NCBI RefSeq assembly: GCF_002897035.1
Contig: NZ_BAUX01000011.1
Coordinates: forward strand, 62,001 to 126,000
From: Methylopila sp. Yamaguchi
GTDB lineage: Bacteria; Pseudomonadota; Alphaproteobacteria; Rhizobiales; Methylopilaceae
Reading direction: 5' to 3'
DNA length: 64,000 nt
Position 1 is the first letter of the stretch; each line of letters opens with the position of its first letter. Position numbers and translations under genes: made by a program. The notes below the pieces were generated by a model. The model saw only the letters and a list, made by a program, of their open reading frames with translations. It was not told the origin of the DNA and searched no databases. This document shows, piece by piece, positions 1 to 64,000 of the stretch.

Positions 1-322
1 GGTCGACGAAGCGGTCGCCCCGCGCGGCGGAGGCGAGACCGGCGACCGCGTTGCGAAGATCGTCGACGCGGGCGCCGACGTCGCCGCCGAGGCCCGCCGC
101 AAGCGTCTCGATCTCCCGCGCGACCCCCTTCACCTCCTCCGCGACCACCGCAAATCCGGTTTGGCCGGCATGGGCCGCCTCGATCTGGGCATTCAGCGCC
201 AGCAGCCGCATCCGCCGGGTGATGTTCTGGATCGCCGCGATGTTGGAGCGGGCGGCCTCCTTCAAGCTTTCCGCCGCCTGATCCACCACGATTCCCAAGG
301 ATTGCCCCGCCTGCGTAGCCAT
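1..322 (-). CDS. Methyl-accepting chemotaxis protein, partial (3' end beyond the window)
   Basis: The reading frame starts with an ATG at 322 and runs off the left edge. The first 107 residues contain the hairpin-tip signature of chemoreceptor cytoplasmic domains: RRMRLLALNAQIEAAHAG followed by FAVVAEEVKGVARE. This is the part that contacts CheA and CheW. No transmembrane segment or ligand domain precedes it, so the protein starts almost directly in the signalling domain, as in short soluble receptors. A GGGGAAG ribosome site lies just upstream. The family call is firm. Full length and ligand cannot be seen. Confidence 0.8.
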   Translation of the reverse strand, partial: MATQAGQSLGIVVDQAAESLKEAARSNIAAIQNITRRMRLLALNAQIEAAHAGQTGFAVVAEEVKGVAREIETLAAGLGGDVGARVDDLRNAVAGLASAARGDRFVD

Positions 323-512
323 AGCGCCAAGCTTCCCCGACTAAGTACAAACACTGAGCCGAATGAGGGGATTGCGGGGGTTAGCTGGGAGTTAATTGCG
401 CCGAGGCCTCGTGCGGCGACACCTGCGGCAAAAACGACCCTGAATTAATTTTAGGCAGATTCGCTGGTCCGACGTGAGCGCCGCTCCGTCCAACCTGCGC
501 CGCCCCTGTTCC

Positions 513-1442
513 TTACGCCGTGAACCAGTAACGCGTGAGGTGGAAGAACATCGGCGCGGCGAAGATGATCGAATCCACGCGGTCCAGCACGCCGCCATGG
601 CCGGCGATGACGTAGCCCCAGTCCTTGGCGCCGAGGTCGCGCTTCACAGCGGACAGGACGAAGCCGCCGAAGAAGCCGGCGACAACGATGACGAGGCTCA
701 TCCCAGCGGCCTGCAGCGGCGAAAACGGGGTGAGTCCGTGGAGCGCAACACCGATCAGGACCGCCGTCACCCAGCCGCCGAGCAGGCCTTCGACCGTCTT
801 CGACGGGCTGACGTTGGGCGAGAACCGTGTGCGGCCCATCAGCTTGCCGAAAACGTACTGGGCGACGTCGGAGAGCTGGGCCACCACGACGAGGTAGAGC
901 ACCAGCATCGCCGGGTCGGTCCCGGTGTCGAGCATCATCAGCGCCGGGGCGTGGCTGAGCATGTAGACGGTGAGCATCAGCCCCCACTGCACCTTGGCCT
1001 GCCGCGCGAGGAAGTCGGTGACGTCGCCCGCGAGGGTCGATATCGCGGGCAGGATCAGGAAGGCGTAGACCGGGATGAACACGGCGAAGAGGCCGTACCA
1101 GCCGGTCCCGAGCAGCAGGTAGTGGATCGGCAACGCCACGAAGAACGACAGGAACAGCGCGCGGTGGTCGCCGGCGCGCGACGGCGCGAGCGACCAGAAC
1201 TCCCGCAGCGCCATGAACGACAGGCCGGCGAACAGCAGCGTGGTCGCGGCAGGTCCGAGCGCCAGCGCGCCGCCGAAGACGATCGCCATCACCCACCACG
1301 AGCGGGTGCGGGCGTTGAGGTTCTGGATGGTGGCGCGGCCCTCCGGCGTCGTCGCCCGCCGCTCCAGCGCGCGGCCGACGATGGTGGCGGCGGCGAGGAT
1401 CGCGATCACGCCGACGAGCACCCAGCCGAAGGCCGCGCTCAC
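513..1442 (-). CDS. cdsA: Phosphatidate cytidylyltransferase
   Basis: A 309-residue polytopic membrane protein that would make CDP-diacylglycerol from phosphatidic acid and CTP. About eight hydrophobic segments are visible. The family signature lies near the C-terminus (S264-D290): SAVKRDLGAKDWG, then GHGGVLDRVD, with the expected KRD, KD and DR.D residues. The GTG start overlaps the stop of the upstream acyltransferase (GTGA), so the two are translationally coupled. It is the last gene of a three-gene phospholipid operon. It may be a second CdsA serving a dedicated headgroup pathway rather than the housekeeping copy, which usually lies near uppS and dxr. Confidence 0.9.
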   Translation of the reverse strand: MSAAFGWVLVGVIAILAAATIVGRALERRATTPEGRATIQNLNARTRSWWVMAIVFGGALALGPAATTLLFAGLSFMALREFWSLAPSRAGDHRALFLSFFVALPIHYLLLGTGWYGLFAVFIPVYAFLILPAISTLAGDVTDFLARQAKVQWGLMLTVYMLSHAPALMMLDTGTDPAMLVLYLVVVAQLSDVAQYVFGKLMGRTRFSPNVSPSKTVEGLLGGWVTAVLIGVALHGLTPFSPLQAAGMSLVIVVAGFFGGFVLSAVKRDLGAKDWGYVIAGHGGVLDRVDSIIFAAPMFFHLTRYWFTA

Positions 1443-2071
1443 GCGGGAGCTCCCTTGCGGCGCGGCGCAAGGCTTTCGACCGCCGCGCGGGCGCGGGCGA
1501 GAAACTCGGCCTTGGGCTCGCCCGGCACGGCTGTCAGCGGCGGACCGAACCGGGCGGTGCAGGTGAGCGGCACGATCAGGAATGAGCCCTTCGGCATGAC
1601 GCGGGCCAGATTGTCGAGATGCACGGGGATCAGCTCGGCCTCCGGATGCCGCTCCGCCAGGCGATGCAGCCCGCTCTTGAACGCCGCGACCTCCTCGCCG
1701 GCGCCGCGCGTGCCCTCGGGGAAGATCAGCACCGACTCCCGACGGGCGAGCGCCTCGTCCACAGGGGCGAGCGGATCGCCCTCGCCGCGGCCGTCGCGGT
1801 CGATGAGCACGGCGCGCAGGCACTTTTCGGCGATGAAGCGCTTGAGCGCCGAGCCGCCCCAGTAGTCGCGCGCCGCCACCGGCCGGGTCCGCCGGCGCAG
1901 CTCCGGCGGCAGCGCGGAGATGACCGCGAGCGTGTCGAAGTGGCTCGTGTGGTTGGCGAAATAGATCCGCGAGCGGGGCTCGGGCGCCGTGCCCACCCAT
2001 TCGCCGCGCGCGCCCACAAGGATGCGCACGAGCACGATCAGGATCTGGCGGGCGAGAGCGGCGGCGCTCAT
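1439..2071 (-). CDS. 1-acyl-sn-glycerol-3-phosphate acyltransferase (PlsC family)
   Basis: A 210-residue membrane-associated acyltransferase. The catalytic HX4D motif is at residues 41-46 (NHTSHFD) and the substrate-binding FPEGTR motif is at 117-122. The family acylates lysophosphatidic acid to phosphatidic acid, the substrate of the next gene (cdsA). The ATG start overlaps the stop of the upstream CDP-alcohol phosphatidyltransferase as ATGA, and the end overlaps the cdsA start. Size and motifs are typical. The exact acceptor lipid is inferred from family and context. Confidence 0.88.
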   Translation of the reverse strand: MSAAALARQILIVLVRILVGARGEWVGTAPEPRSRIYFANHTSHFDTLAVISALPPELRRRTRPVAARDYWGGSALKRFIAEKCLRAVLIDRDGRGEGDPLAPVDEALARRESVLIFPEGTRGAGEEVAAFKSGLHRLAERHPEAELIPVHLDNLARVMPKGSFLIVPLTCTARFGPPLTAVPGEPKAEFLARARAAVESLAPRRKGAPA

Positions 2072-2712
2072 TGCGCGCGGAGCTTCGCGGCGATGGCCGC
2101 GGTGCGCGTCACGCAGGTGACAAGGCCGCCCGCGGCGATGAGCGCCACCGCGACCAGCAGCGACCAGCGCGTGTCGCTGAACGTCCACTCCACGCTCTGC
2201 GCGACCAGCGCCGCCGTCAGCGCCGCCATGCGCCGCTGCTTCGCCATGACGCCGGAAAAGTCCTGCGGCAGTCCCAACGATCCGCCGAAGACGCGGACAT
2301 AGGCGGTGATGGCGGCGGCCAGCGCCGCCGCCCAACCGAGCCAGGGGTGGCCCGCGGCGTAGCCGAGGGGCACGAGCAGGAGCGTGTCGGCGATGCGATC
2401 GGGAAACTCGTTGTAGATCGCGCCCACGGCCGATTTCTTGCCGCCCTCGACCGCGACCATGCCGTCGAGCAGATTGCACACCAGCCGGAGTTGGACGCAG
2501 GCCGCAGCCGCGAGCCAGGCGAGCGGCGTGTGGCCGGCGGCGATCAGCGCGCAGCCGAGGCCCGCGAACAGGACGGAAGCGACGGAAATCTGGTTGGGCG
2601 TGACGTCGGTGCTGGCGAGGCCGCTGGCCAGCCGTATCGCCCAGCCCGACGAGCGGCTCGCGATCGGCCGACGCGCCGGCCCCTCGCCTGTGTCTAACGC
2701 CCCGGGCTGCAC
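2068..2712 (-). CDS. CDP-alcohol phosphatidyltransferase family protein (divergent active site)
   Basis: A 214-residue membrane protein of the CDP-alcohol phosphotransferase family, first gene of the operon with plsC and cdsA. The active-site region is residues 80-109 (NLLDGMVAVEG, then NEFPDRIAD). Against the usual D-x2-D-G-x2-A-R-x8/9-G-x3-D-x3-D pattern, the first Asp is Asn80, the Arg position is Val, and the Gly before the third Asp is Asn. D83, G84, D105 and D109 are kept. TPNQIS at 38-43 is the usual N-terminal motif. The alcohol substrate cannot be told from sequence. Confidence 0.82.
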   Translation of the reverse strand: MQPGALDTGEGPARRPIASRSSGWAIRLASGLASTDVTPNQISVASVLFAGLGCALIAAGHTPLAWLAAAACVQLRLVCNLLDGMVAVEGGKKSAVGAIYNEFPDRIADTLLLVPLGYAAGHPWLGWAAALAAAITAYVRVFGGSLGLPQDFSGVMAKQRRMAALTAALVAQSVEWTFSDTRWSLLVAVALIAAGGLVTCVTRTAAIAAKLRAQ

Positions 2713-2884
2713 CCGATCGTCCCCCGCCGAAAAGCCGGCCTCCCCGCGAGGCCTCGGTGCGAGTTACACCAAATCAGGCGCAGGCTGTCGACCTTTCGCC
2801 GGAACGGCTCGGCGCCGCGGCCGGGAACACGTCCGGCGCTCGCGTCCGCCTGACTCGCGACACAGGAGCGGATAGAGTGGGCGG

Positions 2885-3700
2885 ATGGATCCCCGCCCTC
2901 CCCTCGCCGCCCACGACGCCCAGGCGCTGCTCGACTGGTACGTCGCCATGGGCGTCGACGCCGCGCTGGAGGATGTCGGGCAGGATCGGTTTGCGGAGAG
3001 CGCCGCGAGGCTGCGGCCGCCGCCGGCCGCGGAGCCCCTCCCCGCCCAGCCCGCCGCGCGGACGCCCGCTTCGGCGGCGGCGCTGGCCGCGGCGCCCGAC
3101 GAGACCGCCGCCGCGGCGCGACAGGCTGCGGCCAGCGCCGCGACGCTCGACGACCTGCGCGCGATCCTCGAGGGCTTCGACGGCTGCGCGCTGAAAGCGA
3201 CCGCGAGCCGGACCGTGTTCGCGGACGGGACGCCGGGCGCCCGGCTGATGCTGGTGGGCGAGGCGCCGGGCCGGGAGGAGGACCTGTCGGGCCTACCCTT
3301 CGTCGGCCGCTCCGGCCAGTTGCTGGACCGCATGCTGGCCGCAATCGGGCTGGAGCGCTCGGAGGTCTACATCGCGAACGTCATCCCGTGGCGCCCCCCC
3401 GGCAACCGCACGCCGACGCCGCAGGAGACGGAGACCTGCCTGCCCTTCATCCGGCGGCAGATCGAGCTGGCGCAGCCCGAGGTGCTCGTGGCCCTCGGCG
3501 GCGCCGCGGCGCAGAGCCTCTTCCGCGCGAAGGACGGCATCCTGAAACTGCGCGGCAAATGGCTCGACTACGACGCCGGAGAGCGCCGGATCCGGGCCAT
3601 GGCGACGCTTCACCCGGCTTATCTCCTGCGCAGCCCCGGGCAGAAGAAGTTCGCCTGGCGCGACCTCAAGGCGATCCGCCGCGTGCTCGACGGCGGCTGA
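2885..3700 (+). CDS. Uracil-DNA glycosylase, family 4-like
   Basis: 271 residues: an Ala/Pro-rich N-terminal stretch (about 1-90), then the glycosylase domain. The uracil-binding motif GEAPGREED is at 125-133, FVGRSGQLLDRM at 139-150, NVIPWRPPGNRTPTP at 165-179, and the C-terminal LHPAYLLRS motif with His243. It excises uracil from DNA in base-excision repair. Of the four iron-sulfur cysteines of family 4 enzymes, C101 and C185 are present, while the first-pair partner and the VxxC position (here Trp169) are not. The cluster is therefore probably absent or altered, as in other alphaproteobacterial relatives. It is transcribed divergently from the lipid operon and converges with tctA. Confidence 0.87.
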   Translation: MDPRPPLAAHDAQALLDWYVAMGVDAALEDVGQDRFAESAARLRPPPAAEPLPAQPAARTPASAAALAAAPDETAAAARQAAASAATLDDLRAILEGFDGCALKATASRTVFADGTPGARLMLVGEAPGREEDLSGLPFVGRSGQLLDRMLAAIGLERSEVYIANVIPWRPPGNRTPTPQETETCLPFIRRQIELAQPEVLVALGGAAAQSLFRAKDGILKLRGKWLDYDAGERRIRAMATLHPAYLLRSPGQKKFAWRDLKAIRRVLDGG

Positions 3701-3719
3701 CACGAAGGCCCAGCCGGCG

Positions 3720-5219
3720 TCACGCCGCGGCCGGCGCGCTCCGCGCTCGCCGCACGAGCCGGATCAGCGGCGGCGCGAACCAGATCGCAAGCGTCGCGAT
3801 CCCGCAGGCGGCGGCGATCGGGCGCTCGAAGAAGGCGAGGAACGAGCCTTCGGACTTGATCATCGAGGTGACGAAATTCTCCTCAAGCATCGGCCCGAGC
3901 ACGATGCCGAGGATGCACGGCGCAATCGGGATGTCGTTCTCCTCCATGATGAAGCCGAGCACGCCGAAGCCGAGCATCAGCACCACGCCATAGGCGGCGT
4001 TGTTGGTAGCGAAGGCGCCGACGATGCAAAACGCCAGGATCGCAGGCATCAGCAGGTTGCGCGGCACCCTGAGGATCTGCTTGGCAGCTTTGATCGCCGC
4101 CCAGCCTAGCGGGATCATCGCCACATTCGCCAGGATGAAAATGATGAACACCGCGTAGATCATCTGCGGGTTGTTGATGAAGATCGTCGGGCCGGGGTTC
4201 AGGCCCTTTATGTAGAGCACGCCGATCACCACCGCCGTGATCGAGTCGCCGGGGATCCCGAAGACCAGCGCCGGCACCCAAGCCCCGGCGAGCGCGGCGT
4301 TGTTCGCCGAGGTGCTCTCGATGATGCCCTCGACATGGCCGGTCCCGAACTTCTCCGGAGTTTTCGAGAATTTGCGGGAGGTCGCGTAGGACACCCAGGC
4401 GGCGATGTCCGCGCCGGCTCCCGGCAAGGCGCCGATCGCGGTCCCCATCACGTTGCCGCGAAGCTGCTGCGGCCAGTACTTGACGAACATCCGACCCCAG
4501 CCGGTGAAAAGGTTCCCCACGGCGGCCTGCGGCGCCGACCAGCCGGCCGTGCCGTGAACCATGACGCGCAGCACTTCCGACACCGCGAACAGGCCGATCA
4601 TCGCCGGGATGAAGTCGACGCCACCCATCAGGTCGACGCTGCCGAAGGTGAAGCGCGGCACGCCGGCGGGGTTGTTGAGCCCGACGGTCGCGATCAGCAG
4701 GCCGAGGAACAACGAGACCAGCCCCTTGGTGGCGGAGCCCGATCCTATGAACACCGCGCAGGTGAGGCCGAGCAGAGCGAGCCAGAAATACTCGAAGGAC
4801 GAGAACTTGAGCGCGACTTCGGCCAGCATCGGCGCGCCAATGATCAGCACCGCTGTGCCGAACAGGCCGCCAAGCGCGGAGAAGAACAGGTTGGCCCCGA
4901 GCGCGATCTCGCCCTCGCCCTTGCGGGTCATGGCGTAGGCCTCGGAGGTGTAGGCGGCGGAGGCTGGGGTTCCGGGAATGCGCAGCAGCGTGCCGGGGAT
5001 GTCGCCGGCGAAGATCGCCATGGCCGAGCACGAGATCATCGCGCCAACCGCTGTGATCGGATCCATGAAGAACGTCACCGGCACCAGCAGCGCGATCGCC
5101 ATGGTGGCGGTGAGCCCCGGTATCGCCCCCACGAACAGGCCGAAGGCGGCGGCGAGGCCGATGACCAGCAGGACATGCCCTTGAAACACGAGCCCGAAGG
5201 CGGCTTCGATCGCCTGCAT
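3720..5219 (-). CDS. tctA: Tripartite tricarboxylate transporter, large permease TctA
   Basis: A 499-residue, highly hydrophobic permease with about 11-12 membrane helices and the TctA hallmark GxxPGLTATMAIALLVP near the N-terminus (GAIPGLTATM) and again GALPGAGADIAAW in the second half. It is the main channel subunit of a TTT (Bug-type) importer for carboxylates. The ATG at 5219 was chosen because it gives normal family length and follows tctB with a 12-base gap. It is the last gene of tctC-tctB-tctA. The imported acid is not predictable. Confidence 0.93.
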   Translation of the reverse strand: MQAIEAAFGLVFQGHVLLVIGLAAAFGLFVGAIPGLTATMAIALLVPVTFFMDPITAVGAMISCSAMAIFAGDIPGTLLRIPGTPASAAYTSEAYAMTRKGEGEIALGANLFFSALGGLFGTAVLIIGAPMLAEVALKFSSFEYFWLALLGLTCAVFIGSGSATKGLVSLFLGLLIATVGLNNPAGVPRFTFGSVDLMGGVDFIPAMIGLFAVSEVLRVMVHGTAGWSAPQAAVGNLFTGWGRMFVKYWPQQLRGNVMGTAIGALPGAGADIAAWVSYATSRKFSKTPEKFGTGHVEGIIESTSANNAALAGAWVPALVFGIPGDSITAVVIGVLYIKGLNPGPTIFINNPQMIYAVFIIFILANVAMIPLGWAAIKAAKQILRVPRNLLMPAILAFCIVGAFATNNAAYGVVLMLGFGVLGFIMEENDIPIAPCILGIVLGPMLEENFVTSMIKSEGSFLAFFERPIAAACGIATLAIWFAPPLIRLVRRARSAPAAA

Positions 5220-5230
5220 CGCGGGTCTCC

Positions 5231-5710
5231 CTAGAACGGCAGCAGGACGCCGCGCGGCAGCGGCACCCTGAGCAGCAGCGTGAAGGCCTGGTGGATCACC
5301 ACGGCGGTGGCGACGCCGACGACCAGCGCCACCCAGGGTTTGGCGTCGAGCAGGAGACAGCAGCCGGTCACCACCGCCGCCATGGCGAGGAGGAAGCCGA
5401 GGACCGGCGCGAACAGCACGTAGCCGGCCACCAGCGCGAGGCAGGCTGCGAGGTTGAACCAGGCGCGGCCGCTGCGGCACCAGTCGCCGCGCGTCTCGCC
5501 GGGCTGGGGCGGCTCCGCGACGCGGCGGCGCCGCACGCCGTCGAAGACGAGCTTCAGCCCGCAGCCCGCCAGAAACACGGCGACCACCGTCGGGAACACC
5601 GAGGCGCCGTACTGCTGGCCGGGGATCGCTGGAAAGGCGCGGGCGGCGTAGGTCGTCGCCGCCCCCAGCCCGACGAGGGCGGCCCCGATGATGGCGTCGT
5701 TCACACGCAT
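5231..5710 (-). CDS. tctB: Tripartite tricarboxylate transporter, small permease TctB
   Basis: 159 residues with four predicted membrane helices (roughly 7-25, 38-58, 85-105 and 110-150, the last region split in two), the usual size and topology for TctB. It lies between tctC (34-base gap) and tctA (12-base gap) on the same strand. It forms the membrane complex with TctA. Sequence conservation in this family is low, so the call rests on topology and position as much as on residues. Confidence 0.88.
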   Translation of the reverse strand: MRVNDAIIGAALVGLGAATTYAARAFPAIPGQQYGASVFPTVVAVFLAGCGLKLVFDGVRRRRVAEPPQPGETRGDWCRSGRAWFNLAACLALVAGYVLFAPVLGFLLAMAAVVTGCCLLLDAKPWVALVVGVATAVVIHQAFTLLLRVPLPRGVLLPF

Positions 5711-5744
5711 GCGGCTCTCTTCTCGACCGGCGTGGCGGGAGCGC

Positions 5745-6722
5745 TCAGCGCGCGAGGCCGACCTTCTTCATGACCGCCCCGAGTTCGGCGTCGCCCTTCG
5801 CCATGAACGCGCCGAACTCCGGCCCTTCGGCCCAGACCGCGCCGAACCCCCGGCTGCTCATGAAGTCCGTGTATTCCTTGGACTCGTAGACCTTCTTCAG
5901 CGCCGGGATCAGAACCTTCTGCACGTCCTCCGGCAGGCCCTTGGGCGCGACGATGCCGCGCCAGGCCCCCATCTCCCACACCACCCCCACGGTCTCCTTC
6001 AACGTCGGCACGTTCGGGAAGGCGGCGTTGCGTTCCGCTCCCATCACCGCGAGGCTCTTTACGCGCCCGGCGTCGATCAGCGACCGCGCCTCGGGGATCG
6101 AGCAGGGGACAATCTGCACCCCGCCCGCCACCAGATCCTGCAGGCCCGGCGCCGCGCCGTTCGAGGGCACCCACGGCACCGATTGAGGATCGATCTTTAG
6201 TTCGGACAGCATGGCGGCCATGGCGAGATGCCAGATGCCGCCCTGCCCCGTGCCGGACGCCTTCAGCTTGCCAGGATTGGCCTTGATCGCCTCGATCAGC
6301 GCCTTGATGTCCTGGTGAGGCGAGTTCGACGCCACCTGCACCGCCGCGATGTCGTGGTTCATCAGGGCGAGCGGGGTGAAGTCGGCCGGGGTCAGAGGGG
6401 TCAGCCCCTGCCAGTGCATCATCCCGATCTCGACCGTCGCGATGCCGATGGTGTAGCCGTCCGGAGCGGCGCTCGCGATCGCGGTGTGGCCCACGACGCC
6501 GGAGCCGCCGGTGCGGTTCACCACGCTGACCGGCTGGCCGAGTTCCTTCTCCAGCAGCGAGCCCACGATCCGGGCGACGGCGTCGGTTCCACCTCCCGCG
6601 CCCCAGGGGACCAGCAGCTGGATTGGGCGGTCGGGATAGGCGGCCCGCGCCGGCGCGGCGAACGGCAGCGTGGCCGCGAGCGCAAGGCCGGCGACGAGAG
6701 TCCTCAGCAGCTGGCGACGCAT
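5745..6722 (-). CDS. tctC: Tripartite tricarboxylate transporter substrate-binding protein (Bug family)
   Basis: 325 residues with an N-terminal Sec signal peptide (MRRQLLRTL, hydrophobic core, ARA-A cleavage near residue 27) and a periplasmic binding domain beginning YPDRPIQLLVPWGAGGGTDAVAR, the Bug-family start. GQGGIWHLA and WRGIVAPKGLP are further family motifs. It captures a carboxylate in the periplasm and hands it to TctAB. It is the first gene of the transporter operon, with 187 bases before it that separate it from cydB and probably hold its promoter. No regulator (TctDE) lies nearby. Confidence 0.93.
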   Translation of the reverse strand: MRRQLLRTLVAGLALAATLPFAAPARAAYPDRPIQLLVPWGAGGGTDAVARIVGSLLEKELGQPVSVVNRTGGSGVVGHTAIASAAPDGYTIGIATVEIGMMHWQGLTPLTPADFTPLALMNHDIAAVQVASNSPHQDIKALIEAIKANPGKLKASGTGQGGIWHLAMAAMLSELKIDPQSVPWVPSNGAAPGLQDLVAGGVQIVPCSIPEARSLIDAGRVKSLAVMGAERNAAFPNVPTLKETVGVVWEMGAWRGIVAPKGLPEDVQKVLIPALKKVYESKEYTDFMSSRGFGAVWAEGPEFGAFMAKGDAELGAVMKKVGLAR

Positions 6723-6909
6723 GGTCGGCCCTCCTCCTACGGCGCGTTTCGATCCCATTGGGCTCGCCGTTTGCGACGATGCCCGCCGCCCGGCGAGGCC
6801 GGCGCGGCTTTTGTAAGATGCGAACGGTAGGGAGCGGGCTCCGTCCCTGTCAATCAAATGTTCGATGGCCGAGCAGTTGATTCAGGCGACCAGCGCCGCG
6901 GGGGCGCAA

Positions 6910-7929
6910 TCAGTGATACCCCTCGCCCTCGCGGACTTTGCCGCGGAACAGCCAGTACACGAACACGGTGTAGCCGATGATGATCGGGAAAAGCACGATG
7001 GTGCCGGCCCCGAGGAATATCTGCGAGGCCGGCGCCGCTGCCGCGTCCCAGAAGGTGATGGTCGGCGGCACCAGATAGGGCCAGGTCGAGATCGCGAGGC
7101 CGACGAAGCCGAGCAGGAACAGCGCGATCGACCCCAGAAACGGCAGGATTTCGCGCCCAGCCTCCAGCCCGCGCCACACTCCGAAAGCGACAAGCGCGGT
7201 CAGCACGGGCGCAGGCCACAGATAGAGAATGTTGGGCAGCGAGAACCAGCGGTCCCAGATCCGGTCGATCGCGAGCGGCGTCCAGAGGCTGACGAGCGCC
7301 ATCGCCCCCAGCATCGCGACCAGCAGGCCGGGCGCCTGCGCGCGGGAGCGGCGGGCGACCTCGCCGTCGGTCTTCATGTTGAGCCAGGTCGCGCCGAGCA
7401 GCGCGTAGCCCAGCACCACGCCGACGCCGCAGACCAGCGAGAACGGCGTCAGCCAATCGAGCGGGCCGCCGGCGAACTGCAGCCCGTTCGTCGGGGTCGG
7501 CCGCACGTCGATCCCCTGCAGCAGGCCGCCGAGGATCAGGCCCTGGCAGAAGGCCGCCACGATCGAGCCGCCGGCGAAGGCGACGTTCCAGACGCCCTTG
7601 TTGGGCTTCGCCACCCAACGAAATTCAAAGGACACGCCGCGGAAGATCAGCGCCAGCAGCATGACGATGACCGGCAGGTAGAGCGCCGGCATGATCACCG
7701 CGTAGGCTTTGGGGAACGCCACCCACAGGCCGCCGCCGCCCAGCACCAGCCAGGTCTCGTTGCCGTCCCAGAACGGCGCGACCGTGTTCATCATCTGGTC
7801 GCGCTCGTGTTCGGTCTTCGTGAACGGGAACAGGATCCCGATGCCGAGGTCGAACCCGTCGAGCACAACGTACATCGCGACGGCGCCGCCGATGATCAGC
7901 CCCCAGGCGAGCGGCAGATACCATTCCAT
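6910..7929 (-). CDS. cydB: Cytochrome bd-type quinol oxidase subunit II
   Basis: 339 residues, about eight to nine membrane helices. The N-terminal MEWYLPLAWGLIIGGAV...LDGFDLGIG is diagnostic of CydB/CioB, as is FWDGNETWLVLGGGGLWVAFP. With CydA it forms a cytoplasmic-membrane terminal oxidase that reduces oxygen with quinol electrons. It lies downstream of cydA but is separated from it by a 117-residue gene. No cydX or cydDC is seen nearby. Confidence 0.94.
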   Translation of the reverse strand: MEWYLPLAWGLIIGGAVAMYVVLDGFDLGIGILFPFTKTEHERDQMMNTVAPFWDGNETWLVLGGGGLWVAFPKAYAVIMPALYLPVIVMLLALIFRGVSFEFRWVAKPNKGVWNVAFAGGSIVAAFCQGLILGGLLQGIDVRPTPTNGLQFAGGPLDWLTPFSLVCGVGVVLGYALLGATWLNMKTDGEVARRSRAQAPGLLVAMLGAMALVSLWTPLAIDRIWDRWFSLPNILYLWPAPVLTALVAFGVWRGLEAGREILPFLGSIALFLLGFVGLAISTWPYLVPPTITFWDAAAAPASQIFLGAGTIVLFPIIIGYTVFVYWLFRGKVREGEGYH

Positions 7930-7975
7930 GGACGTGACGCTCCCTCAGCTTCTCGCACGCCAGCGGCGCAGCAAT

Positions 7976-8329
7976 TCATGGAAAGGACTGGACGACTGTA
8001 ATTTCGCCAACGATCGACGCGTTGAACGCCGGCAACTCTTCCGCCGGTATCCAGTACTCAAGATGATCGCGACCGCCGGCCTCCTGCGGCGCATAGGTTC
8101 GGAGAAAATCCTCGCGAACCTCGAAGCGAGTGACGTAGCCCGCACCGCTGGCGGGGACGTTCCAGTCCCGCGCGATCTTCGCTGCGTACTCCTCGGTCAG
8201 CACCGGATAGAAGATTGGCTGATCCGGCAGCCGAGGCGGAAAGGCGCGGGACCCCGCCGCGCGTATGAGGGCGAGTTCCTCCGGTCCAACGGGTCGCCAC
8301 AGAGTCACTGTGCGTGGCGCGTCGCTCAC
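7976..8329 (-). CDS. Conserved small protein of unknown function between cydA and cydB
   Basis: 117 residues, soluble, no signal peptide. It starts with GTG overlapping the cydA stop (GTGA) and ends 46 bases before cydB, so it belongs to the oxidase operon. Sequence features are VTLWRPVGPEELALI, AFPPRLPDQPIFYPVL, and HLEYWIPAEELPAFN near the C-terminus. It resembles small conserved proteobacterial proteins that databases sometimes label ADP-ribosylation/crystallin J1, but no ADP-ribosylglycohydrolase motif is present and that label looks unreliable. No function is assigned here. Presence of the gene is well supported by coupling and codon use. Confidence 0.8.
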   Translation of the reverse strand: MSDAPRTVTLWRPVGPEELALIRAAGSRAFPPRLPDQPIFYPVLTEEYAAKIARDWNVPASGAGYVTRFEVREDFLRTYAPQEAGGRDHLEYWIPAEELPAFNASIVGEITVVQSFP

Positions 8330-9741
8330 CGCGCGGGCTCCATCGCGCCGTCGTGGACGACCTCGCCCACGGCCTCGCCAGCGCCCGACAGCGGACGGTT
8401 GGGCTGGCCGTGGCGCGGCGGGGCGGTGACGGTCGCGTCGGGGCCGCGGTTGATGAGGCGGTTCACGTAGTAGACGCCCATCGAGAAGACCACGCAGTAG
8501 ACCAGCACGAAGAGCGCGAGCGAGGTCCAGACCGCGCCTGCCGTGACCGGGGAGACGGCGTCAGCGGTGCGCAGCACCCCATGCACCACCCAAGGCTGGC
8601 GGCCGGTCTCGGTGGTGATCCAGCCCGACAGGATCGCGACGAAGCCGAGCGGCCACATGCAGGAGGCCGGCCACTGGAACCAGGTCGCCTCCCACAGCGT
8701 CCCCCGCCGCCACAGCCAGGCGCCGACGAGGCCGGTCGCGATGAACAGCATCCCGATCGCGACCATCAGCCGGAAGCCGAAGTAGGTGGTGATGAGCGGC
8801 GGCCGCTCGTTGGCCGGAAAGTCCTTCAACCCCTTGATGCGTCCGTCCCAGTGGTGCGTCAGGATCAGGCTCGAAAGGTTGGGGATGGCGAGTTCGAAGT
8901 CGGTGCGCTCGGCTTCCGCGTTCGGCCAGCCGAAAAGCGACAGCGCGACCGGCTTGGAGCCGTCCCAGTGCGCCTCCATGGCGGCGATCTTCGCCGGCTG
9001 GTGCTCCAGCGTGTTGAGGCCATGCGCGTCGCCGACGAAGAGCTGCAGCGGAGCGACGATCGCGATCATGCCGACCGCCATGCGCACCATGGTGCGCGCG
9101 TCCTCGCCGAACCGCTTCTGCAGGAGGTAGCGGCACCCGACCGCCAGCACGACCACCGCCGTGGTGAGGTAGGCCGCGATCATCATGTGGGCGAAGCGGT
9201 AGGGGAACGAGGGGTTGAAGATGATCCTCACCCAGTCGGTGGGATAGGCGATCCCGTCCTTCATCTCGAAGCCGGCCGGCGTGTGCATCCAGCTGTTGGC
9301 GGACAGGATCCAGAAGCCCGAGATCGCGGTGCCGACCGCGACCACGCAGGCCGAGGTGACGTGCAGCCACGGCGGCACCCGGGTCCAGCCGAACAGCATG
9401 ATCCCGAGGAAAGTCGCCTCGAGGAAGAAGGCGGTCAGCACCTCGTAGCCGATCAGCGGGCCGATGACGTTGCCGACGACCTCGGAGAACCGGCTCCAGT
9501 TGGTCCCGAACTGGTAGCTCAGCACGATGCCCGAGACGACGCCCATGGCGAAGGAGACCGCGAAGATCTTGGTCCAGAACCGGGCGAGGCGGTGATAGCG
9601 CTCAGCCCCGGTCTTCGACCACAGCAGCAGCAGCGTCGCGATGTAGGCGGAGGTCCCGATCGAGAAAGCCGGGAACACGATGTGGAAGGAGACCGTGAAG
9701 GCGAACTGCAGCCGCGCGAGGAAGGTGGGGTCGAAATCCAT
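8326..9741 (-). CDS. cydA: Cytochrome bd-type quinol oxidase subunit I (short Q-loop, CIO-like)
   Basis: 471 residues. Heme ligands expected from the family are visible: His20 (b595), His185 and Met326 (b558), with Glu100 and Glu108 of the proton path, and GWITTETGRQPW at 373-384. The periplasmic Q-loop (about 250-315) is short, matching the cyanide-insensitive (CioA) branch rather than the long-loop E. coli type. It is the first gene of cydA-X-cydB. The ATG at 9741 gives the normal MDFDPTFLARLQF start. The 194-base gap to the divergent metallopeptidase should hold the promoter; no clear FNR box was found in it. Confidence 0.94.
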   Translation of the reverse strand: MDFDPTFLARLQFAFTVSFHIVFPAFSIGTSAYIATLLLLWSKTGAERYHRLARFWTKIFAVSFAMGVVSGIVLSYQFGTNWSRFSEVVGNVIGPLIGYEVLTAFFLEATFLGIMLFGWTRVPPWLHVTSACVVAVGTAISGFWILSANSWMHTPAGFEMKDGIAYPTDWVRIIFNPSFPYRFAHMMIAAYLTTAVVVLAVGCRYLLQKRFGEDARTMVRMAVGMIAIVAPLQLFVGDAHGLNTLEHQPAKIAAMEAHWDGSKPVALSLFGWPNAEAERTDFELAIPNLSSLILTHHWDGRIKGLKDFPANERPPLITTYFGFRLMVAIGMLFIATGLVGAWLWRRGTLWEATWFQWPASCMWPLGFVAILSGWITTETGRQPWVVHGVLRTADAVSPVTAGAVWTSLALFVLVYCVVFSMGVYYVNRLINRGPDATVTAPPRHGQPNRPLSGAGEAVGEVVHDGAMEPAR

Positions 9742-9935
9742 CCGCCGTCTCCCATCCAGGCGCCGGGCGCCTCGCGTCGCCTGCGTCCGCTTGGTCGCCC
9801 GACCATAGGCGCCGCGGGCCGGCTTGCACAGACCGCCTTTTGAACGGTTCGAAGGCTTCACGACCGCGCGTAGCAAGCGGCGAAAAGGGCGCTAGATACG
9901 CGCTCTGACGGGCGATGATTTGCAGGGGAACGGCC

Positions 9936-10835
9936 ATGCGCTGGGAGGATTTCCGCCGGAGCGAGAACGTCGACGACGAGCGTGGCGGCGGTGGCGGCGG
10001 CTTCCGCTTTCCCGGCGGCGGCGGCGGCATCGGGATCGGCGGCCTGATCGTGGTGGGCCTCGTCTCCTGGGCGCTGGGCGTGGATCCGCGGGTGATCCTT
10101 GCGGGCCTCGAGACTGTCCAGGGCGGCGGCTCGGGCTACTCGCAGCAGGAGCGGCCGAGGGGCGACCCGAGCCAGCTGTCCGAGGAGGAGAAGAAGCAGG
10201 GCGAGTTCGTGCGCGCCGTGCTGGCCCAGACCGAAGACGTGTGGACGCCGCTGTTCAAGGACAGCGGCAAGGCCTACGACAAGCCGCGGCTGACGCTGTT
10301 CTCCGGCCGCACCAGCACCGCCTGCGGCATGGGCGCCTCCGCCATGGGGCCGTTCTACTGCCCCGGCGACCAGCGCGTGTATCTCGACACCGAGTTCTTC
10401 GACGAGCTCGCCCGCAAGTTCAAATCGCCCGGCGAATTCGCCCGCGCCTACGTCATCGCGCACGAGGTCGGGCATCACGTGCAGAACGAACTCGGCATCA
10501 TGCGTTGGGCGAACGAGCAGCGGCAGCGGGCGCGCTCCGAAGAGCAGGCGAACGCCATTTCGGTGCGGATCGAGCTGCAGGCGGATTGCTTCGCGGGCGT
10601 TTGGGGCTATTGGGCCAACAAGCGCTTCAACATCCTCGAGGACGGCGACGTCGAGTCCGCGCTGACCGCCGCCACCCAGATCGGCGACGACACTCTGCAG
10701 AGGCGCTCCGGCGGCGAAGTCGTGCCGGACAGCTTCACCCACGGTTCCTCCGCGCAGCGGGTGAAGTGGTTCCGCACGGGCCTGTCTTCGGGCGATCCGA
10801 AGAGCTGCGACACCTTCAACCAGCGCCAGCTCTGA
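9936..10835 (+). CDS. Neutral zinc metallopeptidase (YpfJ/KPN_02809 family)
   Basis: 299 residues. The sequence opens MRWEDFRRSENVDDERG, followed by a glycine-rich stretch and one membrane helix (about 32-48), then an exported domain with the zinc site HEVGHHVQ at 176-183. RTSTACGMGASAMGPFYCPGD at 125-145 carries two conserved cysteines. The ATG at 9936 was preferred to one 21 bases upstream because CAGGGGAACGGCC gives a good ribosome site. The membrane-anchored predicted protease has no known substrate. It is divergent from cydA and monocistronic. Confidence 0.9.
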   Translation: MRWEDFRRSENVDDERGGGGGGFRFPGGGGGIGIGGLIVVGLVSWALGVDPRVILAGLETVQGGGSGYSQQERPRGDPSQLSEEEKKQGEFVRAVLAQTEDVWTPLFKDSGKAYDKPRLTLFSGRTSTACGMGASAMGPFYCPGDQRVYLDTEFFDELARKFKSPGEFARAYVIAHEVGHHVQNELGIMRWANEQRQRARSEEQANAISVRIELQADCFAGVWGYWANKRFNILEDGDVESALTAATQIGDDTLQRRSGGEVVPDSFTHGSSAQRVKWFRTGLSSGDPKSCDTFNQRQL

Positions 10836-11142
10836 CGCGCCGCGCCTTCGGGGACGCGACCAAGGGACGCGCCGAACGGGCGCTCTCCCCGTCGCCTCCT
10901 GGAGGGCGGGCCCCGGCGCTTCAACCCCGCCGCGCCCAAAGTCACGCCGCGGCGACGCTTTCACGCGTCGCTTCGGGTCGTTCAAAGCTGATCACGTCGC
11001 CGCGCTGGTCGCGACGTCGAATTAGACTACTTCCTAAGTAACGCATTGTTCCAGGAAGCTCTTTCCAAGCAGCACCACCTTCCTTTACTTATCGCGCCGC
11101 CGAACGGACACCGTCGGCGACGCCATACCAGGGAGATGGACG
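10836..11142. other. Intergenic region upstream of pseudoazurin
   Basis: No convincing gene is seen in these 307 bases. The last 100 bases are less GC-rich and hold a GGGAGA ribosome site seven bases before the pseudoazurin ATG. The start of the region has several GC-rich inverted patches without a T-run. No TTGA-N6-TCAA (FNR-type) site was found, although pseudoazurin genes in denitrifiers often have one. Confidence 0.5.
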
Positions 11143-11601
11143 ATGTGGAGAGGCTTTGTGCTGGCCGCGGCCGCGTTGATGACGATGGTCGCCGGCGCGG
11201 AGGCCGCTGAGGTCGAAGTGAAGCTGCTCAACCAGGGCGCCGAGGGGCGCATGGTGTTCGAGCCCTCCTTCGTGAAGATCAATCCCGGCGACACGGTGAA
11301 GTTCGTGGCGGCGGATCCGAGCCACAACGCCGAGACCATCCCCGGCATGCTCCCGGACGGGGCCGAGCCCTTCAAGGGCGAGTTCAACAAGGACATCTCG
11401 GTGACCTTCGACAAGGAAGGCGTCTACGGCGTGAAGTGCCTGCCCCACGCCGGCATGGGCATGGTGGCGCTGGTCGCCGTCGGCGCGAACTACCCCAACG
11501 TCGACGCCGCCAAGGGCGTAAAACAGACCGGCGTCGCCAAGAAGAAGTTCGAGGCGCTGTTCAAGAAGCTGGAGGAGACCAAAGGCGCCGCCGCGCAGTG
11601 A
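11143..11601 (+). CDS. Pseudoazurin (type 1 blue copper protein)
   Basis: 152 residues with a Sec signal peptide cut near residue 21 (AGAEA-AEV). The type 1 copper ligands are all in place: His61 (DPSHNAE), Cys99, His102 and Met107 (KCLPHAGMGM). It is a periplasmic single-electron carrier, in other bacteria a donor to nitrite or nitrous oxide reductase or other periplasmic enzymes. No denitrification gene lies nearby, so its partner here is open. It stands alone with its own ribosome site, followed by two strong hairpins. Confidence 0.94.
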   Translation: MWRGFVLAAAALMTMVAGAEAAEVEVKLLNQGAEGRMVFEPSFVKINPGDTVKFVAADPSHNAETIPGMLPDGAEPFKGEFNKDISVTFDKEGVYGVKCLPHAGMGMVALVAVGANYPNVDAAKGVKQTGVAKKKFEALFKKLEETKGAAAQ

Positions 11602-11676
11602 CGCGTGATCGCTCCGCCGACTTGTCCGTGAGCCGGTGGCTTCGCTGGTCTTCGAGAGTTCCACGCAGATAATCGG

Positions 11677-11723
11677 GACGGCGGGTGACGCTCCCGCCGT
11701 CGCCCGGGCCTGTCCTCAGGCCC
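11677..11723. terminator. Two tandem perfect hairpins between pseudoazurin and cmk
   Basis: GACGGCGGG (11677-11685) pairs with CCCGCCGTC (11693-11701) over a seven-base loop. Five bases later GGGCCTG (11706-11712) pairs with CAGGCCC (11717-11723) over a TCCT loop. Both stems are perfect. Neither is followed by a T-run on either strand, so intrinsic termination is uncertain. They lie between the ends of the convergent pseudoazurin and cmk genes and may block transcription or protect 3' ends from both sides. Confidence 0.45.
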
Positions 11724-11863
11724 ATCGCCCCGCCAGTCGAGGCTGTTCCAAACCGGCACGCCGATGGATTCCGGCGGCGCGGCGGAAATGACGGCCTGGT
11801 TCGGCGCATCGACGAAACCTTGAATAGCCCAATCCTTCGTCGCCGCGCCGAAGCGCGAAGGCT

Positions 11864-14464
<2,601 letters not shown>

Positions 14465-14633
14465 ACCGGCCTCCGAAACATGGTTTGAGATGCGCCGCTT
14501 CGGGTCGCCGAGGCGGCGGCGCCAGCCGGGGTTGGCCCGGACGGCGGCCTCCCCGAACGGGGCGGCGAGCCAGAACTGCCCGGTCCGGCGGATGCGTTTC
14601 CCAACGCCGCCAACCAAGGACCGACAGCCCGGT

Positions 14634-14709
<76 letters not shown>

Positions 14710-14929
14710 ATCACTCCCTGAAAACTCCCCGTTCTGACGCCAGCGGCAATGTCTGCGAGCTGTCCGCGACTTAGCTCCGCCCGTTTGGCCCGCGCGCGTC
14801 TCTGACGCGCCTCATTCGCGCCGTATGGCCGTTTTTCGACGCGCCTGTCTCCGCCGCCGTCGCGCCATGTCGTACGTGACGGTTGATGGCGCCATCGCCA
14901 GAAGATTCTCAGCGGCCGCACGGATGCAG

Positions 14930-14956
14930 AAAACCGCCGGCGCTTTTAGCCGGCGG
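14930..14956 (-). terminator. Rho-independent terminator of the recombinase module
   Basis: CCGCCGGC (14934-14941) and GCCGGCGG (14949-14956) form a perfect eight-base stem with a seven-base loop. On the minus strand the stem is followed by TTTTC. It lies 34 bases beyond the end of the recombinase C-terminal fragment, in the right direction and distance for a terminator. Confidence 0.7.
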
Positions 14957-14989
14957 CTTCATTGATTCGGGGTCGACGAGAATCGCCGG

Positions 14990-15358
14990 TTATCGGGAGG
15001 GCTGCTCGAGTCCGATCGCCCGCCACTGTTCGGACCAGAGCATCGGCGCATCCGCGAGCACGCTTGCGGTGACGCCGCGCGGCAGGCGGCCTTCCGCGAT
15101 GGCTGTGACGATGTCAGGCGCGAGGAAGGCGTAGCCGATCACCCGATCCACGTGACGACGGGTGCAGCCCTGGCGCTGCGCCAGCTGATCGAGGTCGAGC
15201 GTGGAGGAGCGGCTGAGCTCCCCGATCCACTTTCGGCCAAGCGCGATCCACCGCAGCAGCACCGCGCGGGCCTCCGCCTTCATCGGACGGGCCGTCGCAT
15301 CAGAGGCCGCGAGGATCTGCCGGCCGCAGGTCCGGCGCGGCGACGGCAAGCGAATCAC
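14990..15358 (-). pseudogene. C-terminal part of the serine recombinase, cut off by a frameshift
   Basis: This frame encodes 122 residues. Its start continues, without the frameshift, the upstream recombinase: reading through with one base skipped near 15391 gives ILIR-DEIELTLADGEVIRLPSP. The rest (RKWIGELSRSSTLDLDQLAQRQGCTRRHVDRVIGYAFLAP..., split here by family motifs, and RGVTASVLADAPMLWSEQWRAIGL) is the usual C-terminal helix-turn-helix tail of large alphaproteobacterial recombinases. It is unlikely to be made alone, although a GTG with weak ribosome site exists. Confidence 0.72.
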
Positions 15359-15389
15359 CTCGCCATCCGCCAGCGTGAGCTCGATCTCA

Positions 15390-16538
15390 TCAGCGGATGA
15401 GGATCGCGCGCCTCAGATGCTCCGCGACCAGCGCTGTGTCGTCGAGGCCTGCGATGTCCCTCAGTCGCAGGACAGCCAGGATCGCCTGCTCGATCTGCGG
15501 CGCCGAGGTGCGCTTCACTGATCCCGCCTCGGCGCCCCTGCCCTGCGCGATCACCGACGAGACGTAGTAGCGGTAGACCACGCCCTTCCGGTTCGTAGCG
15601 CTGCTCGGAGTCATCGGATGCCCACGATCGTCGATCAGCCTTCCGAGCAACAGCGCGCCAGAGGCCGCTCGACTGGTTGTCTGACCGCTGCGGTTCGCCG
15701 CGATCCTCCCTTGCACCGCCTCGAACAGTGTTGGGTCGACGATCGGAGGATGCTCACCGGGATAGCTGCGGCCCTTGTGGTTGATCTCCCCGAGATAGAC
15801 CCGGTTCGCCAGCAGATGCGCGAGAGGTCCGTTTGTCAGCGGGACACCGCCGGCGACACCGCCTGACTTGAGGATGCGCGTCCGCGTGACGACGCCCTGC
15901 TCCCTGAGCTCTCGCTGCAGCGCCGAAAGCGACCCGAGCGCGAGGTAGCGCTCGAAGATCAGCCGGACGGTCGCGGCCTCCGCCTCGTCGATCTGGAGCT
16001 TCTTCGCCTCGACGCGGTAGCCGAGTGGCACCACCCCGCCGACCCAGATGCCCCGCTTCTTCGACGCCGCGATCTTGTCGCGGATGCGCTCGCCGGTGAC
16101 CTCGCGTTCGAACTGCGCAAACGACAGCAGCATGTTGAGCGTCAGCCGCCCCATGCTCGTCGTCGTGTTGAAGGACTGCGTCACAGACACGAACGACACG
16201 CCGCTGGCGTCGAACAGCTCGACCAGTTTGGCGAAGTCCGCAAGCGAGCGCGTCAGGCGGTCGACCTTGTCTACCACGATGACGTCCACCCCGCGCGACC
16301 GAACCAGCTCGAGCAGCCGCTGCAACGCCGGACGCTCCATCGAGCCGCCGGAGAAGCCGCCGTCAGAAAACACGCCGTTACGAACGAGCTTCCACCCCTC
16401 CCCCGCCCGGCTGCGCACGTAAGCCTCGGCCGCCTCCCTCTGAGCGTCGAGCGAGTTGAAGTCCTGCTCCAGCCGGTGGTCGGTTGAGACGCGGGTGTAG
16501 ACCACGCAGCGGCGCACGGTCAGGACAGGACGGCTCAC
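15390..16538 (-). CDS. Large serine recombinase (resolvase/invertase), C-terminally truncated by frameshift
   Basis: 382 residues. The resolvase catalytic domain spans about 8-155 with the nucleophile in YTRVSTD (Ser18), and DVIVVDKVDRLTRSL and GERIRDKIAASKKRG follow. A recombinase domain (PLGYRV...VRLIFERYLALGSL) occupies about 165-270. The stop codon TGA directly after RRAILIR breaks it, and the next frame holds the missing tail. The start GTG overlaps the stop of a DUF2924 fragment (GTGA). This pairing is a common mobile module in alphaproteobacteria. It is probably inactive or altered unless the shift is bypassed. Confidence 0.82.
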   Translation of the reverse strand: MSRPVLTVRRCVVYTRVSTDHRLEQDFNSLDAQREAAEAYVRSRAGEGWKLVRNGVFSDGGFSGGSMERPALQRLLELVRSRGVDVIVVDKVDRLTRSLADFAKLVELFDASGVSFVSVTQSFNTTTSMGRLTLNMLLSFAQFEREVTGERIRDKIAASKKRGIWVGGVVPLGYRVEAKKLQIDEAEAATVRLIFERYLALGSLSALQRELREQGVVTRTRILKSGGVAGGVPLTNGPLAHLLANRVYLGEINHKGRSYPGEHPPIVDPTLFEAVQGRIAANRSGQTTSRAASGALLLGRLIDDRGHPMTPSSATNRKGVVYRYYVSSVIAQGRGAEAGSVKRTSAPQIEQAILAVLRLRDIAGLDDTALVAEHLRRAILIR

Positions 16539-16675
16539 GCCGCCCTCCCCTTGTCCCCCAGTCCGAAGAACCGCGGACCGTTCCAGCGTACGCCGGTGAT
16601 GGCCAGCGCCACCTCCGACAGGCTGCGGTAGATACGATAGCGGTAGCGAGCTGAGCGTCTGGCCGCTGTGGGGGC
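16535..16675 (-). pseudogene. C-terminal remnant of a DUF2924 protein
   Basis: Directly after the stop codon of the UvrA-like gene, and in the same frame, the minus strand reads PTAARRSARYRYRIYRSLSEV, ALAITGVRWNGPRFFGLGDKG, then a TGA that overlaps the recombinase GTG start. The YRSLSEVALAITG...WNGPRFFGL block is the conserved end of DUF2924 proteins, which regularly precede serine recombinases. The N-terminal two thirds are missing, so this is a truncated gene marking the edge of the inserted module. Confidence 0.7.
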
Positions 16676-19228
16676 TTAAGGGCGCGCGGCGACGTCTCTT
16701 CGAAGCACGCGTGCGAGATAGGGCGCGGTGCGGCTCTCCGGGCAGGCGGCGACCTTCGCCGGCCGGCCGCTCGCGACGATCCGCCCGCCTTCGTCGCCGG
16801 CGCCGGGGCCGATGTCGATCACCCAGTCGCTCGCCGCCGCCACGGTCATGTCGTGATCGACCAGGACGACGCTGTTGCCAGCGTCGACCAGCGCATGGAG
16901 CTGGCTGAGCAGGCGCTCAACATCGGTCGGATGGAGGCCGGTCGTCGGCTCATCGAGCACATAGAGCGCGCCGCCGCGCTGGGAGCGCTGCAGCTCGGTG
17001 GCGAGCTTCACCCTTTGCGCTTCGCCGCCTGAAAACTCGGTCGCGGGCTGTCCGAGGCGCAGATAGTTCAGCCCGACCTCGCGGAGCACCTCGAGCGACC
17101 GGCGGACGTTGGGCGCGTCGTCGAAGAACTCCCAGGCTCCCCCGACGGTGAGCGCCAGCACGTCGGCGATGGTCTTATCCCGGTAGCGGATCTCGAGCGT
17201 CTTCGGGTTGTAGCGGGCGCCGCGACAGGCGGGACAGGGAGCGTAGACGCTCGGCAGGAAGAGCAGCTCCACCATCACGAAGCCTTCCCCCTCGCAACGC
17301 GGGCAGCGGCCCGTGGCGACGTTGAACGAAAAGCGTCCGGCGTCGTAGCGGCGCTTCCTCGCTTCTGGCGTCGCCGCAAAAAGGGCGCGGACATGGTCGA
17401 ACAGGCCGGTATAGGTGGCGAGATTGGAGCGCGGCGTGCGGCCGATCGGCTTCTGGTCGACCTCGATCAGCCGCCTGATCCCCTCGAGGCCGACGATCCG
17501 TCCCTCCGTCGCGCCGGCGGGACGGTCCTCCAAAGCGGTTTCGTGATCCGGCTCCTCTTCCGCCGCGGTCGAAGCGCCGAGGGCGGCGGAGACCAGTTCG
17601 ACCAACGCTTGGCTGACAAGACTGGATTTTCCAGAGCCGGAAATCCCGGTGACGGTCGTCATCACGCCGAGCGGGATTTCGCAGGCGACCTGCTTCAGAT
17701 TGTTGCGAGAGACCCCCTCCAGTCGCAGCCAGCCGGCGGGCTCGCGGTTCCGGCTCGGTGTCCCACCGCCGACGTCGAACAGATGGCGCCTCGTCTCGGA
17801 GGCCGCGACCGCGCGCAGACCCTCGATTGGGCCGCTGTAGAGGATCTCGCCGCCATGCTCGCCGGCGCCGGGGCCGACGTCGACGATCCAGTCGGCGCAG
17901 CGGACGACGTCCATCTCATGCTCGACGACGAACAGCGAGTTGCCGACCGCCTTCAGTCCGTCGAGCGCGCGCAGCAGCGCCTCGGTGTCGGCGGGATGAA
18001 GCCCGGCGGAGGGCTCGTCCATCACATAAACGACGCCGAACAGGTTGGAGACGACCTGGGTCGCGAGCCTCAAGCGCTGCAGCTCGCCAGGCGACAAGGT
18101 CGTGGTGCCACGTTCGAGCGCCAGATAGCCGAGCCCGAGGTCGAGCAGCACCGACAGCCGGCGGCGCAGATCGCCGGCGATGCGCTCGACGACCAGCGCC
18201 TTCTCCGGATGGGTCTTTCGCAGCGCCTTGAGCTTGCCTGCGTTCGCTTCGGCGTAGGGCGCGAAGATCTCCGAGAACCGGGCCATGGGCAAGCGGCTCA
18301 TCTCGGCGAGGTCGAGGCCCGCGAATCGGACCGCCAGAGCTTCGCGGCGCAGCCTCTTGCCGTCGCAGACCGGGCAGAGCCGGGCGATCATGAAGCGCGC
18401 CGCGCGCTTCTTCATCATCGCGCTCTGTGTGGTCGCGTAGCTGTGGGTGACGTGGCGCTTGGCGCTTGAAAAGGTGCCCATGTAGGCGGGCTCGATCTTG
18501 CGCCGGATGGCGCGCTGGATCTCGTCGCGGCTCCACCCGGGATAGACCGGGACCTGAGGCTGCTCGTCGGTGAAGAGGATCCAGTCGCGGGTCTTCTTGG
18601 GCAGGGCCCGCCAGGGGGTGTCGACGTCGACTCCAAGGCTGACCAGAATGTCGCGCAGGTTCTGGCCGCCCCACGCCGTCGGCCAGGCGGCGACGGCGCG
18701 CTCTCGGATGGTCTTCGTCGGATCGGGAACCATCGAGGCTTCGGTGACCTCGTGGATTCGGCCGAGGCCGTGGCAGCGCGGGCAGGCGCCCTCGGGCGTG
18801 TTGGGCGAGAAGGATTCGGCGTCGAGATGGCCTTGGCCCGGCGGATAATCGCCGGCGCGCGAGTAGAGCATGCGCAGCAGGTTCGAGAGGGTGGTGACGC
18901 TGCCGACCGACGAGCGGGTCGTCGGCGATCCGCGCTGCTGCTGCAGGGCGACCGCCGGCGGCAGGCCCTCGATCTCATCAACCTCGGGCGCCTCCATCTG
19001 GTGGAACAGGCGACGCGCGTAAGGCGAGACTGATTCCAGATAGCGCCGCTGCGCCTCGGCGTAGAGGGTAGAGAAGGCGAGCGACGACTTGCCCGATCCC
19101 GACACGCCGGTGAACACCACCAGAGCGTCGCGCGGAATGTCGACATCGACATTCTTGAGATTGTGCTCGCGCGCGCCGCGGACGCGGACGAAGGGCAAGG
19201 CGGAGGGGGAGTCCTTGATGTCGCGCAC
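16676..19228 (-). CDS. UvrA-like ATPase (UvrA paralogue, excinuclease subunit A family)
   Basis: About 850 residues from the GTG at 19228, shorter than UvrA (about 940). It has two ABC modules: Walker A GVSGSGKSS at 41-49 and GISGSGKSS in the second half, with signatures LSPGELQR and FSGGEAQR. Zinc-finger CxxC pairs are present (CPRCHGLG, CPVCDGKR, CPRCEGEG, CPACRGAR). The region that binds UvrB in true UvrA is reduced, which places it with class II UvrA paralogues linked to damage or drug tolerance. A GAGGG ribosome site and an 11-base gap couple it to the DJ-1 gene. The end abuts the recombinase module. Confidence 0.88.
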   Translation of the reverse strand: MRDIKDSPSALPFVRVRGAREHNLKNVDVDIPRDALVVFTGVSGSGKSSLAFSTLYAEAQRRYLESVSPYARRLFHQMEAPEVDEIEGLPPAVALQQQRGSPTTRSSVGSVTTLSNLLRMLYSRAGDYPPGQGHLDAESFSPNTPEGACPRCHGLGRIHEVTEASMVPDPTKTIRERAVAAWPTAWGGQNLRDILVSLGVDVDTPWRALPKKTRDWILFTDEQPQVPVYPGWSRDEIQRAIRRKIEPAYMGTFSSAKRHVTHSYATTQSAMMKKRAARFMIARLCPVCDGKRLRREALAVRFAGLDLAEMSRLPMARFSEIFAPYAEANAGKLKALRKTHPEKALVVERIAGDLRRRLSVLLDLGLGYLALERGTTTLSPGELQRLRLATQVVSNLFGVVYVMDEPSAGLHPADTEALLRALDGLKAVGNSLFVVEHEMDVVRCADWIVDVGPGAGEHGGEILYSGPIEGLRAVAASETRRHLFDVGGGTPSRNREPAGWLRLEGVSRNNLKQVACEIPLGVMTTVTGISGSGKSSLVSQALVELVSAALGASTAAEEEPDHETALEDRPAGATEGRIVGLEGIRRLIEVDQKPIGRTPRSNLATYTGLFDHVRALFAATPEARKRRYDAGRFSFNVATGRCPRCEGEGFVMVELLFLPSVYAPCPACRGARYNPKTLEIRYRDKTIADVLALTVGGAWEFFDDAPNVRRSLEVLREVGLNYLRLGQPATEFSGGEAQRVKLATELQRSQRGGALYVLDEPTTGLHPTDVERLLSQLHALVDAGNSVVLVDHDMTVAAASDWVIDIGPGAGDEGGRIVASGRPAKVAACPESRTAPYLARVLRRDVAARP

Positions 19229-19239
19229 GCGAGGCGCCC

Positions 19240-19926
19240 TCAGGCGCGAGCCGCAAGCTCTTTGATCAACGCCCTGGCCGTAGGCGCCGAGGACGCCGGG
19301 TTCTGGCCGGTGATCAGCAGGCCGTCCTGAGCGACATAGGGTTGCCAGTCGGCGCCCCTTGAGAACAGGCCGCCGTTCCGTTTGAGCTCGTCCTCGACCA
19401 GGAACGGGACGACGCCCGTCAGCCCCACGGCCTCCTCCTCCGTGTTGGTGAAGCCGGTCACGTTGCGGCCCTCGACCAGCGGCTTGCCGTCGTCGGCCTG
19501 CGCGTGACGGAGCGCGCCGGGCGCGTGGCACACGAGGGCGACGGGCTTGCCGGCCGCGAAGGTCGCCTCGATCAGCGCGATCGAGCGGGGGTTCTCCGCC
19601 AGATCCCAGAGGGGACCATGGCCGCCGGGATAGAACACGGCGTCGAACGTCTCGTGCGAGACCGTGTCGAGCCGGGCTGTCGCCGCAAGCGCGGCCTTGG
19701 CCTCGGCGTCGGCTTCGAAGCGCCTCGTGTCATCGGTCTGCGAGTCAGGTTCGGCGCTCTTTGGGTCGAGCGGCGGCTGGCCTCCTTTGGGCGACGCGAG
19801 CGTGATCTCGGCGCCCGCGTCCTTGAAGGCGTAGTAAGGCGCGGCCAGCTCCTCAAGCCAGAAGCCGGTCTTGCGGCCGGTGTCCCCAAGGCTGTCATGC
19901 GAGGTGAGCACAATCAGAATTTTCAC
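19240..19926 (-). CDS. DJ-1/PfpI family protein (type 1 glutamine amidotransferase-like)
   Basis: 228 residues, a single DJ-1/PfpI fold. The nucleophile elbow is LVCHAPGAL with Cys133 followed by His134, and FYPGGHGPLWDL at 98-109 is typical of the HchA/YDR533C-like branch whose members act as glyoxalases, deglycases or chaperones. TGFWLEELAAPYYAF near the N-terminus carries the conserved acidic residue. The start is a clear ATG (MKILIVLTS). It lies 24 bases after the quinone oxidoreductase and 11 bases before the UvrA paralogue, so the three may be one damage-response operon. Confidence 0.88.
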   Translation of the reverse strand: MKILIVLTSHDSLGDTGRKTGFWLEELAAPYYAFKDAGAEITLASPKGGQPPLDPKSAEPDSQTDDTRRFEADAEAKAALAATARLDTVSHETFDAVFYPGGHGPLWDLAENPRSIALIEATFAAGKPVALVCHAPGALRHAQADDGKPLVEGRNVTGFTNTEEEAVGLTGVVPFLVEDELKRNGGLFSRGADWQPYVAQDGLLITGQNPASSAPTARALIKELAARA

Positions 19927-19950
19927 GTCGTTTTCCTCTTCGGCTGGCGC

Positions 19951-20946
19951 TCAGTGGGGGACAGTGACGACAATTTTCCCGAACTGCTGGTTCGACTCCA
20001 TGTAACGGTGCGCCTCGACGATTTCGTCGAGCGGGAAGGTCTTTGCGATGATGGGCTTCAGGCGCCCGTGGGCGAGGCCATTTTGGATGAAAGCCGATGC
20101 GCGGGCCATCCGCTCTTCGTCCCGGACGAACTCGAACAGCGTGTAGCCACGCATCGTCAGCGCCTTCTGCAGGGCCGCGATGACCGGGAATGGCGTGGGA
20201 GCTGCGGCGAGAGCGCCGTAAACGACGAGGACGCCGTGATGGCTCATCGCCTCGGCGAGCGTTTCGACTTGAGGTCCGCCGACCGGGTCGAACACGAGGC
20301 GCGCGCCCTTGCCGCCGGTTGCGCGGTTGACCGCGGCCACCAGGTCCTGCTCGGACGTGACGATGACATGCGCCGCGCCGGCGCCTTCCAACGCCGCCGC
20401 CTTGTCGCGCGTCCGGGTCGTCGCGATCGAGATCGCGCCGACGCTGTTCGCGACCTGGATCGCCGCGAGGCCGACGCTCGAGGACGCCGCCGGAATGACG
20501 ACCGCGTCGCCCTCCCCGAGGCGACCGATGTCGATGAGCGCGCCCCACGCCGTTAGGTAGGCCATCCAGATCGCGGCCGACTCGATCGGCGAGGCCCCGG
20601 TCGGGCGCCGCAGGACGCTGTAAGCCGGCACGATGGCCGTGTCGGCGTAGACTCCGTAATCGTTCATGGAGAAAGCCGGGATGACGCTGACGGGATCGCC
20701 CGGCGCGAAACCATCGACCTCGTCTCCGACAGATTCGACCGTCGCGGAGGCTTCGTAGCCGAGGCGCGCCGGCAACCGCGGCGTTTCGAGGTAGGCGCCC
20801 GATCGGAACATCGCTTCGGCGCGATTGAGCCCGATCGCCTCGATGCGCACGCGGAGCTCCGCTCGTCCCGGATCGCCGACCGGGAGGTCGTCGAACTGCA
20901 TCACCTCCGGTCCGCCAGTGCGATGAAACCTGACCACCCGCGTCAT
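19951..20946 (-). CDS. Zinc-independent quinone oxidoreductase / medium-chain dehydrogenase
   Basis: 331 residues. An N-terminal GroES-like domain (RVRIEAIGLNRAEAMFRSG, LGYEASATVESVG) is followed by a Rossmann domain with the AASSSVGLAAIQVA nucleotide-binding turn. The zinc-ligand residues of alcohol dehydrogenases are missing, which points to a QOR-type NADPH reductase of quinones or enones. The ATG at 20946 follows a GGAAGGA ribosome site. It heads a probable operon with the DJ-1 and UvrA-like genes. Two FNR-like palindromes lie 250 and 420 bases upstream. Confidence 0.9.
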   Translation of the reverse strand: MTRVVRFHRTGGPEVMQFDDLPVGDPGRAELRVRIEAIGLNRAEAMFRSGAYLETPRLPARLGYEASATVESVGDEVDGFAPGDPVSVIPAFSMNDYGVYADTAIVPAYSVLRRPTGASPIESAAIWMAYLTAWGALIDIGRLGEGDAVVIPAASSSVGLAAIQVANSVGAISIATTRTRDKAAALEGAGAAHVIVTSEQDLVAAVNRATGGKGARLVFDPVGGPQVETLAEAMSHHGVLVVYGALAAAPTPFPVIAALQKALTMRGYTLFEFVRDEERMARASAFIQNGLAHGRLKPIIAKTFPLDEIVEAHRYMESNQQFGKIVVTVPH

Positions 20947-21199
20947 GGCGACGTGTCCTTCCCTGGCGACACCGAGCGACCGAGTGCGCTCCACACGTGC
21001 CAAAGCGCGCCCCGCCCGCGCCGGAATAGCTACCACCGCTTCCGGCCGATCGCGCCGCGCGTCCTCCCCGTCTGCCCATCAGCTCGATGTCTGCACGGGT
21101 GGAAGCGGCCGCGAACTGCGGTCCGCTGAGATTTGAACCGGCGCCGAGACCTCGCGATGTCGCCCCTACGCATCAGGTCTCAGGCACGAGCACGCAGCC

Positions 21200-21213
21200 C
21201 TGACGATCGTCAA
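21200..21213. promoter_or_regulatory. FNR/FixK-like palindrome
   Basis: CTGACGATCGTCAA fits TTGA-N6-TCAA with one mismatch in the left arm. It is in the gap between the divergent quinone oxidoreductase and thioredoxin genes. It is one of a family of near-identical sites between 21 and 29 kb. Confidence 0.55.
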
Positions 21214-21366
21214 TTCTTCAGACCTTCTTTCGATGCTCGCGGTCGGGCTGAGGGTGCAAGCGTCGATGCGTAATCTTCGCTGCGACGCGTATCTGGCGAC
21301 GACGTGCGGCCAGTGGTCGTCGCGCCAAGGACGACGAACCGGCGGGGATCCGGTCGCGCTCGGTTC

Positions 21367-21380
21367 CTGACGCTCGTCAA
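21367..21380. promoter_or_regulatory. FNR/FixK-like palindrome
   Basis: CTGACGCTCGTCAA: the TGAC and GTCA arms are intact, with a different four-base centre (GCTC) from most of the other copies. The thioredoxin start is about 300 bases downstream, so it would drive a long leader or an unrecognised transcript. Confidence 0.45.
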
Positions 21381-21672
21381 TGCCGGCCCGGCGTCAGTTC
21401 GGTACAAGGCGCTGCAGATTGCCGGCTCAACCGGCCGCCCGATCGATACGACCGCGCTGCGTCCGTTCGGTCCGGGATGATCCGGTGATGCGGCGGGCGA
21501 GGTGATCGTGGCGGCCGGGACCTTGCCTGCCTTCTCGGCCATCACGGAAGGGATCGCGCGCCGGAGCCAGATTTCATCGAGACGCCTGGCGGCGCCTCTC
21601 GGCAGAGGTCCGCCAAATACAGCGCACGGCTGCGAATGCCCCAGCCCGCCGCGGCGTGGCAAGGAGACCCAG

Positions 21673-22152
21673 ATGTCCGACTCGACCGGCGACCGCCAGC
21701 CCGAAGCATCTTCAGAGATGGTGTTCGTCGCCTGTCCGGTCGATGCATCCGTGAACCGCGTCCCCCGCGCGAAACTCGACCGCGGCCCGAAATGCGGGAC
21801 GTGTCATGCCCCCCTTTTCGTGGGGAAGGTCGTCGATCTCACCGGCGCCATCTTCGATGCGCACGCGCTCAGGAGCGACCTTCCGGTCGTGATCGACTTC
21901 TGGGCGGAATGGTGCGGTCCATGCCGGATGATGACGCCCAATTTCGAGAGGGCGGCGCCGCGGCTGGAGCCGCGGGTGCGGCTCGGCAAGCTCGACACCG
22001 AGGCGGAGCCCGCCATTGCGGGGCGCTACGGGATCCGCAGCATTCCGAGCATGATCATGATCAGGAAAGGCGAGGAGATCGCTCGCACGTCAGGCGCTAT
22101 GCCGACGGCCGCGATCGTCGATTGGGTCGAGCAGGCGCTGAAGCGGACCTGA
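21673..22152 (+). CDS. Thioredoxin 2 (TrxC-like)
   Basis: 159 residues from an ATG behind AAGGAGA. An N-terminal zinc-finger-like extension is followed by a thioredoxin fold with the active site WCGPC (Cys81, Cys84) and the cis-proline loop IRSIPSMIMI. In E. coli TrxC the extension has two CxxC pairs. Here the second is present (CGTC, 41-44) but the first is reduced to a single Cys21 (ACPVDA), so normal zinc binding is doubtful. It reduces protein disulfides in the cytoplasm under oxidative stress. Confidence 0.93.
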   Translation: MSDSTGDRQPEASSEMVFVACPVDASVNRVPRAKLDRGPKCGTCHAPLFVGKVVDLTGAIFDAHALRSDLPVVIDFWAEWCGPCRMMTPNFERAAPRLEPRVRLGKLDTEAEPAIAGRYGIRSIPSMIMIRKGEEIARTSGAMPTAAIVDWVEQALKRT

Positions 22153-22297
22153 CGGCCCCCCTGCACGCTCTGTGCCGGTGGCGAAAGCGGCAAGCGCCGC
22201 TCTGGGTCATTCGCGTCCGTCGATCTGCCGAGCACGGATGCGCGCGCCCAAGGAAAGCGCTTGCGGCTCGATCGTCGCCGATTGGCGGCGGCCCGCC

Positions 22298-22311
22298 CTG
22301 ACGACCGTCAA
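22298..22311 (+). promoter_or_regulatory. FNR/FixK-like palindrome upstream of the histone-fold gene
   Basis: CTGACGACCGTCAA, centre at 22304.5, is 60 bases before the ATG of the histone-fold gene. TACATG at 22332-22337 lies where a -10 element would be if the site acts from -41.5, giving a short leader that includes the AGGGAGG ribosome site. Confidence 0.6.
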
Positions 22312-22364
22312 GGCCGGGCGGGGCTGCGTCGTACATGTTCGACTGTCCAGCAGGGAGGTCCGCC

Positions 22365-22808
22365 ATGGCGACCATTCATCGACTCGAGAAGATGTTTCGG
22401 CGGGCGGGCGATCTCGCCCTCGACAAGAGCGATCTCGAACGGCTCGAGAACTTCCTTCGCCGCAAGGTCCAGGACCTCGTCCTTCGCGGCGAGGCGAACG
22501 CCAAGGCCAACGGCCGCGATGTGGTCGAGCCCTGGGATCTCCCCGTCACCAAGGGGCTCCAAGAGACGATTCACCGGTTCCGGCAGATCGACGCCGAACT
22601 GCAGCTCACGGACTACCTTAGCGGGCTGACAGCGTTGCCGCCAACCGATCTGGCTATCGGCGACAATACCGGGGCCCGGTTGCCTGAACTTGCTGGAGGA
22701 TTGTGCCTCGCCCTCGCGGAAACGTTCAGGATCACCGACCCGGATCTCAGAAATCCGGCCGCCAGGGATTGGGACCGGGCGTATCGTTTGTTCGACGTGC
22801 TCCTCTAG
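22365..22808 (+). CDS. DUF1931 family histone-fold protein
   Basis: 147 residues from the ATG at 22365 with AGGGAGG 7 bases upstream. The N-terminal half reads like a histone-fold helix set (MATIHRLEKMFRRAGDLALDKSDLERLENFL, here quoted in parts: KMFRRAGDLALDKSD, ANAKANGRDVVEPWDLPVTK), and the second half (IDAELQLTDYLSGLTALP onward) repeats a similar pattern, as in the pseudodimer of the DUF1931 family whose Aquifex member has a histone fold. DNA binding is a reasonable inference but unproven for this family. An FNR-like site lies immediately upstream. Confidence 0.82.
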   Translation: MATIHRLEKMFRRAGDLALDKSDLERLENFLRRKVQDLVLRGEANAKANGRDVVEPWDLPVTKGLQETIHRFRQIDAELQLTDYLSGLTALPPTDLAIGDNTGARLPELAGGLCLALAETFRITDPDLRNPAARDWDRAYRLFDVLL

Positions 22809-22883
22809 CGGCGGACTGTCGCTCCACAGGAAACGATTGGGCCGAAGCCGATCGACGGGTGAATGCCTGCTTCGCCCCGCCGC

Positions 22884-23888
22884 CTAGCGTAGGTTGCCCG
22901 CATTGAGAGGTGGCGCGCCGCCGCCTTTCCCCAGGCGCGGGAGCACCTCTCGGCCGATCTCCTCCAGCACCTCGCCGGCATCGCGTCGTCCATACTTGAG
23001 GTTGAGGATGACGTGATTGACGCCGACGCCGGCGAGTTCATTCAGGAAGGCGAGCATGAAGTTGCGGCCGGCCCGGAACCCGAGATGAATCGCCCGGGGG
23101 GGCTCCGCGGGTTCGTCGGCTAGGTCGACATAGAGCGACTGCACGAAGGGCTTGAACACGCCTGGCGACCTAACCTCCACGGTTGAGCGCCATTTCGCGA
23201 CCAGCTCCGCCTGCTGCGCGAGACCACGTGGATAGGTGATCCAACCGTCCGCATTCTCGGCGATCCACTCAAAGCTTTGGCGGCTCGAACCGGTGATCAG
23301 GATCGGCAGGCGAGCGACAGGTTTGGGCACGAGGTCCGCCGTCCCCGTCAGCGCGCCATAGCTCGACTGGATGCGGGGGAATTCCTCCGTGAGGACCCTG
23401 CGGATCGTCGACAGGTTGTCGCGAAAGAGGACGTCGCGCCGATCCCAGTCGACGCCGAACGCCGGAAACTCGACCGGGCGGTCGCCGGAGGCGACCCCGA
23501 GGACGAACCGGCCGCCGGTCAGCTGGTCGACCGATGCGGACGCCTTCGCGGTGTGGAGCGGGTGGCGCAAGGGAAGAATGATCGATCCGGTCGCAAGCGC
23601 GATCGTCGAGGTGTGCGCAGCGATCCAACCCAGCCACACCCAGGGATCGAAGATCTGGCCCAGATCTCCGAAACTCGGATCCCGCAGAGGCACGTCTCGT
23701 GTCCAGAGGCCTGCGAAGCCGAGCTCCTCGGCGCGCCGAGCGAGCCGCGGCTGATCGCGCATGCTGGGCTCGTCCCTTTCGAAAGCCTCGATAGGGAAGA
23801 ACACTCCGAGCGATAGTCGGCCAGGCGAGAACATGCGCCCAAAACCGGGGGAATCACTTGTGGACGCAGCTTTGTTTGCTTTCAGCAT
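22884..23888 (-). CDS. LLM class flavin-dependent oxidoreductase
   Basis: 334 residues in a luciferase-like TIM-barrel. LSLGVFFPIEAFERD near the start, ATGSIILPLRHPLHTAKA, and GRFVLGVASGDRPVEFPAFGVD are LLM motifs. FMN or F420 with an unknown substrate is expected. The ATG at 23888 lacks a ribosome site, and so does a second ATG at 23834. The FNR-like box and a CAGAAT hexamer upstream place the transcription start at about 23889, so the message may be leaderless. It is convergent with the histone-fold gene. Confidence 0.88.
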   Translation of the reverse strand: MLKANKAASTSDSPGFGRMFSPGRLSLGVFFPIEAFERDEPSMRDQPRLARRAEELGFAGLWTRDVPLRDPSFGDLGQIFDPWVWLGWIAAHTSTIALATGSIILPLRHPLHTAKASASVDQLTGGRFVLGVASGDRPVEFPAFGVDWDRRDVLFRDNLSTIRRVLTEEFPRIQSSYGALTGTADLVPKPVARLPILITGSSRQSFEWIAENADGWITYPRGLAQQAELVAKWRSTVEVRSPGVFKPFVQSLYVDLADEPAEPPRAIHLGFRAGRNFMLAFLNELAGVGVNHVILNLKYGRRDAGEVLEEIGREVLPRLGKGGGAPPLNAGNLR

Positions 23889-23923
23889 GATGCATCATTC
23901 TGGTTGGGCCGGGCATCGACGCC

Positions 23924-23937
23924 ATGACGATCGTCAG
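23924..23937 (-). promoter_or_regulatory. FNR/FixK-like palindrome upstream of the LLM oxidoreductase
   Basis: On the minus strand the site reads CTGACGATCGTCAT, centre 23930.5, exactly 42.5 bases before the ATG at 23888. CAGAAT (23902-23897 on the minus strand) lies where a -10 element should be. The same geometry is found at 24994-25007. Confidence 0.62.
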
Positions 23938-24508
23938 TTGTTTGACGGGATGGGAAGCTGCGACATCAGCCTCGTGCGAGGTCCGCAGGGTCTGATCACC
24001 GACACGCGATAGCCGCGTGCGGCCATCGCGGCGACCCGAGCCAAGCGCCCAAGTGTGGAAGCCGCTGAGCGCGCGGTCCGCCCACGAAGGGCCTCGAAGC
24101 TCGGGCGAACGGATTCGTGCGGGAGGCTGGATTCCCGGCGGGAGCTCGGCCACCGCCAGAAACCCAGTTTGGGGCCATGTGCGGACGCCAAGCCTCTCCC
24201 CGACATGCCCCCGTGTAGCTCCACAGCCCGCGGGGCTGACACCCAACCGTCGCCCCATCGCCGTGTTGGTCTCGCCCTCAGCCGACCGCTCAGCCTCAGC
24301 GGCGCGCCCGGCCTCGATCTGCTCATGAGCGACGGCCAACGACGAGGACACGGCGGTGGACGTCGCGCGGGCTTTCATCGCCCGCACAGCAAGTTCGACC
24401 TCGCCCGCGGTGTTGTCTTCGCGTTCTCGATCACGTTCGTGATCGCATCTGCGCCGTACTCGACGCCGAGACTATGTCGATCAGCCCAAAAGAGGTTTCC
24501 CTCGTATC
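23938..24508. other. Intergenic region without a recognisable gene
   Basis: These 570 bases hold open frames on both strands, but none shows a known motif, a good ribosome site or consistent third-position GC. The minus strand has an Ala/Glu-rich stretch around 24230-24400 that might be decayed coding sequence. Nothing is called. Confidence 0.4.
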
Positions 24509-24958
24509 TCACCCGACCGCGCTCCGGGCGGCCGCAAGGTGGCGTGCGATCTCCTCGACCCGGAGCCCAATCAGATCCTTGGCGATCGATCGCGATTGCA
24601 GCCTGATCTGAACAGGCAGCGCTTCGCGCAGGAACGCTAGGAAAGCCGGCGGCGACACGATCGTCAGCTGATGCGCCCAATGCGCCGCGTTGATCTCGAC
24701 GAGCGCGGCGGCGATCTCATCCGCAAAGCGTTCCTTAGCCAGGCGATGCCAGTCCGTCTGCTCCATGGCGCTGCGTTGACGCCCGACGCTTTGAAAGGTG
24801 CGGCCGGGACGGTCGGCGCCCTGTTGGCCGGTGGGTGGATTGTCGGGCGCCTGAAACACGCTGCGCAGTTGCAGGCGCGGTCGCAGCAACGAGCCGAAAT
24901 CGTCGAAAAGCAGGGCTTTTCGGCTGTCACAGACCAGGATCGTTTTGCCTTTTCTCAT
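24509..24958 (-). CDS. Host-attachment (Host_attach / baeRF-type) family protein
   Basis: 149 residues from the second of two adjacent ATGs (24961 and 24958). The N-terminal strand KTILVCDSRKALLFDD and the C-terminal half (HQLTIVSPPAFLAFLREALP, then KDLIGLRVEEIARHL) match the family first described as required for attachment to host cells, which has an archaeal release-factor-like fold. Molecular function is unknown. There is no ribosome site. An FNR-like box lies 42.5 bases upstream of the second ATG with CACAAT between, so a leaderless message is likely. Confidence 0.78.
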   Translation of the reverse strand: MRKGKTILVCDSRKALLFDDFGSLLRPRLQLRSVFQAPDNPPTGQQGADRPGRTFQSVGRQRSAMEQTDWHRLAKERFADEIAAALVEINAAHWAHQLTIVSPPAFLAFLREALPVQIRLQSRSIAKDLIGLRVEEIARHLAAARSAVG

Positions 24959-24993
24959 CATGGGCGATTGTGATGCGACCCTGCGGATCCGCT

Positions 24994-25007
24994 TTGACGA
25001 TCGTCAG
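24994..25007. promoter_or_regulatory. FNR/FixK-like palindrome between two divergent stress genes
   Basis: TTGACGATCGTCAG, the best match to TTGA-N6-TCAA among the set, centre 25000.5. On the minus strand CACAAT (24972-24967) and the host-attachment gene start follow at the same distances as at the LLM gene. On the plus strand CAAAAT (25027-25032) lies at a similar distance before the gene at 25127. It may therefore work in both directions. Confidence 0.65.
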
Positions 25008-25126
25008 TTTTGCTCCGCCGAGTCGCCAAAATGGCCCGTCGCGCCCCACCGACGAGCTAGCTTTCTTTCGGCGAGCCTGCCCAGATAAGAGGCTGGCAAG
25101 CTGCACTTGAAAGGAAAGCGTCGCTG

Positions 25127-25621
25127 ATGAGTTTTCTTCCCCATGTGTCGGCGCTGACGCGCGAGCGGATCGCACGGGAGTTCGACGACCTTGGCCCCGA
25201 TGCCTGCATGATGGAAATCGTCGACGCCATGCGGCGCGACAATCCGGAGCTTTTGGAGATGGCGCAGAAATGCGCCGAGGATGTCGGCGAGGCTCCCAGG
25301 GTGATGGCCGGCTTCGGCATGTTCTACAAGGCGCTGGCGTTCGAGGCCGCGGTCGCGCTGGGACATCAGACGATGAGCGCGCTCCCGCGGGTCGCTCCCG
25401 AGACGCGGGAAAAGATCGTCCGAGAGATCGACGAGCATGGCGCCGAAGCGTTCACGGTCCGCTCCCTGGACAATCTCGAGAGGACCAATCCCGAACTGAT
25501 GCAGATGGCGCATCAGTTCGGGGCTCGGCACGCGGACTATCTTGGCGTCATGCAGGGCTTCGCCCTGATGCACCGGAGCCTCGTCGTCCAGTCCGGCGCC
25601 GACAAGTCCAAACTGCATTGA
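25127..25621 (+). CDS. Unknown protein made of two tandem copies of a 71-residue domain
   Basis: 164 residues, soluble, no signal peptide, ATG behind AAAGGAAAG. Residues 4-74 and 86-156 align without gaps at an offset of 82: LPHVSALTRERIAREFDDLG with LPRVAPETREKIVREIDEHG, then MRRDNPELLEMAQ with LERTNPELMQMAH, then VMAGFGMFYKAL with VMQGFALMHRSL. Each copy looks all-helical. I do not recognise the family. It sits behind an FNR-like box shared with the divergent host-attachment gene, so a stress or low-oxygen role is likely. Confidence 0.85.
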   Translation: MSFLPHVSALTRERIAREFDDLGPDACMMEIVDAMRRDNPELLEMAQKCAEDVGEAPRVMAGFGMFYKALAFEAAVALGHQTMSALPRVAPETREKIVREIDEHGAEAFTVRSLDNLERTNPELMQMAHQFGARHADYLGVMQGFALMHRSLVVQSGADKSKLH

Positions 25622-25675
25622 TCGTCGACCGTCGCCGGGCTTCGCGCCCGGCGGCGCGCGGCGCGAGGCGAGACG

Positions 25676-26134
25676 TCACGGCTTGTACTGGAACTCCGGC
25701 AACTTCCCGAGAGCCTCCTTCGAACCGCCGGCCAGCGTGATCTTGGCGCCGTCATCGCTGATGTTAAGGCTGGCGTAGGGCACCGCAACCAAGTGGCCAC
25801 CTAGGCCGAGGAAGCCGCCCACCTGAAGAACGGCGAACAGCTCCCGCTCTTTTGTGATGATGAGATCGTCCAGCGAGCCGATTTTTTCGCTCTTGTCGTT
25901 CTCGACCTTCGCGCCGATGAGCTTGGACGCCTGATAGCCTTGCCCGACGGTTTTTACGTCGACGACTACGAGACGAACGGCTTGGGCTTGGGCGGCGCCA
26001 ACCAACCCTGCAAACATTCCGGCCGCCGCCCACAGAACATAAGCTGAGGCGGCGCGGCGATTTAAGGCAGAAACGGGCGCAGAGACGCCGCATCTGGCTC
26101 GGCCGACATGTTGCGATTGCTTTGCGGATGCCAT
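25676..26134 (-). CDS. PRC-barrel domain protein, exported or membrane-anchored
   Basis: 152 residues. An N-terminal basic segment of about 27 residues leads to a hydrophobic segment (AASAYVLWAAAGMFAGLVGAAQAQA), a late signal peptide or anchor. The PRC-barrel follows: KLIGAKVENDKSEKIGSLDDLIITK and LGLGGHLVAVPYASL. Such proteins are common envelope stress proteins in Hyphomicrobiales. The ATG at 26134 has GAGAGGAGC upstream. An FNR-like box lies 78 bases before it. Confidence 0.88.
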   Translation of the reverse strand: MASAKQSQHVGRARCGVSAPVSALNRRAASAYVLWAAAGMFAGLVGAAQAQAVRLVVVDVKTVGQGYQASKLIGAKVENDKSEKIGSLDDLIITKERELFAVLQVGGFLGLGGHLVAVPYASLNISDDGAKITLAGGSKEALGKLPEFQYKP

Positions 26135-26205
26135 GGCATGCTCCTCTCTTTCAGGATCTAATCTGGCGGGTGGAGCGACAGTGACCCTTTGTGGGGGCCA
26201 TTGCG

Positions 26206-26219
26206 TTGACGACCGTCAG
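26206..26219 (-). promoter_or_regulatory. FNR/FixK-like palindrome upstream of the PRC-barrel gene
   Basis: TTGACGACCGTCAG (plus-strand reading), centre 26212.5. Acting from -41.5 it would give a transcript starting near 26171 with a 37-base leader. The rest of the 293-base gap to the antiporter holds an open frame ending at 26231 on the minus strand, with a thioredoxin-like FGVPQFSFDG piece that may be a remnant. Confidence 0.58.
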
Positions 26220-26427
26220 TTCCTCGAGGAAGAGCTATCGCGCCGCCGCCGGGAGGAGCCGATCGCTGGCCTCTTCAAGTCCGAACAGGCCTTTGGGCGC
26301 GCCGGTGAACTCGGCCGTCTCCGCCGCCGGACCCGCATTCGGCGGCACTCCGTCAAAAGAAAATTGCGGAACGCCAAAGCGAAGTTCGCGACTGACGCGC
26401 GCCTGAGCCTGTCTTTTGAAGATGAGT

Positions 26428-28134
26428 TCATATGCCGACGCGGTCGCGTAGCTCTGGGCTAAGTTCGGCCCGCATAGCGGTGACGACGCGCCCTGCTTCC
26501 TCCTGGGTCAGCCCGGAAAGCAGAAGGGTTTGGTCGGCGAGGCCGAGGCCGGCCGCCAGATTCTCGGGAAATACGACGCTTGCGCCAGCCTCGACGAAAT
26601 CTTCGACGCCACGATCGTCGTTGGTGCTGACGATGCACGCGACGGTCGGGTTCTGCCCTCGGGCGAAGGCCACGATGCGCTCGACGATCGGGCGATGGTC
26701 GAAGGTGACGATCACCAATCTGACGCTCGTGATGCCGGCCGCCGAGAGAATCCGGTGGTGGCCGGCGTCGCCGTGAACCACATTGTGGCCGAGGCGCTGA
26801 GCTTCCTTGAAGCGCGCATGGTCGGACTCGATCAGGATGTGCGGGAGCTTGGCGGCTTCCAGAGCCGTCGCCACCAGCCGGCCGACGCGGCCGCAGCCGC
26901 ACAGCAGGATATGTCGATCAAGTCCCGCGGCTTTAGCGCGTAGCTCCGTTTCTCCGGCGGTCATCCGCGCGCGCCAGCGCTCGGAAAACCGTGCGAACAT
27001 GGCGTTGCGCTGGATGAGCAACGGCGCGAGCCCCATGGTCAGCGCCAGAGCGATCAGCACGGGCTGGCCGATCGCTACGGGCATCAGCCCGGCCGCCATG
27101 GCCAGCGTCAACAGGAGCAGCCCGAACTCTCCGCCGTGACCGAGGATGACCGCCATCCGGAGCGAGGTCGCGAACGGACGGCCGAGCAGCGTGCAGACGG
27201 CGAGAACGACGATCGGCTTTCCGACAAGGAACACGGCCGCCCAGGCGAGAATGACTCCCGGATGCTCGAGGATCAGACTGGGATCGAGCGACATGCCGAT
27301 GGTGATGAAGAACAGCCCGACCAGCACATCGCGGAAGGGCCGGATGTCGTCCTCCACCCGATGACGGAAATCGCTCTCGCCGATCACCATGCCGGCGATG
27401 AAGGCGCCGACCGGCAGCGCGAGGCCGGCGAGATGAACAAGATACGCGGCGCCCAGAGCCGCAAGGAGCGCGGCGAGAAGAAACAGGTCGCTGGAGCGAG
27501 ATTTCACCACTCCGGCGAACAGCGCGCGCACCACCGGGCGTGAGATCATTGCGGCGGCGACGAGTGCGAGGGCGGCGAGCCCGAGATGCCGCAAGAGGTC
27601 GAGCGGCGCGACGGAGTCCTGTCTCGACCAGCTGTCGAGCAGCACGAGCAAGGGAATGGTCGCCAGGTCTTGGAACAGCAGGATGCTTATCGCGCCCCTG
27701 CCATGATGCGTACTGAGCTCGCCCTGTTCGGCGAGCTGCTTGGCGGCGATCGCGGTCGACGACATGGCAACTGCGCCGCCGAGCAGCACGCAAAGCCGCG
27801 GGTCGAGACCGAACACCCATAACGGCGCCGCCACCGCCGCCATTGTCGCGCCGACCTGCAGGCCGCCGGCGAGAAGCACGTCGTACCGCGCCGCGAGCAG
27901 CGTCGACGGCGAGAACTCCAGCCCCACCATGAACATCAGGAAGACGAGGCCGAGCTCGGCAAGGAAGCGCGTCTCGTCGCCCGCCGCGATCAGGTCAAGA
28001 GCATGCGGGCCGATCGCCACGCCGGCGACCAGATAGCCCATGACCGCGGGCGCCCCCCATGCCGCGAACAAGCCGACGGCGAGGGCCGAAGCGAGGACCA
28101 AGAGCAGGCTCTGGGTGAGCAGGGCGTCATTCAT
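26428..28134 (-). CDS. Cation:proton antiporter of the CPA2/Kef type with RCK domain
   Basis: 568 residues. Residues 1-385 form about twelve membrane helices with CPA2 motifs (GYLVAGVAIGPHALDLI, GLVFLMFMVGLEFSP, GALPVGAFIAGMVIGESDFR-like region). The C-terminus has an NAD-binding TrkA-N/RCK domain beginning HILLCGCGRVGRLVATALE. It is likely to exchange potassium or sodium for protons, protecting against electrophiles or pH stress. It starts 101 bases after the BON gene on the same strand, so it could share the FNR-like promoter at 28982. Confidence 0.92.
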   Translation of the reverse strand: MNDALLTQSLLLVLASALAVGLFAAWGAPAVMGYLVAGVAIGPHALDLIAAGDETRFLAELGLVFLMFMVGLEFSPSTLLAARYDVLLAGGLQVGATMAAVAAPLWVFGLDPRLCVLLGGAVAMSSTAIAAKQLAEQGELSTHHGRGAISILLFQDLATIPLLVLLDSWSRQDSVAPLDLLRHLGLAALALVAAAMISRPVVRALFAGVVKSRSSDLFLLAALLAALGAAYLVHLAGLALPVGAFIAGMVIGESDFRHRVEDDIRPFRDVLVGLFFITIGMSLDPSLILEHPGVILAWAAVFLVGKPIVVLAVCTLLGRPFATSLRMAVILGHGGEFGLLLLTLAMAAGLMPVAIGQPVLIALALTMGLAPLLIQRNAMFARFSERWRARMTAGETELRAKAAGLDRHILLCGCGRVGRLVATALEAAKLPHILIESDHARFKEAQRLGHNVVHGDAGHHRILSAAGITSVRLVIVTFDHRPIVERIVAFARGQNPTVACIVSTNDDRGVEDFVEAGASVVFPENLAAGLGLADQTLLLSGLTQEEAGRVVTAMRAELSPELRDRVGI

Positions 28135-28235
28135 GGCGGGTTGCGGTTCCCAGGCTGGCCGCCTGCGGCGTCAGCGGGTCAGACGTTCGGCCCGACGCAT
28201 CCGCCGGGCCGTCGCGAACCGAAGCCGCCTCAAGA

Positions 28236-28889
28236 TCAGATGCGAATCGTGATGCGGTTTTCGACCTTGGTGACGCCGGGGGCGCGCCAGGCCGCGCGTT
28301 CGGCTTCCTGCCGCTCGGCCCAAGATCTGACGGAGCCCCTGAGGATCACCTCGCTCCCGTGAGCTTCAACGGTGACCTGGTCGGCGTCGACTTCCGCGCT
28401 GCGGCGAAAGGCGTCCTCGATCTTGGCCTTGATCTCCGTCGCGCTGACGCGCGGCTTGAGGACGATCATGTTGCTGACGCCCTTGATGCCGCGAACGCGC
28501 CGCACGGCGTCTTCCGCGCGCGCGCGCTGGTAGTTCCATTCCGCACTGCCTTCGAGCGTGACCCAGCCGTCCTTCACCACCACCTTCATGGTCTCGTGAG
28601 AGAAGGGCAGCTCGTTTTTAAGCGCCGCCACCGCGTCGCGCGCGAGCTCCGGATCGGGCCGTTCGCTGCCGCTCGGCAGACGCACTACGATGTCGTTGGC
28701 CACGCCCATCACGCCGCTGACGCGCTTCACGTCACGTTCGGCCTGCCATTTCTGCGTAAAGCTGCGGACGAAGCCGGTCAGGGTGACGACCCCGCCTTTG
28801 ACCGACACGGCGATGTCGGTCGCGTCGATATCGGCATCCCATTTGAGTTCGGCTTCCACGTCGCGTTTGATGTCGGCGTCGGATTTCAT
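28236..28889 (-). CDS. Protein with three BON domains
   Basis: 217 residues built of three consecutive BON domains (about 3-70, 77-145 and 150-217), each with a VxVxxGxVTLxG strand: ISVSVKGG-type [20 protein letters not shown] and [10 protein letters not shown]. There is no signal peptide, so it is cytoplasmic, unlike OsmY, and resembles hyperosmotic/general stress BON proteins of rhizobia. An FNR-like site lies 99 bases upstream. Confidence 0.92.
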
Positions 28890-28981
28890 CTCGCTCTCCC
28901 GTGCTGTCGATCAGCTTTGGAACCGCAGGCGCGGTCGTGGGCTGCGTAGCCTCAGGCTGGCTTGGACGTCGCGGGGGCGCC

Positions 28982-28995
28982 TTGACGGTCGTCAG
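28982..28995 (-). promoter_or_regulatory. FNR/FixK-like palindrome upstream of the BON gene
   Basis: TTGACGGTCGTCAG in plus-strand reading, centre 28988.5, 99.5 bases before the BON start. Acting from -41.5 it would give a leader of about 58 bases. No clear -10 element was seen. Confidence 0.55.
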
Positions 28996-29359
28996 CTTTC
29001 CCCGGCCAAGCCTCTTCGATGAGCGTCATGAGGGCACGCGCTGCTGAAGGATCGCCTCCAAGCGACGGAAGCGCTCTTCAAAGCGTCGACTATGCTTGTC
29101 GAACGCCACGCCCCGCGGGGAGCTGCGAGAACCACCGCGTGATGACGCGGGAGCGAGATCAAGCCATTGCGACTCGCGTTCATGGCAGTCTCCGGACATG
29201 CAAGGCCCGCCCGAGGGCGGGCGGGGGAGCATGATAAGGTGGCCTGCCTGAGCGAGACGCGATCCAGATATTTTGGTATTCACACTGCATCGCTGAAGAC
29301 TTTACGGCTCTCAGCGACTGAGAGACGTTCGTGCTCCCGCCTAAAAACGGGAGATTTCA
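28996..29359. other. Intergenic region
   Basis: No gene is recognised. Near the right end CTCCCG and CGGGAG form a short hairpin (about 29333-29352) with an A-rich loop that overlaps the GGGAG ribosome site of the DUF6894 pseudogene at 29360, so translation of that gene may once have been structure-controlled. Confidence 0.4.
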
Positions 29360-29618
29360 ATGCCGAAGTTTCATTTTAACATCTATGATGGCATAACTTT
29401 GCTAGATGAGACAGGCATAGAACTGCCCTGATCTGACGTTCCGCCGAGAGGCGATCCGCTACGCGGCCACTCTGCTCGAAACTGCGGGCAAAAAGGATAG
29501 GCTTGGGCAGGACTAGTGGATGGAGGTTACTGACAGCGAGGGGTTGATGATGTTCCGGCTCGACTTTGTCGTGACGGATGCACCTGCGGCCGCAAGCGCC
29601 TCAAAACAGAAAGCCTAG
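29360..29618 (+). pseudogene. DUF6894 family gene with a frameshift and an in-frame stop
   Basis: The frame starts ATG at 29360 behind GGGAG and encodes MPKFHFNIYDGITLLDETG IELP, then hits TGA at 29429. Skipping one base restores DLTFRREAIRYAATLLETAG, then a TAG at 29514 interrupts before WMEVTDSEGLMMFRLDFVV. The order MPxFxFxxYDG, LLDExGxELPD, ARREAIRYA, MEVTDxxG, FRLDF is that of DUF6894, small proteins abundant in Hyphomicrobiales. Two lesions make a pseudogene far likelier than a sequencing error. Confidence 0.75.
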
Positions 29619-29657
29619 CGTGGCGCTGTCGTCTGTTCATCGAATTTTCTCCTGTCG

Positions 29658-29867
29658 TCACCCGCCCTGCCCGACGGGTTGGCATCGGCCAGTCGGCGAT
29701 AAGCAGCAGCCTCGCGGCTTCGAATATTGACTGGCGACGAGTTGCTCACGCGCGCGCCCGACCCATAGACCAGGTTCAAGCGCCGCTTCGTAAAATGAAT
29801 CGAAGATCTTCGGCCACTCGAGCATCGGCGCGCCTCCGGATGGCGTGCACATTCTCATGGATTGCAT
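29658..29867 (-). other. Possible remnant of a LuxR-type regulator N-terminus
   Basis: An open frame of 69 residues in which residues 15-36 (MLEWPKIFDSFYEAALEPGLWV) resemble the first helix of LuxR-family regulators, where a YEAALxPxxW pattern is usual. The rest has no match I recognise. It lies just below the broken heme-oxygenase-like gene. Low confidence. Confidence 0.22.
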
Positions 29868-29895
29868 AGAGGCTTCAACGCAGCCGGAGACTGGA

Positions 29896-30309
29896 TCAGC
29901 CGGCTGTCAGGGCCTCAGGCGCGTTCTCGGTCAGCTCCGACATGGAGAAGCTGCGGATGCGCTCGATCTCTTCGGCGGGGATGTCATCCTCGTCGCGATC
30001 GCAGATCCGCGAGAGCGCAATCGGCTGCAGCGCCCATTCCGCCATGCGCAGGTAAAGCACCGTCCCTTTCGAGGCTCCCTCCTCTAGGTCGGCCAGGTGC
30101 CGTTCCTCGAGGTTCGCCGTGGCGAGCGCCTCCATGATCTGGTCTCCGTGGGGCAGCGTCTCGTGCTGATGGAGAACCAGAAATTTGGTGTTCTCGCGGG
30201 TGAGGAAGCTCCCCGTGAGCGCGCGTTTCACCCAAGGACGGGCCGCTCCGGCTGAGATGTTCTCCAGGATCGTAGCAGCGCCCAGGCGCACGAACGGTCG
30301 GTCAACCAC
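29896..30309 (-). pseudogene. C-terminal half of a heme-oxygenase-like protein, after an in-frame amber stop
   Basis: 137 residues in the same frame as the upstream piece, separated only by TAG ATC. A GTG at 30309 follows, but no ribosome site. The residues (VRLGAATILENISAG, LVLHQHETLPHGDQI, EERHLADLEEG) look like the second helical half of iron-binding heme-oxygenase-like (HDO) proteins, with His and Glu residues that could bind metal. Joined to the upstream half the protein would be about 253 residues, a normal size. Confidence 0.6.
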
Positions 30310-30312
30310 GAT

Positions 30313-30657
30313 CTACTCGAAATATGCGTGCCAGAGCTCAACGTCGAATGACACGGGGAGCGGCTTAAGGCCGAACTGGAGGAGGTCGCTGGCGGCCACA
30401 AGGTAGTGCAGCTCCTCCTCGCTCGCGAAGTCGACGAGAAAGGCGCGAAGCCGGCGCCGGCGAGCAAGATCCGGGTGGGCGGCGGCGGACAGGAAGTACC
30501 GTTGGACGCCCCGGGTGAGGTGGTATTGAAACGAGAGGTAGCGGATGTACTGATCGACGGTGGTTTTGCCGCCGTTGCTCAGCACGCTCTGAAAAAGTTC
30601 GGCGAATAGGACCTGCGCATCTGCGATGCGCCCTTCAATGCGTTCCATGTCGGTCAC
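30313..30657 (-). pseudogene. N-terminal half of a heme-oxygenase-like protein
   Basis: 114 residues from a GTG at 30657 (overlapping the stop of the acyltransferase fragment as GTGA) or the ATG at 30648. It holds YIRYLSFQYHLTRGVQRYFL, FLVDFASEEELHYLVAA and the ending VELWHAYFE, then TAG. EEELH supplies metal-ligand-type residues. The same frame continues beyond the stop with IVVDRPFVRLGA, so one point mutation splits the gene. The overlap shows it was co-translated with the acyltransferase. Confidence 0.6.
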
Positions 30658-30959
30658 GCGAGCGTTTGTGAAGCTGCGGATTTGTAGGGCCGTTCGGCAA
30701 CCGGGGCGTCCCTTGTGTCGAGCAACATTGTAAAAAGCCCACCCGCGCAAGCATCCTCGGAATAGAAACCGGTCTCGATGAACCCCTGGCGCTGGAAGAA
30801 CGGGATTAGGGATTGGGCGGTCTGCATCAGGCAGTAGCGCCAGCCGCTACTGACCGCCTGCAACCGGGTGAACGCTATCAGGTCGACGGCATGACGCCAG
30901 GAGTGCCGCGGATCGCGAACGAGACGGGTGCAGGTCAGGGGCGCTCTGGATCGATGCAA
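30654..30959 (-). pseudogene. C-terminal part of a FeeM-type N-acyl amino acid synthase, after a frameshift
   Basis: The frame carries PLTCTRLVRDPRHSWRHAVD, LIAFTRLQAVSSGWRYCLM, SLIPFFQRQGF and FTMLLDTRDAP, the second half of the GNAT-like fold seen in FeeM/long-chain N-acyltransferases. It continues directly from the fragment ending at 30935. The two join if a CCCC tract near 30946 regains one C. An independent start (ATG at 30959) is available but has no ribosome site. Confidence 0.62.
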
Positions 30960-31432
30960 AGGACCCGCGCCGTCGCCTGAAAGTGCTCCGCGCGCGGATG
31001 CTCCGAGCCAAGGACCGGGCCGACCCTCATGGCGGCTGTAATCCCTAGGCTGTCAACCGCGTAAATGTTGACCGAAGAGAAGTCCGGTGCCTCAAGGAGG
31101 CAGCATGGCACGCTGACCGCTGAAGAGTAGCGCTTGCCCTGAGCCTGGACGAACTGCCGGTGCCGCAAAGCGCCAATCTGGCGAAGTCGCCCGAAGGTGT
31201 CCGCGACCCGCACGTGCGGGAAAGCGACGCGGTTCTCGACTAGCGCATCGCGAAGTGGAAGAGGCGACAGTTCCTTAAAGGTTTTGGTAGTCGAAAGGAT
31301 TTCTGCGTAGGGCGCGAGGTCAGGACGCGCGCCAGCGTCCTCAAGTTCAAGCATCGCTAGGTCGCTCCCGGAACCGGCCGTTGCGCCGTCGCCTTTAAGG
31401 TGACGGGCTCGGCCGGCTCTGGCATCAATCAT
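30935..31432 (-). pseudogene. N-terminal part of a FeeM-type N-acyl amino acid synthase
   Basis: About 165 residues from the ATG at 31432. A disordered start is followed by GRLRQIGALRHRQFVQAQGKRY, the family's signature for binding the acyl carrier, and VNIYAVDSLGITAAMRVGPVLGS. It ends at a premature TGA after IDPERP. In relatives this stretch continues LTCTRLVR, which is found one frame away. The family makes N-acyl amino acids, sometimes as signals. It heads a broken operon with the heme-oxygenase-like gene. Confidence 0.62.
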
Positions 31433-31633
31433 TTGCACTACGTATGGACGCGGAGTGCCGAGGCTCTGACTTAGCGTCAGGGGGTGAGGTTATACACGCG
31501 GCGGGCGGTTCCAGGTGCCGATCAACACTGATGACAACTCGGGACGCAAGCGCGTGTCCGCTCGTGGCCACTTTTAGCCACCAAGGTGGCGAAGTCGCGT
31601 GTTCCCTTCCGGTACCGAGCCGCCTTCCGCGCT

Positions 31634-31649
31634 TGACGCTACAGCGTCA
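31634..31649. repeat. Perfect 16-base palindrome
   Basis: TGACGCT-AC-AGCGTCA has two perfect seven-base arms around AC. The spacing differs from the FNR-like sites. It lies between the broken acyltransferase and the terminase remnant, with no intact gene next to it. Confidence 0.4.
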
Positions 31650-31831
31650 TGGCATGCACAGCGCTCCAGTGTAACCAGAAGTGCAACAGGCAGTTCAAAG
31701 TCGATCGGCATCGTACGTGCTCGCTTTTCTCACTCAGACTCGCAGCGAACAAAGCCCGCCCGGCGGTGCCGGCGCTGCGCTCGCGCCTGCAGACCTTCAC
31801 TACCTCGGCGAACTGGGTACGATCGAACAAG

Positions 31832-32005
31832 CTCCCGCTCGAAGGCAACATCGTGAAGCGCGAATGGCTGCGGTTCTACGACGAAGCGCCCAGGGAGCTT
31901 GATTTGGGCATCGCGAGCTGGAACACGGCCTTAACGCTCTCAGAAGCCCCCGACTGGTCAGTCGGGACGGTGTGGGGGGCGAAGGGCCTAGATTTTTATC
32001 TGCTC
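31832..32005 (+). pseudogene. Fragment of a phage terminase large subunit (nuclease domain)
   Basis: The frame encodes LPLEGNIVKREWLRFYDEAP, LGIASWNTALTLSEAPDWSV, GTVWGAKGLDFYLL. The order (F/I)KREWxRFY, SWDTA, DYSVGTVWG, DFYLLD is that of the terminase nuclease domain. The metal-binding Asp of SWDTA is Asn here, and neither the ATPase domain upstream nor the rest of the nuclease downstream is found. It is a prophage relic. Confidence 0.65.
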
Positions 32006-32029
32006 AAGTGCCTCCGCATCCGAGCGATG

Positions 32030-32237
32030 TTATTCGGACGAGGCCACAACCTGGCTATTGGCAGTCGGCCGCGGTTCGTTCCTTTGGTCGCAGGAGCGGT
32101 TGCTCACGAAAACCATGACGCTGATGATCGCCATTGCGGCGACAACGAACACGACGAGGGACCTGCCGTGGCTCGAGGCCGGTCCCTCCGCGGGAAGTGT
32201 CCTGATCTTCTTCGTGCGTCTTAAAGTCGTCTCGCAT
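32030..32237 (-). pseudogene. Possible small membrane protein with a frameshift
   Basis: On the minus strand an ATG at 32237 opens MRDDFKTHEEDQDTSRGGTG LEP. One frame over, the sequence continues as GRSLVVFVVAAMAIISVMVF VSNRS, a clear membrane helix, followed by a short tail to a stop at 32030. The two parts make a plausible small single-helix protein if one extra base near 32155 is removed. No family is recognised. Confidence 0.3.
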
Positions 32238-32324
32238 CCGGGGTTCACGAAGCCGGCGCCGTCACGCCGTCGCGCGCGGCATGGAAGGAGGTAGCGGACA
32301 CTCCGATCCTCGGCGGCAGGCGGT

Positions 32325-34724
32325 CTACTCGGCGGCCTCACGTCGCTCCGCAGGCTCCAGCGCGGCGGCGACGGCCTCGTCGACGCGCTCCAGCCAGACG
32401 AACTCGAGCTGGTCGCGCGCCTCCTTCGGGATGTCGTCGAAGTCCCGCCGGTTTCGCGCGGGCAGCATCACCCGCTTCAGGCCCGCGGCGGCGGCCGCCA
32501 CGACCTTCTCCTTGATGCCGCCGACGGGCAGAACGAGCCCCCGCAGCGAAATCTCGCCCGTCATCGCCGTGTCGCTGCGGACCGTGCGTCCCGTCAGCAG
32601 CGAGGCCAGCGCCACATACATCGCGACGCCGGCGCTCGGGCCGTCCTTCGGGGTCGCGCCCGCCGGCACATGGACGTGGATGTCGCTCCGTTCGAACATC
32701 CCCGGCTCCACGCCAAGCGCGTCGGCGGTGCTCTTCGTTAGGCTGAGGGCAGCCTGCGCGCTCTCGCGCATGACGTCGCCCAGCTGGCCTGTGAGGGTGA
32801 ACGCGCCCTTGCCGGCGCTCCGAGTCGCCTCGATGAACAGGATGTCGCCGCCGACCGGCGTCCAAGCGAGGCCGGTCGCGACGCCCGACGTGCTGGTGCG
32901 CATGGCGACTTCGCTCTCGAACCGCGCCGGCCCGAGGATCGCCACGAGATCGTCGACGCCGATCCGCACCTGCGTCGCGCTTCCGTCGGCGATGCGCAGC
33001 GCCGCGTTGCGCAGCGCCCGTCCGATCTCGCGCTCGAGCCCGCGCACGCCCGCCTCGCGGGTGTAGTCATGCACGATTCGGCGCAGCGCCTCGGCATCGA
33101 TCGAGGCCTGATCCGGCGTCAGCCCGTTCGCCTCAAGCTGGCGGCGCACGAGGTACCGCGCGGCGATCTCCAGCTTCTCCCCCTCGGTGTAGCCGGCGAG
33201 GCTGATGACCTCCATGCGGTCGCGCAAGGGGCCAGGGATCGTGTCCAGCATGTTGGCGGTGGCGATGAACGAGACCTTCGAAAGGTCGAAGGGCACGCCG
33301 AGATAGTTGTCGCGGAAGGCGCTGTTCTGCTCGGGATCCAGCACCTCCAGCATGGCGGCGGACGGATCGCCCTGGATGCCGCGGCCCATCTTGTCGATCT
33401 CGTCCAGCATCATCACGCAGCCGCGCGAGCCCGCCTTCCGGATGCCCTGGACGATGTTTCCGGGCAGCGCCCCGACGTAGGTGCGGCGGTGTCCGCGGAT
33501 CTCGGCCTCGTCGTGCACGCCGCCCAGGCTGACCCGCACGAACGGGCGGTCGAGCGCACGGGCTATCGACTGGCCGAGCGAGGTCTTGCCGACGCCGGGC
33601 GGCCCGACGAAGCAGAGGATCGGAGCCTTCCCGTTCGGCGCGAGCTTGCGAACCGCGAGATACTCCACGATGCGGCTCTTGATCTTCTCGAGGCCGAAAT
33701 GGTCCTCGTCGAGGATGCGGCGCGCTTCGCCGATATCGATCAGCTTCGCTTCGGGCGCCTTCCAGGGCAGCTCGATCAGCCAGTCGAGATAGGTGCGGAT
33801 CATGCCGCTCTCCGCGGCGGCTTCAGGCAGGCGTTCGTAGCGGCGCAGCTCCTTGCGGGCCTGGTCGTCGACCTCCTTAGGCATTTCGGCTTTGGCGATC
33901 GCGGCCGAGAGCTCCGCCACCTCCTGCGCTTTGCCTTCGTCTTCGCCGAGTTGCCGCTGGATAGCGGCCATCTGCTCGCGCAGCACGGCTTCACGCTGGC
34001 GCTCGTCGAACGTCGCCTTGGTCTGACGCCCGATCTCCTGGCTGATCCGCAGAACCTCGATGCGCTCGGCAAGCAGCCGGGACACCTTCTCCATTCGCGC
34101 GGCGAGATCGATGGTCTCGAGGATCTCCTGTTTCTGCTGCGGCGAGACGTCCAGGTACGCGGCCGCAAGATCGGCGAGCGCCGCGGGCGAAGCCGCCTGT
34201 TGGATGGCGGCCACAAGTTCCGTCGGCGCCTGAGGCAGGAGGTTCACGGCCTCCAGAGCCTGCGCCTGGAGGTGCAGGAACCGGGCTTCGATCTCCGGAG
34301 ACCGGCCGTCCGGCTCAGGGATCTGCAGCACGCGGGCCACGAGGAAGGGGGTCCCGGGATAGTAGTCGAGCGCGCGCATGCGCTGCACGCCCTGCGCGAC
34401 GATGTGGTGCGAGCCGTCCGGCGCGGTGACGTAGCGCAGGATATTGGCGACCGTTCCGACCGTGTGCAGGTCGCCGGGCGCGGGCTCGTCCACCTCCGGA
34501 TCGCGCTGCATGACGACGCCGATCTGCCGCTCCTCCCGGATCGCCTGCTGGATTGCGGCGACGCTCTGGACGCGGCCGATCGCGAACGGCGCGACGAGGT
34601 TTGGGAACAGGACGGAGTTGCGCACCGGCAGGATGATCATCCCGTCGGAGGGAAGGTCGGGGCGCGCGCCGCCGGCAGTTGGGGCGTCGGCTGCGGCGGG
34701 GCCGCTCTGATGTTCCATGCTCAT
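32325..34724 (-). CDS. lon: ATP-dependent protease Lon
   Basis: 799 residues from the ATG at 34724 (a second ATG is at 34718; a TTG at 34736 overlaps the Hsp20 stop). Domains: N-terminal substrate domain (about 25-220, starting MIILPVRNSVLFPN), AAA+ ATPase with GPPGVGKTS and MMLDEIDKMG, and the serine-lysine protease domain with PKDGPSAGV and GIKEKVVAA. It degrades misfolded and regulatory proteins. The immediate coupling to a small heat-shock gene suggests a stress-specific Lon rather than the clpX-linked housekeeping copy. Confidence 0.93.
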   Translation of the reverse strand: MSMEHQSGPAAADAPTAGGARPDLPSDGMIILPVRNSVLFPNLVAPFAIGRVQSVAAIQQAIREERQIGVVMQRDPEVDEPAPGDLHTVGTVANILRYVTAPDGSHHIVAQGVQRMRALDYYPGTPFLVARVLQIPEPDGRSPEIEARFLHLQAQALEAVNLLPQAPTELVAAIQQAASPAALADLAAAYLDVSPQQKQEILETIDLAARMEKVSRLLAERIEVLRISQEIGRQTKATFDERQREAVLREQMAAIQRQLGEDEGKAQEVAELSAAIAKAEMPKEVDDQARKELRRYERLPEAAAESGMIRTYLDWLIELPWKAPEAKLIDIGEARRILDEDHFGLEKIKSRIVEYLAVRKLAPNGKAPILCFVGPPGVGKTSLGQSIARALDRPFVRVSLGGVHDEAEIRGHRRTYVGALPGNIVQGIRKAGSRGCVMMLDEIDKMGRGIQGDPSAAMLEVLDPEQNSAFRDNYLGVPFDLSKVSFIATANMLDTIPGPLRDRMEVISLAGYTEGEKLEIAARYLVRRQLEANGLTPDQASIDAEALRRIVHDYTREAGVRGLEREIGRALRNAALRIADGSATQVRIGVDDLVAILGPARFESEVAMRTSTSGVATGLAWTPVGGDILFIEATRSAGKGAFTLTGQLGDVMRESAQAALSLTKSTADALGVEPGMFERSDIHVHVPAGATPKDGPSAGVAMYVALASLLTGRTVRSDTAMTGEISLRGLVLPVGGIKEKVVAAAAAGLKRVMLPARNRRDFDDIPKEARDQLEFVWLERVDEAVAAALEPAERREAAE

Positions 34725-34732
34725 GACGCGTT

Positions 34733-35140
34733 TCAATCCGCTTTGGCCAGCCCGAAGACGAGGCAGCCCTGCGCGGCGGCCCGGCGAACGCCGGCGTAGC
34801 GGCCGGCGGGAAGAGGGATGCGGCGTTCGAAACGGCCTTGCGGCAGCTCGAGACGGTGGATGACCGCGTCGCGCAGCTCCGGCGGCAGCGTCCGGCGCCC
34901 GGCGACAACGAGCGCGCCGTCCTCGATCGCAGCTTCGACCTCGTCGGGGTCGACCCCCGGAAGGGCTATGAGGATCAGCACCTCGCGCGCGGTCTCGATC
35001 ATGTCGACCGGCGGCTCCCAGGACGGCGCCCGCGGCGTCGCGGTCTTGAGCGCAAAGACCTGCCGGTGCATGCGCTCGGCGCGCGCGAGGCTCTCGACCG
35101 CTTCGGCGAGCATCCAGTTGAGCGGGTCTCGGTTCGACAC
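34733..35140 (-). CDS. Hsp20/alpha-crystallin family small heat-shock protein
   Basis: 135 residues from a GTG with AAGGAACG upstream. The alpha-crystallin domain is at about 45-130: WEPPVDMIETAREVLILIALPG, then ELPQGRFERRIPLP. The canonical C-terminal IxI tail is not obvious, which would limit oligomer size. It holds unfolding proteins for refolding or degradation. It is eight bases upstream of, and transcribed with, lon. Confidence 0.88.
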   Translation of the reverse strand: MSNRDPLNWMLAEAVESLARAERMHRQVFALKTATPRAPSWEPPVDMIETAREVLILIALPGVDPDEVEAAIEDGALVVAGRRTLPPELRDAVIHRLELPQGRFERRIPLPAGRYAGVRRAAAQGCLVFGLAKAD

Positions 35141-35375
35141 GTGCGTTCCTTGTTGAAAGATCAGGACGACGGCCCTTCAGATCGGGGCCCGAACGACCGA
35201 TGACAAGCGGCTGTGCGAGCCGGGCATGCCACCCGTCCCTTTCGCAAGTTTGCGCGGGTCGAAGACGAGCCGCTTCCGACCGTCACGCGAGACCCGCCCG
35301 TGATCCGTCCTGGAACGTGATCGCGCGCCGCGCGGCCCCGACGCGCAGGGCGGCGGCCGGCCCGCTCGCTTGGCC

Positions 35376-35564
35376 TCAGCGGTCCTGCTGATACCCTTGA
35401 TGCGTCGTGTTCTGCTTCACGTCGCCGAGCTGGCCGCGCTGATCGGGGGCGCTGGTCTCATCGCCTCTGGCCGAACCGCTTTTCAGGGGAGCCCACTTTT
35501 CGTCGCCGGCGCCCTTTTGGCTTCGGTTCTCCGCGGGGACCGGCGGCGTCTTCTTGACCGTCAT
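35376..35564 (-). CDS. Small hypothetical protein ending in an NTTHQGYQQDR motif
   Basis: 62 residues, MTVKKTPPVPAENRS start and QLGDVKQNTTHQGYQQDR end, hydrophilic and probably disordered. Proteins with a very similar QNTxxQGYQQDR tail are frequent short hypothetical proteins in Hyphomicrobiales. Function is unknown. It is on the same strand and 56 bases downstream of another small protein, so the two may be co-transcribed. Confidence 0.6.
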   Translation of the reverse strand: MTVKKTPPVPAENRSQKGAGDEKWAPLKSGSARGDETSAPDQRGQLGDVKQNTTHQGYQQDR

Positions 35565-35620
35565 TTTTCTGGCTCCGAGTTGTCGGATTCGGGGTCGCGG
35601 GCGTGAGGGTTTTCCTGCAT

Positions 35621-35800
35621 CTACTCGGTCTGAGCGCGTTTGCTGTCGTAGCCGCGCGTCTCCGGGTGCCGAGACTTGTCGCGGTTCGACAGCACCATGT
35701 TCTCGCCGATCTGGTCGTCGGGAGCGTCCGTCATTGCGCCCACGCCCGCCTGCTTGCCCTGGGCGCCCGCGCCCATGTCGTGTTTGCTGGCTTTGGCCAT
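35621..35800 (-). CDS. Small conserved hypothetical protein
   Basis: 59 residues from the ATG at 35800 behind AGGAAAGG. The sequence (MAKASKHDMGAGAQGKQAG, TDAPDDQIGENMVLSNRDK) is hydrophilic, Gly/Asp-rich, and matches short hypothetical proteins I associate with rhizobia and methylobacteria. A function is not known. It is next to the other small protein and downstream of no larger gene. Confidence 0.62.
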   Translation of the reverse strand: MAKASKHDMGAGAQGKQAGVGAMTDAPDDQIGENMVLSNRDKSRHPETRGYDSKRAQTE

Positions 35801-36713
35801 CTCGAACCTTTCCTGTTCGCCTGAACCGAAAAGAATCTCGCGGCGAATCATGTTCCCCGCCGCGCCAGCCTCTCCGCTTCAGCGAGCCAGCTCCGCTGAA
35901 CACCCGCAGAAGCGCCTCCTTCGGCTCATCGGCCGTGAACCGCGAAACGGGTTCCGGTCAAGCGATCGGGTGGCCGTGCATTTCGGAATCAACAATCTGC
36001 GCGCCCAGTCGGTTAAGTATGTCCGCTCTTGGCGGCCAACGGCTGTCGGCTGAAGTCGTATGTCGATCCACACGTCTAAACGTCCGATCTTGGACTTCGC
36101 CAAGGCCGAGACTTCGCGAAATGTAACTTCTGACGCAGAGCGGCGATCCTGCTCCTAAGGAAGCGCGATTCCAGAATGGTTGCGAACGCGTCGTGCCGTT
36201 CCGGTGCCAGGGAAGGCGTCTCATGGAGGACTCGAAGGATCTTCGCGCTGACCTGTCGGCGCGGCCGTCCCGTGAGGGGCGTGCATCGCGCCCGGCTGAA
36301 AGGCGGCGGACAGGACTTGCTGTCGTCGGCCGCTAGGTCCTCATGCTTCATGGAGCGCCGAGCGCTCTCGCCAGCATCGATGAGCTAACCCAACCCGCTA
36401 ACGGTTTGACCAAGGAAAGCCCGGCTGCTCCCCAGCAACCGGGTGACCTCGCGCCGCTCGAAACGGAGAGGGGCGGAATTCCGTTCCGACGCCTTTCCCA
36501 GGCGGGGGACGATGCGCAAGGCAGTAGGACACAACCAGCCCGCGCCCGAGAGCCCGCGCTTGTCGACCGACCAGAACCTACTTGCGCAACCTGTCAGTCG
36601 GCTGTCGGGAGAAGCGATCGCCAGTGGGTCAGCCGCCGAGACTGAGCTAGATCCGTCTGAGGGGCGCACGCTGCGCGAGGCGAAGACGTGACGGAACGGA
36701 TGCGTGGTAGCGT
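35801..36713. other. Long intergenic region
   Basis: About 910 bases before the response regulator. Several open frames exist on both strands, but codon use is irregular and none has a motif or ribosome site I trust. The composition is less GC-rich than its surroundings around 35990-36160. Decayed genes are likely. Confidence 0.4.
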
Positions 36714-37388
36714 ATGAGGCTGCTTCTTGTCGAAGACAGCGCAAGGCTGCGTTCGCTCGTGAGCGAACTGGTAAAGGCAGCGGGTTGGCGGATCGACACA
36801 GTCGGCGGGATCGGCTCTGCGGAGACGGCGATCGCCAGCATCAGCTATGACCTCATCCTGCTCGACCTCAGCCTCCCGGACGGTGACGGGGTGTCATTCA
36901 TCCGGTCGATGCGGACCGCCCGGAATGCGACGCCAATCATTGTGCTTTCAGCCCGAAACGCCATCGACGACCGCATCGGCGCGCTCGACGCCGGAGCCGA
37001 CGACTACCTGACGAAACCCTTCAATAGCCGGGAGTTGCTCGCGAGAGCGCGCGCGATGATGCGCCGCGCGCCGCTGTCGGCCCAGCCGGTGATCGAGGCG
37101 GGCGCGCTCCGGTTCGATCCGGCCGACGCCTTGGTGACCTGCGCAAACGAGCGACTTGCGCTCACGCCCCGCGAGCGCGCGGCTCTTGAAATTCTGATGC
37201 GGAGCGTCGGCCATGTCGTCGTGACCCAGCGCCTGGAGACCGCGCTGTCGCAGTTCGCCGAGGAAATGAGCCGCAACGCCATCGAACTCGTCGTGTCGCG
37301 GCTGCGGCGCAAGCTCGCGCCGTTTCCGACCGGCGTCGCGATCGAAACGATCCGCAGCGTCGGCTACTTGCTTCGTGAAACGACATGA
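36714..37388 (+). CDS. OmpR-family response regulator
   Basis: 224 residues. The receiver domain has the acidic pocket E7/D8, phosphorylation site Asp51 (LLDLSLPD), and Lys101. A winged-helix DNA-binding domain follows from about 130 (LTPRERAALEILMRS, RNAIELVVSRLRRKL, IRSVGYLL). It resembles the QseB/PmrA type. Its stop overlaps the start of the kinase gene (ATGA), so the pair is cognate. Confidence 0.93.
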   Translation: MRLLLVEDSARLRSLVSELVKAAGWRIDTVGGIGSAETAIASISYDLILLDLSLPDGDGVSFIRSMRTARNATPIIVLSARNAIDDRIGALDAGADDYLTKPFNSRELLARARAMMRRAPLSAQPVIEAGALRFDPADALVTCANERLALTPRERAALEILMRSVGHVVVTQRLETALSQFAEEMSRNAIELVVSRLRRKLAPFPTGVAIETIRSVGYLLRETT

Positions 37389-38776
37389 GCGGCTCCCGCG
37401 CCAGCAACGAATCGCTTCGGCGGAAGGTCGTCCGCCAAGTCTGCCTGTTCGCGGCGGTCGCGATGATCGCGCAGTTCGCGCTGACGATCGGGCGGTATGC
37501 GAGCGACGTGGACCATATTTCGGACCACCTGCTCGACATCGAGATCGGAGCCCTCGCGGCCGGCCTGACCGTCGAAAACGGCAAGCCGGTCTTCACCCTG
37601 CCGCGCAGCCTTCGCGCCCGCTACGGCGGCGGCGAGACCGGCTACATCGCGCGCATCAGAACGCGCGCAGGAGTCGTCCTGTTTGAAAGCTGCGACGCCG
37701 TTTGCATGGCCGCGAGGCTTCCGCAGGAAACGCCCGACACCCTCTCGTGGCTTCGGCGCAGCCGCGACGGCTATCCGATTTCCGTCGCGGGCGGCCGAAC
37801 GTTCGAGCTCGCGGGCCAATCCGTTCTGGTGGACATCGCGATCGAGCAGGATCCCGCCGGTCGCGTTTGGTCGGTGTTTGGCGAAGAGCTCGTGGAGGAG
37901 ATGCTCCTGCCGACGGCGATCACCCTCGGCTTCGCGCTCGTCGCGTCGCTCTTTGCAATCCGCCGGTCGCTCGCGCCGGTGAAGGCGGCGGCTGCGAAAG
38001 CGGAAGCTCTCGACCCGGCCGGGCCCTACGTGCGGGTCGAGACGGACGGGATGCCGCTTGAGATCGCGCAGTTCGCCGGGGCCATGGATCGCGGCTACCG
38101 CAGGGTGCGCGAACTCATGGAGGCGCAGAAGGTCTTCACGGCGGCCATTTCGCACGAAGTTCGCACGCCGCTGGCGATCGTCAGGCTTGAGCTCGAAGCG
38201 ATCGACCATGAAAGGGCCAGAGCCGCGATCAAGGAGATCGACGATCTGGTGGCTTTCGTCGAACAGCTCACGGCGCTGGCGCGGATCGAGGCGGCCGAGC
38301 GCCCGTCGCTCGTTCCGACCGATCTGGACGGCGTGCTTCGGGACGCGGTCGCCGCCATGGCGCCTTGGGTCTACGACCGCGGCGGGACGATTGCGTTAGC
38401 GGACAGCGACCCCGGGGGGCGGCTCGTGTTGGGCGACGCCACCCTGCTCCGCAGCGCTGTGCGCAACCTGATCGAGAACGCCGTCGAACACGGGGGCGCG
38501 GGCGTCTCAGTGGAGGTCAGAAGCGGCGAAGGCCCCTCGATCGTCGTGAGCGACAACGGCGACGGCGCGCTGCGCGACGATGAAGCAAGCTTTCTAAATA
38601 CGCGCAGGGATGGGAGGCTGGGTTTGGGATTACAGATCGTCCGCCGAATCGCTTCGCTGCACGGCGCGAGGTTGACCGTCTCTCAGGACCGCCCCGGTGG
38701 GGTGCGAGCCACCCTGACGTTCAACCCTTCGAGCGAGCCGTCGGCGACAGCAAAGCGGAAGCCTCACGCCGTGTAG
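37385..38776 (+). CDS. Sensor histidine kinase
   Basis: 463 residues. Two membrane helices (about 18-38 and 174-192) flank a periplasmic domain of about 135 residues with two cysteines (ESCDAVC). A HAMP-like linker, a dimerisation domain with the phosphorylated His257 (AISHEVRTPLA), and a HATPase domain (NLIENAVEHGG, DNGDGA, GLGLQIVRRI) follow. The G1 box is slightly degenerate. The signal is unknown. It is partner of the upstream OmpR-type regulator. Confidence 0.92.
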   Translation: MSGSRASNESLRRKVVRQVCLFAAVAMIAQFALTIGRYASDVDHISDHLLDIEIGALAAGLTVENGKPVFTLPRSLRARYGGGETGYIARIRTRAGVVLFESCDAVCMAARLPQETPDTLSWLRRSRDGYPISVAGGRTFELAGQSVLVDIAIEQDPAGRVWSVFGEELVEEMLLPTAITLGFALVASLFAIRRSLAPVKAAAAKAEALDPAGPYVRVETDGMPLEIAQFAGAMDRGYRRVRELMEAQKVFTAAISHEVRTPLAIVRLELEAIDHERARAAIKEIDDLVAFVEQLTALARIEAAERPSLVPTDLDGVLRDAVAAMAPWVYDRGGTIALADSDPGGRLVLGDATLLRSAVRNLIENAVEHGGAGVSVEVRSGEGPSIVVSDNGDGALRDDEASFLNTRRDGRLGLGLQIVRRIASLHGARLTVSQDRPGGVRATLTFNPSSEPSATAKRKPHAV

Positions 38777-38903
38777 CGTCGCAGCGTCGTCAGGTCGAAG
38801 ATGCCGCTCGGCGCATTCCAAAATGAGCCCAGACAGCCTTCAGGCCTGCTAGTTGCAAGCATGCTTGGTTGCGGCCGTCACGCTATCCGCAGGTTGGGGC
38901 ACA

Positions 38904-39305
38904 TCATTCCCGCCTTGCGTCAGCAAGGACGCCGGACCCGCTTCTAGGAGCCATAGCAAAAAGCGCGTCCCACGGCGTGGGCGACGGAAACACCTCTTCG
39001 AGGAAGGCCAGGAACGCCTTCACGTTCGGGTTTCCGCGCCGGCTCTCCGGCCACGGCGCCGTGACGACGGAGCGTTCGACCGCGAACTCACGCAGAATCG
39101 GCACAAGCGCGCCGCGCTCGACATACGGCGCGGCAATGTACGTCGGTGAGCTGCCGATACCCCCGTCCGCCGCGAGTATCTCCGCGACTGCGTCGCTGAA
39201 GTCTGTGACGATGCCGGCTTCCGGCGTGATCTCGACCGTACGCCCGCCTATTCTGAAGGGCCACCGCTGGGCCTGTCCCGTGCTCTGGAACCGGAAGTTC
39301 ACGCA
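38904..39305 (-). pseudogene. C-terminal part of a LysR-type regulator
   Basis: From about 39305 the minus strand encodes CVNFRFQSTGQAQRWPFRIG, GGIGSSPTYIAAPYVERGAL, VPILREF and NVKAFLAFLEEVF, the second lobe of a LysR substrate-binding domain. The DNA-binding domain and first lobe are not upstream in the same orientation. The piece that should come just before it is found on the opposite strand at 39326-39406. Confidence 0.7.
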
Positions 39306-39325
39306 TCCGCCGTCTCGCGCGCCCG

Positions 39326-39406
39326 CATCGGCTATGCGCCTTCGCCTCTCAGGGCTATCTGGCGCGCGATGGCGCCCCCGATCACCCGGACGAACTCGTT
39401 CGCCAT
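39326..39406 (+). pseudogene. Middle part of a LysR-type regulator, in inverted orientation
   Basis: The plus strand reads HRLCAFASQGYLARDG then APDHPDELVRH, a close match to the (L)CASPAYLARHG-xPxHPDDLxxH stretch that normally stands directly before the CVNFRF block in LysR substrate-binding domains. It lies 20 bases from that block but on the other strand, so the gene was probably split by a small inversion. Confidence 0.55.
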
Positions 39407-39586
39407 GTTCCGACGCGCAACCAGCGAGTCCGCTTAGAGCATTTGTCATTAAGGACCGCTTCTGGCGCCAAGCGGAAGCGCCTACTCGTCGAAGTTTATC
39501 GGATTGCAGCACTGGCAACGCTCGGAATTGAACCCGTAGCGCGCCAGTTTCCGATGATGCGACCACGCTGCTCGACGCTTTACCGG

Positions 39587-40582
39587 TCACACGCCGTTGC
39601 GTTGCAGGAAGTCGCGAATTCTGCCGGCGATCTCGGCCGAATGCGTCTCAAGCGCGAAGTGGCCCGCGTCGATCAGGTGGATCTCGGCCTTCGGCAGATC
39701 GCGCGCATAGGCCTTCGCTCCTGGGGGGATGAAGAAGGCGTCGTTCCGCCCCCAGACCGCGAGCAGCGGCGGCTGATGCTTGCGGAAGTAGGCTTGGAAC
39801 TCAGGGTAGCGCTCGACATTGGTTCGGTAGCTCAGGATCAGGTCGAGCTGGATATCCTGCGCCTCCGGGCGGCGCATGTAGTGCATGTCGAGCGTGTAGC
39901 CGTCGGGCGAGACCCGGCCCTCCGGCGCGCCATGGGTCCACTGGAACCGTATCGCCTCGTCGGTCAGCGCCGCGCGGCAGGCCTCACGGTTGTCCGGCGT
40001 CGGGTCGCGCCAGTAGCGCTGCCAGGGCTCCCATTCCTGGCTGAGGCCCTCATCATAGGCGTTCCCGTTCTGGCTGATGATGGCGGTCACCCGCTCCGGG
40101 TGCGCCATCGCGAGCCGGAAGCCCGTGGGCGCGCCGTAATCGAAGACATAGAGCGCATAGCGGGTCAGTCCCATCGCCTCGACGAAGCCCTCGATCACCT
40201 CGGCGAGCCTGTCAAAGCTGTAGGTGAAGGCGGCGCGTGGCGGGGCGACCGTGTTGCCGAAGCCGGCGAGGTCCGGCGCGATGACGCGATACCGGTCCGC
40301 CAGCAACGGCATCAGGTCACGGAACATGTGTCCGGCTGTAGGAAACCCGTGCAGCAGCAGAAGAACGGGCGCGTCCGGACGGCCGGCCTCGCGGTAGAAC
40401 ACCGTCACGTCGCCGACTTGTTTGGTCCCGAAGCGCAAAGCCGCTGCGTTGTCGGCGGAAGCCGGCCCCTGATCCGCGGCCGCCGCCTTCGGCGCAGCCG
40501 CCGCGTCGATGACCGTGAGGCCCGTCAGGCCCAGGCCTGCAATCACGGACCGCCGCTCAACACCCTTCTCGATCGTCGTCAT
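39587..40582 (-). CDS. Alpha/beta hydrolase (epoxide hydrolase / haloalkane dehalogenase-like), probably exported
   Basis: 331 residues. An N-terminal twin-arginine-like segment (ERRSVIAGLGLTGL) suggests Tat export. The fold has the oxyanion HGFPTAG at 78-84, a nucleophile elbow FDYGAPTG with Asp148 rather than Ser, an acid in WGRNDAFF and the base His in DAGHFALETH. Asp as nucleophile is the mark of epoxide hydrolases and dehalogenases. It is divergent from a LysR regulator that probably controls it. Confidence 0.87.
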   Translation of the reverse strand: MTTIEKGVERRSVIAGLGLTGLTVIDAAAAPKAAAADQGPASADNAAALRFGTKQVGDVTVFYREAGRPDAPVLLLLHGFPTAGHMFRDLMPLLADRYRVIAPDLAGFGNTVAPPRAAFTYSFDRLAEVIEGFVEAMGLTRYALYVFDYGAPTGFRLAMAHPERVTAIISQNGNAYDEGLSQEWEPWQRYWRDPTPDNREACRAALTDEAIRFQWTHGAPEGRVSPDGYTLDMHYMRRPEAQDIQLDLILSYRTNVERYPEFQAYFRKHQPPLLAVWGRNDAFFIPPGAKAYARDLPKAEIHLIDAGHFALETHSAEIAGRIRDFLQRNGV

Positions 40583-40671
40583 GGCCTCGCCTTTCGCTTC
40601 GCCTGTGTCTCCATCGAGGACAATTTAGTCATTGCGCAAATCCGCATAAGAGACATGGATGGCACTGTGTT

Positions 40672-40688
40672 ATTTCAGGAACTGAAAT
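40672..40688. promoter_or_regulatory. Perfect palindrome abutting the LysR gene start
   Basis: ATTTCAG-GAA-CTGAAAT, seven-base arms around GAA, ends one base before the ATG of the LysR gene at 40690. It lies in the 107-base gap between the divergent hydrolase and regulator, and covers the place of the ribosome site. It is a good candidate autoregulatory operator. A second palindrome, TTGCGCAA, lies at about 40632. Confidence 0.55.
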
Positions 40689-40689
40689 C

Positions 40690-41634
40690 ATGGACCGGCT
40701 CGACGCGATGATGATGTTCGTCGCGACGATCGACGAAGGGTCGCTCGCCGCCGCCGCCCGCAAGCTGGCCTGCTCGCCCGCGACGGTGACGCGGGCCCTG
40801 CAAATGCTCGAGGAGCGGCTAGGAGAACGGTTGATCCACCGCAACGCCCGCCGCCTGCGGCTGACGGAGGCGGGCGAAGCGCAACTGAGGGTCTACCGGA
40901 CGGTGCTGGCGGAGCTCGACGCGGCGGACACGCGGTCGGGCGGGACGATCGACGGGATGATCCGCGTGACGGCGCCAGAGCTGTTCGGCCGGCTGCATGT
41001 CATGCCCGTGGTCGAGTCGTTTCTGTCCGCTCATCCCGCGGCGCGCGCCCGAACGCTGCTGCTGAACCGAGTGGTCGACCTGGTGGAAGAGGGCGTGGAC
41101 GTCGCAGTGCGGCTCGCGCCGCTTCCGGATTCCGGGATCGTGGCGACGCGGCTTGGCGAGGTGCGCAAACTCGTATGCGCCTCGCCGTCCTACCTCGAAA
41201 CGGCCGGTGTCCCCGCGACGCCCCAAGATCTGAAGACCCATGCCTGCGTCGGCGATCAGGACGGCGACGCCGGCGCGCTTTGGCGTTTCGTGGACCCGGC
41301 CGCGAAGCGGACCAAGCATTTCTCCGTGCCGATCAAGCCACGGCTTTCGCTGAACTCCGCCGGCGCGGCAATTGACGCGGCGGTCCGCGGACACGGCGTC
41401 TGCAGCGCGCTCTCGTATCAGGTGGCCGAGCACCTCGACGCGGGCCGGCTGGTGACTCTGCTCGACCCATTCGAGCCGGAGCCGACGCCTGTCAGCCTCG
41501 TGTTCCATCCGGTGCCGCGCCGGAATGTGACGCTCCGCGCGTTCATCGACCATGCGACGCCGCGCCTACGGGACAGGCTCCTCGCCGTCGCGCAGCGGAC
41601 CGGAACGCCGCGCAACCGGGTGCTGACCCCGTGA
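40690..41634 (+). CDS. LysR-family transcriptional regulator
   Basis: 314 residues. The helix-turn-helix is at 3-60 (GSLAAAARKLACSPATVTRALQMLE, here in parts: AAARKLACSPATVTRAL), followed by the substrate-binding domain (RVTAPELFGRLHVMPVVESFL, DVAVRLAPLPDSG). It belongs to the branch typified by regulators of neighbouring oxidoreductases or hydrolases. It is transcribed divergently from the Asp-nucleophile hydrolase, its likely target. Confidence 0.92.
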   Translation: MDRLDAMMMFVATIDEGSLAAAARKLACSPATVTRALQMLEERLGERLIHRNARRLRLTEAGEAQLRVYRTVLAELDAADTRSGGTIDGMIRVTAPELFGRLHVMPVVESFLSAHPAARARTLLLNRVVDLVEEGVDVAVRLAPLPDSGIVATRLGEVRKLVCASPSYLETAGVPATPQDLKTHACVGDQDGDAGALWRFVDPAAKRTKHFSVPIKPRLSLNSAGAAIDAAVRGHGVCSALSYQVAEHLDAGRLVTLLDPFEPEPTPVSLVFHPVPRRNVTLRAFIDHATPRLRDRLLAVAQRTGTPRNRVLTP

Positions 41635-41748
41635 CGCTAGCCCCTTTGGAGCTGTGTTCGCGCCGCGGGTCCGCCGGGCCCGTTCGCGGTCCCGTCTGAT
41701 GGAGGAACGGTGGAGATGACCTGAGGACTTGGTGCGCGCATGCACCGC

Positions 41749-42294
41749 CTATGTGCGGTCGAGCCGATCGAGAACCTTCTCGGGCGCAATGTTCCTTTCG
41801 GCGTCCTTGACTTCCGCTTTATTCCTCACTGGGATGTCAAGCTTATCCGCGATCTCGCGGACCATCTGTATTAGCGTTGTGAGCTCTCGCTCCGTCAGTA
41901 GGTTGACGTGCAGATCCAGCTCCGACCGGCGTAGCGCTTGGGCGGCGTCGCGGTTTTGACTGATCAAGACGAAGGTCGACAGAAAGATCGCCTCCACCGA
42001 AGCCACGGTGGCGAGAATGACGAAGGTCGGGTCGAAGGGCGCGAGGCCCGGCACCGAGCCGGTGTTGACGCCCACCCATGCCATGACGACCGCAGCGTGA
42101 ATGTAGACAAACGCCATGCTGCCGCTCACAGCGGTGATCTTCTCTGCGATCGCTTGACCCAGAGAGCTCTTAGCGTCTCTCTCTTCCTTCCGCCGCTCGA
42201 GCGTGCCGATGTTCCGGTCCAGGACGGGGCTTAGATCTTCGTTCGCGGTCTCGTGGGTGACCCGGCTGTCAGTTCGATCGGACCCGGTCTTCAT
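41749..42294 (-). CDS. DUF1003 family membrane protein
   Basis: 181 residues with two membrane helices (about 58-80 and 92-114) and the DUF1003 pattern: AEKITAVSGSMAFVYIHAAV, PFDPTFVILATVASVEAIFL, LISQNRDA and RSELDLHVNLLTERE. Both termini would be cytoplasmic. Function is unknown. It is a stand-alone gene. Confidence 0.9.
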   Translation of the reverse strand: MKTGSDRTDSRVTHETANEDLSPVLDRNIGTLERRKEERDAKSSLGQAIAEKITAVSGSMAFVYIHAAVVMAWVGVNTGSVPGLAPFDPTFVILATVASVEAIFLSTFVLISQNRDAAQALRRSELDLHVNLLTERELTTLIQMVREIADKLDIPVRNKAEVKDAERNIAPEKVLDRLDRT

Positions 42295-42498
42295 CTCAGT
42301 GGCAATCCCCTATTGCTCTGGACCTCGTCGCCTCAGGCGGCTGCCCTTGTGGCGGCGGGGGCCTTTCGCCCGTGCTGCGGGAGGTCAAAAGCATGGAGCC
42401 GCCGTCATGTTCCGGCACGCTCGCTTATGAGGAAGCGCTTCGACGCCTTCGCGCGGACCGCGATAGCGTTTCGTGGTCAGCGCTGCATATCCGCCTTC

Positions 42499-42918
42499 GA
42501 CGAACGAGAGCACGCCGCTGCGAAGGCGCAGCGTGAGCGTGACCAATACGTCGTGGCGTTCAAGTCTTCGGTGCTGACCGCGCTCGAAGACGTCGAGAAC
42601 CCGCTGGTGTCGCTCGCCAAGGAGCGCCAGCGGAGCGGCCAGCTTGCGACCGCCGCCTCGAGCTATCGCGAGGCCGCGCGGCTCTCCCGGGAGCTCTATC
42701 GCGCCGGCTCGGCCGACTTCCTCGACGTGCTCGACGCCGAACGCTCAGCCTTCGAGGCGGAGGATGCGTTGCTTCAGAGTCGAGCCTCGGCCGCAACCGA
42801 CTACGTCGCGCTCAACAAAGCGCTCGGCGGCGGCTGGGATCGACCCGTCGACGCCTCGAAGCCTGAAGTGGTCGACGCCGCGACGGCGACGGGGCCGAGG
42901 CTGGCGGCGCGACCATGA
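42499..42918 (+). pseudogene. C-terminal fragment of a NodT-type RND outer-membrane efflux protein
   Basis: The frame from about 42499 encodes VLTALEDVENPLVSLAKERQ, YREAARLSRELYRAGSADFL, DVLDAERSAFEAEDALLQSR and ALGGGWDRP, the last helical repeat of TolC/NodT-type channels. The first 320 or so residues are missing, and so are the pump genes. A read-through open frame upstream (to 42253) has no similarity to the family. It is a truncated remnant. Confidence 0.72.
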
Positions 42919-42933
42919 AGACGGAGAGGCGCC

Positions 42934-45132
42934 TCACTGAGAGATGTGGATCCGAGCAGGCCCGTGGCGGTCGAGAACGCTGACCGTGACGTCCGAACCG
43001 TGGCGAAAGAGGCGCAAGTTGACCTCGGACTCGCCCAGTCGCAGTCGCTTGATGAGAAGCTCGTCCATGAACCGCGGCAAGGTCGGGTTGATGAAGGCGA
43101 TTTCGTCCTGCTCATGCCGGAGTTCCAGCCCAAGGCAGGCGCGCAGCAGGGCGAAGGGCGACGCCGCGGCCCAGGCCTGCGGCGAACAGGCGACCGGATA
43201 GGCCACGGGCCCGCGATGCCGTTTCCGGACGAAGCCGCAATAGAGTTCGGGGAGGCGCCGCTCCTCTTGATAGATCGCCGCCTCGAACACCGCTTCGAAC
43301 ACGCGGGTCGCATGGTTCATCAGGCCGTAGCGCCCGAATCCGCATCCGAGCAGGGCGTTGTCGTGCGGCCAGATCGAGCCGTTGTGATAGGACATCGGAT
43401 TGAACCGCTTCTCGGCGCGAGACAGCGTGCGGACGCCCCAACCGGTGAGGTTGTCGGTGTTCATAAGAGTGTCGGCCACGCGCGCCGCGCGCTCGGGAGA
43501 CGCGATCCCGGCGAAAAGCGCATGGCCGGCGTTCGACGCCACCACCCGGCAGGGGCGCTTTGCGCCGTCGAGCGCGAGCGCGTAGGTCCCGAGATCCTCG
43601 CACCAGAACTGCTGTTCGAAGCGCGCGCGGAGCGTTTCGGCCGCTCTCGACAGGCGCTCCGACTCGCCCGTATGGCCAAGCGCCGCCGCCATCGTCGCGG
43701 CGTGGCGATTGGCGGCGAACATGTAGGCCTGCACCTCGCAGAGCGCGATCGGACCATCGGCGGCCGCGCCGTCTGCGTGGAAGACGCTGTCGTGGCTGTC
43801 CTTCCACCCTTGATTGGCGAGGCCCTGATCGGTCTTGCGGAAATATTCCAGGAAGCCGTCGCCGTCGCGATCGCCGAAGCGGTCGCACCACTCAAGAGCG
43901 GCCTCTATGTTCGGCCAGATCGCCTGCAGCAGCGCCTTATCGCCGGTCCGTTCGAAATACATGCCGGCGAGCATGATGAAGAGGGGCGTGGCGTCGACCG
44001 TGCCGTAGTAGCGCCGGAACGGCACTTCGCCGGTGCGCGCCATTTCGCCCAGGCGCCGTTCGTGGAGGATCTTGCCGGGTTCCGCGTCGGCGGCCGGATC
44101 GAAATCGGTCGCCTGCGTCCGAGCAAGATGTTTGAGGACGCCCGCCGCGATTTTGGGCTCGATCCAGAGCTTCATCATCGCGGTGATGATGCCGTCGCGG
44201 CCGAAGACGGTGCTGTACCAGGGGATCCCTGCGTAGGGATAGGGACCGTCCTCGGTGTTGGTCAGCAGCATCGACAGGTCGGCGGTGGAGCGACAGATCA
44301 CTTCGTTGAAGAGCGCGTTCGACGTCTCAATCGTCGTGATCCCGGCCGTGTTGGCGCGGATCTGCCGGCGCACGTCGCGAAACGCCGTCAGGAAGTTCGG
44401 CGCCGGATCCCTTGAGCCTTCTTCGAATTCCGTGCGCACCAGGATCGAGGCGCGTTGCCTCGGCTCGAGCGTGATGAGGAAGCTCGCCCGGTTTGGCTCA
44501 AGCCGCGCGGGCGGGGGCTCGAAGACGAGGCGCGTGCAGCGGGTCACGCCATCGAGGCCCTCGTACCGGAAGCCTGCGCGATCGACCCCGGTCTCGCTTG
44601 AGGAAACCATTCCGCGCCTCAGGCGCCCTATGCCGCGCACCTCGAAAAGATCACGGAAATCGGCGTCGAACAGGAAGTCGATCCGAAATTGCCGTTCGTG
44701 CGTGTCGAAGTTCCGAAAGCCGATCCGCTCGTAGCAAGCGTTCGACCACAGGAACTTCGTCCGCTCGACATAGATGATGTCGCGCGGGAGAGTCGCCTCT
44801 CCCACTTGGCTGTCGGGGTTGGTCAAATCCACCGTCAGCGCGGCGTTGTCGTCCTGAATCGCCGAGCCAAGCAGCAGGAGCCGCCGTCCTTCGAAGCGCA
44901 TCTCAAACTTCGAGAGATAGCGGGTGTCGTTGTAGAAAAGGCCTTCCGCTCGGCCGGGCTCGGTCCCCATGTCGCCATAGGCGTCGAGCACAGCGAACGC
45001 ATGGTCCTGCTTCAAGGCGCGCAGCGACCCCTCCACCAGCGACGTCTGAGCCGTGATGTAGTGTTCCGGCAGGTGCTCCTCGCGTTTGGAGCGATCTCCG
45101 GCGGGCCACGAGGCGGACTTCATCGAGCGCAT
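42934..45132 (-). CDS. Amylo-alpha-1,6-glucosidase / glycogen debranching-type protein
   Basis: 732 residues in two parts: an N-terminal beta-sandwich domain (about 30-260, FYNDTRYLSKFEMRFEG) and a C-terminal (alpha/alpha)6 barrel (GIPWYSTVFGRDGIITAMM, YYGTVDATPLFIML, GWKDSHDSVF, YHNGSIWPHDNALLGCGFGR, here in parts). GRDG and WKDS hold the acidic residues expected of GH133-like enzymes. It overlaps the end of the glycosyltransferase gene by 13 bases, so the two are co-translated. The substrate is probably an alpha-glucan. Confidence 0.88.
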   Translation of the reverse strand: MRSMKSASWPAGDRSKREEHLPEHYITAQTSLVEGSLRALKQDHAFAVLDAYGDMGTEPGRAEGLFYNDTRYLSKFEMRFEGRRLLLLGSAIQDDNAALTVDLTNPDSQVGEATLPRDIIYVERTKFLWSNACYERIGFRNFDTHERQFRIDFLFDADFRDLFEVRGIGRLRRGMVSSSETGVDRAGFRYEGLDGVTRCTRLVFEPPPARLEPNRASFLITLEPRQRASILVRTEFEEGSRDPAPNFLTAFRDVRRQIRANTAGITTIETSNALFNEVICRSTADLSMLLTNTEDGPYPYAGIPWYSTVFGRDGIITAMMKLWIEPKIAAGVLKHLARTQATDFDPAADAEPGKILHERRLGEMARTGEVPFRRYYGTVDATPLFIMLAGMYFERTGDKALLQAIWPNIEAALEWCDRFGDRDGDGFLEYFRKTDQGLANQGWKDSHDSVFHADGAAADGPIALCEVQAYMFAANRHAATMAAALGHTGESERLSRAAETLRARFEQQFWCEDLGTYALALDGAKRPCRVVASNAGHALFAGIASPERAARVADTLMNTDNLTGWGVRTLSRAEKRFNPMSYHNGSIWPHDNALLGCGFGRYGLMNHATRVFEAVFEAAIYQEERRLPELYCGFVRKRHRGPVAYPVACSPQAWAAASPFALLRACLGLELRHEQDEIAFINPTLPRFMDELLIKRLRLGESEVNLRLFRHGSDVTVSVLDRHGPARIHISQ

Positions 45133-46283
45133 CCGGACGCGGGCAGGGAGTATCTCGACTCGATTTCGAAGGGTGGAATCCGGTTCTCCCGACGTCCGCC
45201 CGCGGCGTGAGGGGGCACGGAGATCCCGCCGGCCCGAGCATCAATCCGGATCGGGCGACCGCGGGCGAGCAAAGCGTCGTACAACCTGCAATATCTCGCC
45301 GCCATCTGCTGGACGGTGAACCCGGCCTCGAAGTGGCCGCGCACCGCTTGGCGCGATAGGGCGCTCGCTTTATGGACCGCGCTTACAGCCTCCTCGACGG
45401 AGGACACGAGGAAGCCGGACACGCCGTCGGCGACGACCTCAGGAACCGAGCCGGTCGGCCAGGCGATCACCGGCGTTCCAGCGGCCATGGCTTCGATCAT
45501 CACCAGCCCAAAGGGTTCGCACCAGTCGATCGGAAAGAGCACGGCCAAGGCCTCGCCGAGGAATCTAGGTTTCTCTTGGTCGCCGATTTCTCCGACGAAT
45601 TCGATCAGCGGATGATCCATCAGAGGTTTGATGCACTCGTTGAAGTAACTCCGATTGGCGACAGAGATTTTGGCCGCGATTTTCAGAGGCACGCCGGCCC
45701 GCTTGGCGATCTCGATCGCGCGATCCGGGCGCTTCTCCGGCGACATGCGTCCGAGGAAGACGAGATGGTCTCCCCCCCGTGGATTCAAAGGGATCAAGTC
45801 CGGCGGGAGGCCATGGTGGATCGTGGCGGCGACATTAGCGCCGATCGGCATGCTGAGCCGCTGGCTCTGCGAGATTGAAACGAGGGGGAGCTGCGGAAAA
45901 GCTCTATAGACCGGATGACAGTCAGGAAGATCGACCCGCCCATGCAGGGTCGTCACCGTCTTCGAAGCGACGTCTTGGAACAGGGGAAACTGGATCAGAT
46001 CGGTGTGGAAATGGAGAAGATCGAAGTCGTCGGCGAGCCGACGCACCTGATCGAGCAGAACCAAGTGACTGGCGAGATGGTCCTCGACGCCGGCGAGCCG
46101 CAGCGCCTTCGGGCACAGCGGACACAACCGCGCCGAGGTCTTTGAATCGCCGCTTGCGAACAGCGTGACCTCATGGCCCTGCCGCACGAGCTCCTCGGTC
46201 AGCCAGGACACCACGCGTTCGGTTCCGCCATAAAGCAGTGGCGGCACGCTCTCCGCCAGCGGCGCGATCTGAGCGATCCTCAT
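45120..46283 (-). CDS. Glycosyltransferase family 4 protein
   Basis: 387 residues from the ATG at 46283. A GT-B fold is expected: N-terminal MRIAQIAPLAESVPPLLYGG TER (glycine-rich acceptor loop), C-terminal FLGRMSPEKRPDRAIEIAKR and the EX7E motif in EPFGLVMIEAMAAGTPVIAW. The sugar donor is unknown. It is followed at once by the debranching-type enzyme, a pair common in rhizobia and linked to storage or compatible alpha-glucans. Confidence 0.9.
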   Translation of the reverse strand: MRIAQIAPLAESVPPLLYGGTERVVSWLTEELVRQGHEVTLFASGDSKTSARLCPLCPKALRLAGVEDHLASHLVLLDQVRRLADDFDLLHFHTDLIQFPLFQDVASKTVTTLHGRVDLPDCHPVYRAFPQLPLVSISQSQRLSMPIGANVAATIHHGLPPDLIPLNPRGGDHLVFLGRMSPEKRPDRAIEIAKRAGVPLKIAAKISVANRSYFNECIKPLMDHPLIEFVGEIGDQEKPRFLGEALAVLFPIDWCEPFGLVMIEAMAAGTPVIAWPTGSVPEVVADGVSGFLVSSVEEAVSAVHKASALSRQAVRGHFEAGFTVQQMAARYCRLYDALLARGRPIRIDARAGGISVPPHAAGGRRENRIPPFEIESRYSLPASGCAR

Positions 46284-46326
46284 CGGCTTTTCCTTGTTGT
46301 GTTGCCGCCGAGCGCGCGCTGCTCGT

Positions 46327-47217
46327 CTAAAGCATGGGAAGTCGACCCGGCCGGGGACCACGCGGGAACGCCGCGTCGATCCGGGCGAGCTCCGCCGCCG
46401 TCAAACGAAGCGCGCCTGCGCCCGCGTTGTCGGCGGTGTGCTCGGGGCTGGACGCCTTGGGGATCGCGAACAGCGACGGCCGCCGCAGCAGGAACCGAAG
46501 CGCCACTTGGCGCGGGGTCGCGCCATGGCTTGCGGCGATATCTTCGAGAACTTGGCCGCCCGCCGTGTTCGGCCCCGGAAAGTCGCCATGGCCGAACGGG
46601 CTGTAGGCGACCGTGGCGATGCCGTGCGCCTCGCACCAGGGCAGGACGGCGTGCTCGATGGCGCGCTCCTCTAGATTGTAGAGGACCTGATTGCAGGCGA
46701 TGCGGCCTTCGCCGCCTGCGTTCCAGGCGTCCTCAAGGTCCGGCGCGTCGAAGTTGCTCACCCCCCAGGACAGGATCTTGCCCTGTGCGCGAAGCCGCTC
46801 GAAGGCGGCGAAGGTGTCCTCGAGCGGGTGCGACCCCGGCCAGTGGAGGAGGTAGCAGTCCAGCCGGTCCGTGCGCAGGCGCGCGAGCGAGCGCTCGCAG
46901 GCCGCCACGGTTCCCTCGCGCGAGGCGTTGCTTGGGACGACCTTGGAGACGAGGAAGACCTCGTCGCGCCGCCCGCCGATCGCCTCGCCGACCACCGTTT
47001 CGGCGTCGCCGTACATCTCGGCCGTGTCGATGTGGGTCATCCCCAGATCGAGGCCGCGGCGGAGCGCGGCGACCGCGGTGGGCCGGTGCGCGTCGTCGAT
47101 GTACCAGGTTCCCTGGCCGATCGCCGCGACCTCGCGCAGCGCCGGACCGAAGGGCCGCCGCTCTATGGCCTCCGGCCCCGAGGCGGAAAGCCGCCCCGGC
47201 GCGGCGTTGGGGCTCAT
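46327..47217 (-). CDS. Aldo/keto reductase
   Basis: 296 residues, a TIM-barrel NADPH reductase with the full tetrad: Asp64, Tyr69 (HIDTAEMYG), Lys92 (LVSKV) and His125 (YLLHW). AIPKASSPEHTADNAGA near the C-terminus is the NADP-binding loop. Reactive aldehydes or sugars are likely substrates. Its start overlaps the end of the PfpI gene (ATGA), and the glycosyltransferase follows after 43 bases. Confidence 0.92.
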   Translation of the reverse strand: MSPNAAPGRLSASGPEAIERRPFGPALREVAAIGQGTWYIDDAHRPTAVAALRRGLDLGMTHIDTAEMYGDAETVVGEAIGGRRDEVFLVSKVVPSNASREGTVAACERSLARLRTDRLDCYLLHWPGSHPLEDTFAAFERLRAQGKILSWGVSNFDAPDLEDAWNAGGEGRIACNQVLYNLEERAIEHAVLPWCEAHGIATVAYSPFGHGDFPGPNTAGGQVLEDIAASHGATPRQVALRFLLRRPSLFAIPKASSPEHTADNAGAGALRLTAAELARIDAAFPRGPRPGRLPML

Positions 47218-47783
47218 TGGGCCGCGGCCTGCCGCGATGGCGAGCCGACGCTCGCCAGCAGCTTGATTACCTCGCGGTTGAAGGCCGGAATGTCGTCGGG
47301 CTTGCGGCTCGTGACGAGGCCTTGATCAACGACGACCTCCTCATCCACCCACTCGGCTCCCGCGTTTTCGAGATCCGTCTTGAGCGACGGCCAGGAGGTC
47401 AAGCGCCGTCCGCGTGCGGCGCCCGCCTCGATAACGGTCCACGGCCCATGGCAAATCGACGCCACGGGTTTGCCCGCGTCGAAAAAGGCCTTTGCGAACG
47501 CGACGGCCTTCTGGTCCATCCGAAGCGCGTCGGGGTTGATGACGCCGCCCGGCAGGAGAAGCGCATCGAATTGATCTGGCGACGCCTGGTCGAGGGGCAC
47601 GTCGACGGGGAGGTCGTCCCCCCATTCCGTGAACTTCCAACCGCGAACCTGACCGTCCTTGGGCGATACGATCGAGGTGTCCGCGCCGGCCTCGTCGAGC
47701 GCCTTGCGCGGTTCTGTCAACTCGACCTGCTCGAAGCCGTCCGTAACGAGGATGGCGATCTTCAGTCCGTTGATGTCGGCCAT
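47214..47783 (-). CDS. PfpI/YhbO-type DJ-1 superfamily protein
   Basis: 189 residues with the nucleophile elbow ASICHGPW (Cys111-His112) and Glu18 (FEQVELTEP), the usual triad of the PfpI/YhbO subfamily, whose members act as deglycases or proteases under stress. PGGVINPDALRMD is a subfamily motif. It differs from the DJ-1 protein at 19.2 kb, which belongs to the larger HchA-like branch. It is coupled to the aldo/keto reductase. Confidence 0.92.
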   Translation of the reverse strand: MADINGLKIAILVTDGFEQVELTEPRKALDEAGADTSIVSPKDGQVRGWKFTEWGDDLPVDVPLDQASPDQFDALLLPGGVINPDALRMDQKAVAFAKAFFDAGKPVASICHGPWTVIEAGAARGRRLTSWPSLKTDLENAGAEWVDEEVVVDQGLVTSRKPDDIPAFNREVIKLLASVGSPSRQAAAQ

Positions 47784-47826
47784 ATCGTTGCTCCTTCTGA
47801 CGTAATCTGTGGGGCGTCCGCCGCCG

Positions 47827-48129
47827 TTACTTCGGAAGCTTCGAGGCGAGCACGTCGACTTTTGCGATCGAGATTGGCTCGGAGAACAGGTCGGACTCCC
47901 GCTCTTTCAGAGCCTGCGCGACGCCGCCGGAAAGATGGGCTTGCCGGCCCCCCTCGTCGGGAAAGGCGTCGAAAACGCCGAACGTCGACGGTCCAAGCCG
48001 AACCGCGAACCAAGCTGTCGTCGCCGGCTCCTGCTCGACGATCGAGAGACCGCCGCGCAGAAAGTCTTCTACGTCGGCCTCTTTTCCGGGCTTCGCTTCC
48101 AGTCGTACCATCAGAGCTTTGGTCACCAT
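47827..48129 (-). CDS. Antibiotic biosynthesis monooxygenase (ABM) domain protein
   Basis: 100 residues, one ferredoxin-like ABM domain: KALMVRLEAKPGKEADVEDF, EPATTAWFAVRLGPSTFGVF and DAFPDEGGRQAHL. The family includes quinol monooxygenases and heme-degrading enzymes, but many members have no known reaction. It is the first gene of a probable five-gene operon (this gene, PfpI, aldo/keto reductase, GT4, debranching enzyme) with gaps of 43 bases or less. Confidence 0.88.
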   Translation of the reverse strand: MVTKALMVRLEAKPGKEADVEDFLRGGLSIVEQEPATTAWFAVRLGPSTFGVFDAFPDEGGRQAHLSGGVAQALKERESDLFSEPISIAKVDVLASKLPK

Positions 48130-48198
48130 GGCGGACCTCCTTCAGTGGCGAGCGGTTCCGCTCCAAACCCGGCGTCGGCCGCCCCCAAAGCGGAGGCG

Positions 48199-48212
48199 GT
48201 GACGATCGTGAA
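48199..48212 (-). promoter_or_regulatory. FNR/FixK-like palindrome, weaker match, upstream of the ABM operon
   Basis: GTGACGATCGTGAA has the same TGACGATCGT core as the sites at 21-25 kb but with GTGA in place of GTCA in the right arm. The centre, 48205.5, is 76 bases before the ABM gene start, nearly the distance seen at the PRC-barrel gene (78). Confidence 0.4.
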
Positions 48213-48977
48213 GGCCTCCTTGCCCGCAGGCGCGGCCGGTTGCCGACAGAGCGCTGAGGATCGGCGACCAACGTATGCGCCCGCCAGAACAAGTGGCCGG
48301 CAAGGCCTATGTCGCCGGCGCGGGCCACCGACTAACCACGTCGTCAGCTTCGCTCGCTGCACCCAGTCGGCTCTTTGCTCAAGCATCTTGTAGCCTCATA
48401 GCGATGACGTCTTGCTGAACTACGGGCTGTGCGCATTCTTCCGCTTTAGCGCGCCGATCGCTGAACTCAGGACGCCAAATCGCTATGGAGGGAATTAAGC
48501 GTTAGTTCTTCGGAAGGCCTATCCGGCAGGTCCCCTAGTAGGTTTCCTTATTAAGGCCGTTTGAGCGCTATGCGCGTAAGCCCTATGCGTTGGTCGCGGC
48601 GTAGCGAGGACCGCGAGGACGCTGGCTCATCTCAAGCTGGGGTCACGCCGACCGCTCCGCGGGACTTGGCCCGGACGTCCGGGGCGCAACGCGGGATTGG
48701 ACCGGACGAGCTGCGGCCGCGCCGCCGAGCAGGAAGCGCAACGCGACCATCTCGAGGACGCCGGCCTTGACCAGACTTACGGGTCGTTCGGCGCAGTGGT
48801 CGACGGTACGGCCGGCGGCGCCGCCGCGGACCGAAAGGCGTTTGGAAGGAGCCGCGGCGGGCGACGACGTCCGCCCAGCGATCACGCCTCCCCCCGGCGG
48901 TCAGCTGGCGATCCGTCGCCGGCGTCATCGGCTGCGCTGACTCCGTGAGCAGCTCAAGGTGGACGGCTCGGCCGCCC
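48213..48977. other. Long intergenic region
   Basis: About 765 bases with no convincing gene. Around 48420-48580 it is clearly less GC-rich than the surroundings. The right half (48600-48950) has open frames on both strands but no motif. A decayed gene is possible. Confidence 0.4.
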
Positions 48978-49748
48978 TCAGCGCCCCGCGGCCTTCAGGA
49001 TAAGCGCTGCGATCGCGTCGGGCTGGGAGATGAGCGACAGGTGGCTCGCCTTGACCTCGATCGTCGTGGCGCCCATGCGCTTCGCCATGAAACGCTGGAG
49101 ATCCGGATTGATCGTGCGGTCGTCGGCGGAGACGGCGTAGAAGCTCGGCTTGGACCTCCAGGCCGCGTTGCTGGTCCTGCCCGCAAGCAGCGCCTTCTGG
49201 AACGGCTGCTGCACGGCGTGAAGGACGAGCGCCTTCTCCCGCGGCAGGTCGCTCGCGAAGTCCCGGAGGAACGCCTCGCGCGTCAGCCGACCCTCTTCGC
49301 CGTCGAAGACGATGCCGGCGCTTGCGGGCGGCGTCGGGTAAGTCTTTGCGAGCGCCGTGTAATCTTCTCCGGCGTCGGGGGCGCGAGCGGCCACATAGAC
49401 GAGCGACGAGACCTTCGGATGGACGCCGTTCTCGGTGACCAGCACGCCCGAGAAGGAATGCCCGACCAGCACCGTCGGGCCGTCCTGGCGGTCCAGCACG
49501 CGCTGGACCGCCAGGACGGCCTCAGGCAGCGTGGTCAGTGGGTTCTGCACCGCCGTGGCGTTCATTCCCGCCGCCTGAAGCCGCGCGATGACCTCGGTCC
49601 AGCATGATCCGTCGGCGAAAAGGCCGTGAGCGAGGACGATATTGTCGGCCCGGACCAGGCCGGCGGCGGGCGTGGCGAGTGCGGGCTTGGTCGAGGCGGC
49701 GGCCGCGACCGCGGCGGCGAGAACGGTGTTGAACGTGCGGCGGTCCAT
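48978..49748 (-). CDS. Alpha/beta hydrolase, exported (salicylate esterase-like)
   Basis: 256 residues from the ATG at 49748 behind AAAGGAG. The N-terminus has a signal peptide (MDRRTFNTVLAAAVAAAAS, cut near ALA-TPA). The fold carries the HGLFADGSCW oxyanion loop, nucleophile elbow VGHSFSG (Ser98), an Asp in VSADDRTI, and His in KASHLSLISQ. Small plant-type esterases such as SABP2/MES share this pattern. The substrate is unknown. It is a single gene. Confidence 0.88.
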   Translation of the reverse strand: MDRRTFNTVLAAAVAAAASTKPALATPAAGLVRADNIVLAHGLFADGSCWTEVIARLQAAGMNATAVQNPLTTLPEAVLAVQRVLDRQDGPTVLVGHSFSGVLVTENGVHPKVSSLVYVAARAPDAGEDYTALAKTYPTPPASAGIVFDGEEGRLTREAFLRDFASDLPREKALVLHAVQQPFQKALLAGRTSNAAWRSKPSFYAVSADDRTINPDLQRFMAKRMGATTIEVKASHLSLISQPDAIAALILKAAGR

Positions 49749-50083
49749 CACGATCGGCTCCTTTCATGACATCCTTGGCGTTCGCACGACGGAGGCCGTG
49801 GCGAAGCTGCGTCGGAAGACCCAGCCCTTCTGAAGTGCCGTGGAACCGAGCGGGGATCGATCAGATCATCAGATCCGGCGCCTATACGTGCGTATGCCGG
49901 CCTCCAAATCCCCGTATGATTTTGCGCGCTTCCTCGTCATGTCACTGATCTCTTGATCAAAGGCCGAGGCGGGAGTCTAAGGCTTGAGCTGAGGAGCGCC
50001 TCTCACGCCCGAGGGGCGTGGTACCTCTGAAGGGCTCGCGCGGCGTCGCTGCGGGCCGCGGAGCCGATGCGAGGCTGCCCTCG
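49749..50083. other. Intergenic region upstream of the PAS kinase
   Basis: 335 bases, no gene recognised. The frame of the kinase is open upstream to a GTG at 50018, but the sequence there lacks domain character. TTGATCAA at about 49954 is a palindrome but not an FNR-type site, since its spacing is too short. Confidence 0.4.
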
Positions 50084-52027
50084 ATGCGATTGGGGCGCCT
50101 GTGGGGGAAGACGTTGACGATAGCAGCGACCGAGCCGGCGACTCCGGTCTGGCCCCGTAGCATAACCTTACGCGTGCTGGCGGGGGCTCTGGCGCTCGGA
50201 GTCTTCTTCATCGACGCGTTCACGCCGCTTCAGAGCGCGGTGGCGGTGCTCTACGTCCTCGTTATCCTGATCGCCGCCAAAGTTTCCGAGACCGATCTGC
50301 TCGTCGCTTCAGCGGCGAGCGTGGCGTTGGCGGCGCTGGCTTACGTCTACATGCACGGCGTCGATCAATTCGGATCGTCGACGATACGTCTGGCTGTGAG
50401 CTTCTCTGCGATCGGCATCGGAACGGTGCTCTCGCTGCAGAACCTGAAAGCGACGAACAGGCTCCGCGAGCAGGCCCGACTGCTCGACCTCTCGCACGAC
50501 ATGATCTTCGTTCGCGACGCGGCCGGGGTCATCCGGTTCTGGAACCGAGGAGCCGAAAATCGGTATGGGTGGCCGGCCGAGTTGGCGATCGGCAAGGTCG
50601 CGGACGAACTGCTAGCCACGGAGTACCCGGCGAGGCGGGCCGACATTGAGCAACAGCTGCTCCGGACCTCGCGCTGGGAAGGCGTGCTGCGCCAGCGCAC
50701 GAGCGCGGGCGCGACCATCGTCGTGGAAAGCCGCTGGGCGCTGCAGCGCGGCGGTCCGGGCCAGCCGTTCAGGGTCCTGGAGACGCACCGGGACGTCACT
50801 GAGCGCGAGGCGTCGCACAGGGCTCTCGCTCAGAGCGAACGCCGCTACCGGCGCATGTTCGATGCGAACCGCGTGGGCCTTCTCCAGGAGGACTGGTCCG
50901 AGCTCCGGACGGAGCTGCGGCGGCTGACCTCCACGGATGAAGCCGATCTCCTCCGCTACATCGACGCGAACCCGGCCTTCGTGGAGCGGGCGAAGGCGCT
51001 CGTCCGCATCACCGACGTCAACGCCGCCTTCCTCGAGATCACCGGGGCCGACAGCGCGGTGAGCTTGCCCGGATCGCTCGACGGCATCCTCGGCGAGGCC
51101 GACCAGACCTTCGTGGGCTCGCTCGCGGCCTTTTGCCGGGGCGACAGGTTCTTCGAGGGCGAAACGGAGATACGGGCCTCCGACGGACGGCGCGTGCCCG
51201 TGATCTTCGGACTGACCTTCCCGGCCGTCGAGGAGGGTAACGACGGCGAGGTGCTGGCCTTCGTCGTCGACGCCTCGGAGCGCAACGAAGCCCAGAACGC
51301 GCTTCTGGCGGCTCAGGCGGAGCTCGCCCACGCCGCCCGCGTCGCCACCCTGGGCGAGCTGACGGCTTCGATCACCCACGAGGTCAACCAGCCGCTCGCC
51401 GCGATCGTCACCAATGGCGAGGCCGCGCTCCGCTGGCTCCGCCGGGCGGAGCCGGACCTCGAGGAGGTCTCGACCGCGCTCGTCCGGGCGATCGAGGAGG
51501 GTAAGCGGGCGAGCGCCGTCGTCCGCCGGATCCGGGCCTTCCTCACGAAGGGGCCAATCAGGCGCGACGTCCTCGACGTGACGGAGCTGGTGCAGGACGC
51601 GCTCCTGCTGGTCGAGCGGGAGCTGACGAAATCCGGGGCGACCGTTCACCTGCAGCTCGACCCGAAGCTGCCGAGGATCTTGGGCGATCGGGTGCAACTG
51701 CAGCAGGTGCTGGTGAACCTCGCGGTGAATGCGACGCACGCCATGGCCGGCGCGCCGGATGGCCGGCTGTGGGTCGGAGCCGCGACCGACGGCGCCGGTC
51801 ATGTCGCCGTGACGGTCGCCGACAGCGGGCCCGGGATCCCCGAGGCGAACCTCGGCAAACTGTTCGATCCGTTCTTCACGACCAAGGAGGACGGCATGGG
51901 GATGGGCCTTGCGATCTGCCGCTCCACCATCGAAGCTCACGGCGGTCAGCTCTCGGTTGAGAGCCGGGCGGGCGAAGGCGCTCGCTTCATCTTCACGATC
52001 CCCACCGCCGCACAGGGCCCAGAATGA
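50084..52027 (+). CDS. Membrane PAS-domain sensor histidine kinase
   Basis: 647 residues from the ATG at 50084 (GAGGCTG upstream; a GTG at 50018 is an alternative). Four hydrophobic helices at about 27-125 are followed by two PAS domains ([16 protein letters not shown]; then [26 protein letters not shown]), a HisKA domain ([20 protein letters not shown]) and HATPase ([34 protein letters not shown], in parts). The architecture resembles FixL-type partners of FixJ/NodW regulators. The stop overlaps the next gene. No heme-PAS histidine is obvious, so oxygen sensing cannot be claimed. Confidence 0.9.
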
Positions 52028-52689
52028 TCCGGCAGGGCGGCAAAAGTTCGGGCGGCTCCGAGCCTGCGGACAAGCGCGTCGTCGTGGTGGTGGACGACGA
52101 CGCAGGAATCCGCGAGTCCCTCGGCAGCCTGTTCCGGTCGGTGGACCTTCACGTCGAACTGTTCGGCTCGCCGGCGGACCTGCTTGCGCGACCGGCGCCG
52201 GACGTCCCGAGCTGCATCGTCCTCGACGTTCGGCTTCCAGGGATCAGCGGGCTCGACTTCCAGCAACAGCTCGCGGCCGCCGGCGTGCATCTGCCAGTCA
52301 TTTTCATGACCGGGCACGGCGACATCCCGATGTCCGTGCGCGCCATGAAGGCGGGCGCCGTCGACTTCCTGGCGAAGCCGTTCAGAGACCAGGACATGCT
52401 GGACGCGGTCATGAGCGCGATCGAGCGCGATGCGCTGCGGCGGCGCGACCTGGCGGCCGAGACGGATCTCAAAGCCCGTTACGCCGCGCTCACCGCCCGC
52501 GAACGCGAGGTCATGGGTTACGTCACCGCCGGCCTCATGAACAAGCAGATCGCGGGTGAGATCGGTCTGAGCGAAATCACAGTGAAGATCCACCGCGGCT
52601 CCGCCATGCGCAAGATGAACGCGAAGTCGCTCGCCGAGTTGGTGCGGATGGCGCAAGCGCTGGGCGTGACGGACCCGCGGTCGTCGTGA
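52024..52689 (+). CDS. FixJ/NodW-type response regulator (receiver plus LuxR HTH)
   Basis: 221 residues. Receiver domain with D24-D26 and phosphorylated Asp68 (IVLDVRLPG), followed by MTGHGDIPMSVRAMKAGAVD and a LuxR-type helix-turn-helix from about 155 (LTAREREVMGYVTAGLMNKQ, EITVKIHRGSAMRKM). The ATG overlaps the kinase stop (ATGA), so it is the kinase's partner. A 16-residue N-terminal extension precedes the receiver. Confidence 0.94.
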   Translation: MIRQGGKSSGGSEPADKRVVVVVDDDAGIRESLGSLFRSVDLHVELFGSPADLLARPAPDVPSCIVLDVRLPGISGLDFQQQLAAAGVHLPVIFMTGHGDIPMSVRAMKAGAVDFLAKPFRDQDMLDAVMSAIERDALRRRDLAAETDLKARYAALTAREREVMGYVTAGLMNKQIAGEIGLSEITVKIHRGSAMRKMNAKSLAELVRMAQALGVTDPRSS

Positions 52690-52790
52690 CGCAAACCTGT
52701 GTATGATTTTCGGGCTCTGCGGGCTGCCTTAAATTGAACCGGAGCTGAGCACCGCTCGTTGCGTCCGCGAGGGACGCACAGAGGATTCCC

Positions 52791-53162
52791 ATGGCCGAGG
52801 CGCCGACCATCGCGATCGTCGACGACGACGAGGGCGTCCGCATGTCGCTAGCGAGCCTCGTGCGCTCGCTCGGCTACCATGCGCGCACCTACGGATCAGG
52901 CCCCGAATTCCTGCGCGCGGACAGCGCGGAGGAGCCCGCCTGCATGATCGCTGACGTGCAGATGCCGGCCATGACGGGCGACAAGCTGCAGGAAGCCCTG
53001 GTCTCAGCGGGCCGCCGCTTCCCGATCATCTTCATGACGGCGTTCCCGACCGAAGATGTGCGCTGCAGGGTGATGGCGAACGGCGCGCACTGCTTCCTCG
53101 TCAAGCCAACCGACGGCGAGACGATCATCCGCTGCATCGAGGACGCCCTCGCCGTCCCATGA
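52791..53162 (+). CDS. Single-domain response regulator
   Basis: 123 residues, receiver only: acidic DDDEG at 11-15, phosphorylated Asp55 (MIADVQMPAMTG), FMTAFPTEDVR, and LVKP with the conserved Lys. No output domain. It follows the FixJ-type regulator by 101 bases, the arrangement seen where a lone receiver acts as phosphate sink or intermediate for the same kinase. Confidence 0.92.
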   Translation: MAEAPTIAIVDDDEGVRMSLASLVRSLGYHARTYGSGPEFLRADSAEEPACMIADVQMPAMTGDKLQEALVSAGRRFPIIFMTAFPTEDVRCRVMANGAHCFLVKPTDGETIIRCIEDALAVP

Positions 53163-53314
53163 CTGCGCCCCGCGTCGCTTAGTCCCCGCATGCCCAGCCG
53201 GCAGGCCGACCTATCGCGGTCCCTCGCCGTCGAGAGGGCGGGCACATGGGCAGTCTCGCGTTCGCGACCAACCTATACGAAGGTTTTGTGTCGCCTTCTT
53301 CAATGGTTATGACC

Positions 53315-53330
53315 TTATCCCGCGAGATAA
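53315..53330. promoter_or_regulatory. Inverted repeat upstream of a small secreted protein
   Basis: TTATC-CCGCGA-GATAA has perfect five-base arms. A partial second copy, TTATC-TCGCA-GATCA, follows at about 53358. Both lie within 100 bases upstream of the ATG at 53411 and could be operators. Confidence 0.35.
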
Positions 53331-53410
53331 TGTCCGAACGTTGCTTGGACCTCCATCTTATCTCGCAGATCAGAGCCGCATGGGCGGCCTGATGAAAAAG
53401 GATGGATGTC

Positions 53411-53668
53411 ATGAACGCCAAGTCTTTCGCTGTTGCGGCTCTTGCGGCCGTGGTTTCGCTGTCCTCCGCCTCCACGTTCGCCTTCGCCCAGGGCGGCGGC
53501 GCCGCAGACCGCCTGCAGCACTTCACCAAGCCCGTCCGGCACGATGATGCGGCGAAGCCTGCGCCCGTTGCGACACGCACCGTCTCGATGAAGCGCGAGG
53601 TCGCCGTTCCGGCCGCCCGCAAGGCCCAGCCCGCCCTCGTCTGGGACGGCAACGACAACAACGGCTGA
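53411..53668 (+). CDS. Small secreted protein of unknown function
   Basis: 85 residues from the ATG at 53411 with AAAAAGGATGG upstream. A Sec signal peptide (MNAKSFAVAALAAVVSLSSA, cut near FAFA-QGG) is followed by a short, Ala/Lys/Pro-rich mature part ending WDGNDNNG. No family is recognised. It stands alone between the regulator cluster and the DUF5666-like gene. Confidence 0.65.
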   Translation: MNAKSFAVAALAAVVSLSSASTFAFAQGGGAADRLQHFTKPVRHDDAAKPAPVATRTVSMKREVAVPAARKAQPALVWDGNDNNG

Positions 53669-54039
53669 TCCCGGCCACGATCGGCCCGGCCCTTTGGCGG
53701 CCGGGCCGGCCGTGGTCCGCTCCGGCGGCAGCTCCGCACGCCCCGGACAGGCTTCCGCTCCCCGGAGCACACCTTCGTATGACCAGCTGATATCCAAGTA
53801 GGATGCCTTTATCTTCTTGCTTGCCTAGGTTTCATCCGCAGAACGACGTTACGCGGAAGAACTCGTCGAACGTCCAAGACCACGTCATCGGTGGCGCGGC
53901 TTCGACCTCAAGCCCATAGAGGCGAGAACCCGCCCCGCGGCGGCGTCGCGACGTCGAATGACAAAGCGCGGCCCGATCCGCCGCGCGGCGTCTGCGACCC
54001 CGCAACGATCAGCCAAATCTGTTCCGTCGAGGAGACGAC
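53669..54039. other. Intergenic region
   Basis: 370 bases with no gene recognised. GGCCGGGCC-type complementary patches at 53690-53712 (CCGGCC, GGCCCGGCC, GGCGGCCGGGCC) can form a hairpin after the small secreted gene. The right half should hold the promoter of the next gene. Confidence 0.4.
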
Positions 54040-54672
54040 ATGCTTCGCAAATTTGCTCCGGCGCTTTTCGCCGCCATGGTCAGCCTGCCGCTCTCCGCGG
54101 CCTTCGGCCCGTCCGCTTTCGCCCAAAACGCCGTGGGCGATCCGATCCGCGTCCGCGGCGCGATCGTCGATTTCAGCGGCCAGGTCCTGAAAGTGAAGAC
54201 CCGCGAGGGCCAGACGGTCGACATCGGTCTGGCCCCCGGCTGGACCGTCTCGAGCGTGGCCCGCGCCAGCGTGGGCGACATCAAGCCCGGCGACTACGTC
54301 GGCGTCGCCTCTCTCCCCGAGAAGAACGGCGGCGACGGCGCCCTTGAGGTTCTGATCTTTCCGGCCGCGCTGAAGGGCCTCGGCGAGGGAAGCTATGGCT
54401 GGGATCTAAAGCCCAACAGCACCATGACCAACGCCACGGTCGCCGACGCGGTCAAGGACGTGAACGGCCGATCCCTAACCGTGTCCTACCACGGCAAGGA
54501 GAAGAAGATCGCGATCCCGGACGGCACGCCCGTGGTCACGCTGGCGCCGGCGACCCAGGCCGACCTGAAGCCGGACGCGGTGGTCTTCGTTCAGGGTCAG
54601 AAAGCTCAGGACGGGGCGATCGCGGCCCAGAGAGTTGTCGTAGGCAGCAACGGCGTCGTCCCGCCGATGTAA
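54040..54672 (+). CDS. Exported beta-rich protein (DUF5666-like)
   Basis: 210 residues with a signal peptide (MLRKFAPALFAAMVSLPLSA, cut near FAQ-NAV). The mature part has two similar OB-like segments: IRVRGAIVDFSGQVLKVKTR EGQ and VNGRSLTVSYHGKEKKIAIP, then VVFVQGQKAQDGAI. The pattern fits DUF5666-type periplasmic proteins, which often stand beside cytochrome b/molybdoenzyme genes. It is probably expressed with the next two genes (116-base gap). Confidence 0.75.
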   Translation: MLRKFAPALFAAMVSLPLSAAFGPSAFAQNAVGDPIRVRGAIVDFSGQVLKVKTREGQTVDIGLAPGWTVSSVARASVGDIKPGDYVGVASLPEKNGGDGALEVLIFPAALKGLGEGSYGWDLKPNSTMTNATVADAVKDVNGRSLTVSYHGKEKKIAIPDGTPVVTLAPATQADLKPDAVVFVQGQKAQDGAIAAQRVVVGSNGVVPPM

Positions 54673-54788
54673 GCCCGCGGCGCAGCCGGCCCGGCGCGCT
54701 GTCCCCCGCGCCGGGCCGTTCGGCCCTGCAAGCTCTACCTCCACAGCTGCGCTCGCCCGATCGGCGCTCGGCTCTTCAGGATGGATCG

Positions 54789-55646
54789 ATGATCGAGGAA
54801 ACCACGGATCTGCAACCCGAGACGCGGGTGAGCACCGTACTCATCCGGCGCCATTCCGGGGTCACGCGGCTGACGCATTGGCTGAACGTGCTGTGCCTCG
54901 CCGTGCTTCTCGCCAGCGGACTTCAGATCTTCAACGCCTATCCGCGGCTGCACTGGGGCCAGTACGGCGCCGACGCCGATCCCGCCATGCTCGAGATCGG
55001 CGCGCGCGGCGATCCGGGAAAACCGCGCGGCTTCGTGAGGGTCGGCGGCGCCTCGGTCGACACTACGGGCGTGCTTGGCCTGTCAAAGGCGGACGGCGAA
55101 TGGACGCCCCGGGCGTTCCCGGACTGGCTCACGCTGCCGTCCTATCAGGACCTCGCCGCGGGTCGGCGCTGGCACTTCTTCTTCGCCTGGGCGTTCGTCA
55201 TCAACGGCCTGATCTACCTCGGCTACGGGCTCCTGAGCGGGCATCTCCGCCGTGACCTGGCTCCCGCCGCGAAAGAACTCGCGCCGCGCCACCTCTGGCG
55301 GGAGATCGTCGATCACGCGCGCCTGCGCTTCCCCTCGGGCGACGACGCCAGGCGTTACAATGCGCTGCAGAAGCTCGCCTATGTCGCCGTGCTCGCCGGA
55401 CTGCTCCCCCTGATGGCCTTGACCGGCCTGACGATGTCGCCCGGCATGAACGCGGCCTTCCCCGTTCTTCTCGACATCTTCGGCGGGCGGCAGTCCGCCC
55501 GGACCATCCATTTCGTCACGGCGTCGCTGCTCGTCGCCTTTGTCCTCGTCCACGTCGCCATGGTGGTTCTCTCCGGCCCCTGGAACAACATGCGTTCCAT
55601 GATCACAGGCCGCTACGCCATCCGGCGGAAAGGGCCTGACGCATGA
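54789..55646 (+). CDS. Membrane cytochrome b (b561/hydrogenase-type cytochrome b subunit)
   Basis: 285 residues, four membrane helices. Likely heme-ligand histidines are in RLTHWLNVLCLAVLL, RRWHFFFAWAFV, and RTIHFVTASLLVAFVLVHVA. A periplasmic loop lies between helix 1 and 2 (about 55-115). It would exchange electrons between quinone and a periplasmic enzyme. Its stop overlaps the start of the molybdopterin gene (ATGA), so the two form one complex. Confidence 0.9.
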   Translation: MIEETTDLQPETRVSTVLIRRHSGVTRLTHWLNVLCLAVLLASGLQIFNAYPRLHWGQYGADADPAMLEIGARGDPGKPRGFVRVGGASVDTTGVLGLSKADGEWTPRAFPDWLTLPSYQDLAAGRRWHFFFAWAFVINGLIYLGYGLLSGHLRRDLAPAAKELAPRHLWREIVDHARLRFPSGDDARRYNALQKLAYVAVLAGLLPLMALTGLTMSPGMNAAFPVLLDIFGGRQSARTIHFVTASLLVAFVLVHVAMVVLSGPWNNMRSMITGRYAIRRKGPDA

Positions 55647-56416
55647 TCTCTCTGACACGCCGCCGGCTCCTGATCGGGAGCGGCCTCGGAGCGGGCGCGC
55701 TTGCTCTCGGAGGCTGCGACCTGCTGGAGCCGAACGATCAGACCCAGGCGGTCCTCCGGTCGGCCGAGACGCTGACGATGAAGATCCAGCGACTGCTTCA
55801 GGGTCGAGGGGCGCTCGCGCGCGAGTACTCGGAGGCCGACATCTCGCCGACGTTCCGCGTGAACGGGACGAGCGCGCCCGACATCGACGAGTATGCGCGG
55901 CTCCTCGAAGGCAAGTTCGTGGACTGGCGGCTGAAGATCGACGGCCTCGTTGAGCGGCCGCAGGCGTTCTCGCTGGCGGAGCTGAAGGCGCTTCCGGCGC
56001 GCACACAGATCACCCGTCACGATTGCGTCGAGGGGTGGAGCGCCATCGGCAAGTGGACCGGCGTTCCGCTCGGAGGCCTGCTGGATAGGGTCGGGATCAA
56101 GCCTTCGGCGCGATACGTCGTGTTCCATTGCGCCGACGAGCTGGAGAAGACCCTCGACGGCAGCGGCCGCTATTATGAAAGCGTCGATCTGATCGACGCC
56201 TTCCACCCGCAGACGATCCTCGCCTACGCGATGAACGGCCAGGACCTGTCCGTGGGGCACGGCGCGCCGCTGCGACTGCGGGTCGAGCGCCAGCTCGGCT
56301 ACAAGCAGGCGAAGTATCTGATGCGGATCGAGGTCGTCGACAGCTTCGCCTCCTTCTGGGGCGGCGGCGGCGGTTACTGGGAGGACCGCGGTTACGAGTG
56401 GTACGCGGGGATCTGA
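55643..56416 (+). CDS. Periplasmic molybdopterin-dependent oxidoreductase (sulfite oxidase/YedY family), Tat lipoprotein
   Basis: 257 residues. The N-terminus is a Tat signal (LTRRRLLIGSGLGAGAL) with a lipobox, LALGGC, Cys25. The Mo-binding domain has RHDCVEGWSAIGKW, with Cys128 as the molybdenum ligand, and GHGAPLRLRVERQLGYKQAK near the C-terminus. Members reduce or oxidise small S- or N-compounds, or repair methionine sulfoxide. The substrate is unknown. It is coupled to the cytochrome b, which replaces MsrQ here. Confidence 0.9.
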   Translation: MISLTRRRLLIGSGLGAGALALGGCDLLEPNDQTQAVLRSAETLTMKIQRLLQGRGALAREYSEADISPTFRVNGTSAPDIDEYARLLEGKFVDWRLKIDGLVERPQAFSLAELKALPARTQITRHDCVEGWSAIGKWTGVPLGGLLDRVGIKPSARYVVFHCADELEKTLDGSGRYYESVDLIDAFHPQTILAYAMNGQDLSVGHGAPLRLRVERQLGYKQAKYLMRIEVVDSFASFWGGGGGYWEDRGYEWYAGI

Positions 56417-56513
56417 CCGGACGGTCGGTCCGCCCTGTCATGGTCAGCGCCTTTGAAGGGATCCCGCCTGATCCTAACGGAGCGCCGGCTCTACCCCGGG
56501 AGGGATCAAGACG

Positions 56514-56948
56514 ATGAACATGCAAAGCGCGATCAGAATCCTTGTGATCGGCGGTTTCGCCGTCGCGGGCGTAAAGGCCGCACTCGCGGACACGCGCGCG
56601 GACACCGAGGCGCCCGCCTTCTGGGGAGCGCCAACGGTGGACGGCGGGAAGTGCTGCGCGAGCCTCGGAGAGGTCCGAGAGAACATCGACCGGATCGACG
56701 CCGCTCTCATCGCACTGATGGCGGAACGCGGTCGCTACGTGCACGAAGCCGCCCGGTTCAAGCCGAACCCGGCCGCCGTCGAGGATAAGGCTCGGGTCGA
56801 GGCGATCATCCGCAAGGTCCGAAGGCTCGCCGAGGAGCGGAAGCTGAACCCCGGCGTCGCGGAGACGACGTATCGGGCGATGACCGCGGGCTTCGCCGAG
56901 GACGAGCGCCGGGTCGCCGCCGAGATGATGCGCCATCCGGCGCGCTGA
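56514..56948 (+). CDS. Exported chorismate mutase-like (AroQ/PchB-type) protein
   Basis: 144 residues from the ATG at 56514 (GGGAGGG upstream). A signal peptide (MNMQSAIRILVIGGFAVAG, cut near LAD) precedes an AroQ helical domain at about 48-138: CASLGEVRENIDRIDAALIALMAERG (in parts) and AARFKPNPAAVEDKARVEAI. The CxSLxxVRxxIDxID pattern is closer to PchB (isochorismate pyruvate lyase) than to CM of the shikimate pathway. Export makes a cytoplasmic biosynthetic role unlikely. It follows the Mo enzyme by 97 bases. Confidence 0.8.
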   Translation: MNMQSAIRILVIGGFAVAGVKAALADTRADTEAPAFWGAPTVDGGKCCASLGEVRENIDRIDAALIALMAERGRYVHEAARFKPNPAAVEDKARVEAIIRKVRRLAEERKLNPGVAETTYRAMTAGFAEDERRVAAEMMRHPAR

Positions 56949-57052
56949 AGCGCGGGCCGACTGGTTCGCGCTTAGGACCATCACCGCGGAGCGTACTACC
57001 GCTCGAACCCGCGCGGCCGCCGGGCCAAGCGCCAGCGTCGCGCGGCGTCACG

Positions 57053-60000
57053 ATGACGCGAGCGGCCGTGGCGGGTAGTATCCCCGTCGCCACTTCTTCG
57101 TGTTCAAGTCGGTGGCGGCGCAGGACGGTCCAGTTGGAACCAGCAAGTGGAGAAACGAACAAGGCGTCGGCACTGATCGCGAGCGGCGAGTTCCCCGCGT
57201 TCGTGCGCGATTGCGTCTGGAGTGACACGCCGCTCGGTCCAATGAGCAGTTGGCCGCCCGCCCTCCGCACGACCGTCGAACTGATGCTCGCGTCCCGACA
57301 AGCGATGTGCCTGGCTTGGGGGCCTGAGCTCACGCTCATTTACAACGACGCCTACGCCCCCGTGCTCGGCCTCAAGCATCCTGCGGCGATCGGCCGACCT
57401 ATCCAGCAGGTCTGGTCCGACGTCTGGGCCGACATCGAACCCATGATCCGACACGCGCTCTCGGGTCAGGCTGTGTGGTTCGAAGAGCTTCATCTCGTCA
57501 TGGAGCGAAACGGCTACCCCGAAGACACGTGGTGGCAGGTCTCGTACAGCCCGGCGCGCGACGACGAGGGCCGCATCGTCGGCATGCTGAACGTCGCCAC
57601 CGAGATGACGGGCAAGGTGCAGATCGAGGCGGCGCTCCGCGCGAGCGAGGCGCGGCTCCGCTTTCTGAGCGAGCTCGACGAGGCGCTCCGCTCGTCGCGG
57701 GACGCGCCGGCGGCCATGCTCGCGGCCGCCGAGCTGCTCGCGCTGCGGCTTGGCGCTACGCGCTGCGCCTATGCCGACGTCGATCCCGACAACGACCGCT
57801 TCGTCATCCGCAACGATTTTTCGGCGCCGGGCGTCGCGACTTCGGCCGGAACTTACCGGCTCGACCTTTTCGGTTCTCGCGCCTCCGCCGACATGCGTCA
57901 CGGGCGAACGCTGGTCGTGGCCGACGTCTCGGAGGAGCTCGCTCCCGAGGACGGCCGCGACATGTTCCAGTCGATCGGGATCAACGCGGTCGTATGCTGT
58001 CCGCTGATCAAGCAGGGGCGCCTCGCGGCCATGATGGCGGTTCATCAAGACCGGCCGCGGCAGTGGCAGGACGACGAGGTCGCCCTGGTCGAAGCGGTGG
58101 TCGAGCGGTGCTGGGCGCACATCGAGCGGGCGGGCTCGGAGGCGAGGCTGCGCGAAAGCGAAGAACGCCTCCGGCTGTCCGTCGAGCACGCGGAGATCGG
58201 CTTCTGGGACGTCGACCTCGTCCGCAACGAACTCATCTGGCCGCCGAGGACCAAGGCGCTGTTCGGGATCAGTCCCGACGTGCCGGTGACGATGGCGGAC
58301 TTCTACGGCGGGCTGCACCCGGACGACCGCGACATCACCAGCGAGGCCTTCGCCGCCTCGGCCGACCCTGCGCGCCGCGCCGTCTATGACGTCGAGTACC
58401 GAACGATCGGCAAAGAGGACGGCGTCGTTCGCTGGGTCGCCGCCAAAGGCCGCGGCGTATTCGACGACACGCGAGACGAAGCCCGCTGCATCCGCGTCGC
58501 CGGCACAGCCGTCGACATTTCCGCGCGCAAGCGGGCCGAGGAGGAACTGCGCGCTCTCAACACCCAGCTCGAGCAGCGCGTAACCGAGCGTACGCTCGAG
58601 CTGCGCCGCTTCCGTGACATCGTCGACGCGACCCGCTCCCCAATCTGCGCCTTCGACGCCGACTACCGGCTGATCGCGTTCAATAGAATGCACAACGCCG
58701 AGTTCCGCCGCGTCAACGGCTTCGACACGAAGCTGGGCGACGTCTTGCCAGACCTGTTCATCCCCGAGCAGCGCGAGGTCATGCGCGCCTTGATGACCCG
58801 CGCGCTGAGCGGGGAAAGCTTCACGGTCGTGGAGCAGTTCGGCCGGCCGGAGTACGGCACACCATTCTGGGAGATCACCTACACGCCGCTGTTGGATGAG
58901 GACGGCCGCGTCATAGGGGCTTTTCATCTGGCGCTCGACATCTCGGATCGCCTTCGCGCAGAGGCCGAACTCGAGACCGCCCAGGAGGCGCTCCGCCAAA
59001 GTCAGAAGATGGAGGCCATGGGCCAGCTGACTGGCGGCGTCGCGCACGACTTCAACAATCTGCTGACGCCAATCGTTGGATCGCTCGACCTGCTTCAGCG
59101 CAGAGGCGTCGGCGGCGAACGCGAGCAAAGGCTGATCGCGGGCGCGATCCAGTCGGCGGAGCGCGCCAAGACGCTCGTTCAGCGGCTGCTGGCCTTCGCG
59201 CGCCGTCAGCCGCTTCAGCCAGTTCCCGTCGACGTCGCCGCCCTCGTCAACGGCATGGCGGATCTTCTCTCAAGCACGACCGGGCCGCAGGTGCGGGTCG
59301 TAGTGAACATCGCCGAGGATTTGCCCCCCGCTAAGGCCGATCCCAACCAACTCGAGATGGCGCTCCTCAATTTGGGCGTGAACGCGCGCGACGCGATGCT
59401 CGACGGAGGGACGCTTCGGATCACGGCGACCCGCGAAAGCATGCGCCAGTCCCGGGGCGATCTCCGGCGCGGACAGTACGTCCGCCTGTCGGTCGCCGAT
59501 ACAGGCGTCGGCATGGACGAGGCGACGCTCGCCCGGGCCGTGGAACCCTTCTTCTCGACCAAAGGCATCGGCAAAGGAACGGGGCTCGGATTGTCCATGG
59601 CGCACGGGCTTGTGGCCCAATTGGGCGGGGCGCTCACCATCGAGAGCCAGCTTGGCGTTGGGACGAATGTGGAGCTTTGGCTGCCCGTCAGCCCGAACAT
59701 CGTCACGGCGACGGAAGCGCTGGCGGCGCCCCTCGCTTCGCTCGTTGAGCGGGGACTGGCCCTTCTGGTGGATGACGAAGAGGTTGTCCGGGCGAGCACC
59801 GCGGACATGCTGGAGGAGCTTGGCTACCGGGTTCAGGAGGCTTCGTCCGCCGAGGCGGCGCTGGCGTTGGTTGCAGAGGGGGCACGGCCGGATCTGCTCG
59901 TCACGGACCACTTGATGCCGGGCATGACCGGGGTCGATCTCGCGCGCGTGCTGAAAGAGCGGCTGCCTGACCTGCCGGTGCTCATCGTCTCCGGTTATGC

Positions 60001-60133
60001 CGACGCCGAAGGCATCGCGCCGGACCTGCCACGCCTCACCAAACCGTTTCGAAGCGCGGAGTTGGCGGCGAGCGTGATGGGACTGACCATCTATGCGGGC
60101 GCCTCAAAAACCCATGGGTTCACCCCCACGTGA
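57053..60133 (+). CDS. Hybrid sensor histidine kinase / response regulator (PAS-GAF-PAS-PAS)
   Basis: Up to 1026 residues, no membrane helix. PAS at about 45-190 (SDTPLGPMSSWPPALRTTVE), GAF at 205-365 (AVVCCPLIKQGRLAAMMAVH), two PAS domains at 375-505 and 525-635, HisKA ([20 protein letters not shown], phospho-His), HATPase (DTGVGMDEATLARAVEPFFS, in parts) and a C-terminal receiver with TDHLMPGMTG. The start is uncertain: the first 27 codons have little character and a TTG at 57134 is an alternative. The HDFNN kinase class often works with a detached regulator. Confidence 0.9.
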   Translation: MTRAAVAGSIPVATSSCSSRWRRRTVQLEPASGETNKASALIASGEFPAFVRDCVWSDTPLGPMSSWPPALRTTVELMLASRQAMCLAWGPELTLIYNDAYAPVLGLKHPAAIGRPIQQVWSDVWADIEPMIRHALSGQAVWFEELHLVMERNGYPEDTWWQVSYSPARDDEGRIVGMLNVATEMTGKVQIEAALRASEARLRFLSELDEALRSSRDAPAAMLAAAELLALRLGATRCAYADVDPDNDRFVIRNDFSAPGVATSAGTYRLDLFGSRASADMRHGRTLVVADVSEELAPEDGRDMFQSIGINAVVCCPLIKQGRLAAMMAVHQDRPRQWQDDEVALVEAVVERCWAHIERAGSEARLRESEERLRLSVEHAEIGFWDVDLVRNELIWPPRTKALFGISPDVPVTMADFYGGLHPDDRDITSEAFAASADPARRAVYDVEYRTIGKEDGVVRWVAAKGRGVFDDTRDEARCIRVAGTAVDISARKRAEEELRALNTQLEQRVTERTLELRRFRDIVDATRSPICAFDADYRLIAFNRMHNAEFRRVNGFDTKLGDVLPDLFIPEQREVMRALMTRALSGESFTVVEQFGRPEYGTPFWEITYTPLLDEDGRVIGAFHLALDISDRLRAEAELETAQEALRQSQKMEAMGQLTGGVAHDFNNLLTPIVGSLDLLQRRGVGGEREQRLIAGAIQSAERAKTLVQRLLAFARRQPLQPVPVDVAALVNGMADLLSSTTGPQVRVVVNIAEDLPPAKADPNQLEMALLNLGVNARDAMLDGGTLRITATRESMRQSRGDLRRGQYVRLSVADTGVGMDEATLARAVEPFFSTKGIGKGTGLGLSMAHGLVAQLGGALTIESQLGVGTNVELWLPVSPNIVTATEALAAPLASLVERGLALLVDDEEVVRASTADMLEELGYRVQEASSAEAALALVAEGARPDLLVTDHLMPGMTGVDLARVLKERLPDLPVLIVSGYADAEGIAPDLPRLTKPFRSAELAASVMGLTIYAGASKTHGFTPT

Positions 60134-60517
60134 CCGCGGGGGCTTACCCAGAAGCGCAAATGAAGGCGAGGTTCAGCCCTCTTTCTCTCGCCGTGCTCCT
60201 TGCTCGGCAGGCTGACGGGTTGTTGATCGAGAGCATTCGAGGGATGGAGCACTTGTGCGATGGCCCTTCGCGGCCGCTCACCGCCCGACCGATTTCGCTT
60301 CGTGGATGCTATCAACCCGTGGAAAAAGGCTCGGTCAGTCTAAAAAGAACGGCCGCGATGATAAAAATAATAATGCTGCTTTTCCGTTTGCAGGGAGCTG
60401 CGGCCGCTTGGGCGGCTTAAGCCCGAGACCCCACTAGCGGCTTCAACCAGCCGCGCGGGCTGGTCGACGTTCGTGTCGGCCCAAGCCAGCAAGAAGCAGC
60501 TTTGACGAGCGTGCCGC
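60134..60517. other. Intergenic region between two hybrid kinases
   Basis: No gene is recognised. A patch at 60350-60385 is strongly AT-rich (ATAAAAATAATAATG) and unlike the rest of the window. Near the stop of the first kinase CCCCC and GGGGG arms form a hairpin without a T-run. Confidence 0.4.
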
Positions 60518-62695
60518 ATGACCGAACTGAACACGAAGACCCTCTCGAAGATCCTCGACAGCGCGATCGACACTGGGATTATCACTCTCGACGCTCAGGG
60601 CTTTGTCGTCGCTTGGAACGCCGGGGCCGAGCGGCTGCTCGGTTGGACTGAAGCCGAGATGAAAGGAGCTTCCCTCGATCGCCTTTTCGAGGCCGAGGAT
60701 GTCCAATCCGGACGGCTCGCCGCCGAGATCCAGGACGCGGCTCGCCATGGACGCGGCGGCCAGGAGGGGTGGCGCATCCGCAAGGACGGCGAACGGATCT
60801 GGGCGATCGGGGAAATGGCTCCCATCCGTGAGGGCGATGGTCCGATCGAAGGGTTCGTCAAGATCGTCAGGGATCGCACCGATTGGAAGCGCGCCGAGAC
60901 CGCTCTCCAGGAAGAGACCCGCATTCTAGGCGTCCTGCAGCGCGCCGGTTCGGCCTTGAACCGCGAACCCGACCTGGATCGCCTCGTCCAAGCCGTGACC
61001 GACGCCGGCGTCGAGCTGACCCGGGCGCAGTTCGGAGCCTTCTTCTACAATGTCCTGAACGAGGCGGGCGAGAGCTACATGCTCTACACCCTCTCCGGCG
61101 CGCCCCGGTCGGCGTTCGCCTCGTTTCCGATGCCGCGCAACACCGCCGTGTTCGCGCCGACGTTCGACGGAGCGGGCATCGTCCGGTCCGACGACGTCAC
61201 GCAGGATCCACGCTACGGCCTCAACACGCCGCGCCGCGGCATGCCCGAGGGCCATCTCCCGGTGCGCAGCTATCTGGCCGTGCCGGTATTCTCACGGTCG
61301 GGCGAAGTCCTCGGCGGCCTGTTCTTCGGTCATTCATCCATCGGCGTGTTCGACGAGCGCTCGGAGCGCGGCCTGGTCAGCCTCGCCGCTGAAGCGGGCG
61401 TCGCCATCGACAACGCCGCGCTCACCAAAGCTGCTCAACGTGAACTCGCCGAGCGCAGGCGCGCCGAGGAGGCGTTGCAGGCGCTGAACGCCACCCTCGA
61501 ACAGCAAGTGGCCGAACGGACCGAGGCGCTGCGCCGCAACGAGGCGGCGCTTCGCCAGTCGCAGAAGATGGAGGCCGTCGGCCAGTTGACGGGCGGCATC
61601 GCCCACGACTTCAACAACCTTCTGCAGGTCGTCGTCGGCAACCTCGAAACGCTTCAGCGAAATCTCGGCGACTCGTCGCCGCGCCTGGCTCGCGCCACCG
61701 CCAACGCTATGAAGGGCGCGCAACGGGCGGCCGCCCTGACCCAAAGGCTTTTGGCCTTCTCACGCCGGCAGCCGCTGGATCCTAAGCCAGCCAATCTCAA
61801 CACGCTGGTTGGGGGACTGTCGGAGCTCCTGCAACGCACCCTCGGCGAAGCGATCGCCATCGAGACGGTTCAGGCGGCCGGCCTTTGGCAGGTCGAGGTC
61901 GACGCCAACGAACTGGAAGCCGCCGTTCTCAACCTGGCGGTGAACGCGCGCGACGCGATGCCGGAAGGTGGAAAGCTCACGATTGAGACGGCCAACGCCT
62001 CTATCGATGAGGCCTATACGGCCGCGCACGCCGAGGTGGTCCCGGGCCAGTATGTCGTGGTCTCGGTGTCGGACACCGGCGTGGGAATGGACGCCTCGAC
62101 CCTCGCCCACGCGTTCGAGCCCTTCTTCACCACAAAACCCGTCGGAAAGGGCACCGGGCTGGGCCTCAGCCAGGTCTATGGCTTCGTTAAACAGTCGGGC
62201 GGCCACGTGATGATCTATTCGGAGGTGGGCCAGGGTTCGACGGTCAAGATCTACCTTCCCAGGCTCATTGGGGGCGCAGCTTCGTTCACGGCTGACGAAG
62301 CGGGCCCCATTCCGGAAAGCGGAACCGAAGAAACGATCCTGGTGCTCGAGGACGACGACGACGTCCGGACCTATTCGGTCGAGTGCCTGCGCGAGCTGGG
62401 TTACCGTGTGGTCGAGGCTCACGACGGTCCATCGGCGTTGCGGCTGCTCGAGCGGCAGACCCGCGTCGACCTGCTGTTTACGGATGTGGTGCTTCCTGGG
62501 GGAATGACCGGGGCAGAGGTCGCCGCGCAGGCCCGCGTGCTCCGACCCGATCTGAAAGTGCTGTTCACCACTGGCTACGCCCGTAACGCGATCGTTCATC
62601 ACGGTCGGCTGGATCAGGGCGTTCAGCTGATCACCAAACCGTTCAGCTACAGCGATCTGGCCGGAAAGGTGCGCGACGTACTCGATCGCATGTGA
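60518..62695 (+). CDS. Hybrid sensor histidine kinase / response regulator (PAS-GAF)
   Basis: 725 residues, cytoplasmic. PAS at about 8-125 ([20 protein letters not shown]), GAF at 140-305 ([20 protein letters not shown]), coiled-coil, HisKA ([20 protein letters not shown]), HATPase ([41 protein letters not shown]) and a receiver ([20 protein letters not shown]). The kinase core is very similar in layout to the preceding gene, so the pair may come from duplication. The input signals are unknown. Confidence 0.92.
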
Positions 62696-62856
62696 CGGGA
62701 TCGGCCAGCGTGCGACGAGCTCCGGGTTCGACGTCCGAGCGTTGGTCGCGATGCGCTTACACGACGCGGAGGCGAAGCTACGCCGTTCGCTGAACGCGCG
62801 GGCGGCGCTGTCGCCTGAACACCCCGCCTTAACCGCGGCCGGCCACGCTCTCGTCC

Positions 62857-63798
62857 ATGACGAGACGCCCGCGGCCGCCACGCGAGATCAAACGCTCAAC
62901 CGACGCCGTCGACGCCGCGGTCTCGAGCGGCGTTCGCGTCCGCCGTCGCGACGCGCGCCAGGCCGAGCTCTTCACGACCGGTTTCATCCCGCCGTGCAAG
63001 CCGACGCTGCGGCCGAAGGCGCCGTCGGGCATGCGGTGGCAGTTCGAGATCAAGCACGACGGCTATCGCGCGCAGTGTCACGTCGCCGGAGACAACGTCC
63101 GGATCTTCACGAAGAGCGGGTTCGACTGGGCGGCCCGTATGCCGGCGATCGGCGCCGCGCTCCGGAAGCTGCCTGTGGCGGACGCCGTGATCGACGGCGA
63201 GGCCGTGATGGAGGCGCCCGACGGCGTGACCGATTTCTTCGCGCTCCACGCCGCACTGGCGGCGAAGAGCGCGCCCCGCGCCTTCCTCTACGCCTTCGAC
63301 CTGCTGCACCTGGACGGCGAGGATCTCCGCGCCCTGCCCCTCGATGAGCGCCGGCTGCTGCTGGAGGATCTCCTGACCGACGCGCCGCCGGCGCTCCGCT
63401 TCAGCGAGCACGTGCTGTCCGACGGGCCGGCCGTCTTCGAGGCCGCGCAGGCGCTCGGTCTTGAGGGCGTGGTGGCGAAGGTCCGGGACTCGCCCTATCG
63501 CTCCGGCCGGAGCGACACCTGGCTGAAGATCAAGAGCACGAAGGTCAGGACCTTCGTCGTCACGGGCTACGACCCCGACGGCTCCCACGGGGTCCGCTCG
63601 CTCATGATCGCGGAGCGCGACGGCACGAGGCTGATCCCCGCGGGCTCCGTCGGCTCGGGGCTGACGGCCGCCACCAGCCGCGACCTGCGCCGTCGCCTCG
63701 ACGCTGGCGAGACGATCAGCGTCGAGGTCGAATACCGCGGCCGCACGCCGAGCGGGGGGCTGCGTCACGCGGCGCTTGCGGGAATTCCGGAGCACTGA
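62857..63798 (+). CDS. ATP-dependent DNA ligase (stand-alone LigD ligase-type)
   Basis: 313 residues. The nucleotidyl-transferase domain has motif I with the AMP-accepting Lys66 (FEIKHDGYRAQ), motif III (YAFDLLHLDG), motif IV (LEGVVAKVRDSPYRSGRS, EGVVAK) and motif V (TWLKIKS), then an OB-fold domain (about 220-313) ending SVEVEYRGRTPSGGLRHA. It lacks the polymerase and phosphoesterase domains of full LigD. In rhizobia such stand-alone ligases may work in Ku-dependent end joining. No ku gene is in the window. Confidence 0.92.
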   Translation: MTRRPRPPREIKRSTDAVDAAVSSGVRVRRRDARQAELFTTGFIPPCKPTLRPKAPSGMRWQFEIKHDGYRAQCHVAGDNVRIFTKSGFDWAARMPAIGAALRKLPVADAVIDGEAVMEAPDGVTDFFALHAALAAKSAPRAFLYAFDLLHLDGEDLRALPLDERRLLLEDLLTDAPPALRFSEHVLSDGPAVFEAAQALGLEGVVAKVRDSPYRSGRSDTWLKIKSTKVRTFVVTGYDPDGSHGVRSLMIAERDGTRLIPAGSVGSGLTAATSRDLRRRLDAGETISVEVEYRGRTPSGGLRHAALAGIPEH

Positions 63799-63948
63799 AG
63801 CGTCCGCAACGTGTTCCCCCTGAGCCGCTTTGAGTTTGCGATGGCGCTCCCATGGACCGATCGTCGCTGCAATTCGCTGGAACATTCGCCGCACGGGTTC
63901 GTTTGCCCCGCACGCGCCGCAGCATCTTGCGGTCCAGTGGAGGGCGAC

Positions 63949-64000
63949 ATGACGAATATCTCAGGCCATGAAGTTGAAAGACATCCAGCATTTGCTGCGA
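63949..64000 (+). CDS. Start of a gene running off the right edge
   Basis: A GTGGAGGGCGAC ribosome site precedes an ATG at 63949 (MTNISGHEVERHPAFAA...). In another frame an ATG at 63968 gives MKLKDIQHLLR. The first has the better ribosome site. Too little is visible to say more. Confidence 0.35.
   Translation, partial: MTNISGHEVERHPAFAA

Follow-up and report, generated by a model that had tools for sequence, protein, structure and literature searches.

The seven intergenic TGAC-N4-GTCA palindromes in the window, the whole 64,000-nucleotide stretch of Methylopila sp. Yamaguchi DNA analysed here, probably serve as operators for a FixK-like activator of the Crp/Fnr family, itself part of a stress-protection island that has spread horizontally among alphaproteobacteria, a reading of the sequence comparisons to which a probability of roughly three in four is assigned. 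The sites, their orientation, spacing and conservation, and their co-location with one regulator clade in most genomes were established by computation. The sequence-only reading had proposed a low-oxygen or redox regulon of the FNR/FixK type. Its Crp/Fnr stress regulon holds up, because the sites are conserved at orthologous genes, have a fixed class II spacing and are accompanied by a FixK-like regulator among the genes in most genomes having it, whereas the low-oxygen or redox trigger remains hypothetical, since the cysteines of FNR and the redox cysteine of FixK2 are missing.

The window contains TGAC-N4-GTCA eight times, whereas 100 dinucleotide shuffles contain it 0.68 times on average and never more than 3 times, and TGAC/GTCA half-sites at the remaining spacings from 0 to 15 yield only 0-2 matches per spacing. 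The palindromes claimed at 21200, 21367, 22298, 23924, 24994, 26206 and 28982 were all found in place and are intergenic according to a simple gene caller. The eighth exact match, at 17650 and missing from the earlier list, lies within a UvrA-like gene; it was rejected as an operator and is probably incidental. A weaker site claimed at 48199 has two mismatches and no clear counterpart was seen for it in the genome G007, so that it was dropped as a firm site; at the two-mismatch level, the window contains 57 matches versus about 28 expected by chance. The proposed fit to TTGA-N6-TCAA is close rather than exact (0/7), as six sites deviate by one mismatch and 23924 by two from TTGAY-N4-RTCAA. Previously unreported is the common orientation of the sites: all seven intergenic palindromes correspond to CTGACGnnCGTCA(A/T) when read towards the downstream gene.

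Two predicted operators on the plus strand precede the thioredoxin-2 type gene (21673..22152, plus strand; PF00085, PF21352): a distal one, CTGACGATCGTCAA at 21200..21213, which lacks a good -10 where one would be expected, and a proximal one, CTGACGCTCGTCAA at 21367..21380, with a -10-like TACAAG at 21403-21408. Rhizobium BK399 has a site pair at the equivalent position (L094 8947/9061), and counterparts of the proximal site were found there, in G007 (2178420) and in Glycocaulis. Elsewhere in the same genome, the thioredoxin promoter recurs over 120 bp (80%) within C1:378372/378502, but no thioredoxin was seen behind it. The predicted operator CTGACGACCGTCAA (22298..22311, plus strand) is centred 60.5 bp before the start of the gene for the histone-fold protein DUF1931 (22365..22808, plus strand; PF09123), which occurs in 2 of 13 same-genus genomes, the own genome included; this site has counterparts in G007, Glycocaulis and Devosia and, with one mismatch, in Rhizobium BK399. 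The LLM class oxidoreductase gene (22884..23888, minus strand; TIGR03571 family) is preceded by the putative operator CTGACGATCGTCAT in minus-strand reading (23924..23937), and TGAC-N4-GTCAT is likewise present in G007, Rhizobium BK399 and Glycocaulis.

The remaining predicted operators are located on the minus strand. A second copy of CTGACGATCGTCAA (24994..25007) lies before the Host_attach/baeRF_family12 gene (24509..24961, minus strand; PF10116, PF18856) and is oriented away from the plus-strand gene at 25127..25621, which encodes a protein with two similar halves and without a match in Pfam or NCBIfam. The PRC-barrel gene (25676..26134, minus strand; PF05239) is preceded by CTGACGGTCGTCAA (26206..26219) with a -10-like CACTGT at 26178-26183; sites also precede PRC genes in G007 and Rhizobium BK399, as does a variant site in S. 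fredii NGR234. A second CTGACGACCGTCAA (28982..28995), with a -10-like CAGCCT at 28954-28959, lies before the pair formed by the gene for a protein with three BON domains (28236..28889, minus strand; domain matches) and that for a KefB/KefC-like cation:proton antiporter with TrkA_N (26428..28134, minus strand), which scores under the KefB and KefC equivalog cut-offs. The identical 14-mer is found in G007, and variants in Rhizobium BK399 and NGR234. Near the island, a serine recombinase gene (15390..16538, minus strand; PF00239, PF07508) is a possible mobility gene, and the N-terminus encoded at G007 2174009-2175553 is similar to it.

Class II operators of the Crp/Fnr family are 14-bp inverted repeats centred at -41.5, with about 29 bases between the centre and the -10 hexamer. 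In a hand-compiled set of 46 sites from 12 genomes or records, many of them mutually homologous, the -10 score peaks 22 bases downstream of the site on the gene side, i.e. 7+22 from the centre (z 4.69, 0/5000 permutations; predicted promoters). This spacing fits the geometry of class II activation. The 42 one-sided sites, which exclude four sites between divergent genes, give z 4.58 on the gene side versus 1.83 on the opposite side at this offset, and a hand-chosen subset of 28 rows gives 4.06; on the far side, the score peaks at offset 16 (z 2.9). The set leaves out sites that are located in genes or lack a single clear target and near-identical Az39 copies, as well as NGR234 14047 and 14120, L094 7159 and 8947, L093 9853, G289 4094, 5005 and 9598, G190 13864, G007 69165, all five BK399 C19 sites and the own C1 and C3 sites.

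Despite a shuffled gene order, sites are present at corresponding genes in G007, Rhizobium BK399, S. fredii NGR234, Azospirillum, Glycocaulis and Devosia. A plasmid search with DUF1931 returned 22 records, all below 60% identity and mostly from Rhodococcus, and one Azospirillum plasmid record with DUF1931 led to the Az39 island. No such site was found at the DUF1931 locus of an Actinomycetota MAG (L095, 52%). Among the matches listed, and judged by title and start of abstract, no openly licensed PMC paper describing the island and its regulator was found.

The regulator is not in the window, as the sequence-only reading had stated; the best candidate is a FixK-like protein encoded on the minus strand at C16:29829-30536 of the same genome. 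Its gene is located downstream of DUF308/HdeD-like, AhpC-type and DsbA-type genes carrying the same operator, and sites adjoin at the DUF308/HdeD-like, DnaJ and DnaK genes. Together with nine further FixK-like regulators it forms one clade (support 100/100), three of whose ten members were found by protein profile alone. The Crp-type HTH and the cNMP-like domain (PF13545, PF00325, PF00027) score above cut-off in the own and the G190 regulators. FixK is the best NCBIfam equivalog, with scores far below its cut-off of 300 (102 bits for the own regulator; 135 for the regulator of NGR234, which is encoded on pNGR234b near 70.4-71.1 kb and was scored as a 192-aa piece), and among solved structures 4I2O of FixK2 comes closest to the clade profile (E 7e-46). 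Compared with this structure, Glu196 and Arg200 are retained, while the Thr194-Leu195 recognition helix is not matched: position 194 is A/S in 10/10 clade members and Thr in 47/48 others, and position 195 is V in eight members and A in two, with V also in three non-clade rows. At position 183, the native redox Cys183 is replaced by Ser in nine members and by Thr in one. None of the cysteines is invariant among six aligned island regulators, so that the 4Fe-4S ligands of FNR are lacking and a classical FNR reading was rejected.

Nine of the ten clade loci have 3-9 of the 13 own-island stress genes nearby, the exception being the regulator locus of G007, which has none. The three profile-found members, used as a blind test in which some regulator starts are approximate (match or caller boundaries), have 2, 6 and 3 YTGAY-N4-RTCAR sites and 3, 5 and 6 of the 13 island proteins nearby. 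The regulator gene itself has a site some 130-208 bp upstream in 5/10 clade members, while none was found within 700 bp upstream for the regulators of this genome, G007 and G017 and the two from Azospirillum.

Alternatively, the resident FixK-like (C3) or FnrN-like (C11) regulators could use the palindromes as ordinary FixK/FnrN boxes, which would place the island in the low-oxygen network of the host, as with Bradyrhizobium FixK2, and make the island regulator a mere modulator. Regulators with an ETVSR helix are indeed resident in this genome, and Glycocaulis and Devosia, whose best regulator matches are ordinary Fnr types, retain DUF1931 and the site without an island-type regulator. According to PMC9104804, the FixK2 box of B. 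diazoefficiens is TTGA/C-N6-T/GCAA, and the boxed FixK2-dependent genes within bll4634-blr4655 include groEL5, hspC2, those for a universal stress protein and a host attachment protein, and a dnaJ operon. Because these boxes are similar, the specificities may overlap. The loose pattern YTGAY-N4-RTCAR does not separate the clade (10/10 loci) from 29 control FixK/Fnr-type loci (21/29), which were high-ranking regulator matches rather than random picks (12 plasmid, 15 class search, 2 own), and YTGAC-N4-GTCAR occurs near 9 of these 29. Likewise, presence of a symmetrical YTGAC site alone gave no significant blind contrast (3/4 vs 4/15, P = 0.12), and the strict TGACG-NN-CGTCA is missing from two of the three blind loci (G320, G190). 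The strict form is nevertheless found at 8/10 clade loci versus 3/29 others, and TTGAT-N4-ATCAA at 0/10 versus 11/29, in loci of unequal length. Half-site position 5 is C in 21/26 cases at G320, G289, G190 and G017 compared with 25/70 around 15 other genes of the FixK/Fnr type (Fisher P = 1.6e-4). Moreover, 28 of the 29 control loci are without any of the 13 island genes, and the last has a single one, a thioredoxin. Control by the resident regulators is considered unlikely, but shared use of the sites may occur, given the two genomes with a site and no island-type regulator and the frequency of looser sites near ordinary FixK/Fnr genes.

A different transcription factor family favouring TGACG-NN-CGTCA is highly improbable. 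The core is symmetric and GC-rich, and it occurs 35 times genome-wide (reversed control pattern: 0), with 15 copies intergenic and 20 in genes by our own gene caller, which would suit such a factor; a -10 element 22 bases away, as fits Crp/Fnr class II activation, and the recurrence of a FixK-like gene inside the islands argue against it. Equal frequency of the motif in coding DNA had been named as a result that would speak against the regulon. The bare core is indeed common in genes, but not the form with outer Y..R, of which 11 of 13 copies genome-wide are intergenic and two lie in genes (P = 4e-7, taking 0.82 as the called coding fraction). Mixed sites are present at OmpW and HemN genes, and a strict core is also found at OmpW, close to this genome's FixK-like gene. 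That the palindromes arose by chance or are a dispersed DNA repeat with no role in regulation can practically be dismissed: the promoter copy at about 378.4 kb of C1, with no thioredoxin seen behind it, would suit a repeat, but the excess over shuffled DNA, the little that aligned promoters of different genes have in common beyond the 14-mer and the -10, and the recurrence of sites at equivalent genes across several genera of alphaproteobacteria all oppose it, and this conservation already contradicts it.

Under the preferred reading of operators for an island-borne FixK-like activator, a dimer would most likely bind CTGACG-NN-CGTCAA, with the site centre 41.5 bp upstream of the transcription start, and recruit sigma-70 RNA polymerase at the -10 element 22 bases downstream, i.e. 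by class II activation. This would jointly switch on the genes for thioredoxin, the DUF1931 histone, the LLM oxidoreductase, Host_attach, PRC-barrel and the BON-antiporter pair, and further units encoding HdeD-like-AhpC-DsbA, DnaJ with a MerR_2-domain (CbpM-like) partner, and DnaK. Some clade members may be autoregulated. The input presumably acts via expression or a partner rather than an iron-sulfur cluster. Next to the regulator of G190 lie a response regulator (43% to a FixJ) and a kinase domain (42% to that FixJ's neighbour kinase), and a similar FixLJ-like pair is found in G320; none was seen beside the own regulator.

The transmissible locus tLST has ClpK/ClpG, FtsH and YfdX as core genes. 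Like the island, it comprises horizontally spread stress genes with HdeD, KefB, thioredoxin and small Hsp, but the excerpted text of PMC8290217 names a Mer-like orf1 and other inputs, no Crp/Fnr regulator, and does not mention PRC, BON, DUF1931, LLM or Host_attach genes. The FNR/FnrN anaerobox regulon, exemplified by the FnrN-dependent sHSP of Rhizobium leguminosarum, shares the DNA-binding fold, a similar half-site and an sHSP gene as target (PMC11784457). By contrast, no cysteine is invariant among the six aligned island regulators, and classical TTGAT-N4-ATCAA sites are located elsewhere in this genome, several of them beside universal-stress-type genes and an FnrN-like gene. The system resembles the Bradyrhizobium FixK2 stress genes, where a FixK-family activator and 14-bp boxes before chaperone, Hsp20, USP, host-attachment and DnaJ units are described (PMC9104804), although with its own regulator and operator variant. 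FixK2 is induced by FixLJ and has the redox Cys183, whereas the island regulator belongs to a separate clade, is in most genomes encoded with stress genes, and its sites lean to (C/T)TGACG-NN-CGTCAA.

It is possible, as a tentative extension, that regulator and operator form a private pair, in which the recognition helix of a FixK-derived clade (Thr194 to A/S, Leu195 to V/A) changed in step with the operator, where C/T is accepted for the first T and the fifth base is C, and the clade spread among alphaproteobacteria with shuffled proteostasis and redox genes, each unit bringing its own switch and the island being one regulon after rearrangement. The analysis names a probable regulator, predicts transcription starts and provides an example from nature of a changed specificity within the FixK family. 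One predicted switch would link poorly understood stress proteins, namely the DUF1931 histone, BON, PRC-barrel, Host_attach, LLM and DUF308/HdeD-like proteins, to chaperones and redox enzymes. Because every unit carries an operator, these findings suggest that a mobile stress island can remain one regulon after gene shuffling.

In the window (bases 62001-126000 of contig C11; genome 4.42 Mb in 39 contigs), eight TGAC-N4-GTCA palindromes are present against 0.68 expected. Genome-wide, the motif occurs 81 times (reversed control: 9), and its tighter form TGACG-NN-CGTCA 35 times (reversed control: 0). Seven of the palindromes (21200, 21367, 22298, 23924, 24994, 26206 and 28982) are all located between genes, as the sequence-only reading had claimed; an eighth exact match, at 17650, lies inside a UvrA-like gene. 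Whether the motif is equally common in coding sequence depends on its length: by the calls of a simple codon-usage gene caller, 15 of the 35 TGACG-NN-CGTCA copies are intergenic and 20 are in genes, whereas 11/13 copies with an outer pyrimidine and purine are intergenic (P = 4e-7, taking 0.82 as the called coding fraction). Specificity thus lies in the extended 14-mer and not in the short core.

In the orientation facing the following gene, each of the seven window sites reads CTGACGnnCGTCA, with a trailing A in six and a trailing T in one (LLM). Their targets form a stress-gene island and encode a thioredoxin (two sites), a DUF1931 histone-fold protein, an LLM oxidoreductase (TIGR03571), a Host_attach protein, a PRC-barrel protein, and a BON protein, whose gene is followed by that of a KefB/C-like antiporter. 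Site 24994 is oriented toward the Host_attach gene and does not face the duplicated-domain gene. The distance from site centre to start codon is 39.5 to 99.5 bp, except for thioredoxin, which starts 299.5 bp from the centre of its proximal site; at LLM and Host_attach, it leaves hardly any leader unless the start codon lies further downstream. The nearly 300 bp from the proximal site to thioredoxin (21381-21672) are partly conserved in the same-genus genome G007 and in Rhizobium BK399. The Host_attach protein (24509-24961) also matches the release-factor-like baeRF_family12, which makes an attachment role doubtful. A protein with two similar halves (25127-25621) has homologues on pNGR234b and in G007 and matches no Pfam or NCBIfam family. 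Genes for Lon protease and Hsp20 lie together at 32325-35140, with no island-type TGAY-N4-RTCA site upstream. A serine recombinase gene (15390-16538) is found close to the island, and one with a similar N-terminus adjoins the thioredoxin-DUF1931 part in G007.

Promoter geometry was analyzed on 46 island sites compiled by hand. A+T content peaks 22-27 bases past the 14-mer. Scores from a -10 matrix are highest at offset 22 (z 4.69; reached in 0/5000 permutations), also when only the nine own sites (z 3.0) or only 30 sites from outside the own genome and G007 (z 4.05) are used, with z 4.06 for a chosen 28-site subset; for 42 one-sided sites, z at this offset is 4.58 on the gene side vs 1.83 on the far side (own maximum 2.9, at offset 16), and all these z-scores overstate independence, because many site rows are homologous. 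The site centre is 29 bases from the -10 hexamer, equivalent to -41.5, where Crp/Fnr activators bind in class II promoters. Most likely, a FixK-like island protein activates each unit in class II mode, and it would also regulate its own gene in the 5/10 members of the regulator clade described below that have a site about 130-208 bp upstream of that gene.

DUF1931 is found at 82% identity in one of 12 other same-genus genomes (G007), and any match in 3/41 genomes searched. G007 contains the same genes in a different order, with sites preceding DnaK, DnaJ, BON-antiporter, HdeD-like, PRC, thioredoxin and DUF1931, and its regulator (44% identity) lies elsewhere, with a DJ-1-like gene on one side and UvrA on the other. 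In Rhizobium sp. BK399, sites precede the PRC, HdeD-like, BON, DnaJ and DnaK genes and the regulator, and regulator, genes and sites occur together on S. fredii NGR234 plasmid b and two Azospirillum plasmids. The DUF1931 site is at the same place in Glycocaulis and Devosia, with one mismatch in Rhizobium BK399, and absent from an actinobacterial DUF1931 relative; the LLM site, TGAC-N4-GTCAT, is kept in four genomes.

On contig C16 of the own genome, TTGACGACCGTCAA is flanked by DUF308 (HdeD-like), AhpC-type and DsbA-type genes and, on the other side, by genes for DnaJ and a MerR_2-domain (CbpM-like) protein, while TTGACGATCGTCAA precedes DnaK, with GrpE next. Classical TTGAT-N4-ATCAA sites form a separate set, also near an FnrN-like gene, and several adjoin universal-stress-type genes (one checked by family, the remainder named from sequence reading). 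TTGACGTGCGTCAA and TTGACCGAGATCAA occur at OmpW and HemN genes. A 120-bp copy (80%) of the thioredoxin promoter region with two CTGACGCCCGTCAA sites lies at C1:378372-378515 (about 3973-4175 of locus L027); no thioredoxin gene was seen behind it, and it adjoins a gene read as old-yellow-enzyme-like. Three own genes matching PF13545 carry, by eye, an ETVSR helix: an FnrN-like regulator with N-terminal cysteines on C11, a FixK-like regulator on C3, and the candidate island regulator at C16:29829-30536, adjoining the C16 sites and, as anticipated, outside the window.

A profile of six regulators, searched against 385 genomes of the class, scored the own regulator at 322 bits, followed by 255, 235 and 235 in G320, G289 and G190, below which scores drop to 180 and then form a continuum; these three serve as a blind test, whereas the G017 regulator was already a profile row. 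The four loci contain 2, 6, 3 and 2 (G017) YTGAY-N4-RTCAR sites, respectively. In a 58-row tree, ten island regulators form one clade (100/100; all 200 bootstrap trees). With 13 own island proteins as reference, 9/10 clade loci contain 3 to 9 (G320 3, G289 5, G190 6) and the G007 regulator locus none, while 28 of 29 other FixK/Fnr-type loci contain none and one only thioredoxin. In loci of unequal length, strict TGACG-NN-CGTCA occurs in 8/10 clade vs 3/29 other loci, YTGAC-N4-GTCAR in 9/10 vs 9/29, TTGAT-N4-ATCAA in 0/10 vs 11/29, and loose YTGAY-N4-RTCAR in 10/10 vs 21/29. Half-sites with C at position 5 make up 21/26 in G320, G289, G190 and G017 vs 25/70 in 15 controls (P = 1.6e-4); the presence of symmetrical sites contrasts weakly (3/4 vs 4/15, P = 0.12). 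The clade is therefore separated sharply by gene content and in degree by site type.

The recognition helix reads A/S-V/A-E in 10/10 clade members vs T-x-E in 47/48 others (two read by eye), with V at the second place also in three non-clade rows. The clade residues align to positions 194 and 195 of Bradyrhizobium FixK2 (4I2O, E 7e-46). FixK2 Leu195 contacts a thymine that adjoins the adenine at position 7, and positions 6 and 7 are described as neighbouring the box (PMC9104804), from which we infer that the contacted base is the box's first T. Of the 46 island sites, 25 have C and 21 have T at this base. According to a comparative study of alphaproteobacterial FnrN/FixK proteins, the residues that contact DNA show no group-specific changes (PMC4999443); the island clade, which may or may not have been sampled there, would be an exception.

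Six aligned regulators share no invariant cysteine, and the clade has Ser or Thr at the position of the FixK2 redox Cys183. In G190 and G320, genes for a PAS histidine kinase and a FixJ-like response regulator adjoin the island regulator; the two pairs span 2970-5352 of locus L230 and 10434-12813 of locus L232. In G190, the response regulator is 43% identical to a FixJ, and the kinase shares 42% identity across 250 residues with the one adjacent to that FixJ. Such neighbours would be consistent with a cascade of the FixLJ-K kind that uses a different sensor. The Azospirillum regulator is preceded by a large hybrid kinase gene.

Box-bearing, FixK2-dependent genes of Bradyrhizobium comprise, among others, groEL5, hspC2, a dnaJ operon and genes for a universal stress protein and a host attachment protein (PMC9104804), an sHSP of R. 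leguminosarum depends on FnrN (PMC11784457), and the horizontally spread tLST islands have HdeD, KefB, Trx and small Hsp in common with the present island (PMC8290217). Among the openly licensed PMC papers listed, judged by title and abstract start, none describes the island regulon with its regulator. The proposal that the sites mark a shared FNR/FixK-like regulon is supported, for a Crp/Fnr-type stress regulon, by sites at corresponding genes in other genomes, class II spacing and a regulator that is co-located in most genomes having it. Low oxygen is a possible trigger at most, and other FixK/Fnr-type regulators may share the sites. The mobile stress island thus has a real and conserved Crp/Fnr-type regulon, for which the C16 protein is the candidate regulator.
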